Assembly (NCBI GenBank): GCA_002684495.1 | Contig: NYVG01000047.1 | Span: 1 to 49,889 of the forward strand | Length of the DNA stretch: 49,889 nucleotides | Reading direction: 5' to 3' | DNA from: Gammaproteobacteria bacterium | Lineage (GTDB): Bacteria > Pseudomonadota > Gammaproteobacteria > Pseudomonadales > Azotimanducaceae | Shown here: positions 1 through 49,889 of the stretch, one piece after another | How positions within the stretch are numbered: the first letter of the stretch is position 1 | Layout of the letters: every line of letters begins with the position of its first letter | Program-made: the position numbers and the translations under genes | The notes under the pieces: model-generated | The model's input: the letters and a program-made list of their open reading frames with translations, nothing else | What the model was told of the DNA's origin: nothing | Databases searched by the model: none

Positions 1-104
1 AAATAGCTAGGCGCGAGCAGGTGTTGATTAAAGCAGCCCAGCAGCCGGGATTTAATATCGAAAAATTTCGCCAAGCTCAGGGCGATGCGGCAGAGATTCC
101 CTAG
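1..104 (+). CDS. C-terminal end of an unidentified protein (partial)
   Basis: An open frame enters from the left edge (codons in phase from base 3) and ends at TAG 102-104. The 33 visible residues end in KFRQAQGDAAEIP and are charged and helix-like, as expected for a real C-terminus. The stop overlaps the stop of the convergent PhyH gene: the four bases CTAG at 101-104 supply TAG on both strands. Too little is visible to name the family. A thioredoxin-fold/DsbA-type tail is only a guess. Confidence 0.5.
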   Translation, partial: IARREQVLIKAAQQPGFNIEKFRQAQGDAAEIP

Positions 105-1144
105 CTGGGTTTCTTAAACAGCCGAGGAGTTGTGCCCAGATCCTGGCGAAAGCCAGTATCAATTTCCGCGCCATCGTCCGCGACGATATATCGAGCGATA
201 TTCTGGCCGTGTTTTGAAAGTTGCTGGTACAGCACTTTCGGCATGCTGCGAGGCATTGGTTCGCGAAACCAAGGGGCATAGAATTCAGCGTTAGGAATCG
301 CGCGGACCTCATTAGACAGATTCGGTGTGCCGCCGTGCCAAGCGCGCGGATCGCGGATCAACACGCTACCTGCAGGCGCTGGACATACGGCACTCAACTT
401 CATCCACTCTGGCTCATCGGCTAACCGAGGAATCCGAGTATGGCTGTTTTGGGTTCCTGGTATTTGCCGTGTTGGCCCGTTCGTTGCCGTAAAGTCCACC
501 ATTAAGAAGTTGCAGCAGACATAGGGGCACGGCAGGTCGCGTAGACTAATACGGCCAGCGGGGTCAAAGAATGTTCCAAACTCCCGACCATTGAGGGTCA
601 TGCGGTCGCTGATATCGTAATGGAGCTGCTGATATTCAGTTGCCCCAGGCAAACAAAAGTCGCCGCCACCGCCTCGCGCGATGTAATCAGAGGAGTCAAA
701 AATAGCGGTAAGGATTGGTGTCACGGTGGGTAAATCTAACAACCTAGTCCATTCTGGCTCGTGCATCATATGGCCGGTTTTACTGGCTGAGCCAAAAGAA
801 TACCGATGGGAGCCGCGATTGCCGACGCGATGTTTGTCCAAGGATAACATCTCATGAATTGTGCGGTCGCAAGCGGCGCGCATAGCTGCCAGTTGCTCCC
901 CTGCAAGAGCGTCCAGTACGACAACAAAGCCATCGCGGTAAAACAGATCTCGGGCTTTTTCGACTTCGTTTGCGGTGACCAAGGCTAGGCCCTTGATGCC
1001 CGCATTTTGCGCGAGGTAGTCGCGTTGTTGTGCAAAAGCCTGGGCATCCCCAGCGCGCCAGCCGAGATCATTTAATGCCGTGCCAGTTACCTCTGTGTCA
1101 GGCGCAAGCGTCGCCTGTGCCTCGGGGTTAGATTGGTTTTTCAT
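101..1144 (-). CDS. Phytanoyl-CoA dioxygenase (PhyH) family protein
   Basis: Predicted Fe(II)/2-oxoglutarate-dependent oxygenase that hydroxylates a small, unidentified substrate in the cytoplasm. Counting from the ATG at 1144 (347 aa), the facial triad is H175-x-D177 (in LHYDISD) and H270 (in WHGGTPN), with R281 as the likely 2-oxoglutarate anchor. No signal peptide is seen. The frame is open back to a TTG at 1177, but the ATG at 1144 has a G-rich ribosome site nine bases upstream and gives the normal family start, so I prefer it. It is divergent from a CaiB/BaiF CoA-transferase, with about 80 bases between the starts. The shared promoter region suggests co-regulation and perhaps a common catabolic pathway. 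The substrate cannot be deduced. Confidence 0.85.
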   Translation of the reverse strand: MKNQSNPEAQATLAPDTEVTGTALNDLGWRAGDAQAFAQQRDYLAQNAGIKGLALVTANEVEKARDLFYRDGFVVVLDALAGEQLAAMRAACDRTIHEMLSLDKHRVGNRGSHRYSFGSASKTGHMMHEPEWTRLLDLPTVTPILTAIFDSSDYIARGGGGDFCLPGATEYQQLHYDISDRMTLNGREFGTFFDPAGRISLRDLPCPYVCCNFLMVDFTATNGPTRQIPGTQNSHTRIPRLADEPEWMKLSAVCPAPAGSVLIRDPRAWHGGTPNLSNEVRAIPNAEFYAPWFREPMPRSMPKVLYQQLSKHGQNIARYIVADDGAEIDTGFRQDLGTTPRLFKKPS

Positions 1145-1224
1145 ACTTTCAAGCCCCCAAATGTACGCCCATACCAATTGCTTAGGCTGCAGTTATACTC
1201 GATGCGGGCAAGGGGAGGAAACCG

Positions 1225-2406
1225 ATGGAACAACAATATCCGCTCAGCGGGCTAAAGGTGCTGGATTTTTCGCGTGTGCTCGCAGGGCCGTTCGCCGGCC
1301 GTATGTTGTCTGATTTGGGCGCTGATGTGGTGAAAGTAGAGCCGCCAGACGGTGATGTCACGCGTCTGTGGGGGCATGTGGTGGCGGGACTGCCCGGATA
1401 TTATCACCAGCAAAACGCAGGCAAGCGCAATATTTGTGTCGACTTACGCCACCAGCAAGCCAAAGCCTTAGTGCTCGAATTGGTCGCCGAAGCAGACATA
1501 CTGATTGAGAACTATCGTCCAGATGTAATGCCAAGATTAGGCTTGGGGTACGATGTTCTCAGCCAGGTAAATCCACGGTTAATTATGTTGTCGATCTCGG
1601 GGTTTGGTCATGGCGGCCCGGAATCTCATCGGCCTGCATACGCGCCCATCGTGCATGCTGAAGCCGGTCTAATGCACCGGCAGGCCGAGCGCGGAGATAT
1701 TCCGTTTACCGATTTGCCGCTGTCAGTAGCGGATACCAATGCGTCTCTGCATGGTTTGGTGGGTCTGCTGTCTGCTGTAATCATGCGACAACAAACCGAT
1801 CAGGGGCAGCACATCGACATTGCCATGATCGACGCCACTCTAGCGACCGACGATCAAGTGCATTACGCGTTGGAGGACGCCGAGGGTACTGGTCCGTTGC
1901 GTAACGATGCTTGGGAGACCGGTGTTGGGCCGATTTTGATCTCGGCAGATTTCCGCTACCTATGGCAATTATTAACAAGTCAGATGGGCGTTAATGATCC
2001 GACGACAAAAGACACGCCGCTGCCAGAGAAGATTCGCCTGCGTCGCGAGGTCGTCGGCGAGTATCTGGCGAATTTAGACACTTGGGCTTCTGTAGAAGAC
2101 ACCATGGCGAAAATGAATCTGGCCTGGGGCCGGGTGCGCGATCCAGTAACGCTGCAACAACAGCCCACCATTGCCGCGCGCAAGGCCATCACAGAGGTCG
2201 ACGACCGAGTTGGCGGTACTCGGCCAATCACTCAATCGCCTTATCGATTCTCTGGCGCGCGCAGCGGTGTGCGTGGTCCTGCGCCTCATCGCGGAGAGCA
2301 CAACAGCGTGGTGCTTGAAGATTGGTTGGGCAAGAGTGCTGTGCAGATCAGCCAGCTGCATAGTGATCAAGTACTGCAATTCGATGAAGAATTCGTCCGG
2401 CAATGA
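1225..2406 (+). CDS. CaiB/BaiF (class III) CoA-transferase
   Basis: Moves CoA between carboxylic acids, usually from an acyl-CoA donor to an incoming acid, so that the acid can enter beta-oxidation-like catabolism. The 393 aa match the family length. The N-terminal block KVLDFSRVLAGPFAGRMLSD and the LGADVVKVEPPDGD motif are typical, and D170 in LSVADTNA aligns with the catalytic aspartate that forms the acyl anhydride. A strong ribosome site (GGGGAGGAAACCG) precedes the ATG. A TATACT -10-like hexamer lies at 1194-1199, but no good -35 is visible. The gene is divergent from the PhyH gene and ends at a clear terminator. A second family member lies at 40443. Acid substrate unknown. Confidence 0.93.
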   Translation: MEQQYPLSGLKVLDFSRVLAGPFAGRMLSDLGADVVKVEPPDGDVTRLWGHVVAGLPGYYHQQNAGKRNICVDLRHQQAKALVLELVAEADILIENYRPDVMPRLGLGYDVLSQVNPRLIMLSISGFGHGGPESHRPAYAPIVHAEAGLMHRQAERGDIPFTDLPLSVADTNASLHGLVGLLSAVIMRQQTDQGQHIDIAMIDATLATDDQVHYALEDAEGTGPLRNDAWETGVGPILISADFRYLWQLLTSQMGVNDPTTKDTPLPEKIRLRREVVGEYLANLDTWASVEDTMAKMNLAWGRVRDPVTLQQQPTIAARKAITEVDDRVGGTRPITQSPYRFSGARSGVRGPAPHRGEHNSVVLEDWLGKSAVQISQLHSDQVLQFDEEFVRQ

Positions 2407-2430
2407 ACTGTTGAGCCCTGATCCCCAGGC

Positions 2431-2464
2431 AAAAAAAAGCCCCGCATATGCGGGGCTTTTTTTG
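2431..2464. terminator. Bidirectional intrinsic terminator
   Basis: An 8-bp perfect stem (AGCCCCGC / GCGGGGCT, 2438-2457) with a four-base loop (ATAT) is flanked by an A-run on the left and a T-run on the right. It can therefore stop transcription from both sides. It sits between the convergent CoA-transferase (ends 2406) and TonB receptor (ends 2475) genes. Confidence 0.92.
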
Positions 2465-2474
2465 GGTTGGAAAC

Positions 2475-5231
2475 TTACCCTTCGCCAAAGCGCCGAGTAA
2501 TATCAACGCCAAAGCTTCTGGTTCGAAGCAATGTACCGGTTAGCTGATAGTTGTTTCCGAGACTTCCAGCACTGAGTGAACGGAAGTTGCGTGCGTCAAA
2601 CAGGTTGTCGACGAACCCACGGATGGTCAGCAACCCGTCACCGCTGTTCCAAATCAATGACGCATCCGTTTGATGCCGAGCAGGCATCTTGTCGAATTCG
2701 CGATCAATGGATTCACTATTGTACTCACCAGTGAACGAATAGTAGGCCGCAGCAATCAAAGTGCTGTTTGGAAGGTCGAAGCGATAATTAGCCCAAGCGG
2801 TAAACTTGTGCTCTGGAATACCTTTGAGCGAGCTGCCTTTTAGTTGATGGCTGACCTCGCCATAGAGCGGCACCGGCGCAAATGGGTTGTCATCCTCGAG
2901 GAGATAGACTTCGTCCTGGTATTCAGTCTTCGTCAAACTGTAGTTGGCGTTAATCGTGAGTTCGTCGGTCGCCAACCATGTGCCCTCTGCCTCCCAGCCT
3001 TGATTAACAGCGCTTCCGGTATTGGTTGGCAATGTTAAGAAGGTTGCTTGAACATCGTCGTAAACCGTTACGCTGTCCTGATAGCCATCATACTGGTAGC
3101 TATAGATTGAGCTGAATAATTGCAAGGTTCCGTCTGCGAAGGTTCCCTTGAAGCCAAGCTCAAGGTGAGCAACTTCTTCTTCGTCGTAAGAATAGATTGA
3201 GTTAAACACTGCCCCAGTCAAGTCTCTAGCATCCAGTGTGCCTAGGCCATATCCGCCAGCTCGGTATCCAGTGGTATACGATGCGTATACCAATGTATCT
3301 TCGTCAGGCGTCCAATCTAGAACTACTCGGCCAGTCGCTTTGCTCCACTTTTTCTTTTCAGTTGCGAGGCTGGAGAATCCGAAAGGAATTCCAGTCAGAT
3401 ACATTGGTGTTGCGCACTCAACAGAGGTGAAAGCGCAGGTCGGAGCGATTGGGTTTTGGCCTGTGAAATCCATGGTAGGCACTGCGCTTCCCATCAGAAC
3501 GTTGGCTAGCGCCAGATTGGACCAACCCAACGCGGTTGCTGTAGCTTCGTTGACTCCGAGGGCGGCCAAGATTCCAGGTCTAATTCCATAATCGAAGGGG
3601 AAGAGCGATTCGAAATAACCACCGCGTCGCTCTAGCACTTCTTTTTCGTCCTCCGCGTAGCGCGCGCCGATAGTTAGTGCCCATTCATCATTAAATGTGT
3701 ACGTGCCTTGGCTGAATATTGCCGTTTGTTCAACATAGTTAGTGTTGATGTGGTGATACGCATGCCCATCCGGGTCACCAGTCCAAAGTCCACTAGTTTG
3801 GAAGCCCATCGGAGCATTCGCAATTGGCGTGTAATCTGTAAGACCGAAGGCCGCCATGGTGCCTGCGAGGCCGCCATAGTTTGCTGCTTGATCGATCCTA
3901 CCCTGGGAGTTGAAGTGCGATATCGTGTAGTCCTGCTTTCGATCACTCGCGAAGTAGTACAGACCACTGGTCAGGAAAAAGTTCTCTGAAACGTCCCATA
4001 GCAGTTGGATTTCGTGCGAGGCATTCCATACGTCTTCTAGCACGGTCAGCCCGGAGTTCGCGATTTCGCTGTCTGAATAGTCATAGTCGACTGTATAGGT
4101 GTAATCGAAGTCGCCGTAACCAAATATGTACTTCAAGGTCATATTATCGTTGAGCTCATAACTAACGTTCAACGATGCGCCCTGTTGATCAAATCCTTCA
4201 TCAGTAAGCCCGTTGGTCAACGCTTCCGCGTCTACGGCTTCTAAGTCTCCTGAGCCATTAATATAGGCGTTGCTGGCGTAGGCTTGGTTCACGACTGAGC
4301 TTGCTGCTACGTCGACACCAGGTCTAACAGGCGCTCCATAAGCAACCTCTCCCGTTGTTGGGTGCGTGAACATCGTCGCTCCAGGCGTTGTCGCTGTTGC
4401 TGCTCTCATCCCATAGGCGTAAAGGTCGGTTCGTCGTGTTCCACGATCTGCGCCCCAGCCTTGGTCAATCAGCACGCCATTACCGATTACTCGGTAGGAA
4501 TTACGTTTGTTGATGCGTGTGGAAATTTCCAGCTTGTCCGTGGGCGCAAATTCAAGGGTTAGGCTTGCGTTCTGATCGTTTGTGCTGTCGGTGTCGGGTG
4601 AACCATATTGTCCGCTCATCCAGCCATCTCGGTTGCGATCAGAAATTACCAGTCGGTAGCCTGCTGAGCCGTTCTCGACGTTTATGGGGCCTGACAAGAT
4701 TCCATAGTATTCGCGGTTACGATGACTACCGAACTGGGCTCGGATAGACCCTGAAAGCTCTTCGGTCGGTGATTTTGTGATGTAGTTGATCGCCCCGCCG
4801 ACAGAGTTTCGACCGTACAGCGTTCCCTGTGGGCCACGCAGAACCTCGATACGCTCAACGTCGAATAGAGCGTTTTCGGTCAACGCTATCAATGCGTCCT
4901 CTGAATAAACGCCGTTGTAATAGGTCGCAACACCTGGGTCTCCGCCCAAAGATCGGAAGTTCCTTCCAACACCGCGAATTCGAATGTCATAGCTATCGCG
5001 AGTTGTCGCAGGAATGAAATTCACGAACTCGTCTGCCGACTGTATCCCCAGATCTTCGATCATATCCGCGCCAATCGCGGTTATCGAAATAGAAGTGTCC
5101 GATACCGTCGATTCTACTTTCTCCGCGGTAACGATTACCTCCTCGATTCGTCTCTTTGAGTCGTCTTCATCCGCAAAAGCAGGTAGAACAATAGAAAATG
5201 CGGCAATAAAGCCTACAGCCAATCTAAACAT
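2475..5231 (-). CDS. TonB-dependent outer-membrane receptor
   Basis: Outer-membrane beta-barrel transporter powered by TonB/ExbBD. Starting at the ATG at 5231 it has 918 aa. The signal peptide is MFRLAVGFIAAFSIVLPAFA, followed by a TonB-box-like EEVIVTAEK and a plug domain with the usual DVERIEVLRGPQGTLYGRNS block near residues 125-145. A long C-terminal barrel rich in alternating aromatic residues follows. The frame opens upstream at 5258, but GAGGGAG lies a few bases before the ATG at 5231 and the signal peptide begins there. No SusD partner is present, so this is the single-component kind common in marine gammaproteobacteria, where such receptors carry sterols, aromatics or siderophores. 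The ligand is unknown. A perfect palindrome at 5273-5289 probably regulates it. Confidence 0.95.
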   Translation of the reverse strand: MFRLAVGFIAAFSIVLPAFADEDDSKRRIEEVIVTAEKVESTVSDTSISITAIGADMIEDLGIQSADEFVNFIPATTRDSYDIRIRGVGRNFRSLGGDPGVATYYNGVYSEDALIALTENALFDVERIEVLRGPQGTLYGRNSVGGAINYITKSPTEELSGSIRAQFGSHRNREYYGILSGPINVENGSAGYRLVISDRNRDGWMSGQYGSPDTDSTNDQNASLTLEFAPTDKLEISTRINKRNSYRVIGNGVLIDQGWGADRGTRRTDLYAYGMRAATATTPGATMFTHPTTGEVAYGAPVRPGVDVAASSVVNQAYASNAYINGSGDLEAVDAEALTNGLTDEGFDQQGASLNVSYELNDNMTLKYIFGYGDFDYTYTVDYDYSDSEIANSGLTVLEDVWNASHEIQLLWDVSENFFLTSGLYYFASDRKQDYTISHFNSQGRIDQAANYGGLAGTMAAFGLTDYTPIANAPMGFQTSGLWTGDPDGHAYHHINTNYVEQTAIFSQGTYTFNDEWALTIGARYAEDEKEVLERRGGYFESLFPFDYGIRPGILAALGVNEATATALGWSNLALANVLMGSAVPTMDFTGQNPIAPTCAFTSVECATPMYLTGIPFGFSSLATEKKKWSKATGRVVLDWTPDEDTLVYASYTTGYRAGGYGLGTLDARDLTGAVFNSIYSYDEEEVAHLELGFKGTFADGTLQLFSSIYSYQYDGYQDSVTVYDDVQATFLTLPTNTGSAVNQGWEAEGTWLATDELTINANYSLTKTEYQDEVYLLEDDNPFAPVPLYGEVSHQLKGSSLKGIPEHKFTAWANYRFDLPNSTLIAAAYYSFTGEYNSESIDREFDKMPARHQTDASLIWNSGDGLLTIRGFVDNLFDARNFRSLSAGSLGNNYQLTGTLLRTRSFGVDITRRFGEG

Positions 5232-5272
5232 TTTTTTCTCCCTCAATATCCGTGCCAAGGACAGGCTCGGAA

Positions 5273-5289
5273 TTTACTAACTTAGTAAA
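5273..5289. promoter_or_regulatory. 17-bp perfect palindrome, probable repressor operator
   Basis: TTTACTAA-C-TTAGTAAA is a perfect inverted repeat about 40 bases upstream of the TonB-receptor start, where a promoter is expected. An odd-length, AT-rich repeat of this kind is typical of TetR-family operators. No TetR-type gene is in the window, so the regulator would be encoded elsewhere. The 5290-5548 stretch beyond it is AT-rich and holds no recognisable gene. Confidence 0.6.
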
Positions 5290-5548
5290 AGTTAACGGGC
5301 ACAGAGTGTAAGAAAATGTTACAAAATTCAAGAGTTTTGACGAAAAATTCACCCATGAAAATTTGGCGAATTTAATGGAAAAGGCACTAAAACATTGCAG
5401 TGAATTGAGGAATCTAGCGCGTGTCCTGCAACTAATGACTCACTAGCTTCGGCCAGATTTTGAAATATACTGTAACAGCACATGAACATTCGGATCGAGG
5501 TCGAATTGGCCACGGTAACTCTGCGCAATAGTTGAAGTCTGCTCGGCG

Positions 5549-7048
5549 TTATTGGTTCAGGGAGCTTTGTTCCGTGAGGGCAGCCGCCGCACGGTAATTT
5601 TCAAGTTTGTAGATAAGCCGGCGGCCTGCGGGTAGCGACGACTCCAGCCCCAGCCACTGGCCATTGGCCGAGTAATGCAGGGTTAGATCTAACGACTCGG
5701 CCTGCAGTCGATAGGATTTTCGGGTGTTGTCTGCGGTGCCGTCAGTAATTATTGGCTCTATCGTGACAGGCATTAGGCGGCCGTCTTGACCGTTCAAAAG
5801 CTGGGTCTGGGTCAGCAGTTTAGGAGACCAGTAGGCAAAGGTTGTGAGACAAGGGACGTTAAGGTCTTGACTAGCTTCGCCTTTGATTGTGTTGACCGCA
5901 AAACCTCCTTGGGTGCGCTGGCCGTTGAGCGCAATTTTTTCCCGACGGGTCTCTGTCGAGCTTTCAATGTACTCTAGACAAAGGTTTTCGTCGTAGCGCT
6001 CTTTCACTTCGTGGGTGTATGAAAATAAGGGCACGCGTAATAGTCGGTACTCAAAGTCGGCGCGGCTTGAAAGGTAAATCGACTGCCCGTCTCTAGTTAC
6101 GTCGAAGGAGTGATAACCAACCTCGCGGTTGTCAATAAAGGCCTTGAAGTACCAATGTTCAGTAGATGCTGGAATCGCCAAGCTCGGCTGGTTTAGTAGC
6201 AGCAAAGGTGCGCAGCAAAGAAGCATAAGGAGTGTTTTGGCTGCGGGGTTTTTCCTGCGTTGCAGTAGACGCTGTGGCTGTAAAAACACCGGAAAAAAAG
6301 CGGGAGTTTGCTGTTGATAGTTCTGATAGTCAGGGCGTCGCGCTGGTGCGCCTGACTCCATGCGCTCGACACCGGTGAAACGTAGCAGCAACCAGCTAAC
6401 CAGACCGATCGTTACCAAGCCGAACCAACTTCCCGCGCTGAGGGCAAGCAGACTAATGCCAAACCAGAAGCACCATTCGCCGAAGTAATTCGGATGACGC
6501 GATAACGACCACAGACCGGTGCGCAACAACTGGGTCTCACGCTGGCCGGGTGCAGACTGCTGTTTTAGGAACGCGCTTAGTTGTAGGTCGGCAATAACCT
6601 CGTACAGCAGCCCAAACAGGATTAGCGCGAACAAGGCCGAATCAATCAGTCGCCACGGCCCAGCATATTCGACGATGGGTAAAAAAGCGGCGCTGATGAC
6701 TAGTGCGAGTAATGCCTGTAGTAGATAGATGATAAAGAGGCTGGTGAATTTGAACAGCGGTCCCTGATTGGCGCGGATCTCAGTATAACGCCGGTCCTCG
6801 CTACGACCGGCTGCGCGCACTGCCAAGTAGGTGGCCAAGCGAATACCCCAGACAGCTACCAATAACAGTAGTAATATTCCGCGCCACTCTAACTGTGGTA
6901 GAGCAACACAAACACCAAAGCACACCATGACGTGATGCAGTGGCCATAAAATATCCACGTGGCCTAAGTTGTTGCTGCGCAAAGAGTGCAACCAGAGTAG
7001 CGCTGCGGCGAAGATCAGCCACGGCGCAGTTTGGAGTAAGATAGTCAT
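5549..7048 (-). CDS. Fusion: DUF1295 membrane enzyme + DUF6134-like periplasmic domain
   Basis: Two-domain protein of 499 aa. Residues 1-255 are a multi-spanning DUF1295 domain (steroid 5-alpha-reductase / isoprenylcysteine methyltransferase superfamily) with the motif LSRHPNYFGEWCFWFG near residue 185. Residues 270-295 contain a second hydrophobic segment that looks like a built-in signal/anchor (TLLMLLCCAPLLLLNQPSLA). Residues 300-490 match the soluble, beta-rich DUF6134 type (EHWYFKAFIDNREVGYHSFDV). These two are usually separate neighbouring genes, so the fusion is notable. The start overlaps the preceding NTF2-like gene by ATGA, so the two are translationally coupled. Families of this kind occur in light/singlet-oxygen response clusters linked to fatty-acid modification. 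The reaction of this protein is not established. Confidence 0.8.
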   Translation of the reverse strand: MTILLQTAPWLIFAAALLWLHSLRSNNLGHVDILWPLHHVMVCFGVCVALPQLEWRGILLLLLVAVWGIRLATYLAVRAAGRSEDRRYTEIRANQGPLFKFTSLFIIYLLQALLALVISAAFLPIVEYAGPWRLIDSALFALILFGLLYEVIADLQLSAFLKQQSAPGQRETQLLRTGLWSLSRHPNYFGEWCFWFGISLLALSAGSWFGLVTIGLVSWLLLRFTGVERMESGAPARRPDYQNYQQQTPAFFPVFLQPQRLLQRRKNPAAKTLLMLLCCAPLLLLNQPSLAIPASTEHWYFKAFIDNREVGYHSFDVTRDGQSIYLSSRADFEYRLLRVPLFSYTHEVKERYDENLCLEYIESSTETRREKIALNGQRTQGGFAVNTIKGEASQDLNVPCLTTFAYWSPKLLTQTQLLNGQDGRLMPVTIEPIITDGTADNTRKSYRLQAESLDLTLHYSANGQWLGLESSLPAGRRLIYKLENYRAAAALTEQSSLNQ

Positions 7049-7638
7049 CGTTTATCTGCAGCGAAGCGCCGCCCAACAGCCCGGACGCCCGCACCCAGCA
7101 CTGGTATATGAGAGTAGAAACCGAGTCCGCTATCCCAGAAGTCCTGATGCAAGATGACTTGGCCAGTAATGTCGAAGCGCACATGAGTAACGCCTAAGGT
7201 GTCGCTGGTAACCTCTTTATTAATAGGGGTGAAGCGCGCCTGCATTGACCAGATAAGGTAAACGTCCGCATCGCTTTGTAGTGTCTGGTGAATCTGCACG
7301 TCCACTCGCGTGCCCGCATCGCTCAGTCGGGTGAAGTGATCGACGACGGTCTTTTTGTCGCGCGTAACCATAAGAGCGTCGCTGAAATGCAGGTCCTCAG
7401 CGTATAACGAAGCGGCGGTCGTCCCAGTGGCCGGATCCCCCAAATTAGCGAGGAAGTCGACGAAGCGCTCAATGGATTCGGGGTTGACGTTGCGGTGTCC
7501 GGCGAAGTCATCGAGTGCTTGCCGATACTGGGCAGGGTAGCCAAGACGCTCGGAGTCGGGTGCGATAACACCGGCACAGCCGCTCGTAAGCAGACTCAAA
7601 AAGGCGATTAAAATAGCGTTGCGGGGGTAAAACTTCAC
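7045..7638 (-). CDS. NTF2-like (SnoaL-fold) lipoprotein
   Basis: 197 aa with a lipoprotein signal (lipobox LTSGC, Cys 21), so probably attached to a membrane on the periplasmic side. The rest matches the small NTF2/SnoaL-like cone fold: ESIERFVDFLANLGD, LYAEDLHFSDALMV, then a beta-rich section ending ITGQVILHQDFWDSG. Proteins of this sort accompany DUF1295, FAD-oxidoreductase and DUF2878 genes in photoprotective clusters. No catalytic residue can be assigned. It is first in a two-gene operon and overlaps the DUF1295 fusion by four bases. Divergent from the FAD-oxidoreductase gene, with a 189-bp shared regulatory gap. Confidence 0.78.
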   Translation of the reverse strand: MKFYPRNAILIAFLSLLTSGCAGVIAPDSERLGYPAQYRQALDDFAGHRNVNPESIERFVDFLANLGDPATGTTAASLYAEDLHFSDALMVTRDKKTVVDHFTRLSDAGTRVDVQIHQTLQSDADVYLIWSMQARFTPINKEVTSDTLGVTHVRFDITGQVILHQDFWDSGLGFYSHIPVLGAGVRAVGRRFAADKR

Positions 7639-7827
7639 TGTACGAAGCTAATTGTGTCGGCGTGAATGGCCAGTGAATTCATCCGGTAGACGCTTTCACA
7701 ACTGATTCACTAATATTTATCAACTATACATACCCTTTCAGATAGGCAAAGTCATGTTTGCAGTCCCGCCAGAAACGCGCCATTTGAGCGTGTCGGCAAG
7801 AGATCGTGCGCTCAGTAGGGGGCGTTC

Positions 7828-9144
7828 GTGAGGATTGCAGTGATAGGTGCAGGGATCAGCGGCATCGCTGCTGCGGATGCCCTGTCCGAGGCTGCCGACG
7901 TGACGCTATATGAGGCAGACCCGCGCCTAGGGGGACATACAGACAGCCATACCGTCCTACTTAGTGATCAGGTATACAGTGTCGATACGGGTTTTGTAGC
8001 GTTCAACGGCGAGTATCCACTCTTCTCATCCTGGTTGGAAAATCTCGGCGTGACTTCTCAACCAGCGCAAATGTCCCTCAGCGTGAGTCGCTGGCCCCAG
8101 GGCTTTGAATACGCAACCACCGATCTGCGCAGCTTATTTCCATCGTTCAAAGTCCTTTCATCTTATGCCCAATATCAGTTACTAGCGGATACACGACGCT
8201 TCAACCGCACCATTAGGCAAGCGGTAGAGAATCACCCAGATGAGGCCCTTGGTGACTACCTGCACCGGCAAAGCTACAGCCAGCGCTTCATTAATTGCCA
8301 TATCGTGCCCTTATGCATGGCCCAGTGGTCCAAAGCTGCCTTCGATGTATTGCAGATGCCACTGCGTTATGTAGCAACCTTTGTCGCTCAACATGGATTG
8401 CTGAGAATGGATGATAAACCCCAATGGCGGGTGATTCGGCGCGGCGCAACCCATTATCTAGAGGCTTTTGAGCGTCAATTTCGCGGCACCATCAAACTGC
8501 AGACACCAGTTCGGCAGGTGGCGCGCACAAACGGCTATGTTGAGGTGCTAACCGACGAGGGCAGCACGGATTATGATGCTGTGGTTATCGCCTGTCACAG
8601 CGACCAAGCCCTGGGCATACTGGAACAACCGACATCGCTGGAACAGCAGTTGTTGGGCGCGGTTCGATATAAGTCCACTCGCGTAGTGCTGCACAGTGAC
8701 GAATCGTTCATGCCGACCAAACGATCGTTATGGGCGAGTTGGAATGCGCAGATTCACGAGCTTGATGGGCCCGCCACCCTAAGTTTCTGGATGAATAAAA
8801 TTCAGTCGATCCGCGGCCAAGACTTTTTTCTGACTTTGAACCCTGCAACCACTCCGCGTCAGATTTGGACCGATCGTAGCTATGCGCACCCGATATTCGA
8901 TACGCCGGCGCTGCAGGCACAGTCGCGTCTGCAGGAGATTGATGGCATAGGCGGGGTATTTTTCTGCGGCTCCTATTGGGGTTGGGGCTTGCACGAGGAC
9001 GGCTTCAGTAGCGGTGTTGCGGCGGCAGGACGTTTGCGTACTAGCTTAAAAGGCAAGCCTAGCATTGTTGGAGCAGGAGACGGCAACAACGCAGGTGCGA
9101 GCGAGATCGACGCGATTATCGCTGCGGCGAAAAACCAGACCTAA
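7828..9144 (+). CDS. FAD-dependent amine-oxidase-like oxidoreductase
   Basis: 438 aa flavoprotein of the NAD(P)-binding amine-oxidase/desaturase superfamily. The dinucleotide site IAVIGAGISGIAAADAL starts at residue 2, and the typical FAD second motif LYEADPRLGGHTDSH follows. The C-terminal FAD block is FCGSYWGWGLHEDGFSSGV near residue 380. Start is a GTG after GTAGGGGGC. It is the relative of the protein next to DUF1365 and the cyclopropane-synthase-like enzyme in furan-fatty-acid/singlet-oxygen clusters. That function is inferred from family, not shown here. It is followed after 60 bases by DUF2878 and then a histidine kinase, forming a likely three-gene operon. Confidence 0.85.
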   Translation: MRIAVIGAGISGIAAADALSEAADVTLYEADPRLGGHTDSHTVLLSDQVYSVDTGFVAFNGEYPLFSSWLENLGVTSQPAQMSLSVSRWPQGFEYATTDLRSLFPSFKVLSSYAQYQLLADTRRFNRTIRQAVENHPDEALGDYLHRQSYSQRFINCHIVPLCMAQWSKAAFDVLQMPLRYVATFVAQHGLLRMDDKPQWRVIRRGATHYLEAFERQFRGTIKLQTPVRQVARTNGYVEVLTDEGSTDYDAVVIACHSDQALGILEQPTSLEQQLLGAVRYKSTRVVLHSDESFMPTKRSLWASWNAQIHELDGPATLSFWMNKIQSIRGQDFFLTLNPATTPRQIWTDRSYAHPIFDTPALQAQSRLQEIDGIGGVFFCGSYWGWGLHEDGFSSGVAAAGRLRTSLKGKPSIVGAGDGNNAGASEIDAIIAAAKNQT

Positions 9145-9204
9145 TGCATAACCCTAGCGCACGCATGCGGCACTCTTACCTCTCTCTCGCGTTAGAGCTT
9201 CAAC

Positions 9205-9735
9205 ATGACTGAGGAGGTTCGGCCGCGTTGGTTGTCGGTCATTAACTTCCTAATGATTAAAGTAGCGTGGGTGGCCTGTGTGTTAGGCGGCACATTGCCA
9301 GGCGCACTAGTAATCGCCTTGATGTGCGGGCTGTGTTTTTATCAGGGACGTTGGCAACGCGAGCGTAGCTTCGTAGTTGGCTTAGCACTGTTGGGCCTGA
9401 CACTCGACAGCATTTGGATTCACCTAGGTATTCTCGATTTTGGCTCAGGTACCCTGCACTTTGGCAATCTAGCGCTAGCCCCTCTATGGATAATACTTTT
9501 GTGGGTTGCAGTGGGCCTATCGCTTTTCGAAGCTCTGAGCTTTTTCGTTCGAAGACCCATCCTAGGCGCGGTTATCGTCGGTGCGGCTGCGCCTTTATCA
9601 TACTCGACAGGCGCGCAATTTGGCGCAGTAGTTATACCCTCCACCGCAATGTTGATGGTGATAGCCCTAGTTTGGGTGGTAGTGTTCGGTATAGTTTTTG
9701 AACTTGCGAGGCGCGCGCAAAACGCCGAGCTTTAA
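9205..9735 (+). CDS. DUF2878 integral membrane protein
   Basis: 176 aa with about five or six hydrophobic helices. It shows the family signature blocks: an N-terminal INFLMIKVAWVACVLGG, a central LAPLWIILLWVAVGLSL and AAPLSYSTGAQFGAV near residue 135. Inner-membrane protein of unknown function. The family repeatedly occurs beside amine-oxidase-like FAD proteins and DUF1295 proteins, as here. It lies 60 bases after the FAD protein and 20 bases before the histidine kinase on the same strand. Confidence 0.8.
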   Translation: MTEEVRPRWLSVINFLMIKVAWVACVLGGTLPGALVIALMCGLCFYQGRWQRERSFVVGLALLGLTLDSIWIHLGILDFGSGTLHFGNLALAPLWIILLWVAVGLSLFEALSFFVRRPILGAVIVGAAAPLSYSTGAQFGAVVIPSTAMLMVIALVWVVVFGIVFELARRAQNAEL

Positions 9736-9755
9736 AATGGAAACGAATACGCAGC

Positions 9756-11054
9756 ATGAGGATTCGCAACACAGGGTTGGTCGCAAAGTTAGGGCGCGTA
9801 TTGGTCCTACAAGTGGCATTAATCAGCGTCACCGTAGCCGCGGGTATCTATGTAACCAATACCATTGTCCAAGACTCGCTGGTTAACGAGGCGTTGGAAA
9901 ATGAAGCTGCGCACTTTTGGAATCTATACCAACAGAACCCGCAACAGGCGCTCCCCAATACCGCGAATATGTTGGGGTACTTGGCGACAGATGGGCAAAT
10001 GGCAGCGGTGCCGGGGCAATTTCACGACTATGCGCCGGGTTATGTTGGTCGAGTACAGTTTGGCGATGCCGAGCCGATACTTTACGTCACCGAGTTCGAT
10101 CAAGCGCGTCTGTACCTAATATTCGCCAGTGAAAACGTTTCGGAACTTGCATTCTTTTTCGGCATTCTGCCGCTCTCCATCGCATTGGTATTTATTTATG
10201 GCTTGTCGTTCTTAACCTACCGACTATCGCATCGAGCAATCTCGCCCATTGTGCAGCTCGCTGATTATTTGGAACGATTTCCGTTTGAAAAAGCGTCCCA
10301 TGCGACCTCTGCCCAGGATTTACAAAAGCTGCGTACCTTAGCCAATGCTGAAGTAGACGTGATGATTGACGCGATCGACAGCTTTACTGAGCGATTGGAC
10401 GCCTATATTGAGCGTGAAAGAATCTTCACCCGCGACGCGAGTCACGAATTGCGCACTCCTATTGCAGTCTTTAAGGGTTCGTTAGACCTTTTGCAAAGGC
10501 AATCTGAGCGGCCTCAGGAAGATTTACGGGCGCTCGCGCGCATGCGCCGAACGGTAGAAGACATGGAAGGATTAATTCAAACCCTCCTGTTGTTGGCGCG
10601 TGGAGAAGAACTGCAGCAGCCCGGTGTGCGGGTGCGCTTGAATGATCTGATACCCGACCTAATTGATCAGGTTGCACCCTTGGCAACGGATCGAGGAATC
10701 AAACTAGTATTAGTGGAATCTGCCGAACTTTGGGTGCAAGCACCGGATCGAGTAGTGCAGATTTTGTTGATCAATCTACTGCGTAATGGCATCAGCTATA
10801 CACCAGAAGGGCAGGTGCAGGTGGAAATTCAGAATAAGGCGGTGACCGTTAAAGACACTGGCATCGGCATGACATCCAGTGAGCTGAGTCAGGCCTTTGA
10901 GCCGTTCTACCGCAGTGAACGTGGTCGCTCGAATAGCCCAGGGCATGGCTTGGGCTTATCGATCGTGCGTCGTTTGGTGCATCAGTTTGAGTGGAAGATC
11001 AGCGTTCAGAGTAACGTTGGAGAGGGTACAGAAGTCACCATTAACTTTGCTTAG
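9756..11054 (+). CDS. Sensor histidine kinase
   Basis: 432 aa inner-membrane sensor kinase. Transmembrane helices at about 13-37 and 132-155 flank a roughly 95-residue periplasmic sensing domain of no recognised type. A short HAMP-like linker leads to the phosphoacceptor H230 (DASHELRTP). The ATPase domain has an N-box (LLRNGISYTPEG, N344), G1 (DTGIGM, D367) and G2 (GHGLGLSIV). All catalytic motifs look intact. It follows DUF2878 by 20 bases, so the kinase is expressed with the FAD-protein operon. The only response regulator nearby (12495-13199) is on the opposite strand beyond the photolyase, and is its likely partner. Confidence 0.93.
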   Translation: MRIRNTGLVAKLGRVLVLQVALISVTVAAGIYVTNTIVQDSLVNEALENEAAHFWNLYQQNPQQALPNTANMLGYLATDGQMAAVPGQFHDYAPGYVGRVQFGDAEPILYVTEFDQARLYLIFASENVSELAFFFGILPLSIALVFIYGLSFLTYRLSHRAISPIVQLADYLERFPFEKASHATSAQDLQKLRTLANAEVDVMIDAIDSFTERLDAYIERERIFTRDASHELRTPIAVFKGSLDLLQRQSERPQEDLRALARMRRTVEDMEGLIQTLLLLARGEELQQPGVRVRLNDLIPDLIDQVAPLATDRGIKLVLVESAELWVQAPDRVVQILLINLLRNGISYTPEGQVQVEIQNKAVTVKDTGIGMTSSELSQAFEPFYRSERGRSNSPGHGLGLSIVRRLVHQFEWKISVQSNVGEGTEVTINFA

Positions 11055-11062
11055 CGACGGGG

Positions 11063-12475
11063 TTAGGTCAGGGTCGCCCGCATGCGTTTCCATGCTGCCA
11101 GAGTCGCATCCCGCGCTACAGAAAGATCAACAATCGGTTTCACATAGTGCGATGTGTCCGTGTACTGCCAAGGCGTGAACACAGACTTACCCTGGGCATT
11201 CGCCAGCTCAGGGATGTGCGCGCGCACAAAAGTGCCGCTGGGGTCGAAGCGTTCTGCCTGCCTGATTGGGTTGAACATGCGGAAATAGGGCACCGCGTCT
11301 GTGCCGGTAGAAGCGCTCCACTGCCAGCCGCCGTTGTTCGCAGCTAAATCACCGTCAACCAAGTTTTGCATAAAGTAGCGCTCGCCCTCGCGCCAGTTGA
11401 TAAAAAGGTGTTTGACGAGGAATTGCGAGGTCACCATGCGCAGTCGGTTATGCATCCAGCCGCTGGTGTTGAGTTGGCGCATGCCTGCATCAACAAGGGG
11501 AAAGCCTGTTTTCCCAGCTTGCCAGCGCTCCAGCCATTCCGGATTGTGGTTCCATTCAAGTTTCTCGGTTTCACGACGAAACGCCTCTCCGCGGCTCAAT
11601 CTGGGATTGGCGGCGAGAATATGGTTGTAGAACTCTCGCCAAATAAGTTCGCTAACCCAAGTGTCGACACCCTCATTGCCGCCATGCAGGCGGTTTTCAT
11701 TAGCACTGTAGGCCGCATAAAGACATTGGCCCACAGAAATGCTCCCGTTTACCAGGTGTGGGGACAGTTGGCTGGTGCCTGGTTGCTCGGGTAAGTCACG
11801 ATGTTTGCTGTAGAGGGTGGCGCGTGACTGCAAGAAATTGCTCAAACACTTTTTTGCGGCAGCTTCCCCGGCCTCCCATAATTCGGCGCCAAAAGTTTTT
11901 ACGATACCGCCAACGTTATTGGGCGTTTGCTCTGGCTCCACAGCTGGTCCCTGGGATTTTGGTGGGGGCAGTGGTGGATTGGGTAGCGCCAATGGGTGCG
12001 CAAGCCAGCGTTTTTTGAATGGCGTAAATACCGTATAGCCGCTGCCATCGGGTTTGGTTACCGCATCTGGCGGTAGATGGGTGAAGCTATGGTGACGTTC
12101 ACATTGGATACCAGATTGTGTCAGCGCTGCTTCGACTGTGGCGTCACGACGTTGTTCGTTAAGCGCTATTTCTGCGTTGAAAAATACGCAGTTTGCGCCG
12201 AGTTGTTGTGCGCATTGTCGTATGACTTCGGGTGCTTCGGCGAAAGAATCACAGCCACGAATGACGAGTTTTATCCCTAGTTGAGCCAACTGCTGACTGA
12301 CGCAATCTACACTGCGTAGAGTCAGAGCCACACGCCACGGCGACATATCATGACGTTGCCACTGGGTTGCATCGACAAGAAATACGCAGGTGGTCGGCCC
12401 TCGTAGACAGGCCGCGTGCAGTGCCGGATTGTCATTGACGCGCAGGTCGCTACGCAACCAAACCAGTTGTCTCAT
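11063..12475 (-). CDS. phrB: Deoxyribodipyrimidine photolyase (CPD class I type)
   Basis: Repairs UV-induced cyclobutane pyrimidine dimers in DNA using visible light and FADH-. The 470 aa equal the length of E. coli Phr. The N-terminal Rossmann-like antenna-binding domain starts LVWLRSDLRVNDNPAL. The C-terminal FAD domain carries WVSELIWREFYNHILAANP, MRQLNTSGWMHNRLRMV, and DGDLAANNGGWQWSASTGTD with the tryptophan that starts electron transfer to FAD. It lies 20 bases downstream of the response regulator on the same strand, suggesting an RR-phr operon. It converges with the kinase gene, with 8 bases between the stops. Confidence 0.95.
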   Translation of the reverse strand: MRQLVWLRSDLRVNDNPALHAACLRGPTTCVFLVDATQWQRHDMSPWRVALTLRSVDCVSQQLAQLGIKLVIRGCDSFAEAPEVIRQCAQQLGANCVFFNAEIALNEQRRDATVEAALTQSGIQCERHHSFTHLPPDAVTKPDGSGYTVFTPFKKRWLAHPLALPNPPLPPPKSQGPAVEPEQTPNNVGGIVKTFGAELWEAGEAAAKKCLSNFLQSRATLYSKHRDLPEQPGTSQLSPHLVNGSISVGQCLYAAYSANENRLHGGNEGVDTWVSELIWREFYNHILAANPRLSRGEAFRRETEKLEWNHNPEWLERWQAGKTGFPLVDAGMRQLNTSGWMHNRLRMVTSQFLVKHLFINWREGERYFMQNLVDGDLAANNGGWQWSASTGTDAVPYFRMFNPIRQAERFDPSGTFVRAHIPELANAQGKSVFTPWQYTDTSHYVKPIVDLSVARDATLAAWKRMRATLT

Positions 12476-12494
12476 ATAAGTTTACGCAGAGCGG

Positions 12495-13199
12495 CTATTC
12501 AGCAGCGGGTTCGCGTAGGCAGTAGCCTTGGCCCTGGCGGGTTTGCAGTAAAGGCACTTCGAAGGGGCGGTCGATAATACGCCGCAAGTTGTAAATGTGG
12601 CTGCGTAGGGTATCGCTGTCAGGCGGTTCATCCCCCCACAACTCTTTCTCCAACGCCGCCCGGGTGACCACCTTGGGCGATTCTCTAATAAGCACATGCA
12701 GTATGTTGAACAGCGTCCTCGACAACAGTAGGTTTTGTCCGTCTCGCGCAACCTCCATGGTGTCTAAATTCAGCTTCAGGCCACTGACTTCGTATTGTTT
12801 TTCCAAGTGCTGACTACGACGTATGACTGCATCTAAACGAGCCTCCAACTCTGGCATATCAAAGGGCTTTATCAAGTAGTCGTCGGCGCCCGATTCAAAC
12901 CCTTTGAGCTTGTCGTCAAGTTGATCTCTAGCGGTGAGCATGATGATTGGTGTGGTAACAGCGGCGTCATCGCGCAATCTCTGACAAACCGTTAGGCCAT
13001 CTACACCAGGTAACATAATGTCCAAAACGATTGCATCGTAGGTATTGGTAACGCCCAGATGCATGGCGGTAAGACCATCACTGGCATAGTCAACGATGTA
13101 GTTTGAGGCCTCAAGATAAGAGCCAACAGTTTCGGCAAGTTCCTGGTGGTCTTCCACGAGGAGGACACTTCTGCTGGAATTTTTAGCCATATGCGTCAT
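12495..13199 (-). CDS. OmpR/PhoB-family response regulator
   Basis: Cytoplasmic DNA-binding regulator of 234 aa from the ATG at 13199; in-frame TTG 13202 and ATG 13190 are alternatives, and none has a strong ribosome site. The receiver domain has acidic residues in LLVEDHQE, the phosphoacceptor D60 in IVLDIMLPGVDG, the Thr of IIMLTARD and the Lys of DYLIKPFD. The C-terminal winged helix ends with LRSHIYNLRRIIDRPF and LLQTRQGQGYCL. Photolyase follows 20 bases downstream, so light/UV or oxidative stress is a reasonable guess for the signal. Partner kinase: most likely the one at 9756-11054. Confidence 0.93.
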   Translation of the reverse strand: MTHMAKNSSRSVLLVEDHQELAETVGSYLEASNYIVDYASDGLTAMHLGVTNTYDAIVLDIMLPGVDGLTVCQRLRDDAAVTTPIIMLTARDQLDDKLKGFESGADDYLIKPFDMPELEARLDAVIRRSQHLEKQYEVSGLKLNLDTMEVARDGQNLLLSRTLFNILHVLIRESPKVVTRAALEKELWGDEPPDSDTLRSHIYNLRRIIDRPFEVPLLQTRQGQGYCLREPAAE

Positions 13200-13316
13200 C
13201 AATCAAATAGTGATCGAACGACATTGACACAAACCATCAGCCTTGCCAATGGTTTTGCTGAGGCCACCCCGCGCAGGCTTGAGTTAGGGGGTATTCGTCA
13301 ATAAATGTCCATTTTT

Positions 13317-13337
13317 TGTCTATTAAAATTATAGACA
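13317..13337. repeat. 7-bp inverted repeat upstream of the response regulator
   Basis: Perfect arms TGTCTAT (13317-13323) and ATAGACA (13331-13337) are separated by seven A/T bases. The repeat is 118 bases upstream of the response-regulator start and 20 bases past the stop of the S41 gene. In the direction of S41 transcription it is followed by an A-run, not a T-run, so it is not a good intrinsic terminator. It could be a regulator-binding site. Confidence 0.35.
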
Positions 13338-13357
13338 CAGGCATGACCGGTGTTGGA

Positions 13358-15250
13358 TTAAGGCAGCGCAAGTCCTCCCGGAAAGGCGGGCTCGATGATT
13401 CTGCCGGGCTGTTGGTACGAACCAAAACCCACCACTGATGTGGGTGCTGGTGTGCGCCTCGCCATGCCGCTGGGTAGTGCCGGACAGGTGCCCGGGTTGG
13501 CGCGGTACGCGAGTGCAGCACTGAGCATAGCTTCGTTAGGATCGCCCAAAGCCTTGGAAAAATCGTCGTCCACAGCACAACCGGGTACCGGCTCGCCCTC
13601 AACCGTAGCTAGGTTAGATGGTGAAAATCCGTCTGAGTAATCGCCATAACCTTTGGCATTCACGCCTTTAAACTGAACTGTGAAGTACGTGGTGCCGCAA
13701 TTGTCTAATCCGTAAAATCCGTAAGGCTTACCGCAGGTGGTGCTGCCAATTTGAATAACCTCAATATCGATGCCGCGCAAACCATTAATGATGGCTTCCG
13801 ACGCCGAGCAAGTGTTGCTGGTAGTCAGCACATATACTTTTGATAGACCCAAATATGGGAGCGCGATGCCTTGGCTGGCGGAAAATCCCTGCGCCCTATC
13901 GTGGAAGGTGCGAGGATTCAAAGCCTGGCCCGTGACCGGATTAATTGATGGATGCTTATCATTGAACTGTTGCAGTGAAAATGTGCGCCCCGAAGTTGAA
14001 TTCGGACCGGCAATCATAAATGCCATTTCGTTCGCGATATCCAGATACCCGCCGCCGTTATAGCGCAGATCCAACACTAGATCCGTAACATTGCTGTTTT
14101 TTAAGAATGTCACCGCATCGATTAACTCTTGTTCAGCCGTGGCAATGTGATCATTAAAGGTTAGATACCCCACCGCTCCGTTGGCCGTAGTAATCACGTC
14201 GACGTTCTGCACCGGGTCTTTGGTGATCTCAGTGGGCGTCATAGTGATGCTGCGCGGGGTAGAACTGCCTTGGTCTAATACTTCAAATGAATGGGATTGA
14301 CTGGCATCGGCCGGAAAGAAGGCATTATTCAGCGTTTCGGTATCTGAGCCGTTCATTACGTCGACGCCATCGGCGGTAATGATTTCGGCACCGCGGGCCA
14401 ACCCTGCGGCGCTGGCCGGTGAATTGGATTCAACGAAAGCGACGACAATTTTTCTTGGCGCAGCGCTTTGCAATAGAACCCATTGGACGCCATAACCCAC
14501 TGCGATGCCCGACTGCGATAACTGCTTCCATTCCAGAGAATCGTAGGTGAAGTGGTACTGGTCCTTGGGGGCTCCAGAAGGCGTGATGGCGAAGGTTTTC
14601 ATTCGGTCGAAGTAGTCGAGTACTTGGTCAGTGGAGTTGGCGTAGTTGTCTGGATCCACATCGTTGATTTCGTCGTACCACAAATATAGCTCGTTACTGA
14701 TGGATCTTAGCCAGTTATTTTCGTCGGCGAAGCTGCCTTGTTGGTCTGGATAAGTGGATCCGTCGAAAGGGTCTCTACCAGAGCGCGGGACGCCACATGA
14801 ATTCTGATACACGCCTGCAGTTTGAAAGATGCCCTGATCAAAGTCGGTGATCCGATTAACCACAGTCACTGAAATATCCTGGTTGGTGCTTGCTTGGCCG
14901 TCGGATACGGTAACGGAAAACGTATAAACGTTATTTTGGTCAGCATCTCCGGGTGCGTCGTAATTAGGGGTTTCGCGGAAGCGCAATACACCGTTACTGC
15001 TAATGGCAAAGAAGTCGCTGTCGCCACCGCTTAAAGAAAAGCTCAAGGAGTCTCCGTTAGAGTCACTGGCGCTGATGGTGGTGATCGCTGTTTCCCCTTC
15101 GGCAACCGAAAGGCTGCCAGGGTTGCTGATGGTAGGTGCGTTATTGGTTGTGCCTCCACCTCCACCACCTACTGAGCTTGAGCCGCTGCCACCACCGCCA
15201 CCGCAGCTGGCTACAAGGAATAAAGAAGCCACGGCGATGAGTTTATTCAT
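13358..15250 (-). CDS. S41 family (CtpA-like) peptidase lipoprotein, copy 1
   Basis: 630 aa from the ATG at 15250, which has AGGTC upstream; an in-frame start at 15289 would hide the signal peptide. Lipobox LVASC gives a lipidated Cys16, followed by a Gly/Ser-rich linker, then a cadherin-like/Ig-like domain (about 35-130), a linker, a PDZ-like domain (VVAFVESNSPASAAGLARGA) and the S41 protease domain. The Ser-Lys dyad is visible: Ser in NTCSASEAIINGL and Lys in STTCGKPYGFY. Strand LVLDLRYNGGGY is diagnostic. Predicted cell-envelope C-terminal-processing protease. A close tandem paralog lies upstream (15528-17423). Confidence 0.92.
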   Translation of the reverse strand: MNKLIAVASLFLVASCGGGGGSGSSSVGGGGGGTTNNAPTISNPGSLSVAEGETAITTISASDSNGDSLSFSLSGGDSDFFAISSNGVLRFRETPNYDAPGDADQNNVYTFSVTVSDGQASTNQDISVTVVNRITDFDQGIFQTAGVYQNSCGVPRSGRDPFDGSTYPDQQGSFADENNWLRSISNELYLWYDEINDVDPDNYANSTDQVLDYFDRMKTFAITPSGAPKDQYHFTYDSLEWKQLSQSGIAVGYGVQWVLLQSAAPRKIVVAFVESNSPASAAGLARGAEIITADGVDVMNGSDTETLNNAFFPADASQSHSFEVLDQGSSTPRSITMTPTEITKDPVQNVDVITTANGAVGYLTFNDHIATAEQELIDAVTFLKNSNVTDLVLDLRYNGGGYLDIANEMAFMIAGPNSTSGRTFSLQQFNDKHPSINPVTGQALNPRTFHDRAQGFSASQGIALPYLGLSKVYVLTTSNTCSASEAIINGLRGIDIEVIQIGSTTCGKPYGFYGLDNCGTTYFTVQFKGVNAKGYGDYSDGFSPSNLATVEGEPVPGCAVDDDFSKALGDPNEAMLSAALAYRANPGTCPALPSGMARRTPAPTSVVGFGSYQQPGRIIEPAFPGGLALP

Positions 15251-15527
15251 TTGAGACCTGTACCCGAATTCGCGATGTAACGGGTACACAGTAACCGGAG
15301 TGGTATATTTTTGGTATACGTAAAGAATTATTCGAAGCAGTGTCGTTTCGTTAGCGTCGCGAAGATTAGTTTTCAGGCGCGTTAGGGCTTTTAGTCCCAG
15401 CCTGGGTTGCTGTTGGCGCTTGCTCGTGTATGTCAGCCTTTGTATCGCAAAAGCTTAGCGATACAGCGGGCACAGTTACAACAGCGGCGAAAAGCTGTTT
15501 GGTGCTTGGGGCGCGTGCTATTCGTAA

Positions 15528-17423
15528 CTAATTATGGTCCGGCTGGGGCAAAAAAAGCAGCCCGCCCGGAAAGGCCGGTGGGGTGATTCTGTCGAGTTGT
15601 TGGTGCGAACCAAGACCCATCACCGATGTAGGTGCCTGTGCGCGCCTTGCTAAGCGATTTGGTAGTGCGGGGCAGGTGCCGGGATCGGCGTGGTATGCGA
15701 GTGCAGCACTGAGCATGGCCTCGCTAGGGTCGCCTAAGGCCTTGGAGAAGTCGTCATTCACAGAGCAACCGGGTACCGGCTCGCCCTCAACCGTGGTTAG
15801 GTTCGATGGCGAAAAGCCGTCTGTGTAATTGCCAAAACCTTTTGAATTGACGATTTGGTACTGAATGGGTAAGTACGTGGTGCCGCAATTCTCCCAGGGA
15901 TATACGGCATAGGGTTTGCCACAGGTCGTGCTGCCAATCTGGATGACCTCAATATCGACGCCGCGCAGACCATTGATAACCGCCTCCGACGCCGAGCAGG
16001 TTTTGCTGCCGGTCAACACATACACTCTGTCAAGGTTCAGATAGGGAAAGGCTGTGCCCTTCTCCGCAGAATATTTCCCCGAGGCTGTGGTAAAGAAGGG
16101 CATGGGCGTGAGCGTTTCTTTTGTGTTCGGATCCGTCGCCGGGTGTTTGTTATTGGCTTGTTGAGAAAGGAAGGTGCGGCCTGATGTCGCGTTCGGCCCG
16201 GCTACCATGTACGCAAGTTGGCTCGCAATCTCCGCTGCTCCGCCGCCGTTGTAGCGCAGATCCAATACTAGATCGGTGATATTGCGGTCTCTTAACCATA
16301 TCACCGCATTGATCAACGCCTGCTCTGCCTTAGTGATGTGGTCGTTAAAGATAAGGTAGCCCACCAAGCCGCTGGACGTATTGATCACGCTGACATGTGG
16401 TACCGGGTCTTTGGTGATCTCTGTAGGCGTCATAGTGATGCTGTGCGGTCGCGTGCTGCCTTGGTCCAGTACTTCGAACGAGTGCGACTGGCCAGCGGTA
16501 GGAGGATAGAGGGCGGTGTTTAAAGTTGCGGTATCACGGTCGTTGACCATGTCTACTCCATCCGCGGCGATAATCATTGCACCCCGGGACAAGCCTACTG
16601 TACTGGCCGGCGAATTGGGTTCAACAAAAGCCACGACAACTTTCCGTGGCGGAGCTTGTTGCACTACTGACCATGTGACACCGTAGCCAGACTTAACGCC
16701 GAACTGGTCGAACTGTTTCTGTTTCAGAGAATCGACGGCGCCGTGGTACTGATCTTTCTTTTTTCCAGACGAAGTAGTGGCTGAGGTTTTCATCAATCCA
16801 AAGTATTCGCGCACTTGATATGCGGAACTGGCATAGGCGTAAGGGTCTACATCTGCAATTTCGTCGTACCACAAATACCGATCGTGGCTTATCGCTCTGA
16901 GCCAGTTGTTTTCGTCGGCGAAACTGCCTTGTTGATCCGGATAGGTCGAACCATCAAATGAGTCGATGCCGGTACGGGGGTTGCCACATAAATTCTGATA
17001 GACGGAAGCGTCTTGAAAGATTCCCTGCCCAAAATCAGTAAGCTTTTTTACTACGGTAACTGAAACTTCCAGTTTGGATGTGGCCTCGCCATCGGCAACG
17101 CTCACGCTGAAGCTGTAGATGTTGTCTCGGTTTGCGTCAGCGGGTGCGCTGTAGTCGGCCGGCTTTAGAAAGCGCAATACACCGGCGTTGCTGATGGCAA
17201 AAAGGGCGCTGTCCTCACCGCTTAATGAGTAGCTCAAGGAGTCACCGTCAGAGTCACTGGCGCTGATCGTGGTTACGGTCAGTTCACGCCCGGTCACGGC
17301 AACGTCGCCTGGATCGCTTATAATGGGCGGGGTATTTGCCGAAAGTATGCTTTCGGGGGGATTGGAGCCGCCTCCGCAGCCGACAACAGCTAGCAACACG
17401 CAAACCGCGATGAGTCTATTCAT
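15528..17423 (-). CDS. S41 family (CtpA-like) peptidase lipoprotein, copy 2
   Basis: 631 aa paralog of the neighbour at 13358, with the same order: lipobox (VVGC, Cys16), cadherin/Ig-like domain (about 30-125), PDZ-like region (VVAFVEPNSPASTVGLSRGA) and S41 domain. The Ser (KTCSASEAVINGL) and Lys (STTCGKPYAVY) of the catalytic dyad are both kept, as is LVLDLRYNGGGA. Both proteins share the block DSFDGSTYPDQQGSFADENN or a near copy, so the pair arose by tandem duplication. Divergence is concentrated in the linker and in the region before the catalytic Ser, which may reflect different substrates. The 237-bp gap between them could hold a separate promoter. Confidence 0.92.
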   Translation of the reverse strand: MNRLIAVCVLLAVVGCGGGSNPPESILSANTPPIISDPGDVAVTGRELTVTTISASDSDGDSLSYSLSGEDSALFAISNAGVLRFLKPADYSAPADANRDNIYSFSVSVADGEATSKLEVSVTVVKKLTDFGQGIFQDASVYQNLCGNPRTGIDSFDGSTYPDQQGSFADENNWLRAISHDRYLWYDEIADVDPYAYASSAYQVREYFGLMKTSATTSSGKKKDQYHGAVDSLKQKQFDQFGVKSGYGVTWSVVQQAPPRKVVVAFVEPNSPASTVGLSRGAMIIAADGVDMVNDRDTATLNTALYPPTAGQSHSFEVLDQGSTRPHSITMTPTEITKDPVPHVSVINTSSGLVGYLIFNDHITKAEQALINAVIWLRDRNITDLVLDLRYNGGGAAEIASQLAYMVAGPNATSGRTFLSQQANNKHPATDPNTKETLTPMPFFTTASGKYSAEKGTAFPYLNLDRVYVLTGSKTCSASEAVINGLRGVDIEVIQIGSTTCGKPYAVYPWENCGTTYLPIQYQIVNSKGFGNYTDGFSPSNLTTVEGEPVPGCSVNDDFSKALGDPSEAMLSAALAYHADPGTCPALPNRLARRAQAPTSVMGLGSHQQLDRITPPAFPGGLLFLPQPDHN

Positions 17424-17769
17424 TAGTGGTCGGCTTTATTCGGCGCTTTTGTGAGTTGCAGCTGAACAAGTGAGGTCTTATTTCCGGTCTCAGCAGGGTG
17501 AAGTGTGCTCAATGTCGATCAACAAAGATATTCTGTTAGATCTGAAGCTAATTAATCTAACGATTTAGGATAGGCGGTAGGTAAGTGCGGATAAGCGGGG
17601 CTTAGTTTTTGCGTTAGATATGATGGCGGCGCATGTTTCTGTGGTCGGGTTTGGGCGCATCGATGCTTGAGTCGCAAATTGCCTTAGGCAGTCGGGAACG
17701 CTAATCTCTCGGGTTTTAATTCAACAGCTCTTGGTGTCGAAACAAGAATAATAGGGAGCACTAGCGATT
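17424..17769. other. Intergenic region between divergent S41 and Coq4-like genes
   Basis: No gene is seen in these 346 bases. A perfect 7-bp inverted repeat (GTTAGAT at 17535-17541, ATCTAAC at 17555-17561, 13-base AT-rich loop) lies about 115 bases upstream of the S41 start and could be a regulatory site. A GGGAG element at 17752-17756 is rather far (about 13 bases) from the GTG start of the Coq4-like gene. Both flanking genes presumably have their promoters here. Confidence 0.4.
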
Positions 17770-18711
17770 GTGGAACAATTAGCAGAAATTCGTAATTGGG
17801 TATGCAAGCCGTCTTTGCCCGAACTTGCGCAACGTTTGCAGCCTGCCATGCAGGGCGATGTCGCCGCTCAACAACAGATATGTGGCGCGTTACTGTGGAC
17901 CGCGTTTGCTGCACCCGGGGCGGTTACCGAGGTCTATGATGCAATCGCTGCGGGGGCTGCTGGGGAGGCGCTGGATTCCACCTCATGGCAAGCCGAGGAG
18001 TGCGCAATACCAGATTCATTCTGGGAAACCTTTGCAGAAACACTTGCGGGGCCAGAGCAGGGCTACGACGCTACATCGATTACTGTTGCGGTTGCCGCGC
18101 TTGGGGGTAGTGTGGCTGCGGAATTTGCAGAGCTAGCAGAGTCTGCAGCGCAACAGCATCCCGGCAGCAACGATGCGGCGACCCAGGCAATCCCCGACCT
18201 TACGGACATTAACGCGTTAGGCAGGCTGCCTGAGGGCAGTTTGGGTAATGATTTGTATCGCATGCTGGTAGATAACAATTTTGATGCGGAAGTGTTGGAC
18301 CGAGAGGTTATTGGGCTGGCGAACCTTACTCCGGCGTTGCGCTACGTTAATACTCGAATTTTACAGATGCATGATGTCTGGCACTTAGTGGCCGGATACC
18401 AAACCACTAGCCTGCATGAGATTGCTATTTCGGCGTTTCAATTGGCGCAGTTTGGTCACAATTATTCGTCGATGTTTTTGGCAACGGTGGCCACTATGAG
18501 TTGTTGCAAAACACCTGCAGGTTTTGGGCTACTCATGCAAAACATCACTGAGGCCTGGCGCCACGGCCGCGCCACGCCGGCACTAATGCCAATTCACTGG
18601 GAGAGTGAATGGCATGAGACTCCGGAACAAATTCGTTCACGCCATGGCATAACACCGTTCAAAGGCAGTTTCCCGCCAGACCTGTTGGAACAGCTTGCAG
18701 CAGTAGCTTAA
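17770..18711 (+). CDS. Coq4-like protein with N-terminal extension
   Basis: 313 aa. The C-terminal half (about 150-300) matches the Coq4 family of ubiquinone-biosynthesis proteins. It opens with GRLPEGSLGNDLYRML and has the signature HDxxH-x11-E metal-binding motif at H201, D202, H205 and E217 (LQMHDVWHLVAGYQTTSLHE). The ending is typical too (MPIHWESEWHETPEQIRSRHG). The first 145 residues, helical and Ala-rich, are not part of Coq4 as I know it. Yeast Coq4 acts in coenzyme Q assembly and C1 decarboxylation. Bacteria with UbiD/UbiX do not need it, so this one may act on another lipid. The start is a GTG with only a distant ribosome site. No other ubiquinone gene is nearby. Confidence 0.8.
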   Translation: MEQLAEIRNWVCKPSLPELAQRLQPAMQGDVAAQQQICGALLWTAFAAPGAVTEVYDAIAAGAAGEALDSTSWQAEECAIPDSFWETFAETLAGPEQGYDATSITVAVAALGGSVAAEFAELAESAAQQHPGSNDAATQAIPDLTDINALGRLPEGSLGNDLYRMLVDNNFDAEVLDREVIGLANLTPALRYVNTRILQMHDVWHLVAGYQTTSLHEIAISAFQLAQFGHNYSSMFLATVATMSCCKTPAGFGLLMQNITEAWRHGRATPALMPIHWESEWHETPEQIRSRHGITPFKGSFPPDLLEQLAAVA

Positions 18712-18788
18712 TGCAGGAAGAAGGCACAGTAGTTGTCCAGAAGAAACTGGGAATGCCGATCAGCGTGTTGGCGAAAGACGAGTTCTAA
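18711..18788 (+). CDS. Possible 25-residue ORF coupled to the Coq4-like gene
   Basis: The Coq4-like stop and an ATG overlap as TAATG (18709-18713). The 25-codon frame (ends VLAKDEF, stop 18786-18788) has no recognised domain. The overlap would allow reinitiation, but the length and content give little support. It may be chance. Confidence 0.2.
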   Translation: MQEEGTVVVQKKLGMPISVLAKDEF

Positions 18789-18924
18789 GCGCCGGTCTTG
18801 GGTGGGTTGAAATAGCCATCTGCTGCGTCTAACGCTGAATTCTCTATTTTTCCTCTAGCTATGCTGGAAGGCATTGCGCGCTCTATACTCTCGCGTTGGA
18901 TTTACTGCAAATGAGGGGGTGGAA

Positions 18925-20085
18925 GTGAGCAAAGAGGGTACCAACACAGCTAATTGGAACCAGCCTGCGCATAACCGTTCGAGTTTCCAACGCGTGCAGC
19001 AGTTGTTCCCCACAGCCCGCCTTGCGCGCGGTAGTGCAACGGCTACTGACTTTGAGGTAGCGGCTGCTGACCTAAGTCAGATTAGCTACACCGGCATGGA
19101 CCGCCAAAGTCATACGCTTGATCACTTTGTTGACAGCACCTACACCGATGCTTTTTTGGTATTAAAGGATGGTGTGCTGGTATGCGAGCAGTACTTTAAC
19201 GATATGGCGCCGCACAGCCACCATCTGCTCAATTCGGTGTCTAAATCTTTCTTGGGCATGTTGACTGGTATCGTTATCCGCGACGGGTTGCTGGATCCTG
19301 AGCGAACTGTGGCCAGTTACTTACCTGAACTTGGTGACAGTGCTTTGGCTCAAAGTAGGGTACAGGACGCTTTGGATATGACCGCCGCGGTTCGTTATGG
19401 CGAAGACTATGATAATGCCGGCGATGACTTTTGGCATGAAGCGGCGGTGGTGGGCTGGCGTCCCCAGCTAGTCACGTCTAGTTCACCACGTTCGTTAGTG
19501 GACTATGCAGCGTCTTTGAATGTCCGCGAGCATGAAGATGGCGAACACTTTCACTACCGAACGGTGTTGACCAATGTTGTGGGTATGGTGGTAGAACGCG
19601 CCGCAGGGCAGCCGTTGCAAACGCTATTACAAGAGAGGTTATGGCAGCCCATGGGTCCTGAACAGGACGCCACCGTAGTGGTAGACCCCATGGGTTTTCC
19701 CTATATGGGTGCGGGCATGAGCGCCTGTGCGCGAGACCTAGCGCGCTTTGGCGAATTGCTGCGCAACGATGGTTTCTATAATGGTCAGCAAATTGTTCCC
19801 GCGGCCTGGGTTCAGCAGACCCGCAGTGGTAGTGATCAGTTGCGGCATCTGTTTGCGCATTCTGACTACGCACGCATGATTCAGGGCGGCCACTACCATA
19901 ATCAAACCTGGGGTGATGCAGCGGCTGGGATTCTTTTGTGTGTGGGCATCCACGGACAAACCATCCACGTTAATCAGAACACTGGGGTTGTGATTGTGAA
20001 GCTATCCAGTCATCCGTATCCTTCGGATCTTGGTTTGTTCGGAGAAACTTGGCGTGCGCTTGGCGTGCTCACGGAAGCGCTTTAG
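18925..20085 (+). CDS. NylB-like serine hydrolase (beta-lactamase fold)
   Basis: 386 aa from the GTG at 18925, which follows GAGGGGGTGGAA; the frame is also open to a TTG at 18874, without a ribosome site. Motifs resemble 6-aminohexanoate-dimer hydrolase (NylB) and class C-like esterases: WNQPAHNRSSF, TYTDAFLVLKDG, the SxxK site SVSKSF (S104, K107), FHYRTVLTNVVG at the position of the catalytic Tyr, and GIHGQTIHVN followed by VIVKLSSHPYP. No signal peptide is seen, so it is probably cytoplasmic. Substrate: an amide or ester, unknown. The MFS transporter follows after 20 bases and likely brings in or exports the related compound. Confidence 0.88.
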   Translation: MSKEGTNTANWNQPAHNRSSFQRVQQLFPTARLARGSATATDFEVAAADLSQISYTGMDRQSHTLDHFVDSTYTDAFLVLKDGVLVCEQYFNDMAPHSHHLLNSVSKSFLGMLTGIVIRDGLLDPERTVASYLPELGDSALAQSRVQDALDMTAAVRYGEDYDNAGDDFWHEAAVVGWRPQLVTSSSPRSLVDYAASLNVREHEDGEHFHYRTVLTNVVGMVVERAAGQPLQTLLQERLWQPMGPEQDATVVVDPMGFPYMGAGMSACARDLARFGELLRNDGFYNGQQIVPAAWVQQTRSGSDQLRHLFAHSDYARMIQGGHYHNQTWGDAAAGILLCVGIHGQTIHVNQNTGVVIVKLSSHPYPSDLGLFGETWRALGVLTEAL

Positions 20086-20105
20086 GCTTGAGTAGGACAA
20101 CAATT

Positions 20106-21518
20106 ATGAATCAGCCCCTTTCTTTGGCCGGAACTCCTGCGGCATCGCCTTTGGGTTACTACAGCTGGGCCTTTGGCCAGGCGGCGCGTGATCCGTTCTA
20201 CATCATGGTGGTGATCTACATCTTTTTCCCCTACTTCAGCAGTGTGGTGGTAGGTGACCCGGTTCGCGGTCAATCGCTCATTGGTTATATCAACGCTTCC
20301 GTAGGGTTCGTGTTAGCAGCAACGATTTTGTTTCTCGGCGCTATCGCCGACACCGTCGGCCGACGTAAACCTTGGATTCTAGTCACATACGGAACTATCG
20401 CGCTTGGAGGATTCTTATTGTGGTGGGTCAAGCCGGGAGATTTGGGCCTGTCGCTATACTCTAGTGTCGGGTTGATATTCATAATTATGGTGGCCTTCGC
20501 CTATGCGGAAGTCTTCCACAATGCCATGCTGCCAAGCGTCACCCCGGCCGAGAAAGCAGGCGAAGTCTCGGGCTTAGCGTTTGCCCTCGGTAATTTTGGC
20601 GCAGTATCAATGATGGTCTTGGTGCTTTTCGCCTTCGCCCTGCCAGGCGTGCAGGACTGGTCATTCCTGCCCGATCAACCATTATTTGGGATTGACCACA
20701 GTTCTAACGAGCATGATCGAATCGTTGGGCCGATTGCGGGCATATGGCTGTTGCTGTTTATCTTGCCGGTGTTGCTGTTCACGCCGGATGGCCAAAGAAG
20801 TGGTGTCACTTGGCAGCAGGCCGCGCGTGCTGGCATGGGCGAGGTGATATCGACGCTGCGCCAATTAATTAAGCACTACTCCAATATCGCTGTATATCTG
20901 GTAGCGCGGATGTTGTTCAACGACGGTATGGTGGGCGTGCTGATATTTGGTGGCGTCTACGCTGCCGGAAATTTTGGTTGGGAGACCATAACGCTACTGA
21001 TCTTCGGTTTAACCACGAGTGTATCTGCAATGATCGGCGCTTATATAGGTGGCTTGTTGGACGATCATTTAGGTTCTATGCGCACGCTCAAAGTCTCGAT
21101 CATTATCAGCGCGCTTATTTTAGTAGTGTTGACCTCGATTACGCCCGATACGCTGTTTTTTGTTATCCCGGTGTCAGTGGAGGCGGTGTGGTCATCTCCC
21201 TATTTCAGTACCTTGGCGGAGCTGGCCTATCTTGGCACTAATCAGATCTTTGCCTTGTTCTTTGTCACGGGTTTGTCTGCTTCGCGTACACTCATGGCAA
21301 AGCTGTCGCCGCCAGAGATGGCGACCCAGTTCTTCGGGTTATACGGCCTTAGCGGGTCGGTCACTGCCTTTTTAGCGCCGCTCTTGGTCGCGATAGTCAC
21401 AGATATTACCCAGTCCCAAAGATTTGGCTTTGCGTCTCTTGTGTCGCTTATTCTACTGGGCGGCTTGATGCTCGGCTGGGTGCGCGAGGAGCAAGCGACC
21501 CGAGCGCCAGACCACTAA
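20106..21518 (+). CDS. MFS transporter, UMF1/Atg22-type
   Basis: 470 aa from the ATG at 20106, with TAGGACAA upstream; the frame also opens at 20049, but that would overlap the hydrolase. About 12 hydrophobic segments. The opening GYYSWAFGQAARDPFYIMVVIYIFFPYF resembles the UMF1 (Atg22-like) family, and the cytoplasmic loop ADTVGRRKPW is the usual MFS loop 2-3 signature. Inner-membrane secondary transporter; substrate unknown. It is cotranscribed with the NylB-like hydrolase (20-base gap) and converges on the TauD-like gene, with 1 base between the stops. Confidence 0.87.
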   Translation: MNQPLSLAGTPAASPLGYYSWAFGQAARDPFYIMVVIYIFFPYFSSVVVGDPVRGQSLIGYINASVGFVLAATILFLGAIADTVGRRKPWILVTYGTIALGGFLLWWVKPGDLGLSLYSSVGLIFIIMVAFAYAEVFHNAMLPSVTPAEKAGEVSGLAFALGNFGAVSMMVLVLFAFALPGVQDWSFLPDQPLFGIDHSSNEHDRIVGPIAGIWLLLFILPVLLFTPDGQRSGVTWQQAARAGMGEVISTLRQLIKHYSNIAVYLVARMLFNDGMVGVLIFGGVYAAGNFGWETITLLIFGLTTSVSAMIGAYIGGLLDDHLGSMRTLKVSIIISALILVVLTSITPDTLFFVIPVSVEAVWSSPYFSTLAELAYLGTNQIFALFFVTGLSASRTLMAKLSPPEMATQFFGLYGLSGSVTAFLAPLLVAIVTDITQSQRFGFASLVSLILLGGLMLGWVREEQATRAPDH

Positions 21519-21519
21519 G

Positions 21520-22323
21520 TTAGCTTGTGCTCGCTACCGCATGGCGAGTATCGGATGCTAATGGTAGATCGGGTACGCCTAGGGCATCTGTGGTCCAAAC
21601 CCATACTCGCCATAACATGCGCTGTAAATCCTCGTAGGGATCGCGGCCGTGCATAAGGCGATAGTTGTCTACTATCAGCGTTTGTCCTGCACGTAGCTTA
21701 AAACGCGGCGCTTGTTCGTAGGCGGCATCAATGGTGTCGCACCACAGGGCAATCATGCGCGCATCTCGTTCGCTGTCTCTGCTGTCTGCACAAGGTTTTT
21801 GGTTCAAGGTTTTGCGCACCATTATGCGCTCGCGGCCGTTGTGCATAATGATAGGGCTTAGTGCGGTCTGCATATTGTCCTCGGTTTGATCGATCACGAC
21901 GTCTCGAAGCGCGTGGCCTGCCCAGCTAAAATCAGCGTGCGCCTGCAGATATTGTTCTATGCGATAGCCGTCAATCAGCACACTTTCACCGCCCTTGGTG
22001 CAATGATGTACGCAGCTCAACAGCATGTAGTCTGGGTATAAATCGCCGTAGGCAAATCCGTCGGTGTGGGCAGGGGTTGCAGTATGCACACTGGCTTGAA
22101 CCCGGGCGTGATCAAACTCTCCACCCTCGAATACCCGCGCAGCATCGGGTATTGCCAAAGTCTTTTCAGTAAAGATCTGTCGCGCCAGAGTGCGGGTAGC
22201 CTCAGCACCGCACTCCGGGCCGTCGATCACTGCAGCGCCGTCTCTTTCAAGTAGTGGCTGCAAGTCGGCAATGTCACCAACAACTTGGGGGTTAACGCCG
22301 CAGGCGGCTAGGTGCTGTCGCAT
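21520..22323 (-). CDS. TauD/TfdA-family 2-oxoglutarate dioxygenase
   Basis: 267 aa Fe(II)/2-oxoglutarate oxygenase. The facial triad is visible as H86-x-D88 (PAHTDGFAYG) and H225 (DNYRLMHGRDPY), with R239 (LWRVWVWT) as the 2-oxoglutarate anchor. Family members cleave sulfonates or sulfate esters (TauD, AtsK) or hydroxylate amino acids. A 17-base gap after the sulfatase on the same strand makes an organosulfur substrate plausible, but this is inference. It is last in a four-gene minus-strand operon (protease, FHA protein, sulfatase, dioxygenase). Confidence 0.87.
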   Translation of the reverse strand: MRQHLAACGVNPQVVGDIADLQPLLERDGAAVIDGPECGAEATRTLARQIFTEKTLAIPDAARVFEGGEFDHARVQASVHTATPAHTDGFAYGDLYPDYMLLSCVHHCTKGGESVLIDGYRIEQYLQAHADFSWAGHALRDVVIDQTEDNMQTALSPIIMHNGRERIMVRKTLNQKPCADSRDSERDARMIALWCDTIDAAYEQAPRFKLRAGQTLIVDNYRLMHGRDPYEDLQRMLWRVWVWTTDALGVPDLPLASDTRHAVASTS

Positions 22324-22340
22324 AACGCTCTCTAGTGGAA

Positions 22341-24578
22341 TTACTCGCGGGCCATTTCCGCGCGCCCCGCACCTTCGTGATCCAGTTCTTGATCATCGTC
22401 GAGATCCACGGTCACTTTATGCAGCTTGCCGGAGAATTTGTAGGGTGAGGCATAGTTTCCCACGGTGGTGCCGCGATCGAAGCCCACATCTAGGCCGGAC
22501 CACGAAATCATCAGATTGAAGATCTTGTCCGTTGCCAGTTCGGCTACCTGCTCGTGACCTACCCATAGTGTTGCCATACCTCTTACCTGACCGTCGCTCT
22601 GTCTATGCCGTCGCATTCTGAACTGCACTTGATGGTGGCCCGGAGGAATGGGCTGTGGGGATGTCAGTAATTGATGCGTCCCGCCAATATTCAGATCGTG
22701 GATTAGATGGCCATTATCGAGATACAGCGAATAACCTCCGGTGGCATCACCGTGACTCAGCAAAACGCCGCTGTCATGTTCGGTTAGGGTATCGATCTCA
22801 GCACTTATTCGATAGCTGCGGCTGCGCAGATCTGGTGCTACATCGCTGGGCAAATGGCCCATACCGGGCCAAAAGGTGTAGTGGCTGCGGCCGCCACGGT
22901 GGCGCTCTGCGTTTTCTGCGAAACGCGGTGCAAAACGATCATCCAAGGGCAGAACTTGATTGGCTTCGGCTTGTTGCCACCACAGGGTTTGCAGAGCATG
23001 CAGTCGCTCTGGTTCTGCAGCAGCTAGATTTTGGGTTTCGTTGAAGTCACGATCGAGGTGGTAGAGTTCCCATTCGTCATCATCAAAGGGTGTGCCCGGT
23101 TGGTGATAGGCAACCGCTTTCCAGCCGTCGTGTACTAGACCACGGTGCCCGAACATCTCAAAGTACTGCACGTCTTTGTCTGTTTCGGCGGCTGGGTTGA
23201 ATAGTGTCGCTGCAAAGCTCACTCCTGGCGTGCCGGCAACGCCCGCAGGTTTGGCGGTAACGCCAATCAGATCAAGAATGGTGGGCGCCAAATCGCTGAC
23301 ATGGCAGAACTGTTCGCGCACGCTGCCATCAGTGGGCGCCTTGGCCGGCCAGGAAATAACCAGCGGATCTCGGATACCGCCGCCGTGGGTGTTCTGTTTG
23401 TAGCGTTTCAACGGTGTATTCGATGCCATGGCCCAGCCCCACGGGAAGTTGGTATGCGTATCCGGCCCGCCGATGTCGTCTAACCGCGCAAGTTTGGTTG
23501 CTAAAGGTTCGGGTTGGCCATTGAACGGCCCCATGGCATTTACGAAACCGTTAGGGCCGCCTTCCTGGCTGGCACCATTGTCCGATAGCAGTAGTACCAG
23601 AGTGTTGTCGCTCAACTCGGCGCTGTGCAAGAAATCTAGCAGCTGCGCCAGTTGCTGGTCTGTATGTTCCAGCATTGCGGCATAGGCTCCGGCCAGGCGC
23701 GCAAACACTCGCTGTTCGTCGCTGCTGTGTTCGGCCCAGGCTTTGACGTTGTCATTGCGCGGTGGCAGTTGGGTGCCGTTTGGTACGATGCCCATGGCGA
23801 TTTGCCGCGCCAACCGGTCTTCACGACACTGATCCCAGCCCTTGGCGAAAAGCGTGTCGTATTTGTCGATTAATGACTTAGGTGCCTGATGGGGAGCATG
23901 ACAGGCCCCCGGAGTGAGCATTAAAAACCAGGGCGTTTGTGGCGACGCAGCAATATGCCCTTTGATATAGCCGATAGCTTGATCAAATAAATCTTCGGTT
24001 AGGTGATAGCCTGTTTCGAACGTGCCGGGTGCCTGAATATGGCTATTGTCACGCACCAGTTCTGGCGAGTAGTGATCGGTCTCGGCGTCTAGAAATCCGT
24101 AAAATCGATCAAAGCCACGCCCCAGTGGCCACCCGTCGAAAGGCCCGGTGGGACCGGTTTCGGTAAGTGGTGTAACGTGCCACTTGCCCACCATGTAGTT
24201 GCGGTAACCGACCTCGCGCAGGGACTCGGCCAAGGTTGGTGCGTCTTTGGCAATTTTGCCTCGATAGCCGGGATAGCCACTGTCGAAGTTAGCTAGGCAG
24301 CCGACCCCCACCGCATGGTGATTGCGCCCGGTAAGCAAAGCGGCACGGGTTGTAGAGCACATCGCTGTCGTGTGGAAGCCACTGTAGCGCACACCACGGG
24401 CCGCGACCTGGTCGATACTGGGTGTATCAATTTCTGACCCGTAGCAGCCAAAGTCTGCAAATCCCACGTCGTCGAGCATCATCAGCACGATGTTGGGGCT
24501 GCCTTGCGGTGGCGTGACTGGGGTTGGCCAATTTTGTTTGGGGGGTTGAAAGTTCGCAGAAGGCCCAGGTTGTTGCAT
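22341..24578 (-). CDS. Arylsulfatase-like type I sulfatase
   Basis: 745 aa hydrolase that removes sulfate from esters. The metal-binding block NIVLMMLDDVGFADFGCYG (D36, D37) and the formylglycine motif C74-S-T-T-R78 in MCSTTRAALLTGRNHHAVG are present, followed by YMVGKWHV and LLLSDNGASQEG. The usual motif is C-x-(P/A)-x-R; here the third position is Thr, so activation by formylglycine-generating enzyme is probable but not certain. No signal peptide: a cytoplasmic enzyme acting on imported sulfate esters. The length fits the large cytosolic class. A C-terminal beta-rich domain (about 575-745) follows the catalytic core. The 14-base gap to the FHA gene and 17-base gap to the dioxygenase show an operon. 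Confidence 0.93.
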   Translation of the reverse strand: MQQPGPSANFQPPKQNWPTPVTPPQGSPNIVLMMLDDVGFADFGCYGSEIDTPSIDQVAARGVRYSGFHTTAMCSTTRAALLTGRNHHAVGVGCLANFDSGYPGYRGKIAKDAPTLAESLREVGYRNYMVGKWHVTPLTETGPTGPFDGWPLGRGFDRFYGFLDAETDHYSPELVRDNSHIQAPGTFETGYHLTEDLFDQAIGYIKGHIAASPQTPWFLMLTPGACHAPHQAPKSLIDKYDTLFAKGWDQCREDRLARQIAMGIVPNGTQLPPRNDNVKAWAEHSSDEQRVFARLAGAYAAMLEHTDQQLAQLLDFLHSAELSDNTLVLLLSDNGASQEGGPNGFVNAMGPFNGQPEPLATKLARLDDIGGPDTHTNFPWGWAMASNTPLKRYKQNTHGGGIRDPLVISWPAKAPTDGSVREQFCHVSDLAPTILDLIGVTAKPAGVAGTPGVSFAATLFNPAAETDKDVQYFEMFGHRGLVHDGWKAVAYHQPGTPFDDDEWELYHLDRDFNETQNLAAAEPERLHALQTLWWQQAEANQVLPLDDRFAPRFAENAERHRGGRSHYTFWPGMGHLPSDVAPDLRSRSYRISAEIDTLTEHDSGVLLSHGDATGGYSLYLDNGHLIHDLNIGGTHQLLTSPQPIPPGHHQVQFRMRRHRQSDGQVRGMATLWVGHEQVAELATDKIFNLMISWSGLDVGFDRGTTVGNYASPYKFSGKLHKVTVDLDDDQELDHEGAGRAEMARE

Positions 24579-24592
24579 TAAAGAGCACCTAA

Positions 24593-25549
24593 TTAGTCAA
24601 TGAGTTCGTCCGCATTATCAAATATATCAGGTAGTCGTTGAATAAATTCATCCGGCGTTTCACCGCTGCGCAGCAGCACCACTGGCGCCAGCAGGCGACC
24701 GTTGTAGTTCGGGGCATTATTGTGCTCATCAGCGCTGGATATTTGTATAACCAGATAGGCACAAAAGACCACGGCGGGCACTAGTCCTGCAATGAGTTTG
24801 TTGGTCTGATCTTTAAGTCGGGTACAGATCAGTAAAGTGGCGTAGAGATAGAGACCGAATACCAGCAAATTCAAAAAAATGCCCAGGTACCCGCGGTCAA
24901 TGGCTGGGAAGTTATACGCCAAGCCAAGAAAGGGATACAGGGATAACTCCAAAACGATCAGCGCCAGTAATGCCACATTAACAATGCTAAGAAAATGCGA
25001 GCGACCGCACAAAATTTTTGCCAGCAGCGACCATGCAGCGCTGACGATTAGCGGCAATGAGAATGCGCCTAAGAACATTCCCATCAGCATGCCGGCGTCG
25101 AATTTCTCGCCGGTATAGTTCACATAGATGTTTAATGCGAGCATCAATATCGCGCCGGCGACTAGTAGGCCGCTGGTCGGCCATGTATTTAATGACATCA
25201 AGCGCTGGCGTGAGTTGTGTAATGACAGTGCCGGTGCTACTTGGTGACTCGGATGGAAGAATTGCAGCTGGGTTTTGCCAAGCGTCAATACATCTGCCGA
25301 TGCCAAGGCGCAATGAGTGACCGACTCTTTGTCGCGCCTGCTGCCATTCTCAGAGCCCAAATCCTGATACGACCACGTTCCAGTTTCGCCAAGGATAATT
25401 TGCCCGTGATAGGGGTCGATATAGGCGTCGTCTAAAATTAAGTCGTTGTCTCGGGCACGGCCGATACTCAACAGTCCAGTGGCAACGGCGCTGAAGTTTT
25501 CCAGCCGTGTGGTGCGTGCGTCCCCGGTGACCTCAATAATCAGACCCAT
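24593..25549 (-). CDS. FHA-domain membrane protein
   Basis: 318 aa. An N-terminal forkhead-associated domain (about 1-100), which binds phosphothreonine peptides, shows the expected landmarks SIGRARDNDLIL, DPYHGQI and DLGSENGS. Then come five hydrophobic segments (about 127-282) and a soluble C-terminal tail (VVLLRSGETPDEFIQRLPDI). It is an inner-membrane protein with the FHA domain probably cytoplasmic. Its start overlaps the protease stop by one base (TAATG), so the two are translationally coupled and probably work together. No Ser/Thr kinase is in the window. Confidence 0.88.
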   Translation of the reverse strand: MGLIIEVTGDARTTRLENFSAVATGLLSIGRARDNDLILDDAYIDPYHGQIILGETGTWSYQDLGSENGSRRDKESVTHCALASADVLTLGKTQLQFFHPSHQVAPALSLHNSRQRLMSLNTWPTSGLLVAGAILMLALNIYVNYTGEKFDAGMLMGMFLGAFSLPLIVSAAWSLLAKILCGRSHFLSIVNVALLALIVLELSLYPFLGLAYNFPAIDRGYLGIFLNLLVFGLYLYATLLICTRLKDQTNKLIAGLVPAVVFCAYLVIQISSADEHNNAPNYNGRLLAPVVLLRSGETPDEFIQRLPDIFDNADELID

Positions 25550-26859
25550 TACCAGGCACCTGTTTCAATAAAGCGTTGGGTGAACTTTTGTGCAAGCTCT
25601 CGAGTTGTCCCGGCGAGGGTGAAGTGGATGATATGCGCTTCATTGGCACGGCTGACGCTGCCTTGAAGAAACAGTACGTCATAAAGTCCAGCCATGGCAT
25701 CGTAGCCGCGTGCGCAAAATACTGCCTTGGTGACCTCTGCTGCAGGATTCACGAAGGCGTCTTCGCAAGCCCAACGACCCAGATCTTCCTCGCGACCACT
25801 GTTGCCCGGAACGAAACGCGAAAATATCTGTTCGTAGTGTTCATAAAATTGTGCTGAATTCAGCTCTTCGCTTTCTAGCCAGTAAAACTGCAGTTCGATT
25901 TTGCCGGTCATAAGGCTAGGGCTGACAAAAATATTGTGGTCAGTTTGGCAGCTGCGCTGGGCCCAGAAAGGCTTGTTATCCAACTGTTCCTGTTGATTCT
26001 TTGAATCACCCCAACAACGCAGGAAACCGGTAATTTCATCCAGTGCTTGGGCGCGGCCAAGGGGCACCAGTCGCCAATTGCCGTTAAGCATCTGGTCGAT
26101 CATGCGGGTGCTGTTGTCGACTAATTGCTGGCGCATGGTGTCCTTGAGGTCGCGTTCTTGGCCCAGTGGTGTTCCGGCGTACAAGGACTGCAAACGCTCC
26201 ACAGGAATCAAAAAACTCACCTGGTTACCGGCGCTGGCTACGTTTATGCCAATCACTTCACCGAGGCTGTTAAACGCCGGGCCGCCGCTCATGCCCGGGT
26301 TCAGTGATCCGGTAAAATGTACGCGGTCACTGGCGCTGTGGGGCGCTAAACCGTTATAGGTGCCAGGCACTACGGTAATGCCCAGATCATACGGGTAACC
26401 TATGGCATAGGCGGTATCTCCCTGGGCCATGGTTGTTCTGGCTAAGGGCAATACTGGCCCTTGCAGCTCCTTCACGTGCAATAGCGCCAGATCATTGACC
26501 ACGTCAACATTTTCTACCGTGGCGATATAGACCTTAGACTCGTCCTTCTGCAAAAGCTCGATCCGGTATTTACTCGGTGTATTCACGGCGTTGGATACAA
26601 CATGGTAATTGGTCGCAATCAGGCCATTGGAATCGATAACGAAACCCGACCCCGTCGACGTTTTGTTGTTCGCCGCGATGTCGATAACCCGAATCTGGTA
26701 AATCGCTGCATGGGTTAGTTCAAATGTGCTGCGCGCATCAGCAGCCGATAGGGCCATTGCCGTATGGGCGCCGACGCTAAGGCAAAATCCGAAGATGAGC
26801 GCGAACAAGCCGGTAAAACTATTGTGGCATTGCGGTGCTGGACTGGTCGTAAAAGACAC
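25549..26859 (-). CDS. Trypsin-like (S1C/HtrA-type) serine protease
   Basis: 436 aa exported protease with an N-terminal hydrophobic signal (about 14-37). The catalytic triad is intact: H86 (LIATNYHVVSNA), D123 (VVNDLALLHV) and S191 (NPGMSGGPAFN). Unlike DegP it has no obvious PDZ domain. After about 225 a C-terminal region of unknown fold contains several cysteines (LRCWGDS, RSCQTD, WACEDAF, VFCARGYD). The gene heads the operon with the FHA protein, sulfatase and dioxygenase. A shared 223-bp gap separates it from the divergent P450. It could mature or monitor an envelope protein, but the target is unknown. Confidence 0.9.
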   Translation of the reverse strand: MSFTTSPAPQCHNSFTGLFALIFGFCLSVGAHTAMALSAADARSTFELTHAAIYQIRVIDIAANNKTSTGSGFVIDSNGLIATNYHVVSNAVNTPSKYRIELLQKDESKVYIATVENVDVVNDLALLHVKELQGPVLPLARTTMAQGDTAYAIGYPYDLGITVVPGTYNGLAPHSASDRVHFTGSLNPGMSGGPAFNSLGEVIGINVASAGNQVSFLIPVERLQSLYAGTPLGQERDLKDTMRQQLVDNSTRMIDQMLNGNWRLVPLGRAQALDEITGFLRCWGDSKNQQEQLDNKPFWAQRSCQTDHNIFVSPSLMTGKIELQFYWLESEELNSAQFYEHYEQIFSRFVPGNSGREEDLGRWACEDAFVNPAAEVTKAVFCARGYDAMAGLYDVLFLQGSVSRANEAHIIHFTLAGTTRELAQKFTQRFIETGAW

Positions 26860-27082
26860 GGGTGGTTTTCACTATGCAAAATCTGAATGCCCAGACAATA
26901 GCACAGGAACCTGTCGGATAAACAATTGCTCTAAGCGGTGCAAGGATACGCTGGAGCATTTCTGTAAGGCTAGGTGGGGTAGGCTATGCTCGACAGCGAG
27001 CTGCGCTTGGCGTTGCCCTATGTAGTCCGGTGCTCGATAATCCTTGGCCATCAATTTCCATGGCTGAGTAATCGGAACACGT

Positions 27083-28225
27083 ATGAGTGAAGTTGCAGAA
27101 CCAATGAACCCTTATGATGGCTTTAAGATGCTGCGCGACCACGCGCCGGTTACCAGAATCGAAGCCGATGGCCCTTGGCAGGTGGCTCGCCACGCAGATG
27201 TGCACGCTGTTATGCGCGATCATGCCACCTTCTCATCGGACGTTTCGGCACTACCACCCGAAGAGCGTGGCGCTCCGAGTATGCTGTTCAGCGATCCGCC
27301 CGTGCATCATCGATTGCGTAAGTTGGTAAGTGTGGCGTTCAAGCCCAGTCAGATCGAAAAACAAGAAGCGCAAATCCGCGCTCGTTGCAAGGCGCTGTTT
27401 GACGCCATGCCCATTGATGCTGAGGTGGACCTGGTGCAGGCCGTCGCCGCGCCTCTACCGGTGATGGTTATTGCAGAAATGCTTGGGGTAGAAGACGGTG
27501 ATATGGCCACATTTAAGGCCTGGTCAGATGAAATCTTCAGCAATATTGGTGAGATTCTGTTTGGTACGCCCAGTCCTGAATCTGAGGCCGCAGCCGCAGA
27601 AATGAACGCTTATTTTTTGCAACGCATCAATCACATTCGGCGCCATCCGAAAAATCATCTGCTTGGTCAGTTGGTGGCCGTAGAAACTGAAGATGGGCGG
27701 TTGGATGATGAAGAGCTATTGAGCTTCTGTCGGCTGTTGTTGATCGCCGGCAACGAAACCACCACTGGTCTGATTACGGCCTCTGCGCGAATATTTCATG
27801 AAGAGCCGCAAACTCTGGCGCAATTGAGACAGAGCCCAGAGCTTAGTGGCGCATTCGTTGAGGAGGCGCTGCGTTACTATTCGCCGTTCTCGGCTACTGT
27901 CAGGCGTACCACTAAAGAAGTTGAGCTTGCTGGCCAGACCATTGGCGCCGGTGAACTCGTGGTGCCTTTGATCGCATCGGCAAACCGCGATGAGCGGGTC
28001 TTTGATGCGCCAGACACCTTTGTGATCGAGCGTAGTCCAAATCCGCATCTGGGAATGGGTTTTGGTATTCACTTTTGTCTGGGCGCACATCTAGCGCGGC
28101 TGGAGGGCAAGATCGTGGTAGAGCAAATGGCTGAGCGTTATTCCCAGGTAGCACTGGTTAAGCCTGAGACAGCTACTGTCGGCGATTTAGGTGGTCCGAA
28201 AGAATTGGCCGTAATAGTCGGTTAG
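27083..28225 (+). CDS. Cytochrome P450 (bacterial class I type)
   Basis: 380 aa heme-thiolate monooxygenase. The I-helix AGNETTTGL (residues 222-230) has the conserved Thr, the K-helix has ExxR (E261-R264, EEALRYY), and the heme loop GFGIHFCLGAHLAR has Cys332. Length and absence of a membrane anchor fit a soluble bacterial P450 fed by a ferredoxin and reductase; neither partner is beside it. Divergent from the protease operon. A PhyH gene follows 139 bases downstream. Substrate is unknown; family relatives act on fatty acids, sterols and terpenes. Confidence 0.95.
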   Translation: MSEVAEPMNPYDGFKMLRDHAPVTRIEADGPWQVARHADVHAVMRDHATFSSDVSALPPEERGAPSMLFSDPPVHHRLRKLVSVAFKPSQIEKQEAQIRARCKALFDAMPIDAEVDLVQAVAAPLPVMVIAEMLGVEDGDMATFKAWSDEIFSNIGEILFGTPSPESEAAAAEMNAYFLQRINHIRRHPKNHLLGQLVAVETEDGRLDDEELLSFCRLLLIAGNETTTGLITASARIFHEEPQTLAQLRQSPELSGAFVEEALRYYSPFSATVRRTTKEVELAGQTIGAGELVVPLIASANRDERVFDAPDTFVIERSPNPHLGMGFGIHFCLGAHLARLEGKIVVEQMAERYSQVALVKPETATVGDLGGPKELAVIVG

Positions 28226-28364
28226 CCAATCAGCGACCTTTCGCGTACCTTCGTACGGGGCTTCGGGGATAGTTGTGCTACAGGTTGTCAGCCTGTGGCG
28301 TTAGCGATCACGGAGTTTGCTCAGGTGAAGAAGATCCTTGGGCGCTCTTATGGGGGAGCAAGAT

Positions 28365-29180
28365 ATGAGTGGTGGTGCCGAAATACCAAGCTGCGCAGTG
28401 GATACTGCGCCAGATGAAATGTATGGGCTATTGGCCGAAGCTGGCTGTCTCGTGGTAACTGGAATGGCAACGCCTGCTGAGTTGCAGGCCGTTAGGTCGG
28501 AACTGGACCCTTATCTTGAAGCGGCCAAGGTTGAAGCTGATGATACCGAGGCGTTCTATCCGGGTCATACCCGCCGTGTCATTGCGCTGATGCATCGGTC
28601 GCCGACGCTTTGTCAGCTCATGACCCACCCGACCGTTGAGCATTTAGGTGATCGCCATTTGCTAGAGAATTGCGTCAAGTGGCAGCTCAACGTTACGGCG
28701 GCACTGGAAATCGGGCCGGGAGCTCGAGATCAGATTCTGCATCGCGAAGAAGATTTGTACCCCTACTGGACGCCGCCTCGGCCAAACTTAATTCTGGCCA
28801 GTATGTGGGCGATAAGTGAGTTCACGTCGGCGAATGGAGGCACGCTAATCGTGCCCGGAAGCCATCGCTGGGATGCTGACCGAGTGGCTAAGCCAAACGA
28901 AGTTGTTCGTGCACAAATGCAACCGGGGTCGGTGCTTTTTTGGTTGGGGGGAACACTCCACGGCGGTGGTGCCAACGTCACCCGCGATGAGTGGCGTTAT
29001 GGTGTTTTATTCACCTACACTCTGGGCTGGTTGCGAACCGAGGAAAATCAACACCTGTCGATACCGATCGCGGATGTCCTTGCATTGCCGGACAAAACTC
29101 GCACCCGCCTCGGTTTTGATATGGACTACAACGGGCGTGGTCTGGGTTTTTATGATCCTAGAATTCTGGCACCGCGTTAA
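28365..29180 (+). CDS. PhyH-family dioxygenase (HxE variant)
   Basis: 271 aa from the ATG at 28365, with GGGGGAG seven bases upstream; the frame also opens at TTG 28338 and ATG 28350. Phytanoyl-CoA dioxygenase fold: the metal triad appears to be H126-R-E128 (QILHREED) with H199 (GGTLHGGGANV), and R211 may bind 2-oxoglutarate. The usual motif is HxD, so Glu at this position is a variation. The core TSANGGTLIVPGSHRWD is typical. It is probably downstream of the P450 in the same transcription direction. Substrate unknown. Differs from the PhyH at 101-1144 in length and motif. Confidence 0.85.
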   Translation: MSGGAEIPSCAVDTAPDEMYGLLAEAGCLVVTGMATPAELQAVRSELDPYLEAAKVEADDTEAFYPGHTRRVIALMHRSPTLCQLMTHPTVEHLGDRHLLENCVKWQLNVTAALEIGPGARDQILHREEDLYPYWTPPRPNLILASMWAISEFTSANGGTLIVPGSHRWDADRVAKPNEVVRAQMQPGSVLFWLGGTLHGGGANVTRDEWRYGVLFTYTLGWLRTEENQHLSIPIADVLALPDKTRTRLGFDMDYNGRGLGFYDPRILAPR

Positions 29181-29286
29181 TTGGGCCATTGCGAGCAATC
29201 GGGCACGGTTGCGTAATCCTTAGAACATAGCCGGTGATTTGCCGCCACTAAGACAGCTACCAGCATGACTTACTTTGGGAACCATT

Positions 29287-31185
29287 GTGACATCCAACTT
29301 TCTTGCCCCTGACATACGCTCGGTATTCAGTATCGATTTACGCGGGTTGGCGTTATTTCGTATTGCTCTTGGGCTGATTCTAATTGCCGATCTGTTAATC
29401 AGAGCGCCGGATCTTGTGTTCTGGCTGAGTGACGAAGGCGTCGCGCCCCGAGAATGGATTATTCAGTGGAACAACGATTGGCGCTTCTCTTTGTATTTTG
29501 CCCATGGCCATTGGCTGTGGGCGGCCCTGCTCAATGGCGTGGCCTTTTTGAGTGCTGTGGCTTTGATGCTCGGTTATCGAACACGCCTGAGCACGCTGTT
29601 TAGTTTTGTACTTCTGGGATCCCTGCATTTCCGTGCCCCCATGCTCTTGCAGGGTGGCGACATGTTGCTGGTTGCGATGTTGTTCTGGAGTATGTTTTTG
29701 CCATTGGGTGCACGTTATTCCGTAGACGCCACCTTAGTGCGCAATAGAACCCCGAGTGCTGCTGTGCCGTTGAACTCCACCAATACCTACTTGAGTGTCG
29801 CCACGGCGGCAATTTTGTTGCAGGCCATGGCGGTATATTTCTTTTCCGCGTGGTTAAAGACCGGTGCTGAATGGCAAGTTGACGGAACCGCCATCTACTA
29901 TGCCTTACACCTCGATGACTTAAATACTTGGTTGGCGCAACAGTGGCGTGATTGGCACCATTTGACTGTGCCACTTACGCATTATGTCTGGTGGTTGGAG
30001 CTGGTGGGGCCTGTGCTGATATTTTCGCCCTGGCTTAACCCCACGTTCCGCTACCTAGGCGTTCTAGCATTCGTAAGTCTAGAAGTGGGCTTTTTGTTCA
30101 ACATGCAAATCGGCTTATTCCCATACGTCTCTATCACGACGGTGCTGTTGTTTCTGCCCTCAAGCTTTTGGGATCGGGTGCAAGCCTATTTGTTCACTCC
30201 GCGCCGGGCGCGGGCTCAGCGTCTAACCATCTATTACGATCAGCCTTGCTCGTTTTGTGAAAAAAGTTGCCACCTGCTGCGAACCTTTCTTTTCTTAGAC
30301 AAAGCGGAAATTTTACCCGCACAAAGCAGGGCCGACGTTGCACAGTTGCTAGAGCAAGAATTTAGCTGGGTTGTAGAAGATAGCGCGGGTGCGCTAACAA
30401 CCAAGACCGCTGCGCTGGCAGCCCTGTTTAGGGCGTCGCCGGTGTTTTTCTTGCTCGTACCTCTCATTCTGTTTGCTGCTCCCATAGGTGACCGTGTGTA
30501 CCACTGGATTGGTCGTCACCGTGAGGGTTTTGGTCGGCTGTTTTCGATAGTGTTGCCTTGGCGCGACCCGAGCAAATTCCCGGGCGCACGGTCTCAGGCG
30601 TTTGTCGCAGTGATGCTGTTGGCTGTTCTGACTTGGAATATTCAGACCATTCCAGCATGGCGCACAGCGGTAATTGAACAATTTAATTTGCAACAGGATA
30701 CTCGCTTACCCTTCGAGCCAATGCTGAGATTGTTCAACCTTGCCCACACATGGAATATGTTTGCGCCTTATCCGCGCAAAAGGGACTCCTGGCTGGTCGT
30801 GCCGGCGCTGACAACTGAGGGCGAACTGGTGTATCTGGAAACCGGATCTCCAGCAATGAGCGAACAAGTAGAAACCGAACTTAAAAATATTCAGGTGTTT
30901 GATAACTATCGCTGGCGTAAATATTTGCAGCGACTCGCTGGTAAGCGGCATAAGGAATATCGGAGATACTATGGGCGCTGGTTGTGCAAAAACTGGCGCC
31001 ACCCCCAGGATCCGGGTTTGGGTCTGGCAGGTTTATTCATCTACAACAAAACTCAAGTGACGCCGCTGCCAGGTGAGCCAGAAAATCCTGTGTCTGCCAG
31101 ACGTATCTGGAGCCATTGGTGCGCGGGCTACACCGAGGAGCAGGTCAACGAGCAACTGTCCCAGTTGCTGGGACTCAGTGGTTAG
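29287..31185 (+). CDS. HTTM (gamma-carboxylase-like) membrane protein fused to a DCC thioredoxin-like domain
   Basis: Long membrane protein of 632 aa from the GTG at 29287 (GGGA upstream); a TTG at 29275 is also open. Residues 15-300 form an HTTM domain with several membrane helices, related to vitamin K-dependent gamma-carboxylase (LRGLALFRIALGLILIADLL, MLLQGGDMLLVAMLFWSM). Residues 314-425 are a DCC/DUF393 domain with YYDQPCSFCEKSC (CxxC at 321-324). A further C-terminal part of about 150 residues has a membrane helix and a soluble tail (WNMFAPYPRKRDSW). Bacterial HTTM reactions are mostly unknown. Convergent with the phosphoribosyltransferase at 31192, 6 bases apart. Confidence 0.87.
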   Translation: MTSNFLAPDIRSVFSIDLRGLALFRIALGLILIADLLIRAPDLVFWLSDEGVAPREWIIQWNNDWRFSLYFAHGHWLWAALLNGVAFLSAVALMLGYRTRLSTLFSFVLLGSLHFRAPMLLQGGDMLLVAMLFWSMFLPLGARYSVDATLVRNRTPSAAVPLNSTNTYLSVATAAILLQAMAVYFFSAWLKTGAEWQVDGTAIYYALHLDDLNTWLAQQWRDWHHLTVPLTHYVWWLELVGPVLIFSPWLNPTFRYLGVLAFVSLEVGFLFNMQIGLFPYVSITTVLLFLPSSFWDRVQAYLFTPRRARAQRLTIYYDQPCSFCEKSCHLLRTFLFLDKAEILPAQSRADVAQLLEQEFSWVVEDSAGALTTKTAALAALFRASPVFFLLVPLILFAAPIGDRVYHWIGRHREGFGRLFSIVLPWRDPSKFPGARSQAFVAVMLLAVLTWNIQTIPAWRTAVIEQFNLQQDTRLPFEPMLRLFNLAHTWNMFAPYPRKRDSWLVVPALTTEGELVYLETGSPAMSEQVETELKNIQVFDNYRWRKYLQRLAGKRHKEYRRYYGRWLCKNWRHPQDPGLGLAGLFIYNKTQVTPLPGEPENPVSARRIWSHWCAGYTEEQVNEQLSQLLGLSG

Positions 31186-31191
31186 CGAGTT

Positions 31192-31764
31192 TTAACTCAA
31201 CAGGTCACTTAAGAACGGTTTGTGTGTGCGTAACTCATCTTCGCTGATTCCGCGCATTTCGTAGGGTAGGACTACCCATTGGTCGGTCTCATGCAAAAAA
31301 TAGTCGGGATCGGGCGCGCTGACTTCGGTATGTTTCCACAGCGCAGCGACCCGCACATCCTCAGGCATATTGCGGCGTAATCCAGTAGACAACTGATCGA
31401 CTACGGCCCTGGTGTGTCGGCCACTCCGATAAACATCGTCGACGATCAGCAGTCGATCGTCTGCACTCAGGGCTTCTAACGCATAGCTCTTGCCGTGTAC
31501 GCGAATACCCTCTTTCGCTGCCGTCGAGCGCTCGTATTGGTGGCGGCCTTCGTAGGAGGTGCGAATGGTGGTGTGGTCGGTTGCCACGCCTAGGTAGGCG
31601 AGACACTCCTGCACTGCCAGTGCCACGGTGCTGCCGCCCCGCCACAGGCCTACAATGAATGTAGGTCGGTAACCGCTGGCGTAAATGATCTCACCTAGGC
31701 GGTAGGAATCGGCGATATGGGCTTGTTCGTTAACGAATAACTTGTCGTTGGTGGATGAATTCAT
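31192..31764 (-). CDS. Phosphoribosyltransferase (hypoxanthine/guanine type), variant PRPP loop
   Basis: 190 aa type I PRTase fold, probably converting a purine base plus PRPP to the nucleotide. The core hydrophobic strand LLIVDDVYRSGRHT (D109, D110, then R113-S114-G115) is the PRPP loop, but the usual D-T-G is R-S-G. FIVGLWRGGS supplies the first glycine loop. It shares WRGG, VQE, YFLHETD and KP with the divergent paralog at 31854, so the pair is duplicated. The start has no strong ribosome site. The changed loop may alter PRPP binding or substrate. Part of the purine island. Confidence 0.82.
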   Translation of the reverse strand: MNSSTNDKLFVNEQAHIADSYRLGEIIYASGYRPTFIVGLWRGGSTVALAVQECLAYLGVATDHTTIRTSYEGRHQYERSTAAKEGIRVHGKSYALEALSADDRLLIVDDVYRSGRHTRAVVDQLSTGLRRNMPEDVRVAALWKHTEVSAPDPDYFLHETDQWVVLPYEMRGISEDELRTHKPFLSDLLS

Positions 31765-31853
31765 AGGGCGGTTGGCATCTTTAGCGTAAATTTTTAATTC
31801 TTTTGGGCAACTGTACGTTGTGTTGTTAGCCTACTGTTATTGATAATGGCGGT

Positions 31854-32414
31854 ATGACAGACAAATTCTATATCGGCGCCGAAGAATTACTTGCAGACTC
31901 TTTTCGCCTTGCCCAGCAAGTTCACCAAAGCGGTTATGAGCCTACCTTTATTATGGCGCTTTGGCGCGGCGGCGCGCCCATTGGGTTGGCGGTGCAAGAA
32001 TACTTTGCTTATCGAAATATCGAAACCGATCATATCCTGGTTCGGACAAGCTCCTACCATGGAATTGACCAGCAATCGCGCAATGTCATCATTCACGGTC
32101 TGAGCTACCTGGTGAAAAATTTATCCGCCGAGGATCGTGTTTTGATCGTTGATGACGTATTCGACACCGGTCAAACCATAAATGCCATCATTGAGACAAT
32201 GCAGGCGCAGCTCAAACTCAATTTCCCCCAAGATATTCGCGTTGCAGTGCCGTACTTCAAACCCAGCCGCAATAAAACCGATCGTCTGCCAGAATATTTC
32301 TTACATGAAACCGATGAGTGGCTTATCTACCCGCATTCGGTCGAAGGCTTAACACCAGCAGAAATCAAAGCGCACAAACCCGACCTATATGCGGTCCTTA
32401 ATCGCCATCTTTAA
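31854..32414 (+). CDS. Phosphoribosyltransferase (hypoxanthine/guanine type)
   Basis: 186 aa PRTase with a canonical PRPP loop VLIVDDVFDTGQT (D100, D101, D104-T105-G106). FIMALWRGGAP is the first glycine loop, and the ending PEYFLHETDEWLIYP is shared with the paralog at 31192. Expected to salvage a purine base into the monophosphate in the cytoplasm. Divergent from its paralog with 89 bases between starts. Convergent with the adenosine deaminase gene, whose stop is 20 bases away. The pair fits with the deaminase, the NUP lipoprotein and the NCS2 permease as the last step of purine salvage. Confidence 0.87.
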   Translation: MTDKFYIGAEELLADSFRLAQQVHQSGYEPTFIMALWRGGAPIGLAVQEYFAYRNIETDHILVRTSSYHGIDQQSRNVIIHGLSYLVKNLSAEDRVLIVDDVFDTGQTINAIIETMQAQLKLNFPQDIRVAVPYFKPSRNKTDRLPEYFLHETDEWLIYPHSVEGLTPAEIKAHKPDLYAVLNRHL

Positions 32415-32433
32415 ATTTTGCAGTTCGCCTTGG

Positions 32434-33924
32434 CTAAAAGTTTGCCTCAAAGGCGCTAAGGCGTCGTTCTAATTCCCACTGCAGCATAGCCTTCGGGCTC
32501 TGGGCCAAAAACTCTGCGCAGCCGCTACTAGGCGCTACTGCACCCAAATCATCAGTGGCGCATGCCGCGATGGCGCTGTCGTCAGCGGTGTCCTTGAATA
32601 ACGGTGCCCCGGACAAAAAGCTGTATTGCAGAGAATTACGTGCGAAGTAACGAAGTTGTGAGTAGCTCAGATCATAAGTTGTTGTGGCACGTTGATACTC
32701 GTGGGTCAGGTCGATGCGTGATACCCCTTCGTCATCTGTCGACAGCGTTACCGGCACGCCGTATTCGAGGTAGGTCGGCAGTGGGTGGTCAGCATCTTTA
32801 ATGCCCAAGATAACGTCGTTACTGGTGAGGTTAATTTCAACCAAAATGCCCCTCTGTGCCATAGAGTTAAGCAGCGCGTCCATGTTGTCGTCATAGGCAA
32901 TATCAATCCCGTGGCCAATACGGGTGGCGCCGGCAGTTTCGATGGCATCGCGAATATGCCAGCCCAGATCCTCGGGTGGTACTAAACCCATGGTCAGTTC
33001 GCCTGCGTGTAAGGTTATCCCTGCTGGCTGACTCGGAAACGCCGCACTCAGTTCAGCCACGAACTGCATATGTTGATGATAATCGCGTAGTGCGATGCGG
33101 TGATCTTCTGGGGCGACAAAGTTCAGTGCCACAACCCGCGGATCCGCCTGCATGAGCTTAACGGCGAGAAGTGTTTGGGCGTACACCTGTATGGGTGCAA
33201 ATGTGCGCAGCACCTGAGCTTGATAACGCACCATGACATCGCATCCTATCGGCTGGGTGTCGGCGTCGGCGGTGCAACCGAGCAGTTCGGATTGACGTTT
33301 TTCAATGGCGTCAAAATGTTCGATCACCGTGTCGACGATAGTGTCGACTTTGGTGTGGTCTATGCGCTCGCCAAATGGGGCGTCCAGTTTGCCGGATTCT
33401 GCAGCCAGCTGTGTGACTTCCAACATGCCGAGGCTCAGCATTAGTTCCAAATACACCATGTTCTGACGCCCAGCGCGTCGTCGCGCTTCAGCCACCATAT
33501 CGCCGAAGCGCCCGGTCGCAGCTGAACGAAAGCGGTTGAATGTGGCAAAAAATTGGTCGTGGCCAGAAATCGGGCGACGTCCGTAGTTGCGAATGGACAA
33601 TGCATCGATAATGGGTTCTAACGGCACCGTGGACGTATCTGCCATTAGCTGGCGGAGCGGCTTGGTACCCTCGCAGGGCGGTGGGGTGATGATGTAGGTG
33701 TTGAGGTCAATACACTTGCCGTCTGCACTGGCCCACTCCAAGTACGACTCCGCATAGACCGCTCCGGAAAGATGGTTGTGCAAATCGCCGCCTTTCGGGA
33801 ATTGCTGTAAAAACTGGCGCAGTTTCACCGGATCTTGTTTGATCGACTCAAAATAGTTCGCGGCATTGTTGGCCAGCACCGGCCACGCTGAAATTGTTAG
33901 ACACAGCAGGAGCAGGGTCTTCAT
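32434..33924 (-). CDS. Exported adenosine deaminase (ADGF-like)
   Basis: Hydrolyses adenosine to inosine and ammonia. 496 aa from the ATG at 33924, whose product starts with the signal peptide MKTLLLLCLTISAWPVLA; ATG 33963 is an alternative, and the open frame to 34038 overlaps the upstream gene. Zinc and catalytic motifs: HNH (DLHNHLSGAV), HAGE (ITLHAGELT), HG (IGHGIDIAYD) and TLSTDDEGVSR with the two Asp. The extra N-terminal region and the export signal match secreted ADGF/CECR1-type deaminases, so it probably works in the periplasm. It lies 82 bases downstream of the NUP lipoprotein on the same strand, so the two are probably co-expressed. Confidence 0.9.
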   Translation of the reverse strand: MKTLLLLCLTISAWPVLANNAANYFESIKQDPVKLRQFLQQFPKGGDLHNHLSGAVYAESYLEWASADGKCIDLNTYIITPPPCEGTKPLRQLMADTSTVPLEPIIDALSIRNYGRRPISGHDQFFATFNRFRSAATGRFGDMVAEARRRAGRQNMVYLELMLSLGMLEVTQLAAESGKLDAPFGERIDHTKVDTIVDTVIEHFDAIEKRQSELLGCTADADTQPIGCDVMVRYQAQVLRTFAPIQVYAQTLLAVKLMQADPRVVALNFVAPEDHRIALRDYHQHMQFVAELSAAFPSQPAGITLHAGELTMGLVPPEDLGWHIRDAIETAGATRIGHGIDIAYDDNMDALLNSMAQRGILVEINLTSNDVILGIKDADHPLPTYLEYGVPVTLSTDDEGVSRIDLTHEYQRATTTYDLSYSQLRYFARNSLQYSFLSGAPLFKDTADDSAIAACATDDLGAVAPSSGCAEFLAQSPKAMLQWELERRLSAFEANF

Positions 33925-34006
33925 GGCGGCAAATGGTTTTATGGCGCAATCGGTGATTCTCATGCTACTCAGCACCCGCAACGAGTTGTGATCGGTGCTG
34001 CCGGCA

Positions 34007-35140
34007 TTACTCGGCGCTACCCGGCACCGAGACGGCATAGCGATCCCAATTCTCTAGCAGTTCATCGATAACCATGGAGCCGGTAATGTAAATGTTTTCT
34101 AACGACGCCTGTAAACCAGCATATCCATCATTCTCTTTCAGCAGGTTTTCCGCAGCGCTCACGCCGGGGGGTTGCATGGTGTAGTTGCTGCCGCCGCGCA
34201 AGACCAAGAACCGATCGACGTCGACTTTGTTGATTTTATCCAGATAGTGCAGGGCTTGGTACGTGCCGGTGTCCTCCATCGCGGAGGTAACAAAATCCGT
34301 GGCCCCGTCTGACCAATAGCTGACCCAGCGGTTAGCCCAATCATTCATTAGTTCGCCATGCCAAAACGTCATGGCGGCGATATGGCCGCCGGTAAGCACG
34401 AACGGTGGTTTCTGGGCGTTAGGATGCTCGGTATAGAGATTGCTAGTTTCTGCCAGCGTTTCTGGGTTCACCAGCGGTGCATCCTTGGTGAGTTCATAGG
34501 CCCAATCTCGCAGGGCCGGATTTGCTTGGAACATTTCGCCGGTGGGTTCCGGCCGTGCCGGATCGTAAGGATACTTTGTATAGCGGGCGAAAAATCCAGT
34601 ATCCCAATCATCAGGCATTTCCCGCGCGTCTATTTCGTGGCCGAGATCGCCATCTACCAGATAGGAAGACCAGGCCACGGATCCAATTGACGCGTCCTCT
34701 GGGTCGATGCCGGCAATACCCGCAACCATCCAGTAGGCCTGAGAGAGGTCAAAGCGCGGGTCTAGGCCCAAAGCCATAGTTGCAGTTGCAGACTTCGCGG
34801 TGCCTATCCCCGTAACCATGCCGAGAATTTGTGAGTCGCTGTTGTAATAAAGGTCGTGGTGAGATTGGGGAAAGGGGATGCGTTGGTTTAAATTGCGGCG
34901 CTCTTTCCATAACTGAAACTCGCCTGCGGTATCGCCCTCGTCAGCGCCAATTTCGAACATGGTCACTACCACTACTTTCACCGGTAGCGGTGCGGGTTCG
35001 AGGGACTGGGGTGCTGACCCTGGAGTGGACGTGCAGGCTGTAGTTCCGATCAACAGCAGCAGTGGTGCGAAGACTTTTAAGAGAAATGATCCAGTGATGG
35101 TGTTATTTGCGAATACGGAAGAAGAAATTAACTGGTGCAT
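34007..35140 (-). CDS. NUP-family purine nucleoside protein (lipoprotein)
   Basis: 377 aa of the purine nucleoside permease (NUP) family, whose fold resembles nucleoside phosphorylases. Motifs: VKVVVVTMFEIGADEGDTAG, GMVTGIGTAKSATATMALG, YWMVAGIAGIDPEDASIG, FVTSAMEDTGTYQAL and VLRGGSNYTMQPPG. The N-terminus is hydrophobic and ends in a lipobox-like GTTAC, so it is probably a periplasm-facing lipoprotein. The fungal member is called a permease, but this protein has no multiple membrane helices. A nucleoside-binding or phosphorylase role in the periplasm is my inference. AAGGAAA precedes the ATG. The adenosine deaminase follows, and a TonB receptor lies divergent upstream. Confidence 0.85.
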   Translation of the reverse strand: MHQLISSSVFANNTITGSFLLKVFAPLLLLIGTTACTSTPGSAPQSLEPAPLPVKVVVVTMFEIGADEGDTAGEFQLWKERRNLNQRIPFPQSHHDLYYNSDSQILGMVTGIGTAKSATATMALGLDPRFDLSQAYWMVAGIAGIDPEDASIGSVAWSSYLVDGDLGHEIDAREMPDDWDTGFFARYTKYPYDPARPEPTGEMFQANPALRDWAYELTKDAPLVNPETLAETSNLYTEHPNAQKPPFVLTGGHIAAMTFWHGELMNDWANRWVSYWSDGATDFVTSAMEDTGTYQALHYLDKINKVDVDRFLVLRGGSNYTMQPPGVSAAENLLKENDGYAGLQASLENIYITGSMVIDELLENWDRYAVSVPGSAE

Positions 35141-35617
35141 TGGGTTTCCTTAACTAGCGCGGCTTAATAACCTAGCTGAGCGATCAGTTTGGTAATTTGC
35201 GCCAGCATTTACCAGTCCTAAACGCCCCATAAATGGTCAAATTTAAAAAAGTTTTAGATTCTTAGCCCATAGTCCTAGACCCGTGTTCCACGATGGTGCA
35301 GAGTTCGCACCGGCGCACATTTATGGCTCGCTAGGAGGTAAAAAACTTACCTCATTTGCCAGTTTTACGTGAGCGCAAACGGCACAGTAATTGCACCTTA
35401 TAAATACAAAGAAAGATAAATACAAAAACGAGCAAAAAAAGTAGTAGGAAGGTAAAGGCAAACCGCAACAAGCACCCGGGAAGGGGGGCAATATAGGGCG
35501 ATCGCTTTTTTGAACCGAGGGTCGAACCTCTGATCATCAATCTACAGTGCTAACGCATAATAATAAAAACAGTAGTAACCATATCTAAACCCACTTAACT
35601 CAATACAAGGGGAAGGC
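35141..35617. other. 477-bp divergent regulatory region (NUP lipoprotein / TonB receptor)
   Basis: No supported gene. A perfect 7-bp hairpin (GAGGTAA at 35335-35341, TTACCTC at 35347-35353, AAAAC loop) lies near the middle and contains an AGGAGG-like stretch. The right half, 35400-35600, is A-rich on the plus strand and forms the leader of the receptor, ending with AAGGGGAAGGC before its ATG. The promoters of both the deaminase/NUP operon and the receptor must lie here. This makes it the natural place for a purine-responsive operator. I cannot name a regulator. Confidence 0.4.
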
Positions 35618-38107
35618 ATGTATTTTTCAAAGTCACGGTCTCTTTATGCATACGGCGTATCGATTGCTGCGGCGATTGCTGCCATGGCACCAATCACTTC
35701 TGCGCAAGCGGAGACTGCCCAAGCAGAAGAAGGCGTTATTGAAGAGGTCGTTGTAACCGGCGATCTGAACAGTTTGCCCGGCGAGAACGTGGAATCAATT
35801 TTTGGTTTCAATAAATCTATTTTAGAAACGCCGCGCAGCGTATCAACGGTGAGCGAAGAATTGATGGACCGCATGAATATGCAGGACATCGATGAACTGA
35901 TCACGGTATCTCCTGGCTCCTTTACCCAGTCCTTCTTTGGCGTGGCTGGCGGTTTGGATGTTCGGGGGACGCCCGGCGAGACTTATTTCCGTGGTATTCG
36001 TCGTTTGGACAATCCCGGCAACTACCCAACGCCCATTGGAGCATCAGACCGCGTCGACATCGTACGCGGGCCAGCATCGCCGATTTACGGCCCGTCAAAG
36101 ATTGGTGGTTATCTAAACTTCAATCCTAAGTCAGCGCGTATCGAAGAGACGGGCGCATATATTGCTGAAAACATCGGGGCGATTGCCTACACAACAGGCA
36201 GTTGGAACAAGAGCGTATTGACCGCTGAGGTCGGTGGCCCCGCTGAATTGGCCGGCAAGCCAATGGGTTTCTACTTGTACGGCGAGCTAGAAAATTCGGA
36301 CAGTTTCTACACAAACGCACCAGGTGTTGAGCAATCGCTGTTGCAAGCGAGTTTCGATCTCGATCTGAATGACAGGGTACAGCTGCAGTTTGGCGGTATG
36401 TACCACGACTACTCAGGTGCACAAAATGCCGGATGGAACCGTATTACCCAAGAGTTAGTTGACAACGGTACCTACATCACTGGTTCGCCAACGCCATTAG
36501 ATACAAATGGCGACGGTAAAATTTCCCATCAGGAATTTGATGTCACCGGCGACGGTTTTACTGACCTCAACCCATTCGCATTCTGGACCTTTGGCACAGG
36601 TGGCCTAACCGCAAATTCGCCACTGACCTATGCGGATATCAGTGGCTTCTTTGATGCCGATTTAATGGCCCTGACCAATGTGGGCACTGCAAAGTTAGAC
36701 CCTTCGGCCACCCTGATCGCTGCTGATGATCAATTGACCAACGAAGTGACCACCCTGTATCTGGATGTGATTATCGATACGGATTCAGGTTGGGAAGTGA
36801 CCAATCAAATGTTCTACGAGTCCTATGAAAACCTGAACGAAAATGCCTACGGCTTTTCGCAATTCCACGAAACCTATGTATTCGAAGAGAAGTTGATCGT
36901 AGCTAAGTCGTTTATCTTCGACAGTCTCGTTGCGTCAGTCCAATTGTCGCCATCATTGCGTTATACCAACTTCGAGCATGGTGACGATTACACCAATGAA
37001 TATTTCCATCGCCGCGATCTAACCGGGCCAAGCACGGCGCTGGATGCGCGATTGCTGGCCACGCGCATCGACGATGACTACACCGAATACTACATCGGTG
37101 AATACACTGACTTGGGGCTGGCGTTTCTAACGGACCTGGCTTGGGAAAATGGTTTGTCGGTGCTACTGGGCGCCCGCTACGACACAATAGAAATGGAAAG
37201 CCGTCAGCCCGTTGATAAGTTGTTGTTGGCGAGCTCCAATAACTTCTGTACTGATGGCAGTTGCATTGACGTTGCGGCAGACAATGAAGTGTCGGGTACC
37301 TCTTGGACGGTGAGTGTGTCTTACGAGGTGGCCGATTCCGGCATCATTCCCTACGTCACTATGTCAGAACAGGCCACAGTTATTGCGGGGCAGGGTGCTG
37401 AGTTGACCGTGAGCAACGTAGCGTCTGGCGGTGCCTTTGATTCTTCAGAGCTCACCGAATACGGTATCAAAGGTGAACTGTTAGAAGACGACCGGCTGTA
37501 TTTCTCATTGTCTCGTTATGAGCAGGAGCGCACAGATTTCTCTGCACAATCCATTGTGACCAACCAAGCCGTTCGCACCAAGGGTACAGAGTTTGAAGTG
37601 CGCTGGGCCGTTAACGATGCGTTATTCGTAGGTGCGACCTATACCAATGTGGAAGCCATCAACTTAAGCAGTGTTGCCGATGGCAATCGTTTCAGCTTCT
37701 ACGGTGGCGACGATCTGCCATTGGTGCCACCGCACTTGGTGTTCGGCGGGCAGATTGGTGGCCCGGTGAACGTCGCAGCCAGCGGCGGCCGTCGTGCAGG
37801 GATGCCAGAAAATATATTTTCGGCGTACGGAACGTATCTGTTTGATAACGGTCTGACCATCAGCGCTAGCGTCACCGATGTAGAATCGGCGCCCTCAGGT
37901 TTCTCCAATAGCATTATCCTGCCGGCGTATACGCTGCTGAATATGACCATTGGTTGGGAGTCTGAATCTTGGAACGTGTCGCTAACGGGCAAGAATCTAA
38001 CGGATGAGCTATACTTCCGCTCTAACTTCCCCAACCTCTTTGGCAGCAATATCGTATTGCCAGAATTGCCACGACACTTCTTAGCAAAGGTTCAGTACAC
38101 CTTCTAA
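35618..38107 (+). CDS. TonB-dependent receptor with an EF-hand-like insertion
   Basis: 829 aa outer-membrane receptor. Signal peptide to about residue 32 (PITSAQAETAQA), TonB-box-like EEVVVTGD, then a plug with DRVDIVRGPASPIYGPSKIGG and a barrel that ends in HFLAKVQYTF with the terminal Phe used for barrel assembly. At residues 295-306 the sequence DTNGDGKISHQE fits a calcium-binding EF-hand loop exactly. DVTGDGFTD follows at 308-316 as a second, shorter acidic loop. This insertion probably lies in an extracellular barrel loop. It is divergent from the NUP lipoprotein and converges with the purine permease. I infer purine nucleoside or nucleic-acid breakdown products as ligand. Confidence 0.93.
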   Translation: MYFSKSRSLYAYGVSIAAAIAAMAPITSAQAETAQAEEGVIEEVVVTGDLNSLPGENVESIFGFNKSILETPRSVSTVSEELMDRMNMQDIDELITVSPGSFTQSFFGVAGGLDVRGTPGETYFRGIRRLDNPGNYPTPIGASDRVDIVRGPASPIYGPSKIGGYLNFNPKSARIEETGAYIAENIGAIAYTTGSWNKSVLTAEVGGPAELAGKPMGFYLYGELENSDSFYTNAPGVEQSLLQASFDLDLNDRVQLQFGGMYHDYSGAQNAGWNRITQELVDNGTYITGSPTPLDTNGDGKISHQEFDVTGDGFTDLNPFAFWTFGTGGLTANSPLTYADISGFFDADLMALTNVGTAKLDPSATLIAADDQLTNEVTTLYLDVIIDTDSGWEVTNQMFYESYENLNENAYGFSQFHETYVFEEKLIVAKSFIFDSLVASVQLSPSLRYTNFEHGDDYTNEYFHRRDLTGPSTALDARLLATRIDDDYTEYYIGEYTDLGLAFLTDLAWENGLSVLLGARYDTIEMESRQPVDKLLLASSNNFCTDGSCIDVAADNEVSGTSWTVSVSYEVADSGIIPYVTMSEQATVIAGQGAELTVSNVASGGAFDSSELTEYGIKGELLEDDRLYFSLSRYEQERTDFSAQSIVTNQAVRTKGTEFEVRWAVNDALFVGATYTNVEAINLSSVADGNRFSFYGGDDLPLVPPHLVFGGQIGGPVNVAASGGRRAGMPENIFSAYGTYLFDNGLTISASVTDVESAPSGFSNSIILPAYTLLNMTIGWESESWNVSLTGKNLTDELYFRSNFPNLFGSNIVLPELPRHFLAKVQYTF

Positions 38108-38132
38108 GCAGTCGTGCTTAAAGCATTAAAAG

Positions 38133-38158
38133 GCGGCCCAAACGGGCCGCTTTTTTTT
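38133..38158 (+). terminator. Intrinsic terminator after the TonB receptor
   Basis: Perfect 7-bp stem GCGGCCC / GGGCCGC (38133-38139, 38144-38150) with an AAAC loop and eight T residues. It ends the receptor transcript. The A-run on the other side (TTAAAAG) is short, so it would also work weakly for the convergent permease. Confidence 0.9.
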
Positions 38159-38161
38159 GCG

Positions 38162-39460
38162 TTATAAAAATACGAATTTAGCGGCGAATACCAGAGCGAC
38201 TAATAGCACTGCCGCGGGCACTTCCTTGACCCGCCCTGCAAGCAGCTTGATGACGACGTAACTGATAAAGCCCACCCCGATGCCGTTGGCCACAGAAAAG
38301 CTCAGCGGCATAACCAATGCAGTAATAATCGCGGGGGTGGACTCGGTTATGTCCGGCCAGTCAACGTCCACCAAACTTTGCGCCATAGAGGCGGATACAA
38401 ACAGCAGCGCGGCAGCAGCTGCGTAACCGGGAATGCTCTGAGCTAACGGTGCAAGGACTAGACACAGCAGAAAGGCGATACCAATAACCACAGCGCTGAG
38501 TCCGGTGCGGCCACCACTCTCAACGCCTGCCGCACTCTCAATAAACGAGGTGGTTGAAGAGGTGCCGAACAGTGCGCCCACAGCCGTGGCGCTGGAGTCA
38601 GCGACTAAGGCGCGCCCTAGGCGCGGCAAGCGGCCAGCTTCGTCCATCATCTTTCCTCGGGTGGCGACCCCGACAAGTGTTCCGGCGGTATCGAAAACAT
38701 CCACCAGCAACAGAGTCAGCACAACACTGAGCATTGAAATATCTAATGCTGCGGCAATGTCCAGCTGCATAAATACCGGTGCGGCGGAGGGTGGTGCGGA
38801 AGCCAACCCGACAAAGTCCGCTTGCCCTGTGATCCAGCCAATCACCGATACCAGCACCATGCCCAGTATCACAGCACTGCGATAGCCTGTAGCGGCCATG
38901 GCGGTGATGGCAAAAAAGCCCGCAAAAGCCATCAGCGGACCAAAGGTGATGAGGTTCCCCAGAGTCACGAAGGTCGCAGCATTGGCCTCGATGATGCCGG
39001 CGTTCTTCATGGCGATAAAGGCGAGAAAAAAGCCAATGCCCGCAGCCATGCCGAGTTTCAAATTGCGCGGAATTGAGTTTATCAACCAGGCTCGAATAGG
39101 CAGCAGGCTGATCACAACAAATAAAATGCCAGAGAGAAAAACCGCGCCTAGAGCAGTCTGCCAGGGATGCCCTGAGCCGACCACCACAGCGTAAGTAAAG
39201 AACGCGTTCTGGCCCATACCCGGTGCTAGGCCGATGGGATAATTGGCGAGCAAGCCCATAACTAAGGAACCAAAGGCCGCAGCGCAGCAGGTGGCAACAA
39301 ATACCGCGCCAAAGTCCATCCCCGCATCGGACAGAATCAAGGGGTTCACAACCGTGATGTAGGCCATGGCCAAAAAAGTAGTGAGGCCAGCCGTGACCTC
39401 GCGAGAGAAGTTGGTGCCGTTTGCCGACAAACCAAAGAAACGATCAACAGAACTGAGCAT
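38162..39460 (-). CDS. NCS2 purine permease, AzgA/PbuG-like
   Basis: 432 aa inner-membrane transporter with about 12-14 helices. The AzgA-type hallmarks are TFLAMAYITVVNPLILSDAG near residue 28, GLAPGMGQNAFFTYAVV near residue 77, and GTSSTTSFIESAAGVESGGR near residue 300. It imports adenine, guanine or hypoxanthine by proton symport in the family. The start ATG at 39460 has AAGGC upstream. A perfect 14-bp palindrome sits about 28 bases upstream of the start. It is the inner-membrane import step of the purine island. Confidence 0.92.
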   Translation of the reverse strand: MLSSVDRFFGLSANGTNFSREVTAGLTTFLAMAYITVVNPLILSDAGMDFGAVFVATCCAAAFGSLVMGLLANYPIGLAPGMGQNAFFTYAVVVGSGHPWQTALGAVFLSGILFVVISLLPIRAWLINSIPRNLKLGMAAGIGFFLAFIAMKNAGIIEANAATFVTLGNLITFGPLMAFAGFFAITAMAATGYRSAVILGMVLVSVIGWITGQADFVGLASAPPSAAPVFMQLDIAAALDISMLSVVLTLLLVDVFDTAGTLVGVATRGKMMDEAGRLPRLGRALVADSSATAVGALFGTSSTTSFIESAAGVESGGRTGLSAVVIGIAFLLCLVLAPLAQSIPGYAAAAALLFVSASMAQSLVDVDWPDITESTPAIITALVMPLSFSVANGIGVGFISYVVIKLLAGRVKEVPAAVLLVALVFAAKFVFL

Positions 39461-39487
39461 AAAAAGCCTTAGCGCTAGAGACCTGCA

Positions 39488-39501
39488 CTTGTTGCAACAA
39501 G
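39488..39501. promoter_or_regulatory. 14-bp palindrome upstream of the purine permease
   Basis: CTTGTTGCAACAAG is a perfect palindrome just upstream of the permease start, within the promoter/leader region. It could be an operator. No matching copy was found by eye in front of the other purine-island genes. Confidence 0.4.
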
Positions 39502-39690
39502 GCAGAAAACCCGTGTTAATGAAAAGCAGAAACAGCCGGACAGCAGAACCTAAACACCGCTCCTATTTGCTCGGCCGAGAGTCATTGTGCGGTAGAACCG
39601 CAGCAAGCAACAGGGTTGGATGATAAGACAATGTTAGGGCGCAAGACGAGGCGAAAACTATCGGTATTGCTAACCCCGGGGCAATTTTCC

Positions 39691-40104
39691 TTAGTCGCTG
39701 CTTGTGAGTTCCTCTTCCCGGCGTTGCTGCAACCATTGTTGATCAACAGGCAGGCGTGAACTTACTTTGTCCCCCGGTGCCACAACCCGCCAAAACGGCG
39801 TGATGTCTTTGATCGTGGCCCCCGCCTCAAGTTGCTCTAGTGCAGCTTCGGCTACTACCCGCAAAAAGATTGCTGTGGATACCGGGCAGGTGGCGTCGCA
39901 ATCGTTTTCTATGGCCAAATCGGCACGCAGTTCTGGCATCGAAATAAAGCGGCCAACTGGTAACTGGTTCACGAAGTCGTCGACGATTTTTGGTGTTGCG
40001 ACGAACATGGAACTGCCGGCGCGGATGCCGGCAAAATCTGACTGTAAGATCACCCGTTTCGATGCCTTAGCTCGATTCAGTCGTTGGGTTGCGGTCTGGG
40101 CCAT
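39691..40104 (-). CDS. Conserved hypothetical, MGMT-like small protein
   Basis: 137 aa from the ATG at 40104, with AAAGGACAG just upstream; the open frame to 40233 has no ribosome site. It resembles a family of small proteins related to the DNA-binding winged-helix part of O6-methylguanine-DNA methyltransferase: GSSMFVATPKIVDDFVNQLP, MPELRADLAIENDCDATCPV and AAEAALEQLEAGA. The CP in ATCPVST recalls the PCHR active site, but no PCHR is present. No catalytic role can be claimed. Stands alone: the permease start is 230 bases away on the same strand, and a gene remnant and a CoA-transferase lie on the other side. Confidence 0.55.
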   Translation of the reverse strand: MAQTATQRLNRAKASKRVILQSDFAGIRAGSSMFVATPKIVDDFVNQLPVGRFISMPELRADLAIENDCDATCPVSTAIFLRVVAEAALEQLEAGATIKDITPFWRVVAPGDKVSSRLPVDQQWLQQRREEELTSSD

Positions 40105-40255
40105 GGGCTGTCCTTTATACTGTGTGGGCTCGTTGGTTAGGGATGCGCGACGGTCTTTTTTTAGAAAGATGACCGAAAACGACACTGTGAGCAAGAAACT
40201 CAGCCCCCAGTGATTGGCGATTGTAGTTCGCAAACCTAAAAAGAGTAGTGATTAA

Positions 40256-40426
40256 AACGGGCACCCAAGCTACTACGACAGGCTTGGCGCCTATTTAGAA
40301 GACTGCCAAATCGCTCAAGTTGTAGCCGACGATCCAAATTTTTGTGGTGGTGTGCGCGACTACGCCATTGATCCTGGTCATGCTGACCAATTAAGGTCTA
40401 TATCCGGGGAATTGATCGGGCGTTAA
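40256..40426 (+). pseudogene. C-terminal remnant of an unidentified gene
   Basis: From 40259 an open frame of 55 codons (HPSYYDRLGAYLEDC... to ELIGR, stop 40424-40426) reads like the folded end of a real protein, with balanced composition and good codon use. It has no start codon, because an in-frame TAA lies at 40253-40255. The 5' part of the gene is therefore missing, and this looks like a deletion relic. Family not recognised. Confidence 0.45.
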
Positions 40427-40442
40427 CGGGGGAGTTGCACCA

Positions 40443-41630
40443 ATGACAGAGTATAAAAAGCCGCTGGTCGGGATCAAGGTTATTGACCTGACACAAATCT
40501 ACCAGGGTCCATATGCGGCGTTTTTATTTGCTATGGCCGGCGCTGATGTCATCAAGGTAGAACCAGTGAAAGGCGAGCGGTTGCGGGGTGCAGGAGGGTC
40601 AAAAACACCCCTGTCGTTCGCTATGCTGAATTCCAATAAAAAAAGCATCACGCTCAACCTGAAGGACGAAGAAGGCAAAAAGCTGCTGCGAGAACTGGTA
40701 AAAGACGCAGATGTCCTGTTGGAGAACTATGCACCGGGCGTAATGGATCGTCTGGGTGTGGGTTGGGATGCACTAAAAGAAATTAACCCTAGACTCATTT
40801 ACGGCTCTGGAACTGGCTATGGGCTGTCTGGACCGGACCGCGACTTGCTCGCCATGGATCACACCATTCAAGCCGCCTCAGGAGTTATGAGTGCAACCGG
40901 CGATGCTGACGCGCCGCCAAGTCGATCCGGTGGTGCGCCCTGCGACATCATGGGAGGCATTCATATATACGCGGGTGTCTTGGCAGCATTGCAGGGCCGC
41001 GCGGTAAGCGGCCAAGGCACTCGAGTGGAAGTCTCCATGCTGGAGTCGATGTTTTTTACCCTATGCTCAGAGCTGAGCATTCACCACGAAACTGGCGAGC
41101 TACCGCCGCGTAATAGCGCCCGGTCACCCTCCAACGTTTGCCCCTATGGGCGTTACCCCTGCAAAGACGGGTGGATCGTTATTATCTGTGTTGCCGAAGC
41201 CCACTGGTACAGCGTGTTAAAAGTGGTGGGCCGTACGGATCAAGCCGACAATCATGACTTTCGTAATTCCAGGGCTCGAAAAAAACGCGAACATCTAGTA
41301 GACGCCATGATTAATGCTTGGAGTGTGGAGCGAACCAGGGACGAAGCATACAAAGAGCTGCGCGAAAATCGTGTTCCAGTGGCGCCCATACGCACCATTG
41401 ATGAGGTGCGCGACGACCCGCATCTGCACGAGCGGGGTATGTTGCGCTATAGAACCCACGAGCTGTTAGGTGAGATTGTGCTGCCTACCAGTCCCATCCG
41501 CTTCTCTGATTATGACCTGACCGAGCCGGAGTTCTTCCCCGAGATTGGCGCCCATAACGACGAAATCTATGGTGCTCTGAATCTAAGTCCAGAGGAGCTG
41601 GAACGCCTAAGATCAAGCGGTGTGATTTAG
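40443..41630 (+). CDS. CaiB/BaiF (class III) CoA-transferase
   Basis: 395 aa family III CoA-transferase. N-terminal block GIKVIDLTQIYQGPYAAFLF, then AGADVIKVEPVKGERLRG. D168 in SGGAPCDIMGGIH is the likely catalytic Asp forming an acyl anhydride. ATG after GGGGGAGTTGCACC. It activates a carboxylic acid by CoA transfer; acid and donor unknown. Only distantly similar to the one at 1225. The HCCA-isomerase-like gene converges on it, 13 bases between stops, hinting at a shared catabolic pathway for an aromatic or isoprenoid acid. Confidence 0.93.
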   Translation: MTEYKKPLVGIKVIDLTQIYQGPYAAFLFAMAGADVIKVEPVKGERLRGAGGSKTPLSFAMLNSNKKSITLNLKDEEGKKLLRELVKDADVLLENYAPGVMDRLGVGWDALKEINPRLIYGSGTGYGLSGPDRDLLAMDHTIQAASGVMSATGDADAPPSRSGGAPCDIMGGIHIYAGVLAALQGRAVSGQGTRVEVSMLESMFFTLCSELSIHHETGELPPRNSARSPSNVCPYGRYPCKDGWIVIICVAEAHWYSVLKVVGRTDQADNHDFRNSRARKKREHLVDAMINAWSVERTRDEAYKELRENRVPVAPIRTIDEVRDDPHLHERGMLRYRTHELLGEIVLPTSPIRFSDYDLTEPEFFPEIGAHNDEIYGALNLSPEELERLRSSGVI

Positions 41631-41643
41631 CGATTGAGGCCGC

Positions 41644-42306
41644 TTAACGCGCCTCCAAACCTTCTTTCTGCAATCGCCAAAGCAGCACATCTAGCCGGTC
41701 CTGTCCAAAAAAGGGTTCCCCATTGAACGTGCAGGTCGGTACGCCCCAGTGACCAGAATGGTCGTGGTCGGCTTGGTTGGTTTCAATAACAGCATTCAAG
41801 CGCTGCGCCTCAGCGACGATGCGCTTATCCATATCCGCAAGTTTAAGCCCAGTTTTTCCCACTGCCTGTGCTAGCAGGTCGCCCTGATCCCACCCATCGG
41901 TACCGCCCCAAATGAGCGAAGAAACCTCGTCAGCGAACTCGATTCCGCAACCCAGTTCTTCTGCCAGCGCGCCGAGCCGAGTTAGCCGATAGATATAAGG
42001 TTGCTCGACCCCGGTCTGGCGCCGACCCAGCTGATCGACCGTTTGATTAACCGGATCGGGGCGTGCTGGGCCAAAGGGTAGACCGAGAAACTCGGCGACT
42101 CTGCGGACATCTGTACCAAAATACTTAAACCACTGGGGCTGCACTTGATCAAAGAACTCGGGCATGCGTATTGCGATGGGGTACACCGCGCGCAAGTTGA
42201 CTTTCAATTGATATTGCTCCTGCCAGTCGCGCAAACGCTTGGTCGCTAGATAGGACCAGGGGCTGCGGAAAGACCAGAACACATTAATTTCCATCGGCTC
42301 ACTCAT
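41644..42306 (-). CDS. DsbA-family / 2-hydroxychromene-2-carboxylate isomerase-like protein
   Basis: 220 aa from the ATG at 42306 (GAGAGGAATA upstream); the longer frame starts at 42348, where the ATG overlaps a stop as ATGA. Thioredoxin-fold, kappa-GST/HCCA-isomerase class: INVFWSFRSPWSYLATKRL is the N-terminal signature with Ser instead of the CxxC pair of DsbA. WGVPTCTFNGEPFFGQDRLD is the second conserved block. Family members are glutathione-dependent isomerases in aromatic degradation or oxidoreductases. The substrate is unknown. Probably cytoplasmic. Confidence 0.85.
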   Translation of the reverse strand: MSEPMEINVFWSFRSPWSYLATKRLRDWQEQYQLKVNLRAVYPIAIRMPEFFDQVQPQWFKYFGTDVRRVAEFLGLPFGPARPDPVNQTVDQLGRRQTGVEQPYIYRLTRLGALAEELGCGIEFADEVSSLIWGGTDGWDQGDLLAQAVGKTGLKLADMDKRIVAEAQRLNAVIETNQADHDHSGHWGVPTCTFNGEPFFGQDRLDVLLWRLQKEGLEAR

Positions 42307-42344
42307 TATTCCTCTCCAAACATTGGGCACGCTCGCCTCAGGGC

Positions 42345-42487
42345 TCATATCCCCTGACGGACCGCTTTATTAATGGCTTGCTCAGCCTGCTTGAGCAGTA
42401 CCTTCGCTCGGTCTGATAGCGGCTTGGATAGTCGTAAATTCAGTGGTTTGGTCGAGCGTACTGGTATTTTTCGTCCAGCGTATTCAC
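42345..42487 (-). pseudogene. Possible small gene broken by a one-base frameshift
   Basis: The minus strand from a GTG at 42487 reads NTLDEKYQYARP and then hits a stop at 42440. In the next frame the DNA codes KPLNLRLSKPLSDRAKVL and continues to KAVRQGI (stop 42345-42347). One extra base near 42450 would join them into a basic, helical protein of about 47 residues. The stop overlaps the long alternative start (42348) of the HCCA-isomerase-like gene as ATGA. Function unknown. No strong ribosome site precedes the GTG. It could also be a chance frame. Confidence 0.3.
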
Positions 42488-42720
42488 TGCGAGTATAGCT
42501 GGACGCACGACAACAATGGAATCATATTGGGGCGTGCTCGCTCGGACTGCTGCTCGGCTGCTGAGAAAATTGATTTTTTGGCCGAATAAGATTCGCTCGA
42601 TTCTGTTCGGTGTCCCTGCTGTGTCGGCTTTTTCCTGCACTACGTGGGGATAACATTGTTAATCTACAGATATCTGATCTTTATGCAGTACTCAGTTTTT
42701 AAAGGTTGCAAGGGGAGAGC

Positions 42721-43599
42721 ATGAACTGGAAAAGCAATAGTCGCGTCGCCGCAATAGTTCTGGCTGGGATGATTCCGATGTCTGCCGTATTTAGCGAGAT
42801 CGATTCCGCAGTGGCCGTCCAGGATGCCCACGACCAAGTGGGCAGGCCATCTCCGGCGATTCTTTCGGCTTTTTTTGGGCTCGATAACAAGTTGCCCTTT
42901 GGCGCAAATGTCCTCTGTCTGGGCGCTTCCGGAGAGGACGGCATGCCCGTGGTTTTGACCCATACCGTTGATCCGGAATCACTTCAGGCTGAAGACTTCA
43001 GCGTAGTGCGGCAGTCAGGTGCGTCCAGTACCCCAATGTGCGTAACTCTGAGACCTGCCGCGGATATCGGCGAACAACGCACCGTACTCATGATTGGTGA
43101 GTTCGGTAATGCTGATAATGATCCGCCAACTAAGGTGGCTATCGTTGATGACCTGATGTCTGACGGTGTCGATGGTCCGCGGGTTAATTTTCATGGGGCC
43201 GAAACCCCGGTTATTCCCCTCGCAGCTGGCCCAGCACTTATTTGGGCTGGGGTAGTGCCTGCGCAAATATGGTCCCAGACCGGCCGTGGCACGGCATGCC
43301 CTGCCGATACCCAACAGGTGGTGCGGGTCACTTGGACAGGCGGTGTGAGATTGCCCAACGGTGAAGAGCCGGGGGATGTTGAGCGGAAGCTCTATCGGGT
43401 TACCTTGACGGCACCCGATGGCTCCCAGGAGCAGACCAGCCCGGCAGCACTGGCGGAGTTGGGAGACAGCGATAATAATCACTATTTATGCTTAGACACG
43501 ACCGTACCCGCCACTGCAGTTGCCTTTCCAGCGGGGCATTTAGTTGATCCAAATGGGGATCTCAATACTGATTCTCAAATCAGCGTCTCGAACAATTGA
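42721..43599 (+). CDS. Secreted protein of unknown function, four cysteines
   Basis: 292 aa from the ATG at 42721, after AAGGGGAGAGC. The first 36 residues form a signal peptide (VAAIVLAGMIPMSAVFS), so it is exported. Four cysteines (in NVLCLGASG, PMCVTLRP, TACPADTQ and YLCLDTT) could form two disulfides. The fold looks beta-rich and begins with a Pro-rich, well-ordered region. The C-terminus GHLVDPNGDLNTDSQISVSN is acidic with a DPNGD loop. I do not recognise the family. It stands alone, and a GC-rich hairpin follows its stop. Confidence 0.7.
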   Translation: MNWKSNSRVAAIVLAGMIPMSAVFSEIDSAVAVQDAHDQVGRPSPAILSAFFGLDNKLPFGANVLCLGASGEDGMPVVLTHTVDPESLQAEDFSVVRQSGASSTPMCVTLRPAADIGEQRTVLMIGEFGNADNDPPTKVAIVDDLMSDGVDGPRVNFHGAETPVIPLAAGPALIWAGVVPAQIWSQTGRGTACPADTQQVVRVTWTGGVRLPNGEEPGDVERKLYRVTLTAPDGSQEQTSPAALAELGDSDNNHYLCLDTTVPATAVAFPAGHLVDPNGDLNTDSQISVSNN

Positions 43600-43604
43600 G
43601 AAGA

Positions 43605-43636
43605 CCGGTGCGCGTGCTACTGCATTTGCGCACCGG
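43605..43636. repeat. Strong hairpin after the secreted-protein gene
   Basis: Nine-base perfect arms CCGGTGCGC and GCGCACCGG flank a 14-base loop, just after the stop at 43599. There is no T-run behind it, so it is not a standard intrinsic terminator, but it could protect or end the transcript. Confidence 0.5.
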
Positions 43637-43859
43637 GCATTGCAGCTCAGTGCAAGTGGTCAGAGTCAACTCGCATGTAGATATTTATTCAGTGGCGCCT
43701 TTTTCTGGCATTGGCGGAGCGGCCGAGTTTAATTCCCTTTTCTAAAAGCCCACTAAACGAACGCAATAAAGCCAAAAGAAGCCGCGCTCTCCAACAAGGC
43801 GTTAGCTTTGGTAAAATGGCGCCGTGGGCATCGTTGGCGATAGATGCTACAGAATCGTT

Positions 43860-43973
43860 CTAATAAACAATTAAGGCAACAAGCCCTGCGATCCCAAAGG
43901 TTAGCAGCACCAAGCCTCCGACGAGTATCGTAAGATTCTTGGCGGTGGTTGTATCACTCGGTGATTCAGACAT
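43860..43973 (-). CDS. Single-pass membrane miniprotein (37 aa)
   Basis: Short gene with a clear ribosome site (GAGTGAGGGAGTT) before the ATG. The product begins with a polar, Ser/Thr-rich N-terminus (MSESPSDTTTAKN). One hydrophobic helix follows (about 15-36: LTILVGGLVLLTF then GIAGLVALIVY). Likely an inner-membrane small protein of the sort that modulates a bigger complex. Family unknown. No partner is adjacent; the 770-bp gap holds only this gene. Confidence 0.6.
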   Translation of the reverse strand: MSESPSDTTTAKNLTILVGGLVLLTFGIAGLVALIVY

Positions 43974-44375
43974 AACTCCCTCACTCCTATCCACTTCTAA
44001 AAAGCCAGTCGAAGATCGCCGTATTTGTCAAATAGCGTCGTGGGGTATTAGGGCAATAGGCAACAAAAGTAACATCTTTAATAAGGCGGATGGCCGAGGG
44101 CGAGGGGTCTACAGGTAAGCTCCAATTCGCTGGTTAGTCTCGTTTTTAGTCGTTAAGACCGACTTTTATTGCGTCAATTAATACCAAATTTGCTCTTCAT
44201 CACACTTCGTCCGCTGCAAGATAATGGGACATCGCTAAGGTGGTCAGCGAAAACAAGCCGTCAGCACCAAAAGACATTGTTACTTGCGTGGCTGGGAAAT
44301 GGTCACCAGCGAGATATTGTGTACTTTCAAGAATTCAATTTTCGCTCTGTAGGTGATGCGCATATCAAAGTTCGG
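43974..44375. other. Gene-poor, AT-richer stretch
   Basis: No supported gene is seen here. An open frame of about 77 codons at 44169-44402 has no ribosome site, runs into the 3' end of the transporter gene and has no recognisable domain, so I do not call it. The stretch separates the transporter stop from the miniprotein start, and it marks a change toward lower GC. Confidence 0.4.
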
Positions 44376-45458
44376 CTAACAAGACTTTATGATTTTCACT
44401 AGGCCCAAGGTGGTCACCGGAATGATGTAAACTAGGGCAAAGCCTACAGAGAGCGCTGAATAGCCCTTTGCTACGAGAGCCACAATACCCAGTGAACCCA
44501 CCAACCCGCCAAAGACCAGAGTAACAACTGCAATAGCGGCTCTGGTGGGCTGACTCAGGGCACCATCTGCTTCCGTTTTCACTACCATCTCGATGCGCTC
44601 GATAAGACCTTGCACCAACCCAGCACCGGTCTCTACCAGAGTGCCCAGCAGTGCCACCAAGAAAACCATGAGTAGTAGCGCTGTAGAATATTCGGACATC
44701 ATCCAGTAATTGGGGACCGGCTGCTCTAATACATCGGGATAGCCTGCCGCGTAACTTATGTGGAAAAGCACTGCGGGTACCATCACGGCGATGCCGGCGA
44801 TCACACCCGCCATTAAAGCTTCGCGTCGCGTCTGGATCGAACGAGTGGAAAACAGCAATACTGGTGCAACAGCCAAGTTGTACATGGCATAGAGGATGCC
44901 GCCCTGTAACCAGCCAGATTCAATGCCGCCGCCAGTTAGCGACTGCAAGATATCAATGCGGCCATTATTAAGTATTTCAACAAAGTAGTAGGCGAACACG
45001 AGGTACATACCAATCGACCAAAACGTGAGTACTTTCTCTACGGCCTCGCGCCCGAAATATACGAGTAAGACTACAAGCCCCAACACGCCCGCCATACCCA
45101 AATGACTAGATATTGCGAATTCTTGTTCTAGGATGTTGCCAGCCGCAGAACCCACCACACCAAGCACCAGCAGAAACAGGAGCAGGTAGAGGGCTTCAAA
45201 GCACACCCAAAATGGGCCAATAAGTTTCTTAAAAAAAGACCGGTAATCGTAGACTTGGAAGACACGCGCAAATTCATAAGTGCAGGCTAGCACCAGCGCG
45301 AATACACAGGCCGCGGTAGCGGTCCCTAAAAGACCCCCTAACAACCCATAGCGAGTAAAAAATTCAACTACTTCCCTACCGGTGCCATAGCCTCCCCCCA
45401 TAACAACGGAAATAAATACTGCCGCTGGCACAATATAGACATTAAATATCCGGCTCAA
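44376..45458 (-). CDS. YkvI-like membrane transporter
   Basis: 360 aa with about 10 membrane helices. The opening VFISVVMGGGYGTGREVVEFF matches the YkvI-like family of the APC (amino acid/polyamine/cation) superfamily. Start is a TTG at 45458 with GAGGAATAG upstream. Substrate unknown; sodium- or proton-coupled uptake of a small organic compound is likely. It lies 47 bases downstream of the acyl-CoA dehydrogenase on the same strand, so it may import the acid that the enzymes degrade. Confidence 0.8.
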   Translation of the reverse strand: MSRIFNVYIVPAAVFISVVMGGGYGTGREVVEFFTRYGLLGGLLGTATAACVFALVLACTYEFARVFQVYDYRSFFKKLIGPFWVCFEALYLLLFLLVLGVVGSAAGNILEQEFAISSHLGMAGVLGLVVLLVYFGREAVEKVLTFWSIGMYLVFAYYFVEILNNGRIDILQSLTGGGIESGWLQGGILYAMYNLAVAPVLLFSTRSIQTRREALMAGVIAGIAVMVPAVLFHISYAAGYPDVLEQPVPNYWMMSEYSTALLLMVFLVALLGTLVETGAGLVQGLIERIEMVVKTEADGALSQPTRAAIAVVTLVFGGLVGSLGIVALVAKGYSALSVGFALVYIIPVTTLGLVKIIKSC

Positions 45459-45505
45459 AGGCTATTCCTCTTTGTAATGTCCCCTAACCTAAAATATCAG
45501 CGCGC

Positions 45506-46672
45506 TCACAGTTCATTAAACAATTCACGCGCGATAATAATTCTTTGAATTTCACTGGTTCCCTCGTAGACGGAAGTCACTCGCACATCTCGGGCATAAC
45601 GCTCCAGCGGGCTGTCCTGGGTATAGCCCATACCTCCCAGTAATTGCTGAGCGGTATAGCAGACCTTATTACCAGTTTCCGTTGCATGAAGTTTGGCCAT
45701 AGCCGCCGCCTTGTTAAACGGCTTGCCACTTTCCTTTAAATACGCGGCGTTCATTAATAGCAAGCGCGATGCTTCAAGCTGTGTATAAGCATCCGATATC
45801 ATCCACTGCAGACCTTGAAACTCGGCAAGACTGCGACCGAACTGCTCGCGCTCAGTTGTATACTGACGCGCATAATCCATAGCAGCAAAACCTACCCCCA
45901 GTGCCAGAGAACCTATCCCAATTCGTCCACCAGCTAGCTCTGCCACAGCAATACGAAATCCGTCATTCAGCTCACCCATCAACGCAGAATCAGGAATTCG
46001 ACAATTATCAAAGCTGACCATATTGGTCGTGGACGCATGCTGACCCATTTTTCGCTCAGCCTTGCCAATGGTTAGTCCTGGCGTATCGGCCTCAACTAAG
46101 AAACAAGAAATGCCTTTGCCACTTGGAGCATCGGCATCGGTAACCGCCCACACCACGAACAGGCCCGAGTATTCAGCGCTGGTTATCCATGCCTTGTTGC
46201 CGTTGATCACCCACTGATCGCCATCTCTTAACGCCTTTGTTTGCATAGCGGCAGGATTAGAACCAGCGCCCTGTTCAGACAAACAAAAACTTCCAGCAGC
46301 ATAATCGCCAGACAACAACTTAGGTAGATACCGTTGCTTTTGCTCTTCGTTAGCCACAACTTGAATAACTTCACTGACCATATTTGTCACCGACATGGTC
46401 ACTGCAGTTGCGGCGCAGGCTCTGGCTATTTCTGTGATGGCGACACTAAAAGATACAACACCGGCATCGCTGCCTCCGAAATCGGAACTGACATTCAGGC
46501 CCATAAAGCCGAGTTCAGCGAGCTTTTTCAGGTTAGCCAAAAATAACTCTCGGTTTTTAGCCGGATTCTCATCTCGATCAAGCTGCCCAGCGATAGGCGC
46601 TATTTCAGCAACCGCAAACTTTCGTGCCATATCTCGAATGAATGTTTGTTCTTCGCTCAATGCGATATGCAT
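45506..46672 (-). CDS. Acyl-CoA dehydrogenase
   Basis: 388 aa FAD enzyme that forms the alpha,beta double bond in an acyl-CoA. Conserved blocks: FCLSEQGAGSNPAAMQTKA, WVINGNKAWITSA, LLGGMGYTQDSPLERYARD, and E370 in SVYEGTSEIQR, the catalytic base position of short/branched-chain types. Electrons go to ETF. The ATG is preceded by AAGGGCAG. It follows the aldehyde dehydrogenase by 153 bases on the same strand and precedes the YkvI-like transporter by 47. The chain-length preference cannot be judged. Confidence 0.95.
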   Translation of the reverse strand: MHIALSEEQTFIRDMARKFAVAEIAPIAGQLDRDENPAKNRELFLANLKKLAELGFMGLNVSSDFGGSDAGVVSFSVAITEIARACAATAVTMSVTNMVSEVIQVVANEEQKQRYLPKLLSGDYAAGSFCLSEQGAGSNPAAMQTKALRDGDQWVINGNKAWITSAEYSGLFVVWAVTDADAPSGKGISCFLVEADTPGLTIGKAERKMGQHASTTNMVSFDNCRIPDSALMGELNDGFRIAVAELAGGRIGIGSLALGVGFAAMDYARQYTTEREQFGRSLAEFQGLQWMISDAYTQLEASRLLLMNAAYLKESGKPFNKAAAMAKLHATETGNKVCYTAQQLLGGMGYTQDSPLERYARDVRVTSVYEGTSEIQRIIIARELFNEL

Positions 46673-46734
46673 TATGTATCTGCCCTTTTACCGATTAAAA
46701 ATCACCCTGCATCGCTCCTAATCGCCATCACATC

Positions 46735-46744
46735 TAAGTACTTA
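46735..46744. promoter_or_regulatory. 10-bp palindrome upstream of acyl-CoA dehydrogenase
   Basis: TAAGTACTTA is a perfect palindrome 63 bases upstream of the start, in the gap between the aldehyde dehydrogenase stop and the acyl-CoA dehydrogenase start. It could be an operator, but it is short and this stretch is AT-rich. Confidence 0.25.
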
Positions 46745-46825
46745 CCAACGCGAATTAATCCTTACTTTATAGGCACCACCACAGCTTTTAGTCGTCTTCG
46801 GCCGTATGCTTAACCACAGTTAACA

Positions 46826-48271
46826 CTAAGAAATTTTCATTACGGCTTTTACTTCTAAAAATTCGTAAATTCCGTAGCGGCCCCACTCACGGCCATTCCC
46901 CGACTGCTTGTAACCGCCGAAGGGCGCTTCGGCGACCAACGGAGCGCCATTAATATGGACCATTCCACTTTTCATTCGCCTACTAATGTTTTCTGCCGTA
47001 TGTTCTGTACTTGCATAGACATACGATGAGAGTCCGTATTGCGTGTCGTTTGCTATAGCGATCGCTTCCTCTATATCTTTATAAGGGATCACCACTAGAA
47101 CAGGACCAAATATCTCCTCTTTGGCGAGCATATGATCCCGACTTAAACCGGCAAAAATTGTGGGTTGAATATAGTAGCCACTCGCACCGCTAGGTTCTGG
47201 CATAGGGCCACCCAATATTGGTTTAACACCGTCACTCGCAGCGTCCTTTAGAATCCCCATGACTTTTTCAAATTGGGTTTGATTGGCCATTGGACCAAGC
47301 TGCGTCTCCTCATCAGAAGGGTCTCCTACAACATAAGACAGCGCCGTTCGCCTAGCTATCTCAACCACCTCATCATGCAAATCTTCAGGTACCAGCAAGC
47401 GCGTGCCCGCATTACAAGATTGGCCAGTGTTTTCCATGCACAGCCATACGCATTCAGGAACAACTGCTTCAAGATCGATGCCCTCAGTTAAAATCATTGG
47501 AGATTTTCCACCCAACTCTTGGCATACACGTTTGACATTAGTTGCTGCCGCCTGAGCCACAGCAATACCAGCGCGCGTCGAACCGGTGAACGACACCATA
47601 TCGATATCCGGGTGATGACTAATCGCCGATCCTACCGTCGGCCCCTGGCCATAAACCAAGTTAAAAACACCCTTAGGTAAGTCAGCATGATCAATGACTT
47701 CGGCGAATAACTGTGCTGACAAACATGAGAACTCTGATGGTTTGACCACCATAGTGCAGCCAGCGGCGATTGCGGGAGCAACCTTTGCCACCAGCTGACT
47801 GATCGGCCAATTCCAGGGTGTGATGAGACCACAGACACCGATGGGCTCGTGATAAAGGCTGTATCCTGAACACGACTCTGTCAGCTCAATGTTCTTGAGG
47901 GCTTGAATTGTTGATTCAAGATGCTCAATTCCGGTGTAAGCCTGAACCTCGCGCGAAAGGGTAATTGGAGCGCCCATTTCAAGACAAATCGCTTCAACAA
48001 AATCATCATAGCGCGATCTGTAACCAGCAAGAATTTTCTCCAGGTAATCAATCCGCTCTGCTCTGGAGGTCATTTGAAAGGTTTTGAATGCAGCCTTAGC
48101 CGCCGACGCTGCTTCATCAACGTGCGCAGCCGTACCAAGTGTCACGCGTCCGATCACATCAGCGTTAGCTGGGTTGACAATATCAACGGTATCTCCCGAA
48201 GTTTTTTGGTTTCGCCACTCACCATTGATATAAAACGCGTCTAAATCGTATTTATCTCTAGCCACTGTCAT
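46826..48271 (-). CDS. NAD(P)-dependent aldehyde dehydrogenase
   Basis: 481 aa, normal ALDH length. Oxidises an aldehyde to the acid. Catalytic Cys286 (GQSCNAGTR), general base Glu252 (CQELGGKSP), oxyanion Asn154 (TPWNWP), cofactor Lys177 (VVKPSE) and the Rossmann loop FTGSTRAG are intact. EEIFGPVLVV is the usual C-terminal signature. Upstream lies an imperfect inverted repeat CAACTGATACGTTAGTTG (48300-48317), 28 bases before the start. Likely the aldehyde-oxidation step before CoA activation and dehydrogenation by the downstream enzyme. Substrate unknown. Confidence 0.95.
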   Translation of the reverse strand: MTVARDKYDLDAFYINGEWRNQKTSGDTVDIVNPANADVIGRVTLGTAAHVDEAASAAKAAFKTFQMTSRAERIDYLEKILAGYRSRYDDFVEAICLEMGAPITLSREVQAYTGIEHLESTIQALKNIELTESCSGYSLYHEPIGVCGLITPWNWPISQLVAKVAPAIAAGCTMVVKPSEFSCLSAQLFAEVIDHADLPKGVFNLVYGQGPTVGSAISHHPDIDMVSFTGSTRAGIAVAQAAATNVKRVCQELGGKSPMILTEGIDLEAVVPECVWLCMENTGQSCNAGTRLLVPEDLHDEVVEIARRTALSYVVGDPSDEETQLGPMANQTQFEKVMGILKDAASDGVKPILGGPMPEPSGASGYYIQPTIFAGLSRDHMLAKEEIFGPVLVVIPYKDIEEAIAIANDTQYGLSSYVYASTEHTAENISRRMKSGMVHINGAPLVAEAPFGGYKQSGNGREWGRYGIYEFLEVKAVMKIS

Positions 48272-48371
48272 ACGCTGTCTCCCTGTAAATTACCCTTGGC
48301 AACTGATACGTTAGTTGTGCAATAGCTCTAGATCGAAAGTGCCTATAAACCCAGGGTCGTAATATCAAATC

Positions 48372-49889
48372 TCATTGTTCAAGGACGGCGTCGGTAGGAT
48401 TCGAGTGACGGTCAAACCAGGCCAAAATTGCATTGACTTTGGCGATCAACTGGCTGGGCCGATATTCAATATGATGGCTAGCACCGGGCACTCGAATTAA
48501 CGCCGTATCGACACCTTCAATCTGCAGCGCATTAAAATACTGCTCTGCTTCCCAAATCGGCGTGCGCCAATCCGCCTCTCCAGTCATCAGCATGGTGGGC
48601 GTAGTCACATTTCCAACAAGCGAGAGAGGTGAGTATGACCAATAGTCCGAGGGCTTCTCCCAGGGCAGATTAGTAAACCAGTAACTTGCCATGAGCTTAT
48701 CAAGATCGGATGTTAAGGCGAGACTGGTCCAGTTGATGACGGGATTAACAGCGACGGCTGCACGAAAGCGATCTGTTTTACCTACGATCCATGCGGTCAG
48801 AGTGCCACCACCGCTGCCGCCAAAAACATAGAGCCGCTCTTTATCAACAAATCCCATCGTAACTGTTGCATCAACGATATCCATAAGATCGTCATAATCT
48901 TGACTCGGAAAATTGAAGTCGATGGTATGAGCAAACTCTGCACCGTAGCCGGTAGACCCCCTAGGATTACCGTATACGACAACATAGCCTGCGGCCGCAT
49001 AGAGCTGATTATTGGCCGCAAATTGGGGCCCATAGGCCGCCCAAGGCCCCCCATGTATTTGCAGCATCATGGGGTAGGTTTTGGTGCTATCAAAGTTCGG
49101 AGGACGCATTACCCAATACTGTATCTGACGTTGGTCAAAGCTCGACTCAACCGTGTGTTCTTCTACAGTGGCTAGCCGCACAGTGTCATGCAGTGAACGA
49201 TTAAGGTCAGTGATTGTCCTCGTGCGCCTATGGCGATCAACAACACCTAATTCTGTGGGGTTTGTGGTATCACCCAGAGTTACAGCCGCAATGCCCGCGC
49301 TCGCCGAAAATTGGCCCATGACATAGGGTTGATCTAGCTCCCAGCCAGCAAGCTTATCGGTCAATACCGAAACAGAGCCATCTTTAGAGAGCAGTGCCAA
49401 AACAGCCTGCCCCCGATCTTCATACTGGATGTAGTGCCGCTCATTATCTGGATGCCAGGCAAAATCGATAACACTCAAGTCGTTATCTGTGGTCAATTCG
49501 CGGATATCTGATCCGTCCAGCTTAGCGGTATAAAGCTGATACTCGTGGTAAATGCTAGGCCTATCTTGGTGGGCGACCCACGCTAAACGTTTGCCATCAG
49601 GGGATATTTTTGGCGCCGCATCCGGCCCAGACTGCGTAGTAACGGCGGTGAGTTGGCGCGTTTTCAGATCTAACTTAACAACATCGGTATCCCAAGGCTT
49701 ATTAACGTTATTTTTAAAGTTAATACTCAGCAATAGACCAGAAGAGTCAGGCATCCATTCCAGAGGGCTATTATGATCTTGTTGTCCTTGAGTCAGTTGT
49801 TGTGCCTTGCCACCCTGTGTCGGTATTAAAAACACTTGATGACGGCTAAACGGCAAATATCCAGCGCCGTCCACTCTGAACTGACTGCG
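48372..49889 (-). CDS. S9-family prolyl oligopeptidase-like peptidase (partial)
   Basis: The gene runs off the window end, so the N-terminus is missing; about 505 residues are visible. Two parts: WD40-like propeller repeats (SPDGKRLAWVAHQD, FAWHPDNERHYIQ) in the first 230 visible residues, then an alpha/beta-hydrolase domain with HGGPWAAYG, the nucleophile in FGGSGGGTLT (Ser about 350 from the visible start), Asp in TGEADWRTPIWEAE and His in PGASHHIEYRP. This is the S9C acylaminoacyl-peptidase-like class. Cleaves short peptides. It lies 100 bases upstream of the aldehyde dehydrogenase on the same strand. The codon at 49874 is a GTG within the frame, not the true start. Confidence 0.9.
   Translation of the reverse strand, partial: RSQFRVDGAGYLPFSRHQVFLIPTQGGKAQQLTQGQQDHNSPLEWMPDSSGLLLSINFKNNVNKPWDTDVVKLDLKTRQLTAVTTQSGPDAAPKISPDGKRLAWVAHQDRPSIYHEYQLYTAKLDGSDIRELTTDNDLSVIDFAWHPDNERHYIQYEDRGQAVLALLSKDGSVSVLTDKLAGWELDQPYVMGQFSASAGIAAVTLGDTTNPTELGVVDRHRRTRTITDLNRSLHDTVRLATVEEHTVESSFDQRQIQYWVMRPPNFDSTKTYPMMLQIHGGPWAAYGPQFAANNQLYAAAGYVVVYGNPRGSTGYGAEFAHTIDFNFPSQDYDDLMDIVDATVTMGFVDKERLYVFGGSGGGTLTAWIVGKTDRFRAAVAVNPVINWTSLALTSDLDKLMASYWFTNLPWEKPSDYWSYSPLSLVGNVTTPTMLMTGEADWRTPIWEAEQYFNALQIEGVDTALIRVPGASHHIEYRPSQLIAKVNAILAWFDRHSNPTDAVLEQ

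Follow-up and report, generated by a model that had tools for sequence, protein, structure and literature searches.

Purines and nucleosides are released by marine phytoplankton and drawn down by bacteria, as set out in the available portions of two papers (PMC11698098, PMC8027193). Heterotrophs capture such compounds at very low concentration. The subject here is six neighbouring genes of a gammaproteobacterial genome, which the first-pass annotation had tentatively joined into a single TonB-driven purine pathway, leading from the outer membrane to the nucleotide.

The window, meaning the whole stretch of 49,889 nucleotides that was analysed, lies on contig C42. The genome (G000) measures 3.33 Mb in 62 contigs, with a completeness of 98.7% and a contamination of 5.4%. 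Among named records, its close kin are those of the K189A clade, of OM182 and of other Gammaproteobacteria, whose clade names point to a marine habitat. All six open reading frames were found at 31192-39460 of the window, and a Pfam scan bore out the family proposed for each of them. The strands are mixed, with the receptor and one of the two phosphoribosyltransferases (PRT2) on the forward strand and the other phosphoribosyltransferase (PRT1), a deaminase, a NUP lipoprotein and an NCS2 permease on the reverse strand, and the six genes are not one operon.

The gene products and their families

The TonB-dependent outer-membrane receptor (35618..38107, forward strand) has 829 residues and combines a Plug domain (PF07715, 45 bits) with a large barrel. 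PF00593, the barrel model, did not appear among its Pfam matches, and the barrel region aligns with solved receptors, the best being 9rvq (an unnamed TonB-dependent receptor), CntO, FoxA and FptA. The closest family models are those of siderophore receptors, below cut-off (TIGR01783, 101.1 bits against a cut-off of 223.5).

The exported deaminase (32434..33924, reverse strand) belongs to PF00962 (A_deaminase, 92 bits) and bears the motifs DLHNH, LHAGE, GHG and STDD, in which we take HxH, HAGE, HG and DD to be the zinc-binding and catalytic elements; family and motifs together are those of an adenosine deaminase. Its reading frame is open to 34038 (32434-34038), overlapping the NUP gene; the likelier start, in our reading, is the ATG at 33924, from which the protein begins with a stretch resembling a signal peptide. 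The N-terminus is hydrophobic, as judged by simple rules rather than by SignalP, in 58 of the 60 homologues examined, these being the ORFs, out of 65, that fitted the start patterns and length limits; the exceptions are L093 and L115, which the end of its contig truncates. No second PF00962 protein was found in the window genome. Because the cut-off of the equivalog model TIGR01430 is not reached (94.4 bits against 216.55), it is family and context that suggest adenosine as the substrate.

The NUP lipoprotein (34007..35140, reverse strand) matches PF06516 with 369 bits, the gathering cut-off of 27 being passed by all 52 NUP members aligned. It carries a lipobox-like TTAC sequence. Among the 64 of 82 NUP ORFs that fitted the start patterns and length limits, the N-terminus is hydrophobic in 63 by the same simple rules, again without SignalP, and the lipobox pattern is matched in 46, an upper estimate given the looseness of the pattern. 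The mature window protein contains no hydrophobic 19-mer of the membrane type, compared with 11 in the NCS2 permease; that is, it lacks the several transmembrane segments of a permease. Moreover, 49 of the 52 members match the futalosine hydrolase model TIGR03664 below its cut-off (best 4.6e-07; the window protein, 23.8 bits against 124.7) and 32 match a second futalosine hydrolase model, other NCBIfam families matching one member each. The motifs GIG, GxAG..P, ME and RxxS[D/N] of E. coli Mtn were found in the same order in the window protein, with patterns composed after viewing both sequences (all four occur in Mtn, two in DeoD and one in Udp). M288, E289, R315, S318 and Asn319 are invariant in the 52 members, and the position of Asn319 is occupied in Mtn by an aspartate, presumably the catalytic residue.

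PF01048, the Pfam family to which nucleoside phosphorylases usually belong, is absent from the matches of the 52 proteins. An hhalign comparison of the NUP alignment with E. coli Mtn, DeoD and Udp, each as a single sequence and hence a weak profile, gave nothing above the level of the unrelated controls DeoC and UbiE; among solved structures, no match was obtained with the single sequence and one chance match (E 0.33) with the profile. With no membrane segments, with futalosine hydrolase matches and with Mtn-like motifs, NUP looks like a nucleosidase and not like a permease, and motifs and family matches predict that it is likely a periplasmic purine nucleoside hydrolase or phosphorylase. In trimeric purine nucleoside phosphorylases, asparagine favours 6-oxopurines; by analogy, the invariant Asn319 would suit inosine and guanosine, which fits a deamination preceding the cleavage.

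As regards the phosphoribosyltransferases, PRT1 (31192..31764, reverse strand; PF00156, 28.5 bits with a cut-off of 26.3) is of the purine type and retains WRGG and the PRPP-type loop DDVYRSGRHT, motifs that were read in 11 PRT1-like rows; its closest solved chain is 1vdm, a purine phosphoribosyltransferase (E 1.3e-06). PRT2 (31854..32414, forward strand; 54.4 bits to PF00156, with the same cut-off of 26.3) is divergent from PRT1, bears the canonical loop DDVFDTGQT and has as solved relatives 1vdm and 4z1o, both purine phosphoribosyltransferases; with 39.4 bits it stays under the cut-off of 150 of the HGPRTase model TIGR01203. If WRGG is taken as the PPi loop and DD..[ST]G as the PRPP loop, as we assume, PF00156 and both loops identify purine phosphoribosyltransferases. 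They are not the sole ones of the genome, which holds apt and an HGPRT-like gene (under its cut-off) elsewhere.

Finally, the permease (38162..39460, reverse strand; PF00860, 166 bits) has 11 hydrophobic segments and reaches 216.5 bits with AZG1 (E 7e-63) and 27.6 bits with pbuX (cut-off 414). Its kinship is with AZG rather than with the uracil/xanthine NCS2 proteins, and the label 'AzgA-type' given to it at first holds, since AZG1 and AZG2, which are adenine/guanine permeases, are its sole solved relatives under E 0.01.

Conservation of the neighbourhood and the receptor clade

The gene neighbourhood was followed in the best 80 of 292 NUP relatives, obtained by a scan of the contigs of named genomes with NUP. 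Many of these loci are close kin and the counts are not independent events; counts out of 64 refer to the loci in which NUP is flanked by 5 kb or more in each direction, 16 of the 80 lacking 5 kb on one side. Among these 64 (from the best 80 of 292), 50 have a TonB receptor no farther than 5 kb from NUP, and in 48 of them it is of the window type, with more than 600 bits to the window receptor; by chance, about 7 would be expected at the density of the window genome (27 plug domains) and 21 if receptors were three times as dense. The exported deaminase lies within 5 kb in 45 of the 64 loci and together with the receptor in 41, and in nine the receptor is missing within 10 kb. The NCS2 permease is found within 10 kb in 20 of the 64 and a phosphoribosyltransferase in 13, and receptor, deaminase, permease and phosphoribosyltransferase are all within 10 kb of NUP in ten of the best 80.

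The conserved core is made up of the receptor, the NUP lipoprotein and the exported deaminase, a neighbourhood which is more than chance and recurs far beyond the genus, and the permease and the two phosphoribosyltransferases are tied to it less firmly. The first-pass annotation had proposed looking for the same gene set, conserved together, in other genomes: this was found for the core, across several families and two classes, but not for the permease and the phosphoribosyltransferases in most of the loci.

Among relatives, co-occurrence was also followed in 97 genomes: 30 of them contain the receptor (E <= 1e-60), 22 the exported deaminase (1e-40), 30 NUP (1e-20) and 48 NCS2 (1e-40), and each phosphoribosyltransferase query had matches in 38 (1e-10). 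Receptor and NUP occur together in 25 of the 97, against 9.3 expected (hypergeometric p 1.4e-13, uncorrected for kinship), and 19 of these 25 have them at most about 3.2 kb apart. In the remaining six (G003, G007, G014, G022, G023 and G025) they are farther apart or on separate contigs, the receptor match of G014 being only 35% identical. Five genomes have the receptor without NUP (G019, G024, G035, G045 and G052) and another five NUP without the receptor (G005, G011, G036, G073 and G096).

In a tree of the receptors lying within 6 kb of a NUP gene, the window included, built by a quick method and with long branches flagged, 61 of the 69 form one clade (SH-aLRT 100). This clade spans alpha- and gammaproteobacteria, with, among others, the families Sphingomonadaceae, Sphingobiaceae, Hyphomonadaceae, Halomonadaceae, Cellvibrionaceae, Microbulbiferaceae, Porticoccaceae, Halieaceae, Echinimonadaceae and Lysobacteraceae, and includes none of the 23 other receptors of the window genome (four of its 27 are omitted: L186, which is the window receptor itself, L185, which has no ORF, and the short L170 and L173). 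Eight of the 69 fall outside, and four of them (L138, L141, L144 and L159) group together beside NUP, as if a different receptor type had taken the same place; plug and barrel domains were confirmed in L141. Furthermore, a few window-type receptors stand apart from purine genes (G003:C14, G025:C14).

Many relatives have this core in the midst of genes of purine ring catabolism. With homology thresholds set for this analysis, a ring-catabolism or guanine/8-oxoguanine deaminase gene was found in 51 of the best 80 of 292 NUP loci and a cytosolic-type adenosine deaminase in 39, and no such purine gene in any of the window genome's 27 receptor loci (only about 3.3 kb each, the window's own included). 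The labels that exceed curated cut-offs in representatives are PuuE, guanine deaminase, XdhB, allantoate amidohydrolase, adenosine deaminase, allantoicase, 8-oxoguanine deaminase, urate oxidase, HIUase, OHCU decarboxylase and XdhC. The cluster of G044 brings together a cytosolic-type adenosine deaminase, PuuE, urate oxidase, guanine deaminase, HIUase, OHCU decarboxylase, XdhC, XDH subunits and allantoate amidohydrolase. In L083, whose receptor is close to that of the window, two genes stand directly upstream of the permease gene: a class-V aminotransferase, which appears PucG-like and gave no match to the curated PucG model, and an M20-family gene resembling allantoate amidohydrolase.

None of the catabolic genes that were looked for is present in the window itself. 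In the window genome, OHCU decarboxylase was not found and all five MoCoBD proteins are below the xanthine dehydrogenase cut-offs, which the XdhB of a relative passes; for want of the former enzyme and of a recognised xanthine dehydrogenase, ring catabolism in this organism was set aside. Since its single adenosine deaminase is the exported one and neither of those two enzymes was recognised, salvage is the likely end point there.

With regard to regulation, the gap between NUP and the receptor contains a dyad, TGGTAA-N13-TTACCA (35190..35214), a candidate operator, with one match in the window against 0.03 expected; by eye it is also present in the close kin L081, L082 and L084, that is, in three of the 11 other aligned rows. 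A terminator-like hairpin (38128..38155, forward strand) lies 3' of the receptor gene, as picked up by a consensus scan which found 13 sites against 11.0 in shuffles. Crude scans of the gap between NUP and the receptor, with assumed Fur and PurR consensus sequences, gave a best Fur-like box of 11/19, a score reached by 181 of 200 mononucleotide shuffles, and a best PurR-like box of 10/16, reached by 103 of 200. Rfam gave no matches at gathering scores over the whole window, a known purine riboswitch thus being absent from it. Within the six-gene stretch there is no regulator gene; a LysR regulator gene, all of one sequence type, accompanies 23 of the best 80 of 292 NUP loci.

The proposed pathway and its alternatives

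The reading that we favour, with a probability of about 0.72, is that of a purine nucleoside scavenging locus, in which uptake by the TonB receptor is followed by periplasmic processing, base import and nucleotide formation. Powered by TonB, the receptor, we infer, draws adenosine, inosine, guanosine or similar purine nucleosides across the outer membrane. The exported deaminase would convert adenosine into inosine in the periplasm, as its family suggests, and there the NUP lipoprotein, which its sequence motifs place in the nucleoside phosphorylase/nucleosidase superfamily, would cleave the base from the nucleoside. The AzgA-type permease would then move the base inward and the two phosphoribosyltransferases would turn it into nucleotides, the families of all three being as described above and their base preferences being presumed; these last steps are plausible in this lineage. 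For the core, the joining of the genes into one TonB-driven pathway finds support in the conserved neighbourhood, the receptor clade and the surrounding purine genes. A wider proposal, towards which we lean only slightly, is that alpha- and gammaproteobacteria share a new clade of TonB-dependent transporters dedicated to purine nucleosides, coupled to a periplasmic deaminase and then to a lipoprotein 6-oxopurine nucleosidase of the NUP type, so that the inner membrane is crossed by the base alone; 'NUP permease' would then be a misnomer for the entire family.

Nucleosides are small enough for porins, and TonB-driven import is not obviously needed for them because they fit through these. The receptor might rather take a larger or other purine-bearing ligand (nucleotides or oligonucleotides, methylthioadenosine, a cofactor or a conjugate of a nucleoside) for the periplasmic enzymes, plain nucleosides entering by porins, a possibility to which TonB not being strictly required for nucleosides lends weight. 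An exported-looking 5'-nucleotidase, present in four of the best 80 of 292 loci (L109, with PF02872 and PF00149, L112, L128 and L137), and the futalosine hydrolases as closest curated relatives of NUP point the same way. However, deaminase, nucleosidase and purine catabolism are enough for plain nucleosides, and we regard a larger ligand as unlikely. Less probable still is that the receptor serves for siderophores or cofactors and simply happens to adjoin purine genes. The closest family models and the solved relatives named above speak for it, as do the members away from purine genes, but one receptor clade stands beside NUP in many families of two classes, another receptor type occupies the same place in L138, L141, L144 and L159, and a Fur-like site did not stand out in the crude scan.

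The Pfam name would make NUP a true nucleoside permease, and the available part of one paper describes the Candida albicans NUP as a purine nucleoside transporter when expressed in yeast, where it conferred no toyocamycin sensitivity, unlike a CNT transporter (PMC9431476). Yet a secreted nucleosidase could mimic a transporter in growth tests, and it would also explain the toyocamycin result. When the mature window protein, free of membrane-type segments, is considered with its lipoprotein-like signal, the futalosine hydrolase matches and the Mtn-like motifs, a permease becomes hardly credible.

Relation to known systems

TonB-dependent nutrient loci are known in the form of polysaccharide utilisation loci and of receptor loci for sucrose and maltodextrin. 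The scavenging locus proposed here resembles them in that the receptor gene stands next to genes for exported enzymes, for a carrier in the inner membrane and for enzymes of the cytoplasm, all serving one nutrient, but differs in its nutrient, which would be a small purine nucleoside, and in its mixed strands in place of a single operon; no SusD-like gene is among the Pfam matches of the scanned window genes. Ribose and nucleoside utilisation in Bacteroides thetaiotaomicron reportedly couples TonB-type outer-membrane uptake to nucleoside cleavage as well, but that system, from the Bacteroidota, is said to be of the SusC/D type and aimed at ribose. In enteric bacteria nucleosides likewise cross the outer membrane, by the Tsx channel, which works with NupC and NupG; however, Tsx is passive and cleavage takes place there in the cytoplasm and not in the periplasm.

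The purine operons of SAR11, SAR86 and SAR116 are described as combining an uptake transporter with a phosphoribosyltransferase, or as ring catabolism operons, and are in this respect a marine counterpart of the present locus, but the accessible text of that paper is without the terms 'TonB', 'outer membrane', 'adenosine deaminase' and 'periplasm' (PMC11698098). In Shewanella, a purine riboswitch controls adenosine deaminase and a purine transporter, the word 'TonB' being absent from the part of the source at hand (PMC3223726). The terms nucleoside, nucleotide, purine and adenosine are absent from the available portion of a paper on marine TonB transporters (PMC3400609), and an excerpt on nucleoside drawdown by marine bacteria names NupC and an MFS purine transporter and no TonB receptor for nucleosides (PMC8027193). 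Among the papers listed from the open-licence literature, as judged by titles and the beginnings of abstracts, no report of TonB-driven purine nucleoside uptake was found, and within these bounds the locus is a variant of the TonB-dependent nutrient loci for which no earlier report was found.

If the proposed pathway is true, purine nucleosides would be a further class of substrates for TonB-dependent transport in Proteobacteria, the function behind the label 'purine nucleoside permease' would be corrected and the receptor clade would provide a marker gene for the purine trade between phytoplankton and bacteria. The closest literature found, as far as its accessible text goes, is a paper on purine cross-feeding (PMC11698098).

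Second NUP genes and genes between NUP and deaminase

Among the 80 NUP loci examined, which are the best 80 of 292 NUP relatives, two NUP paralogues lie at most 10 kb apart in 20. The second paralogue, 38-43% identical to the NUP of the window and often found alongside the first, occurs in loci L093, L101, L103, L130, L131 and L146, and has perhaps a different base preference. In some K189A/OM182-type relatives (4/80 of the same best loci: L085, L088 at 9388-13680, L089 and L111), an NMT1/THI5-like binding protein is encoded close to NUP; in L088 it is accompanied by genes of ABC type and by one for PhyH, between NUP and the deaminase.

Gamma-glutamyltranspeptidase-like and dioxygenase neighbours

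A gamma-glutamyltranspeptidase-like gene, identified in L110 by a match to PF01019 (Pfam), is a repeated neighbour in the purine loci: it occurs in 17 of these best 80 of 292, two of the matches being weak, and the loci include L083, L105, L108-L110, L112, L117, L121, L128, L132, L137, L144, L150, L151 and L154. Its frequent companions are PucG-like, amidase, TauE/SafE and allantoate amidohydrolase genes, the TauE gene being counted in 12/80. A 2OG-Fe(II) dioxygenase with a DIOX_N domain is present in nine of the 80, three of these being weak matches, and is possibly a purine hydroxylase replacing another enzyme; the loci include L083 (4252-5166), L120, L153, L156 (495-1430), L158 and L160.

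Other receptors and the surroundings of the window

A second receptor type adjoins NUP in L138, L141 (6182-8407), L144 and L159, as if the usual receptor had been replaced. The window itself carries another TonB receptor (2475-5258), adjoining CoA-transferase and PhyH genes. At the phosphoribosyltransferase end of the purine stretch, a PhyH dioxygenase (28338-29180) and an HTTM-DCC fusion protein (29275-31185) adjoin the phosphoribosyltransferase gene PRT1 (31192-31764, minus strand), and both neighbours are conserved in L081, L082, L084 and L089. Finally, two stretches on separate contigs of the window's genome, L199 (G000:C9) and L200 (G000:C25), have PF00156 matches equal in score and open-frame length, which suggests that this assembly holds a duplicated stretch.
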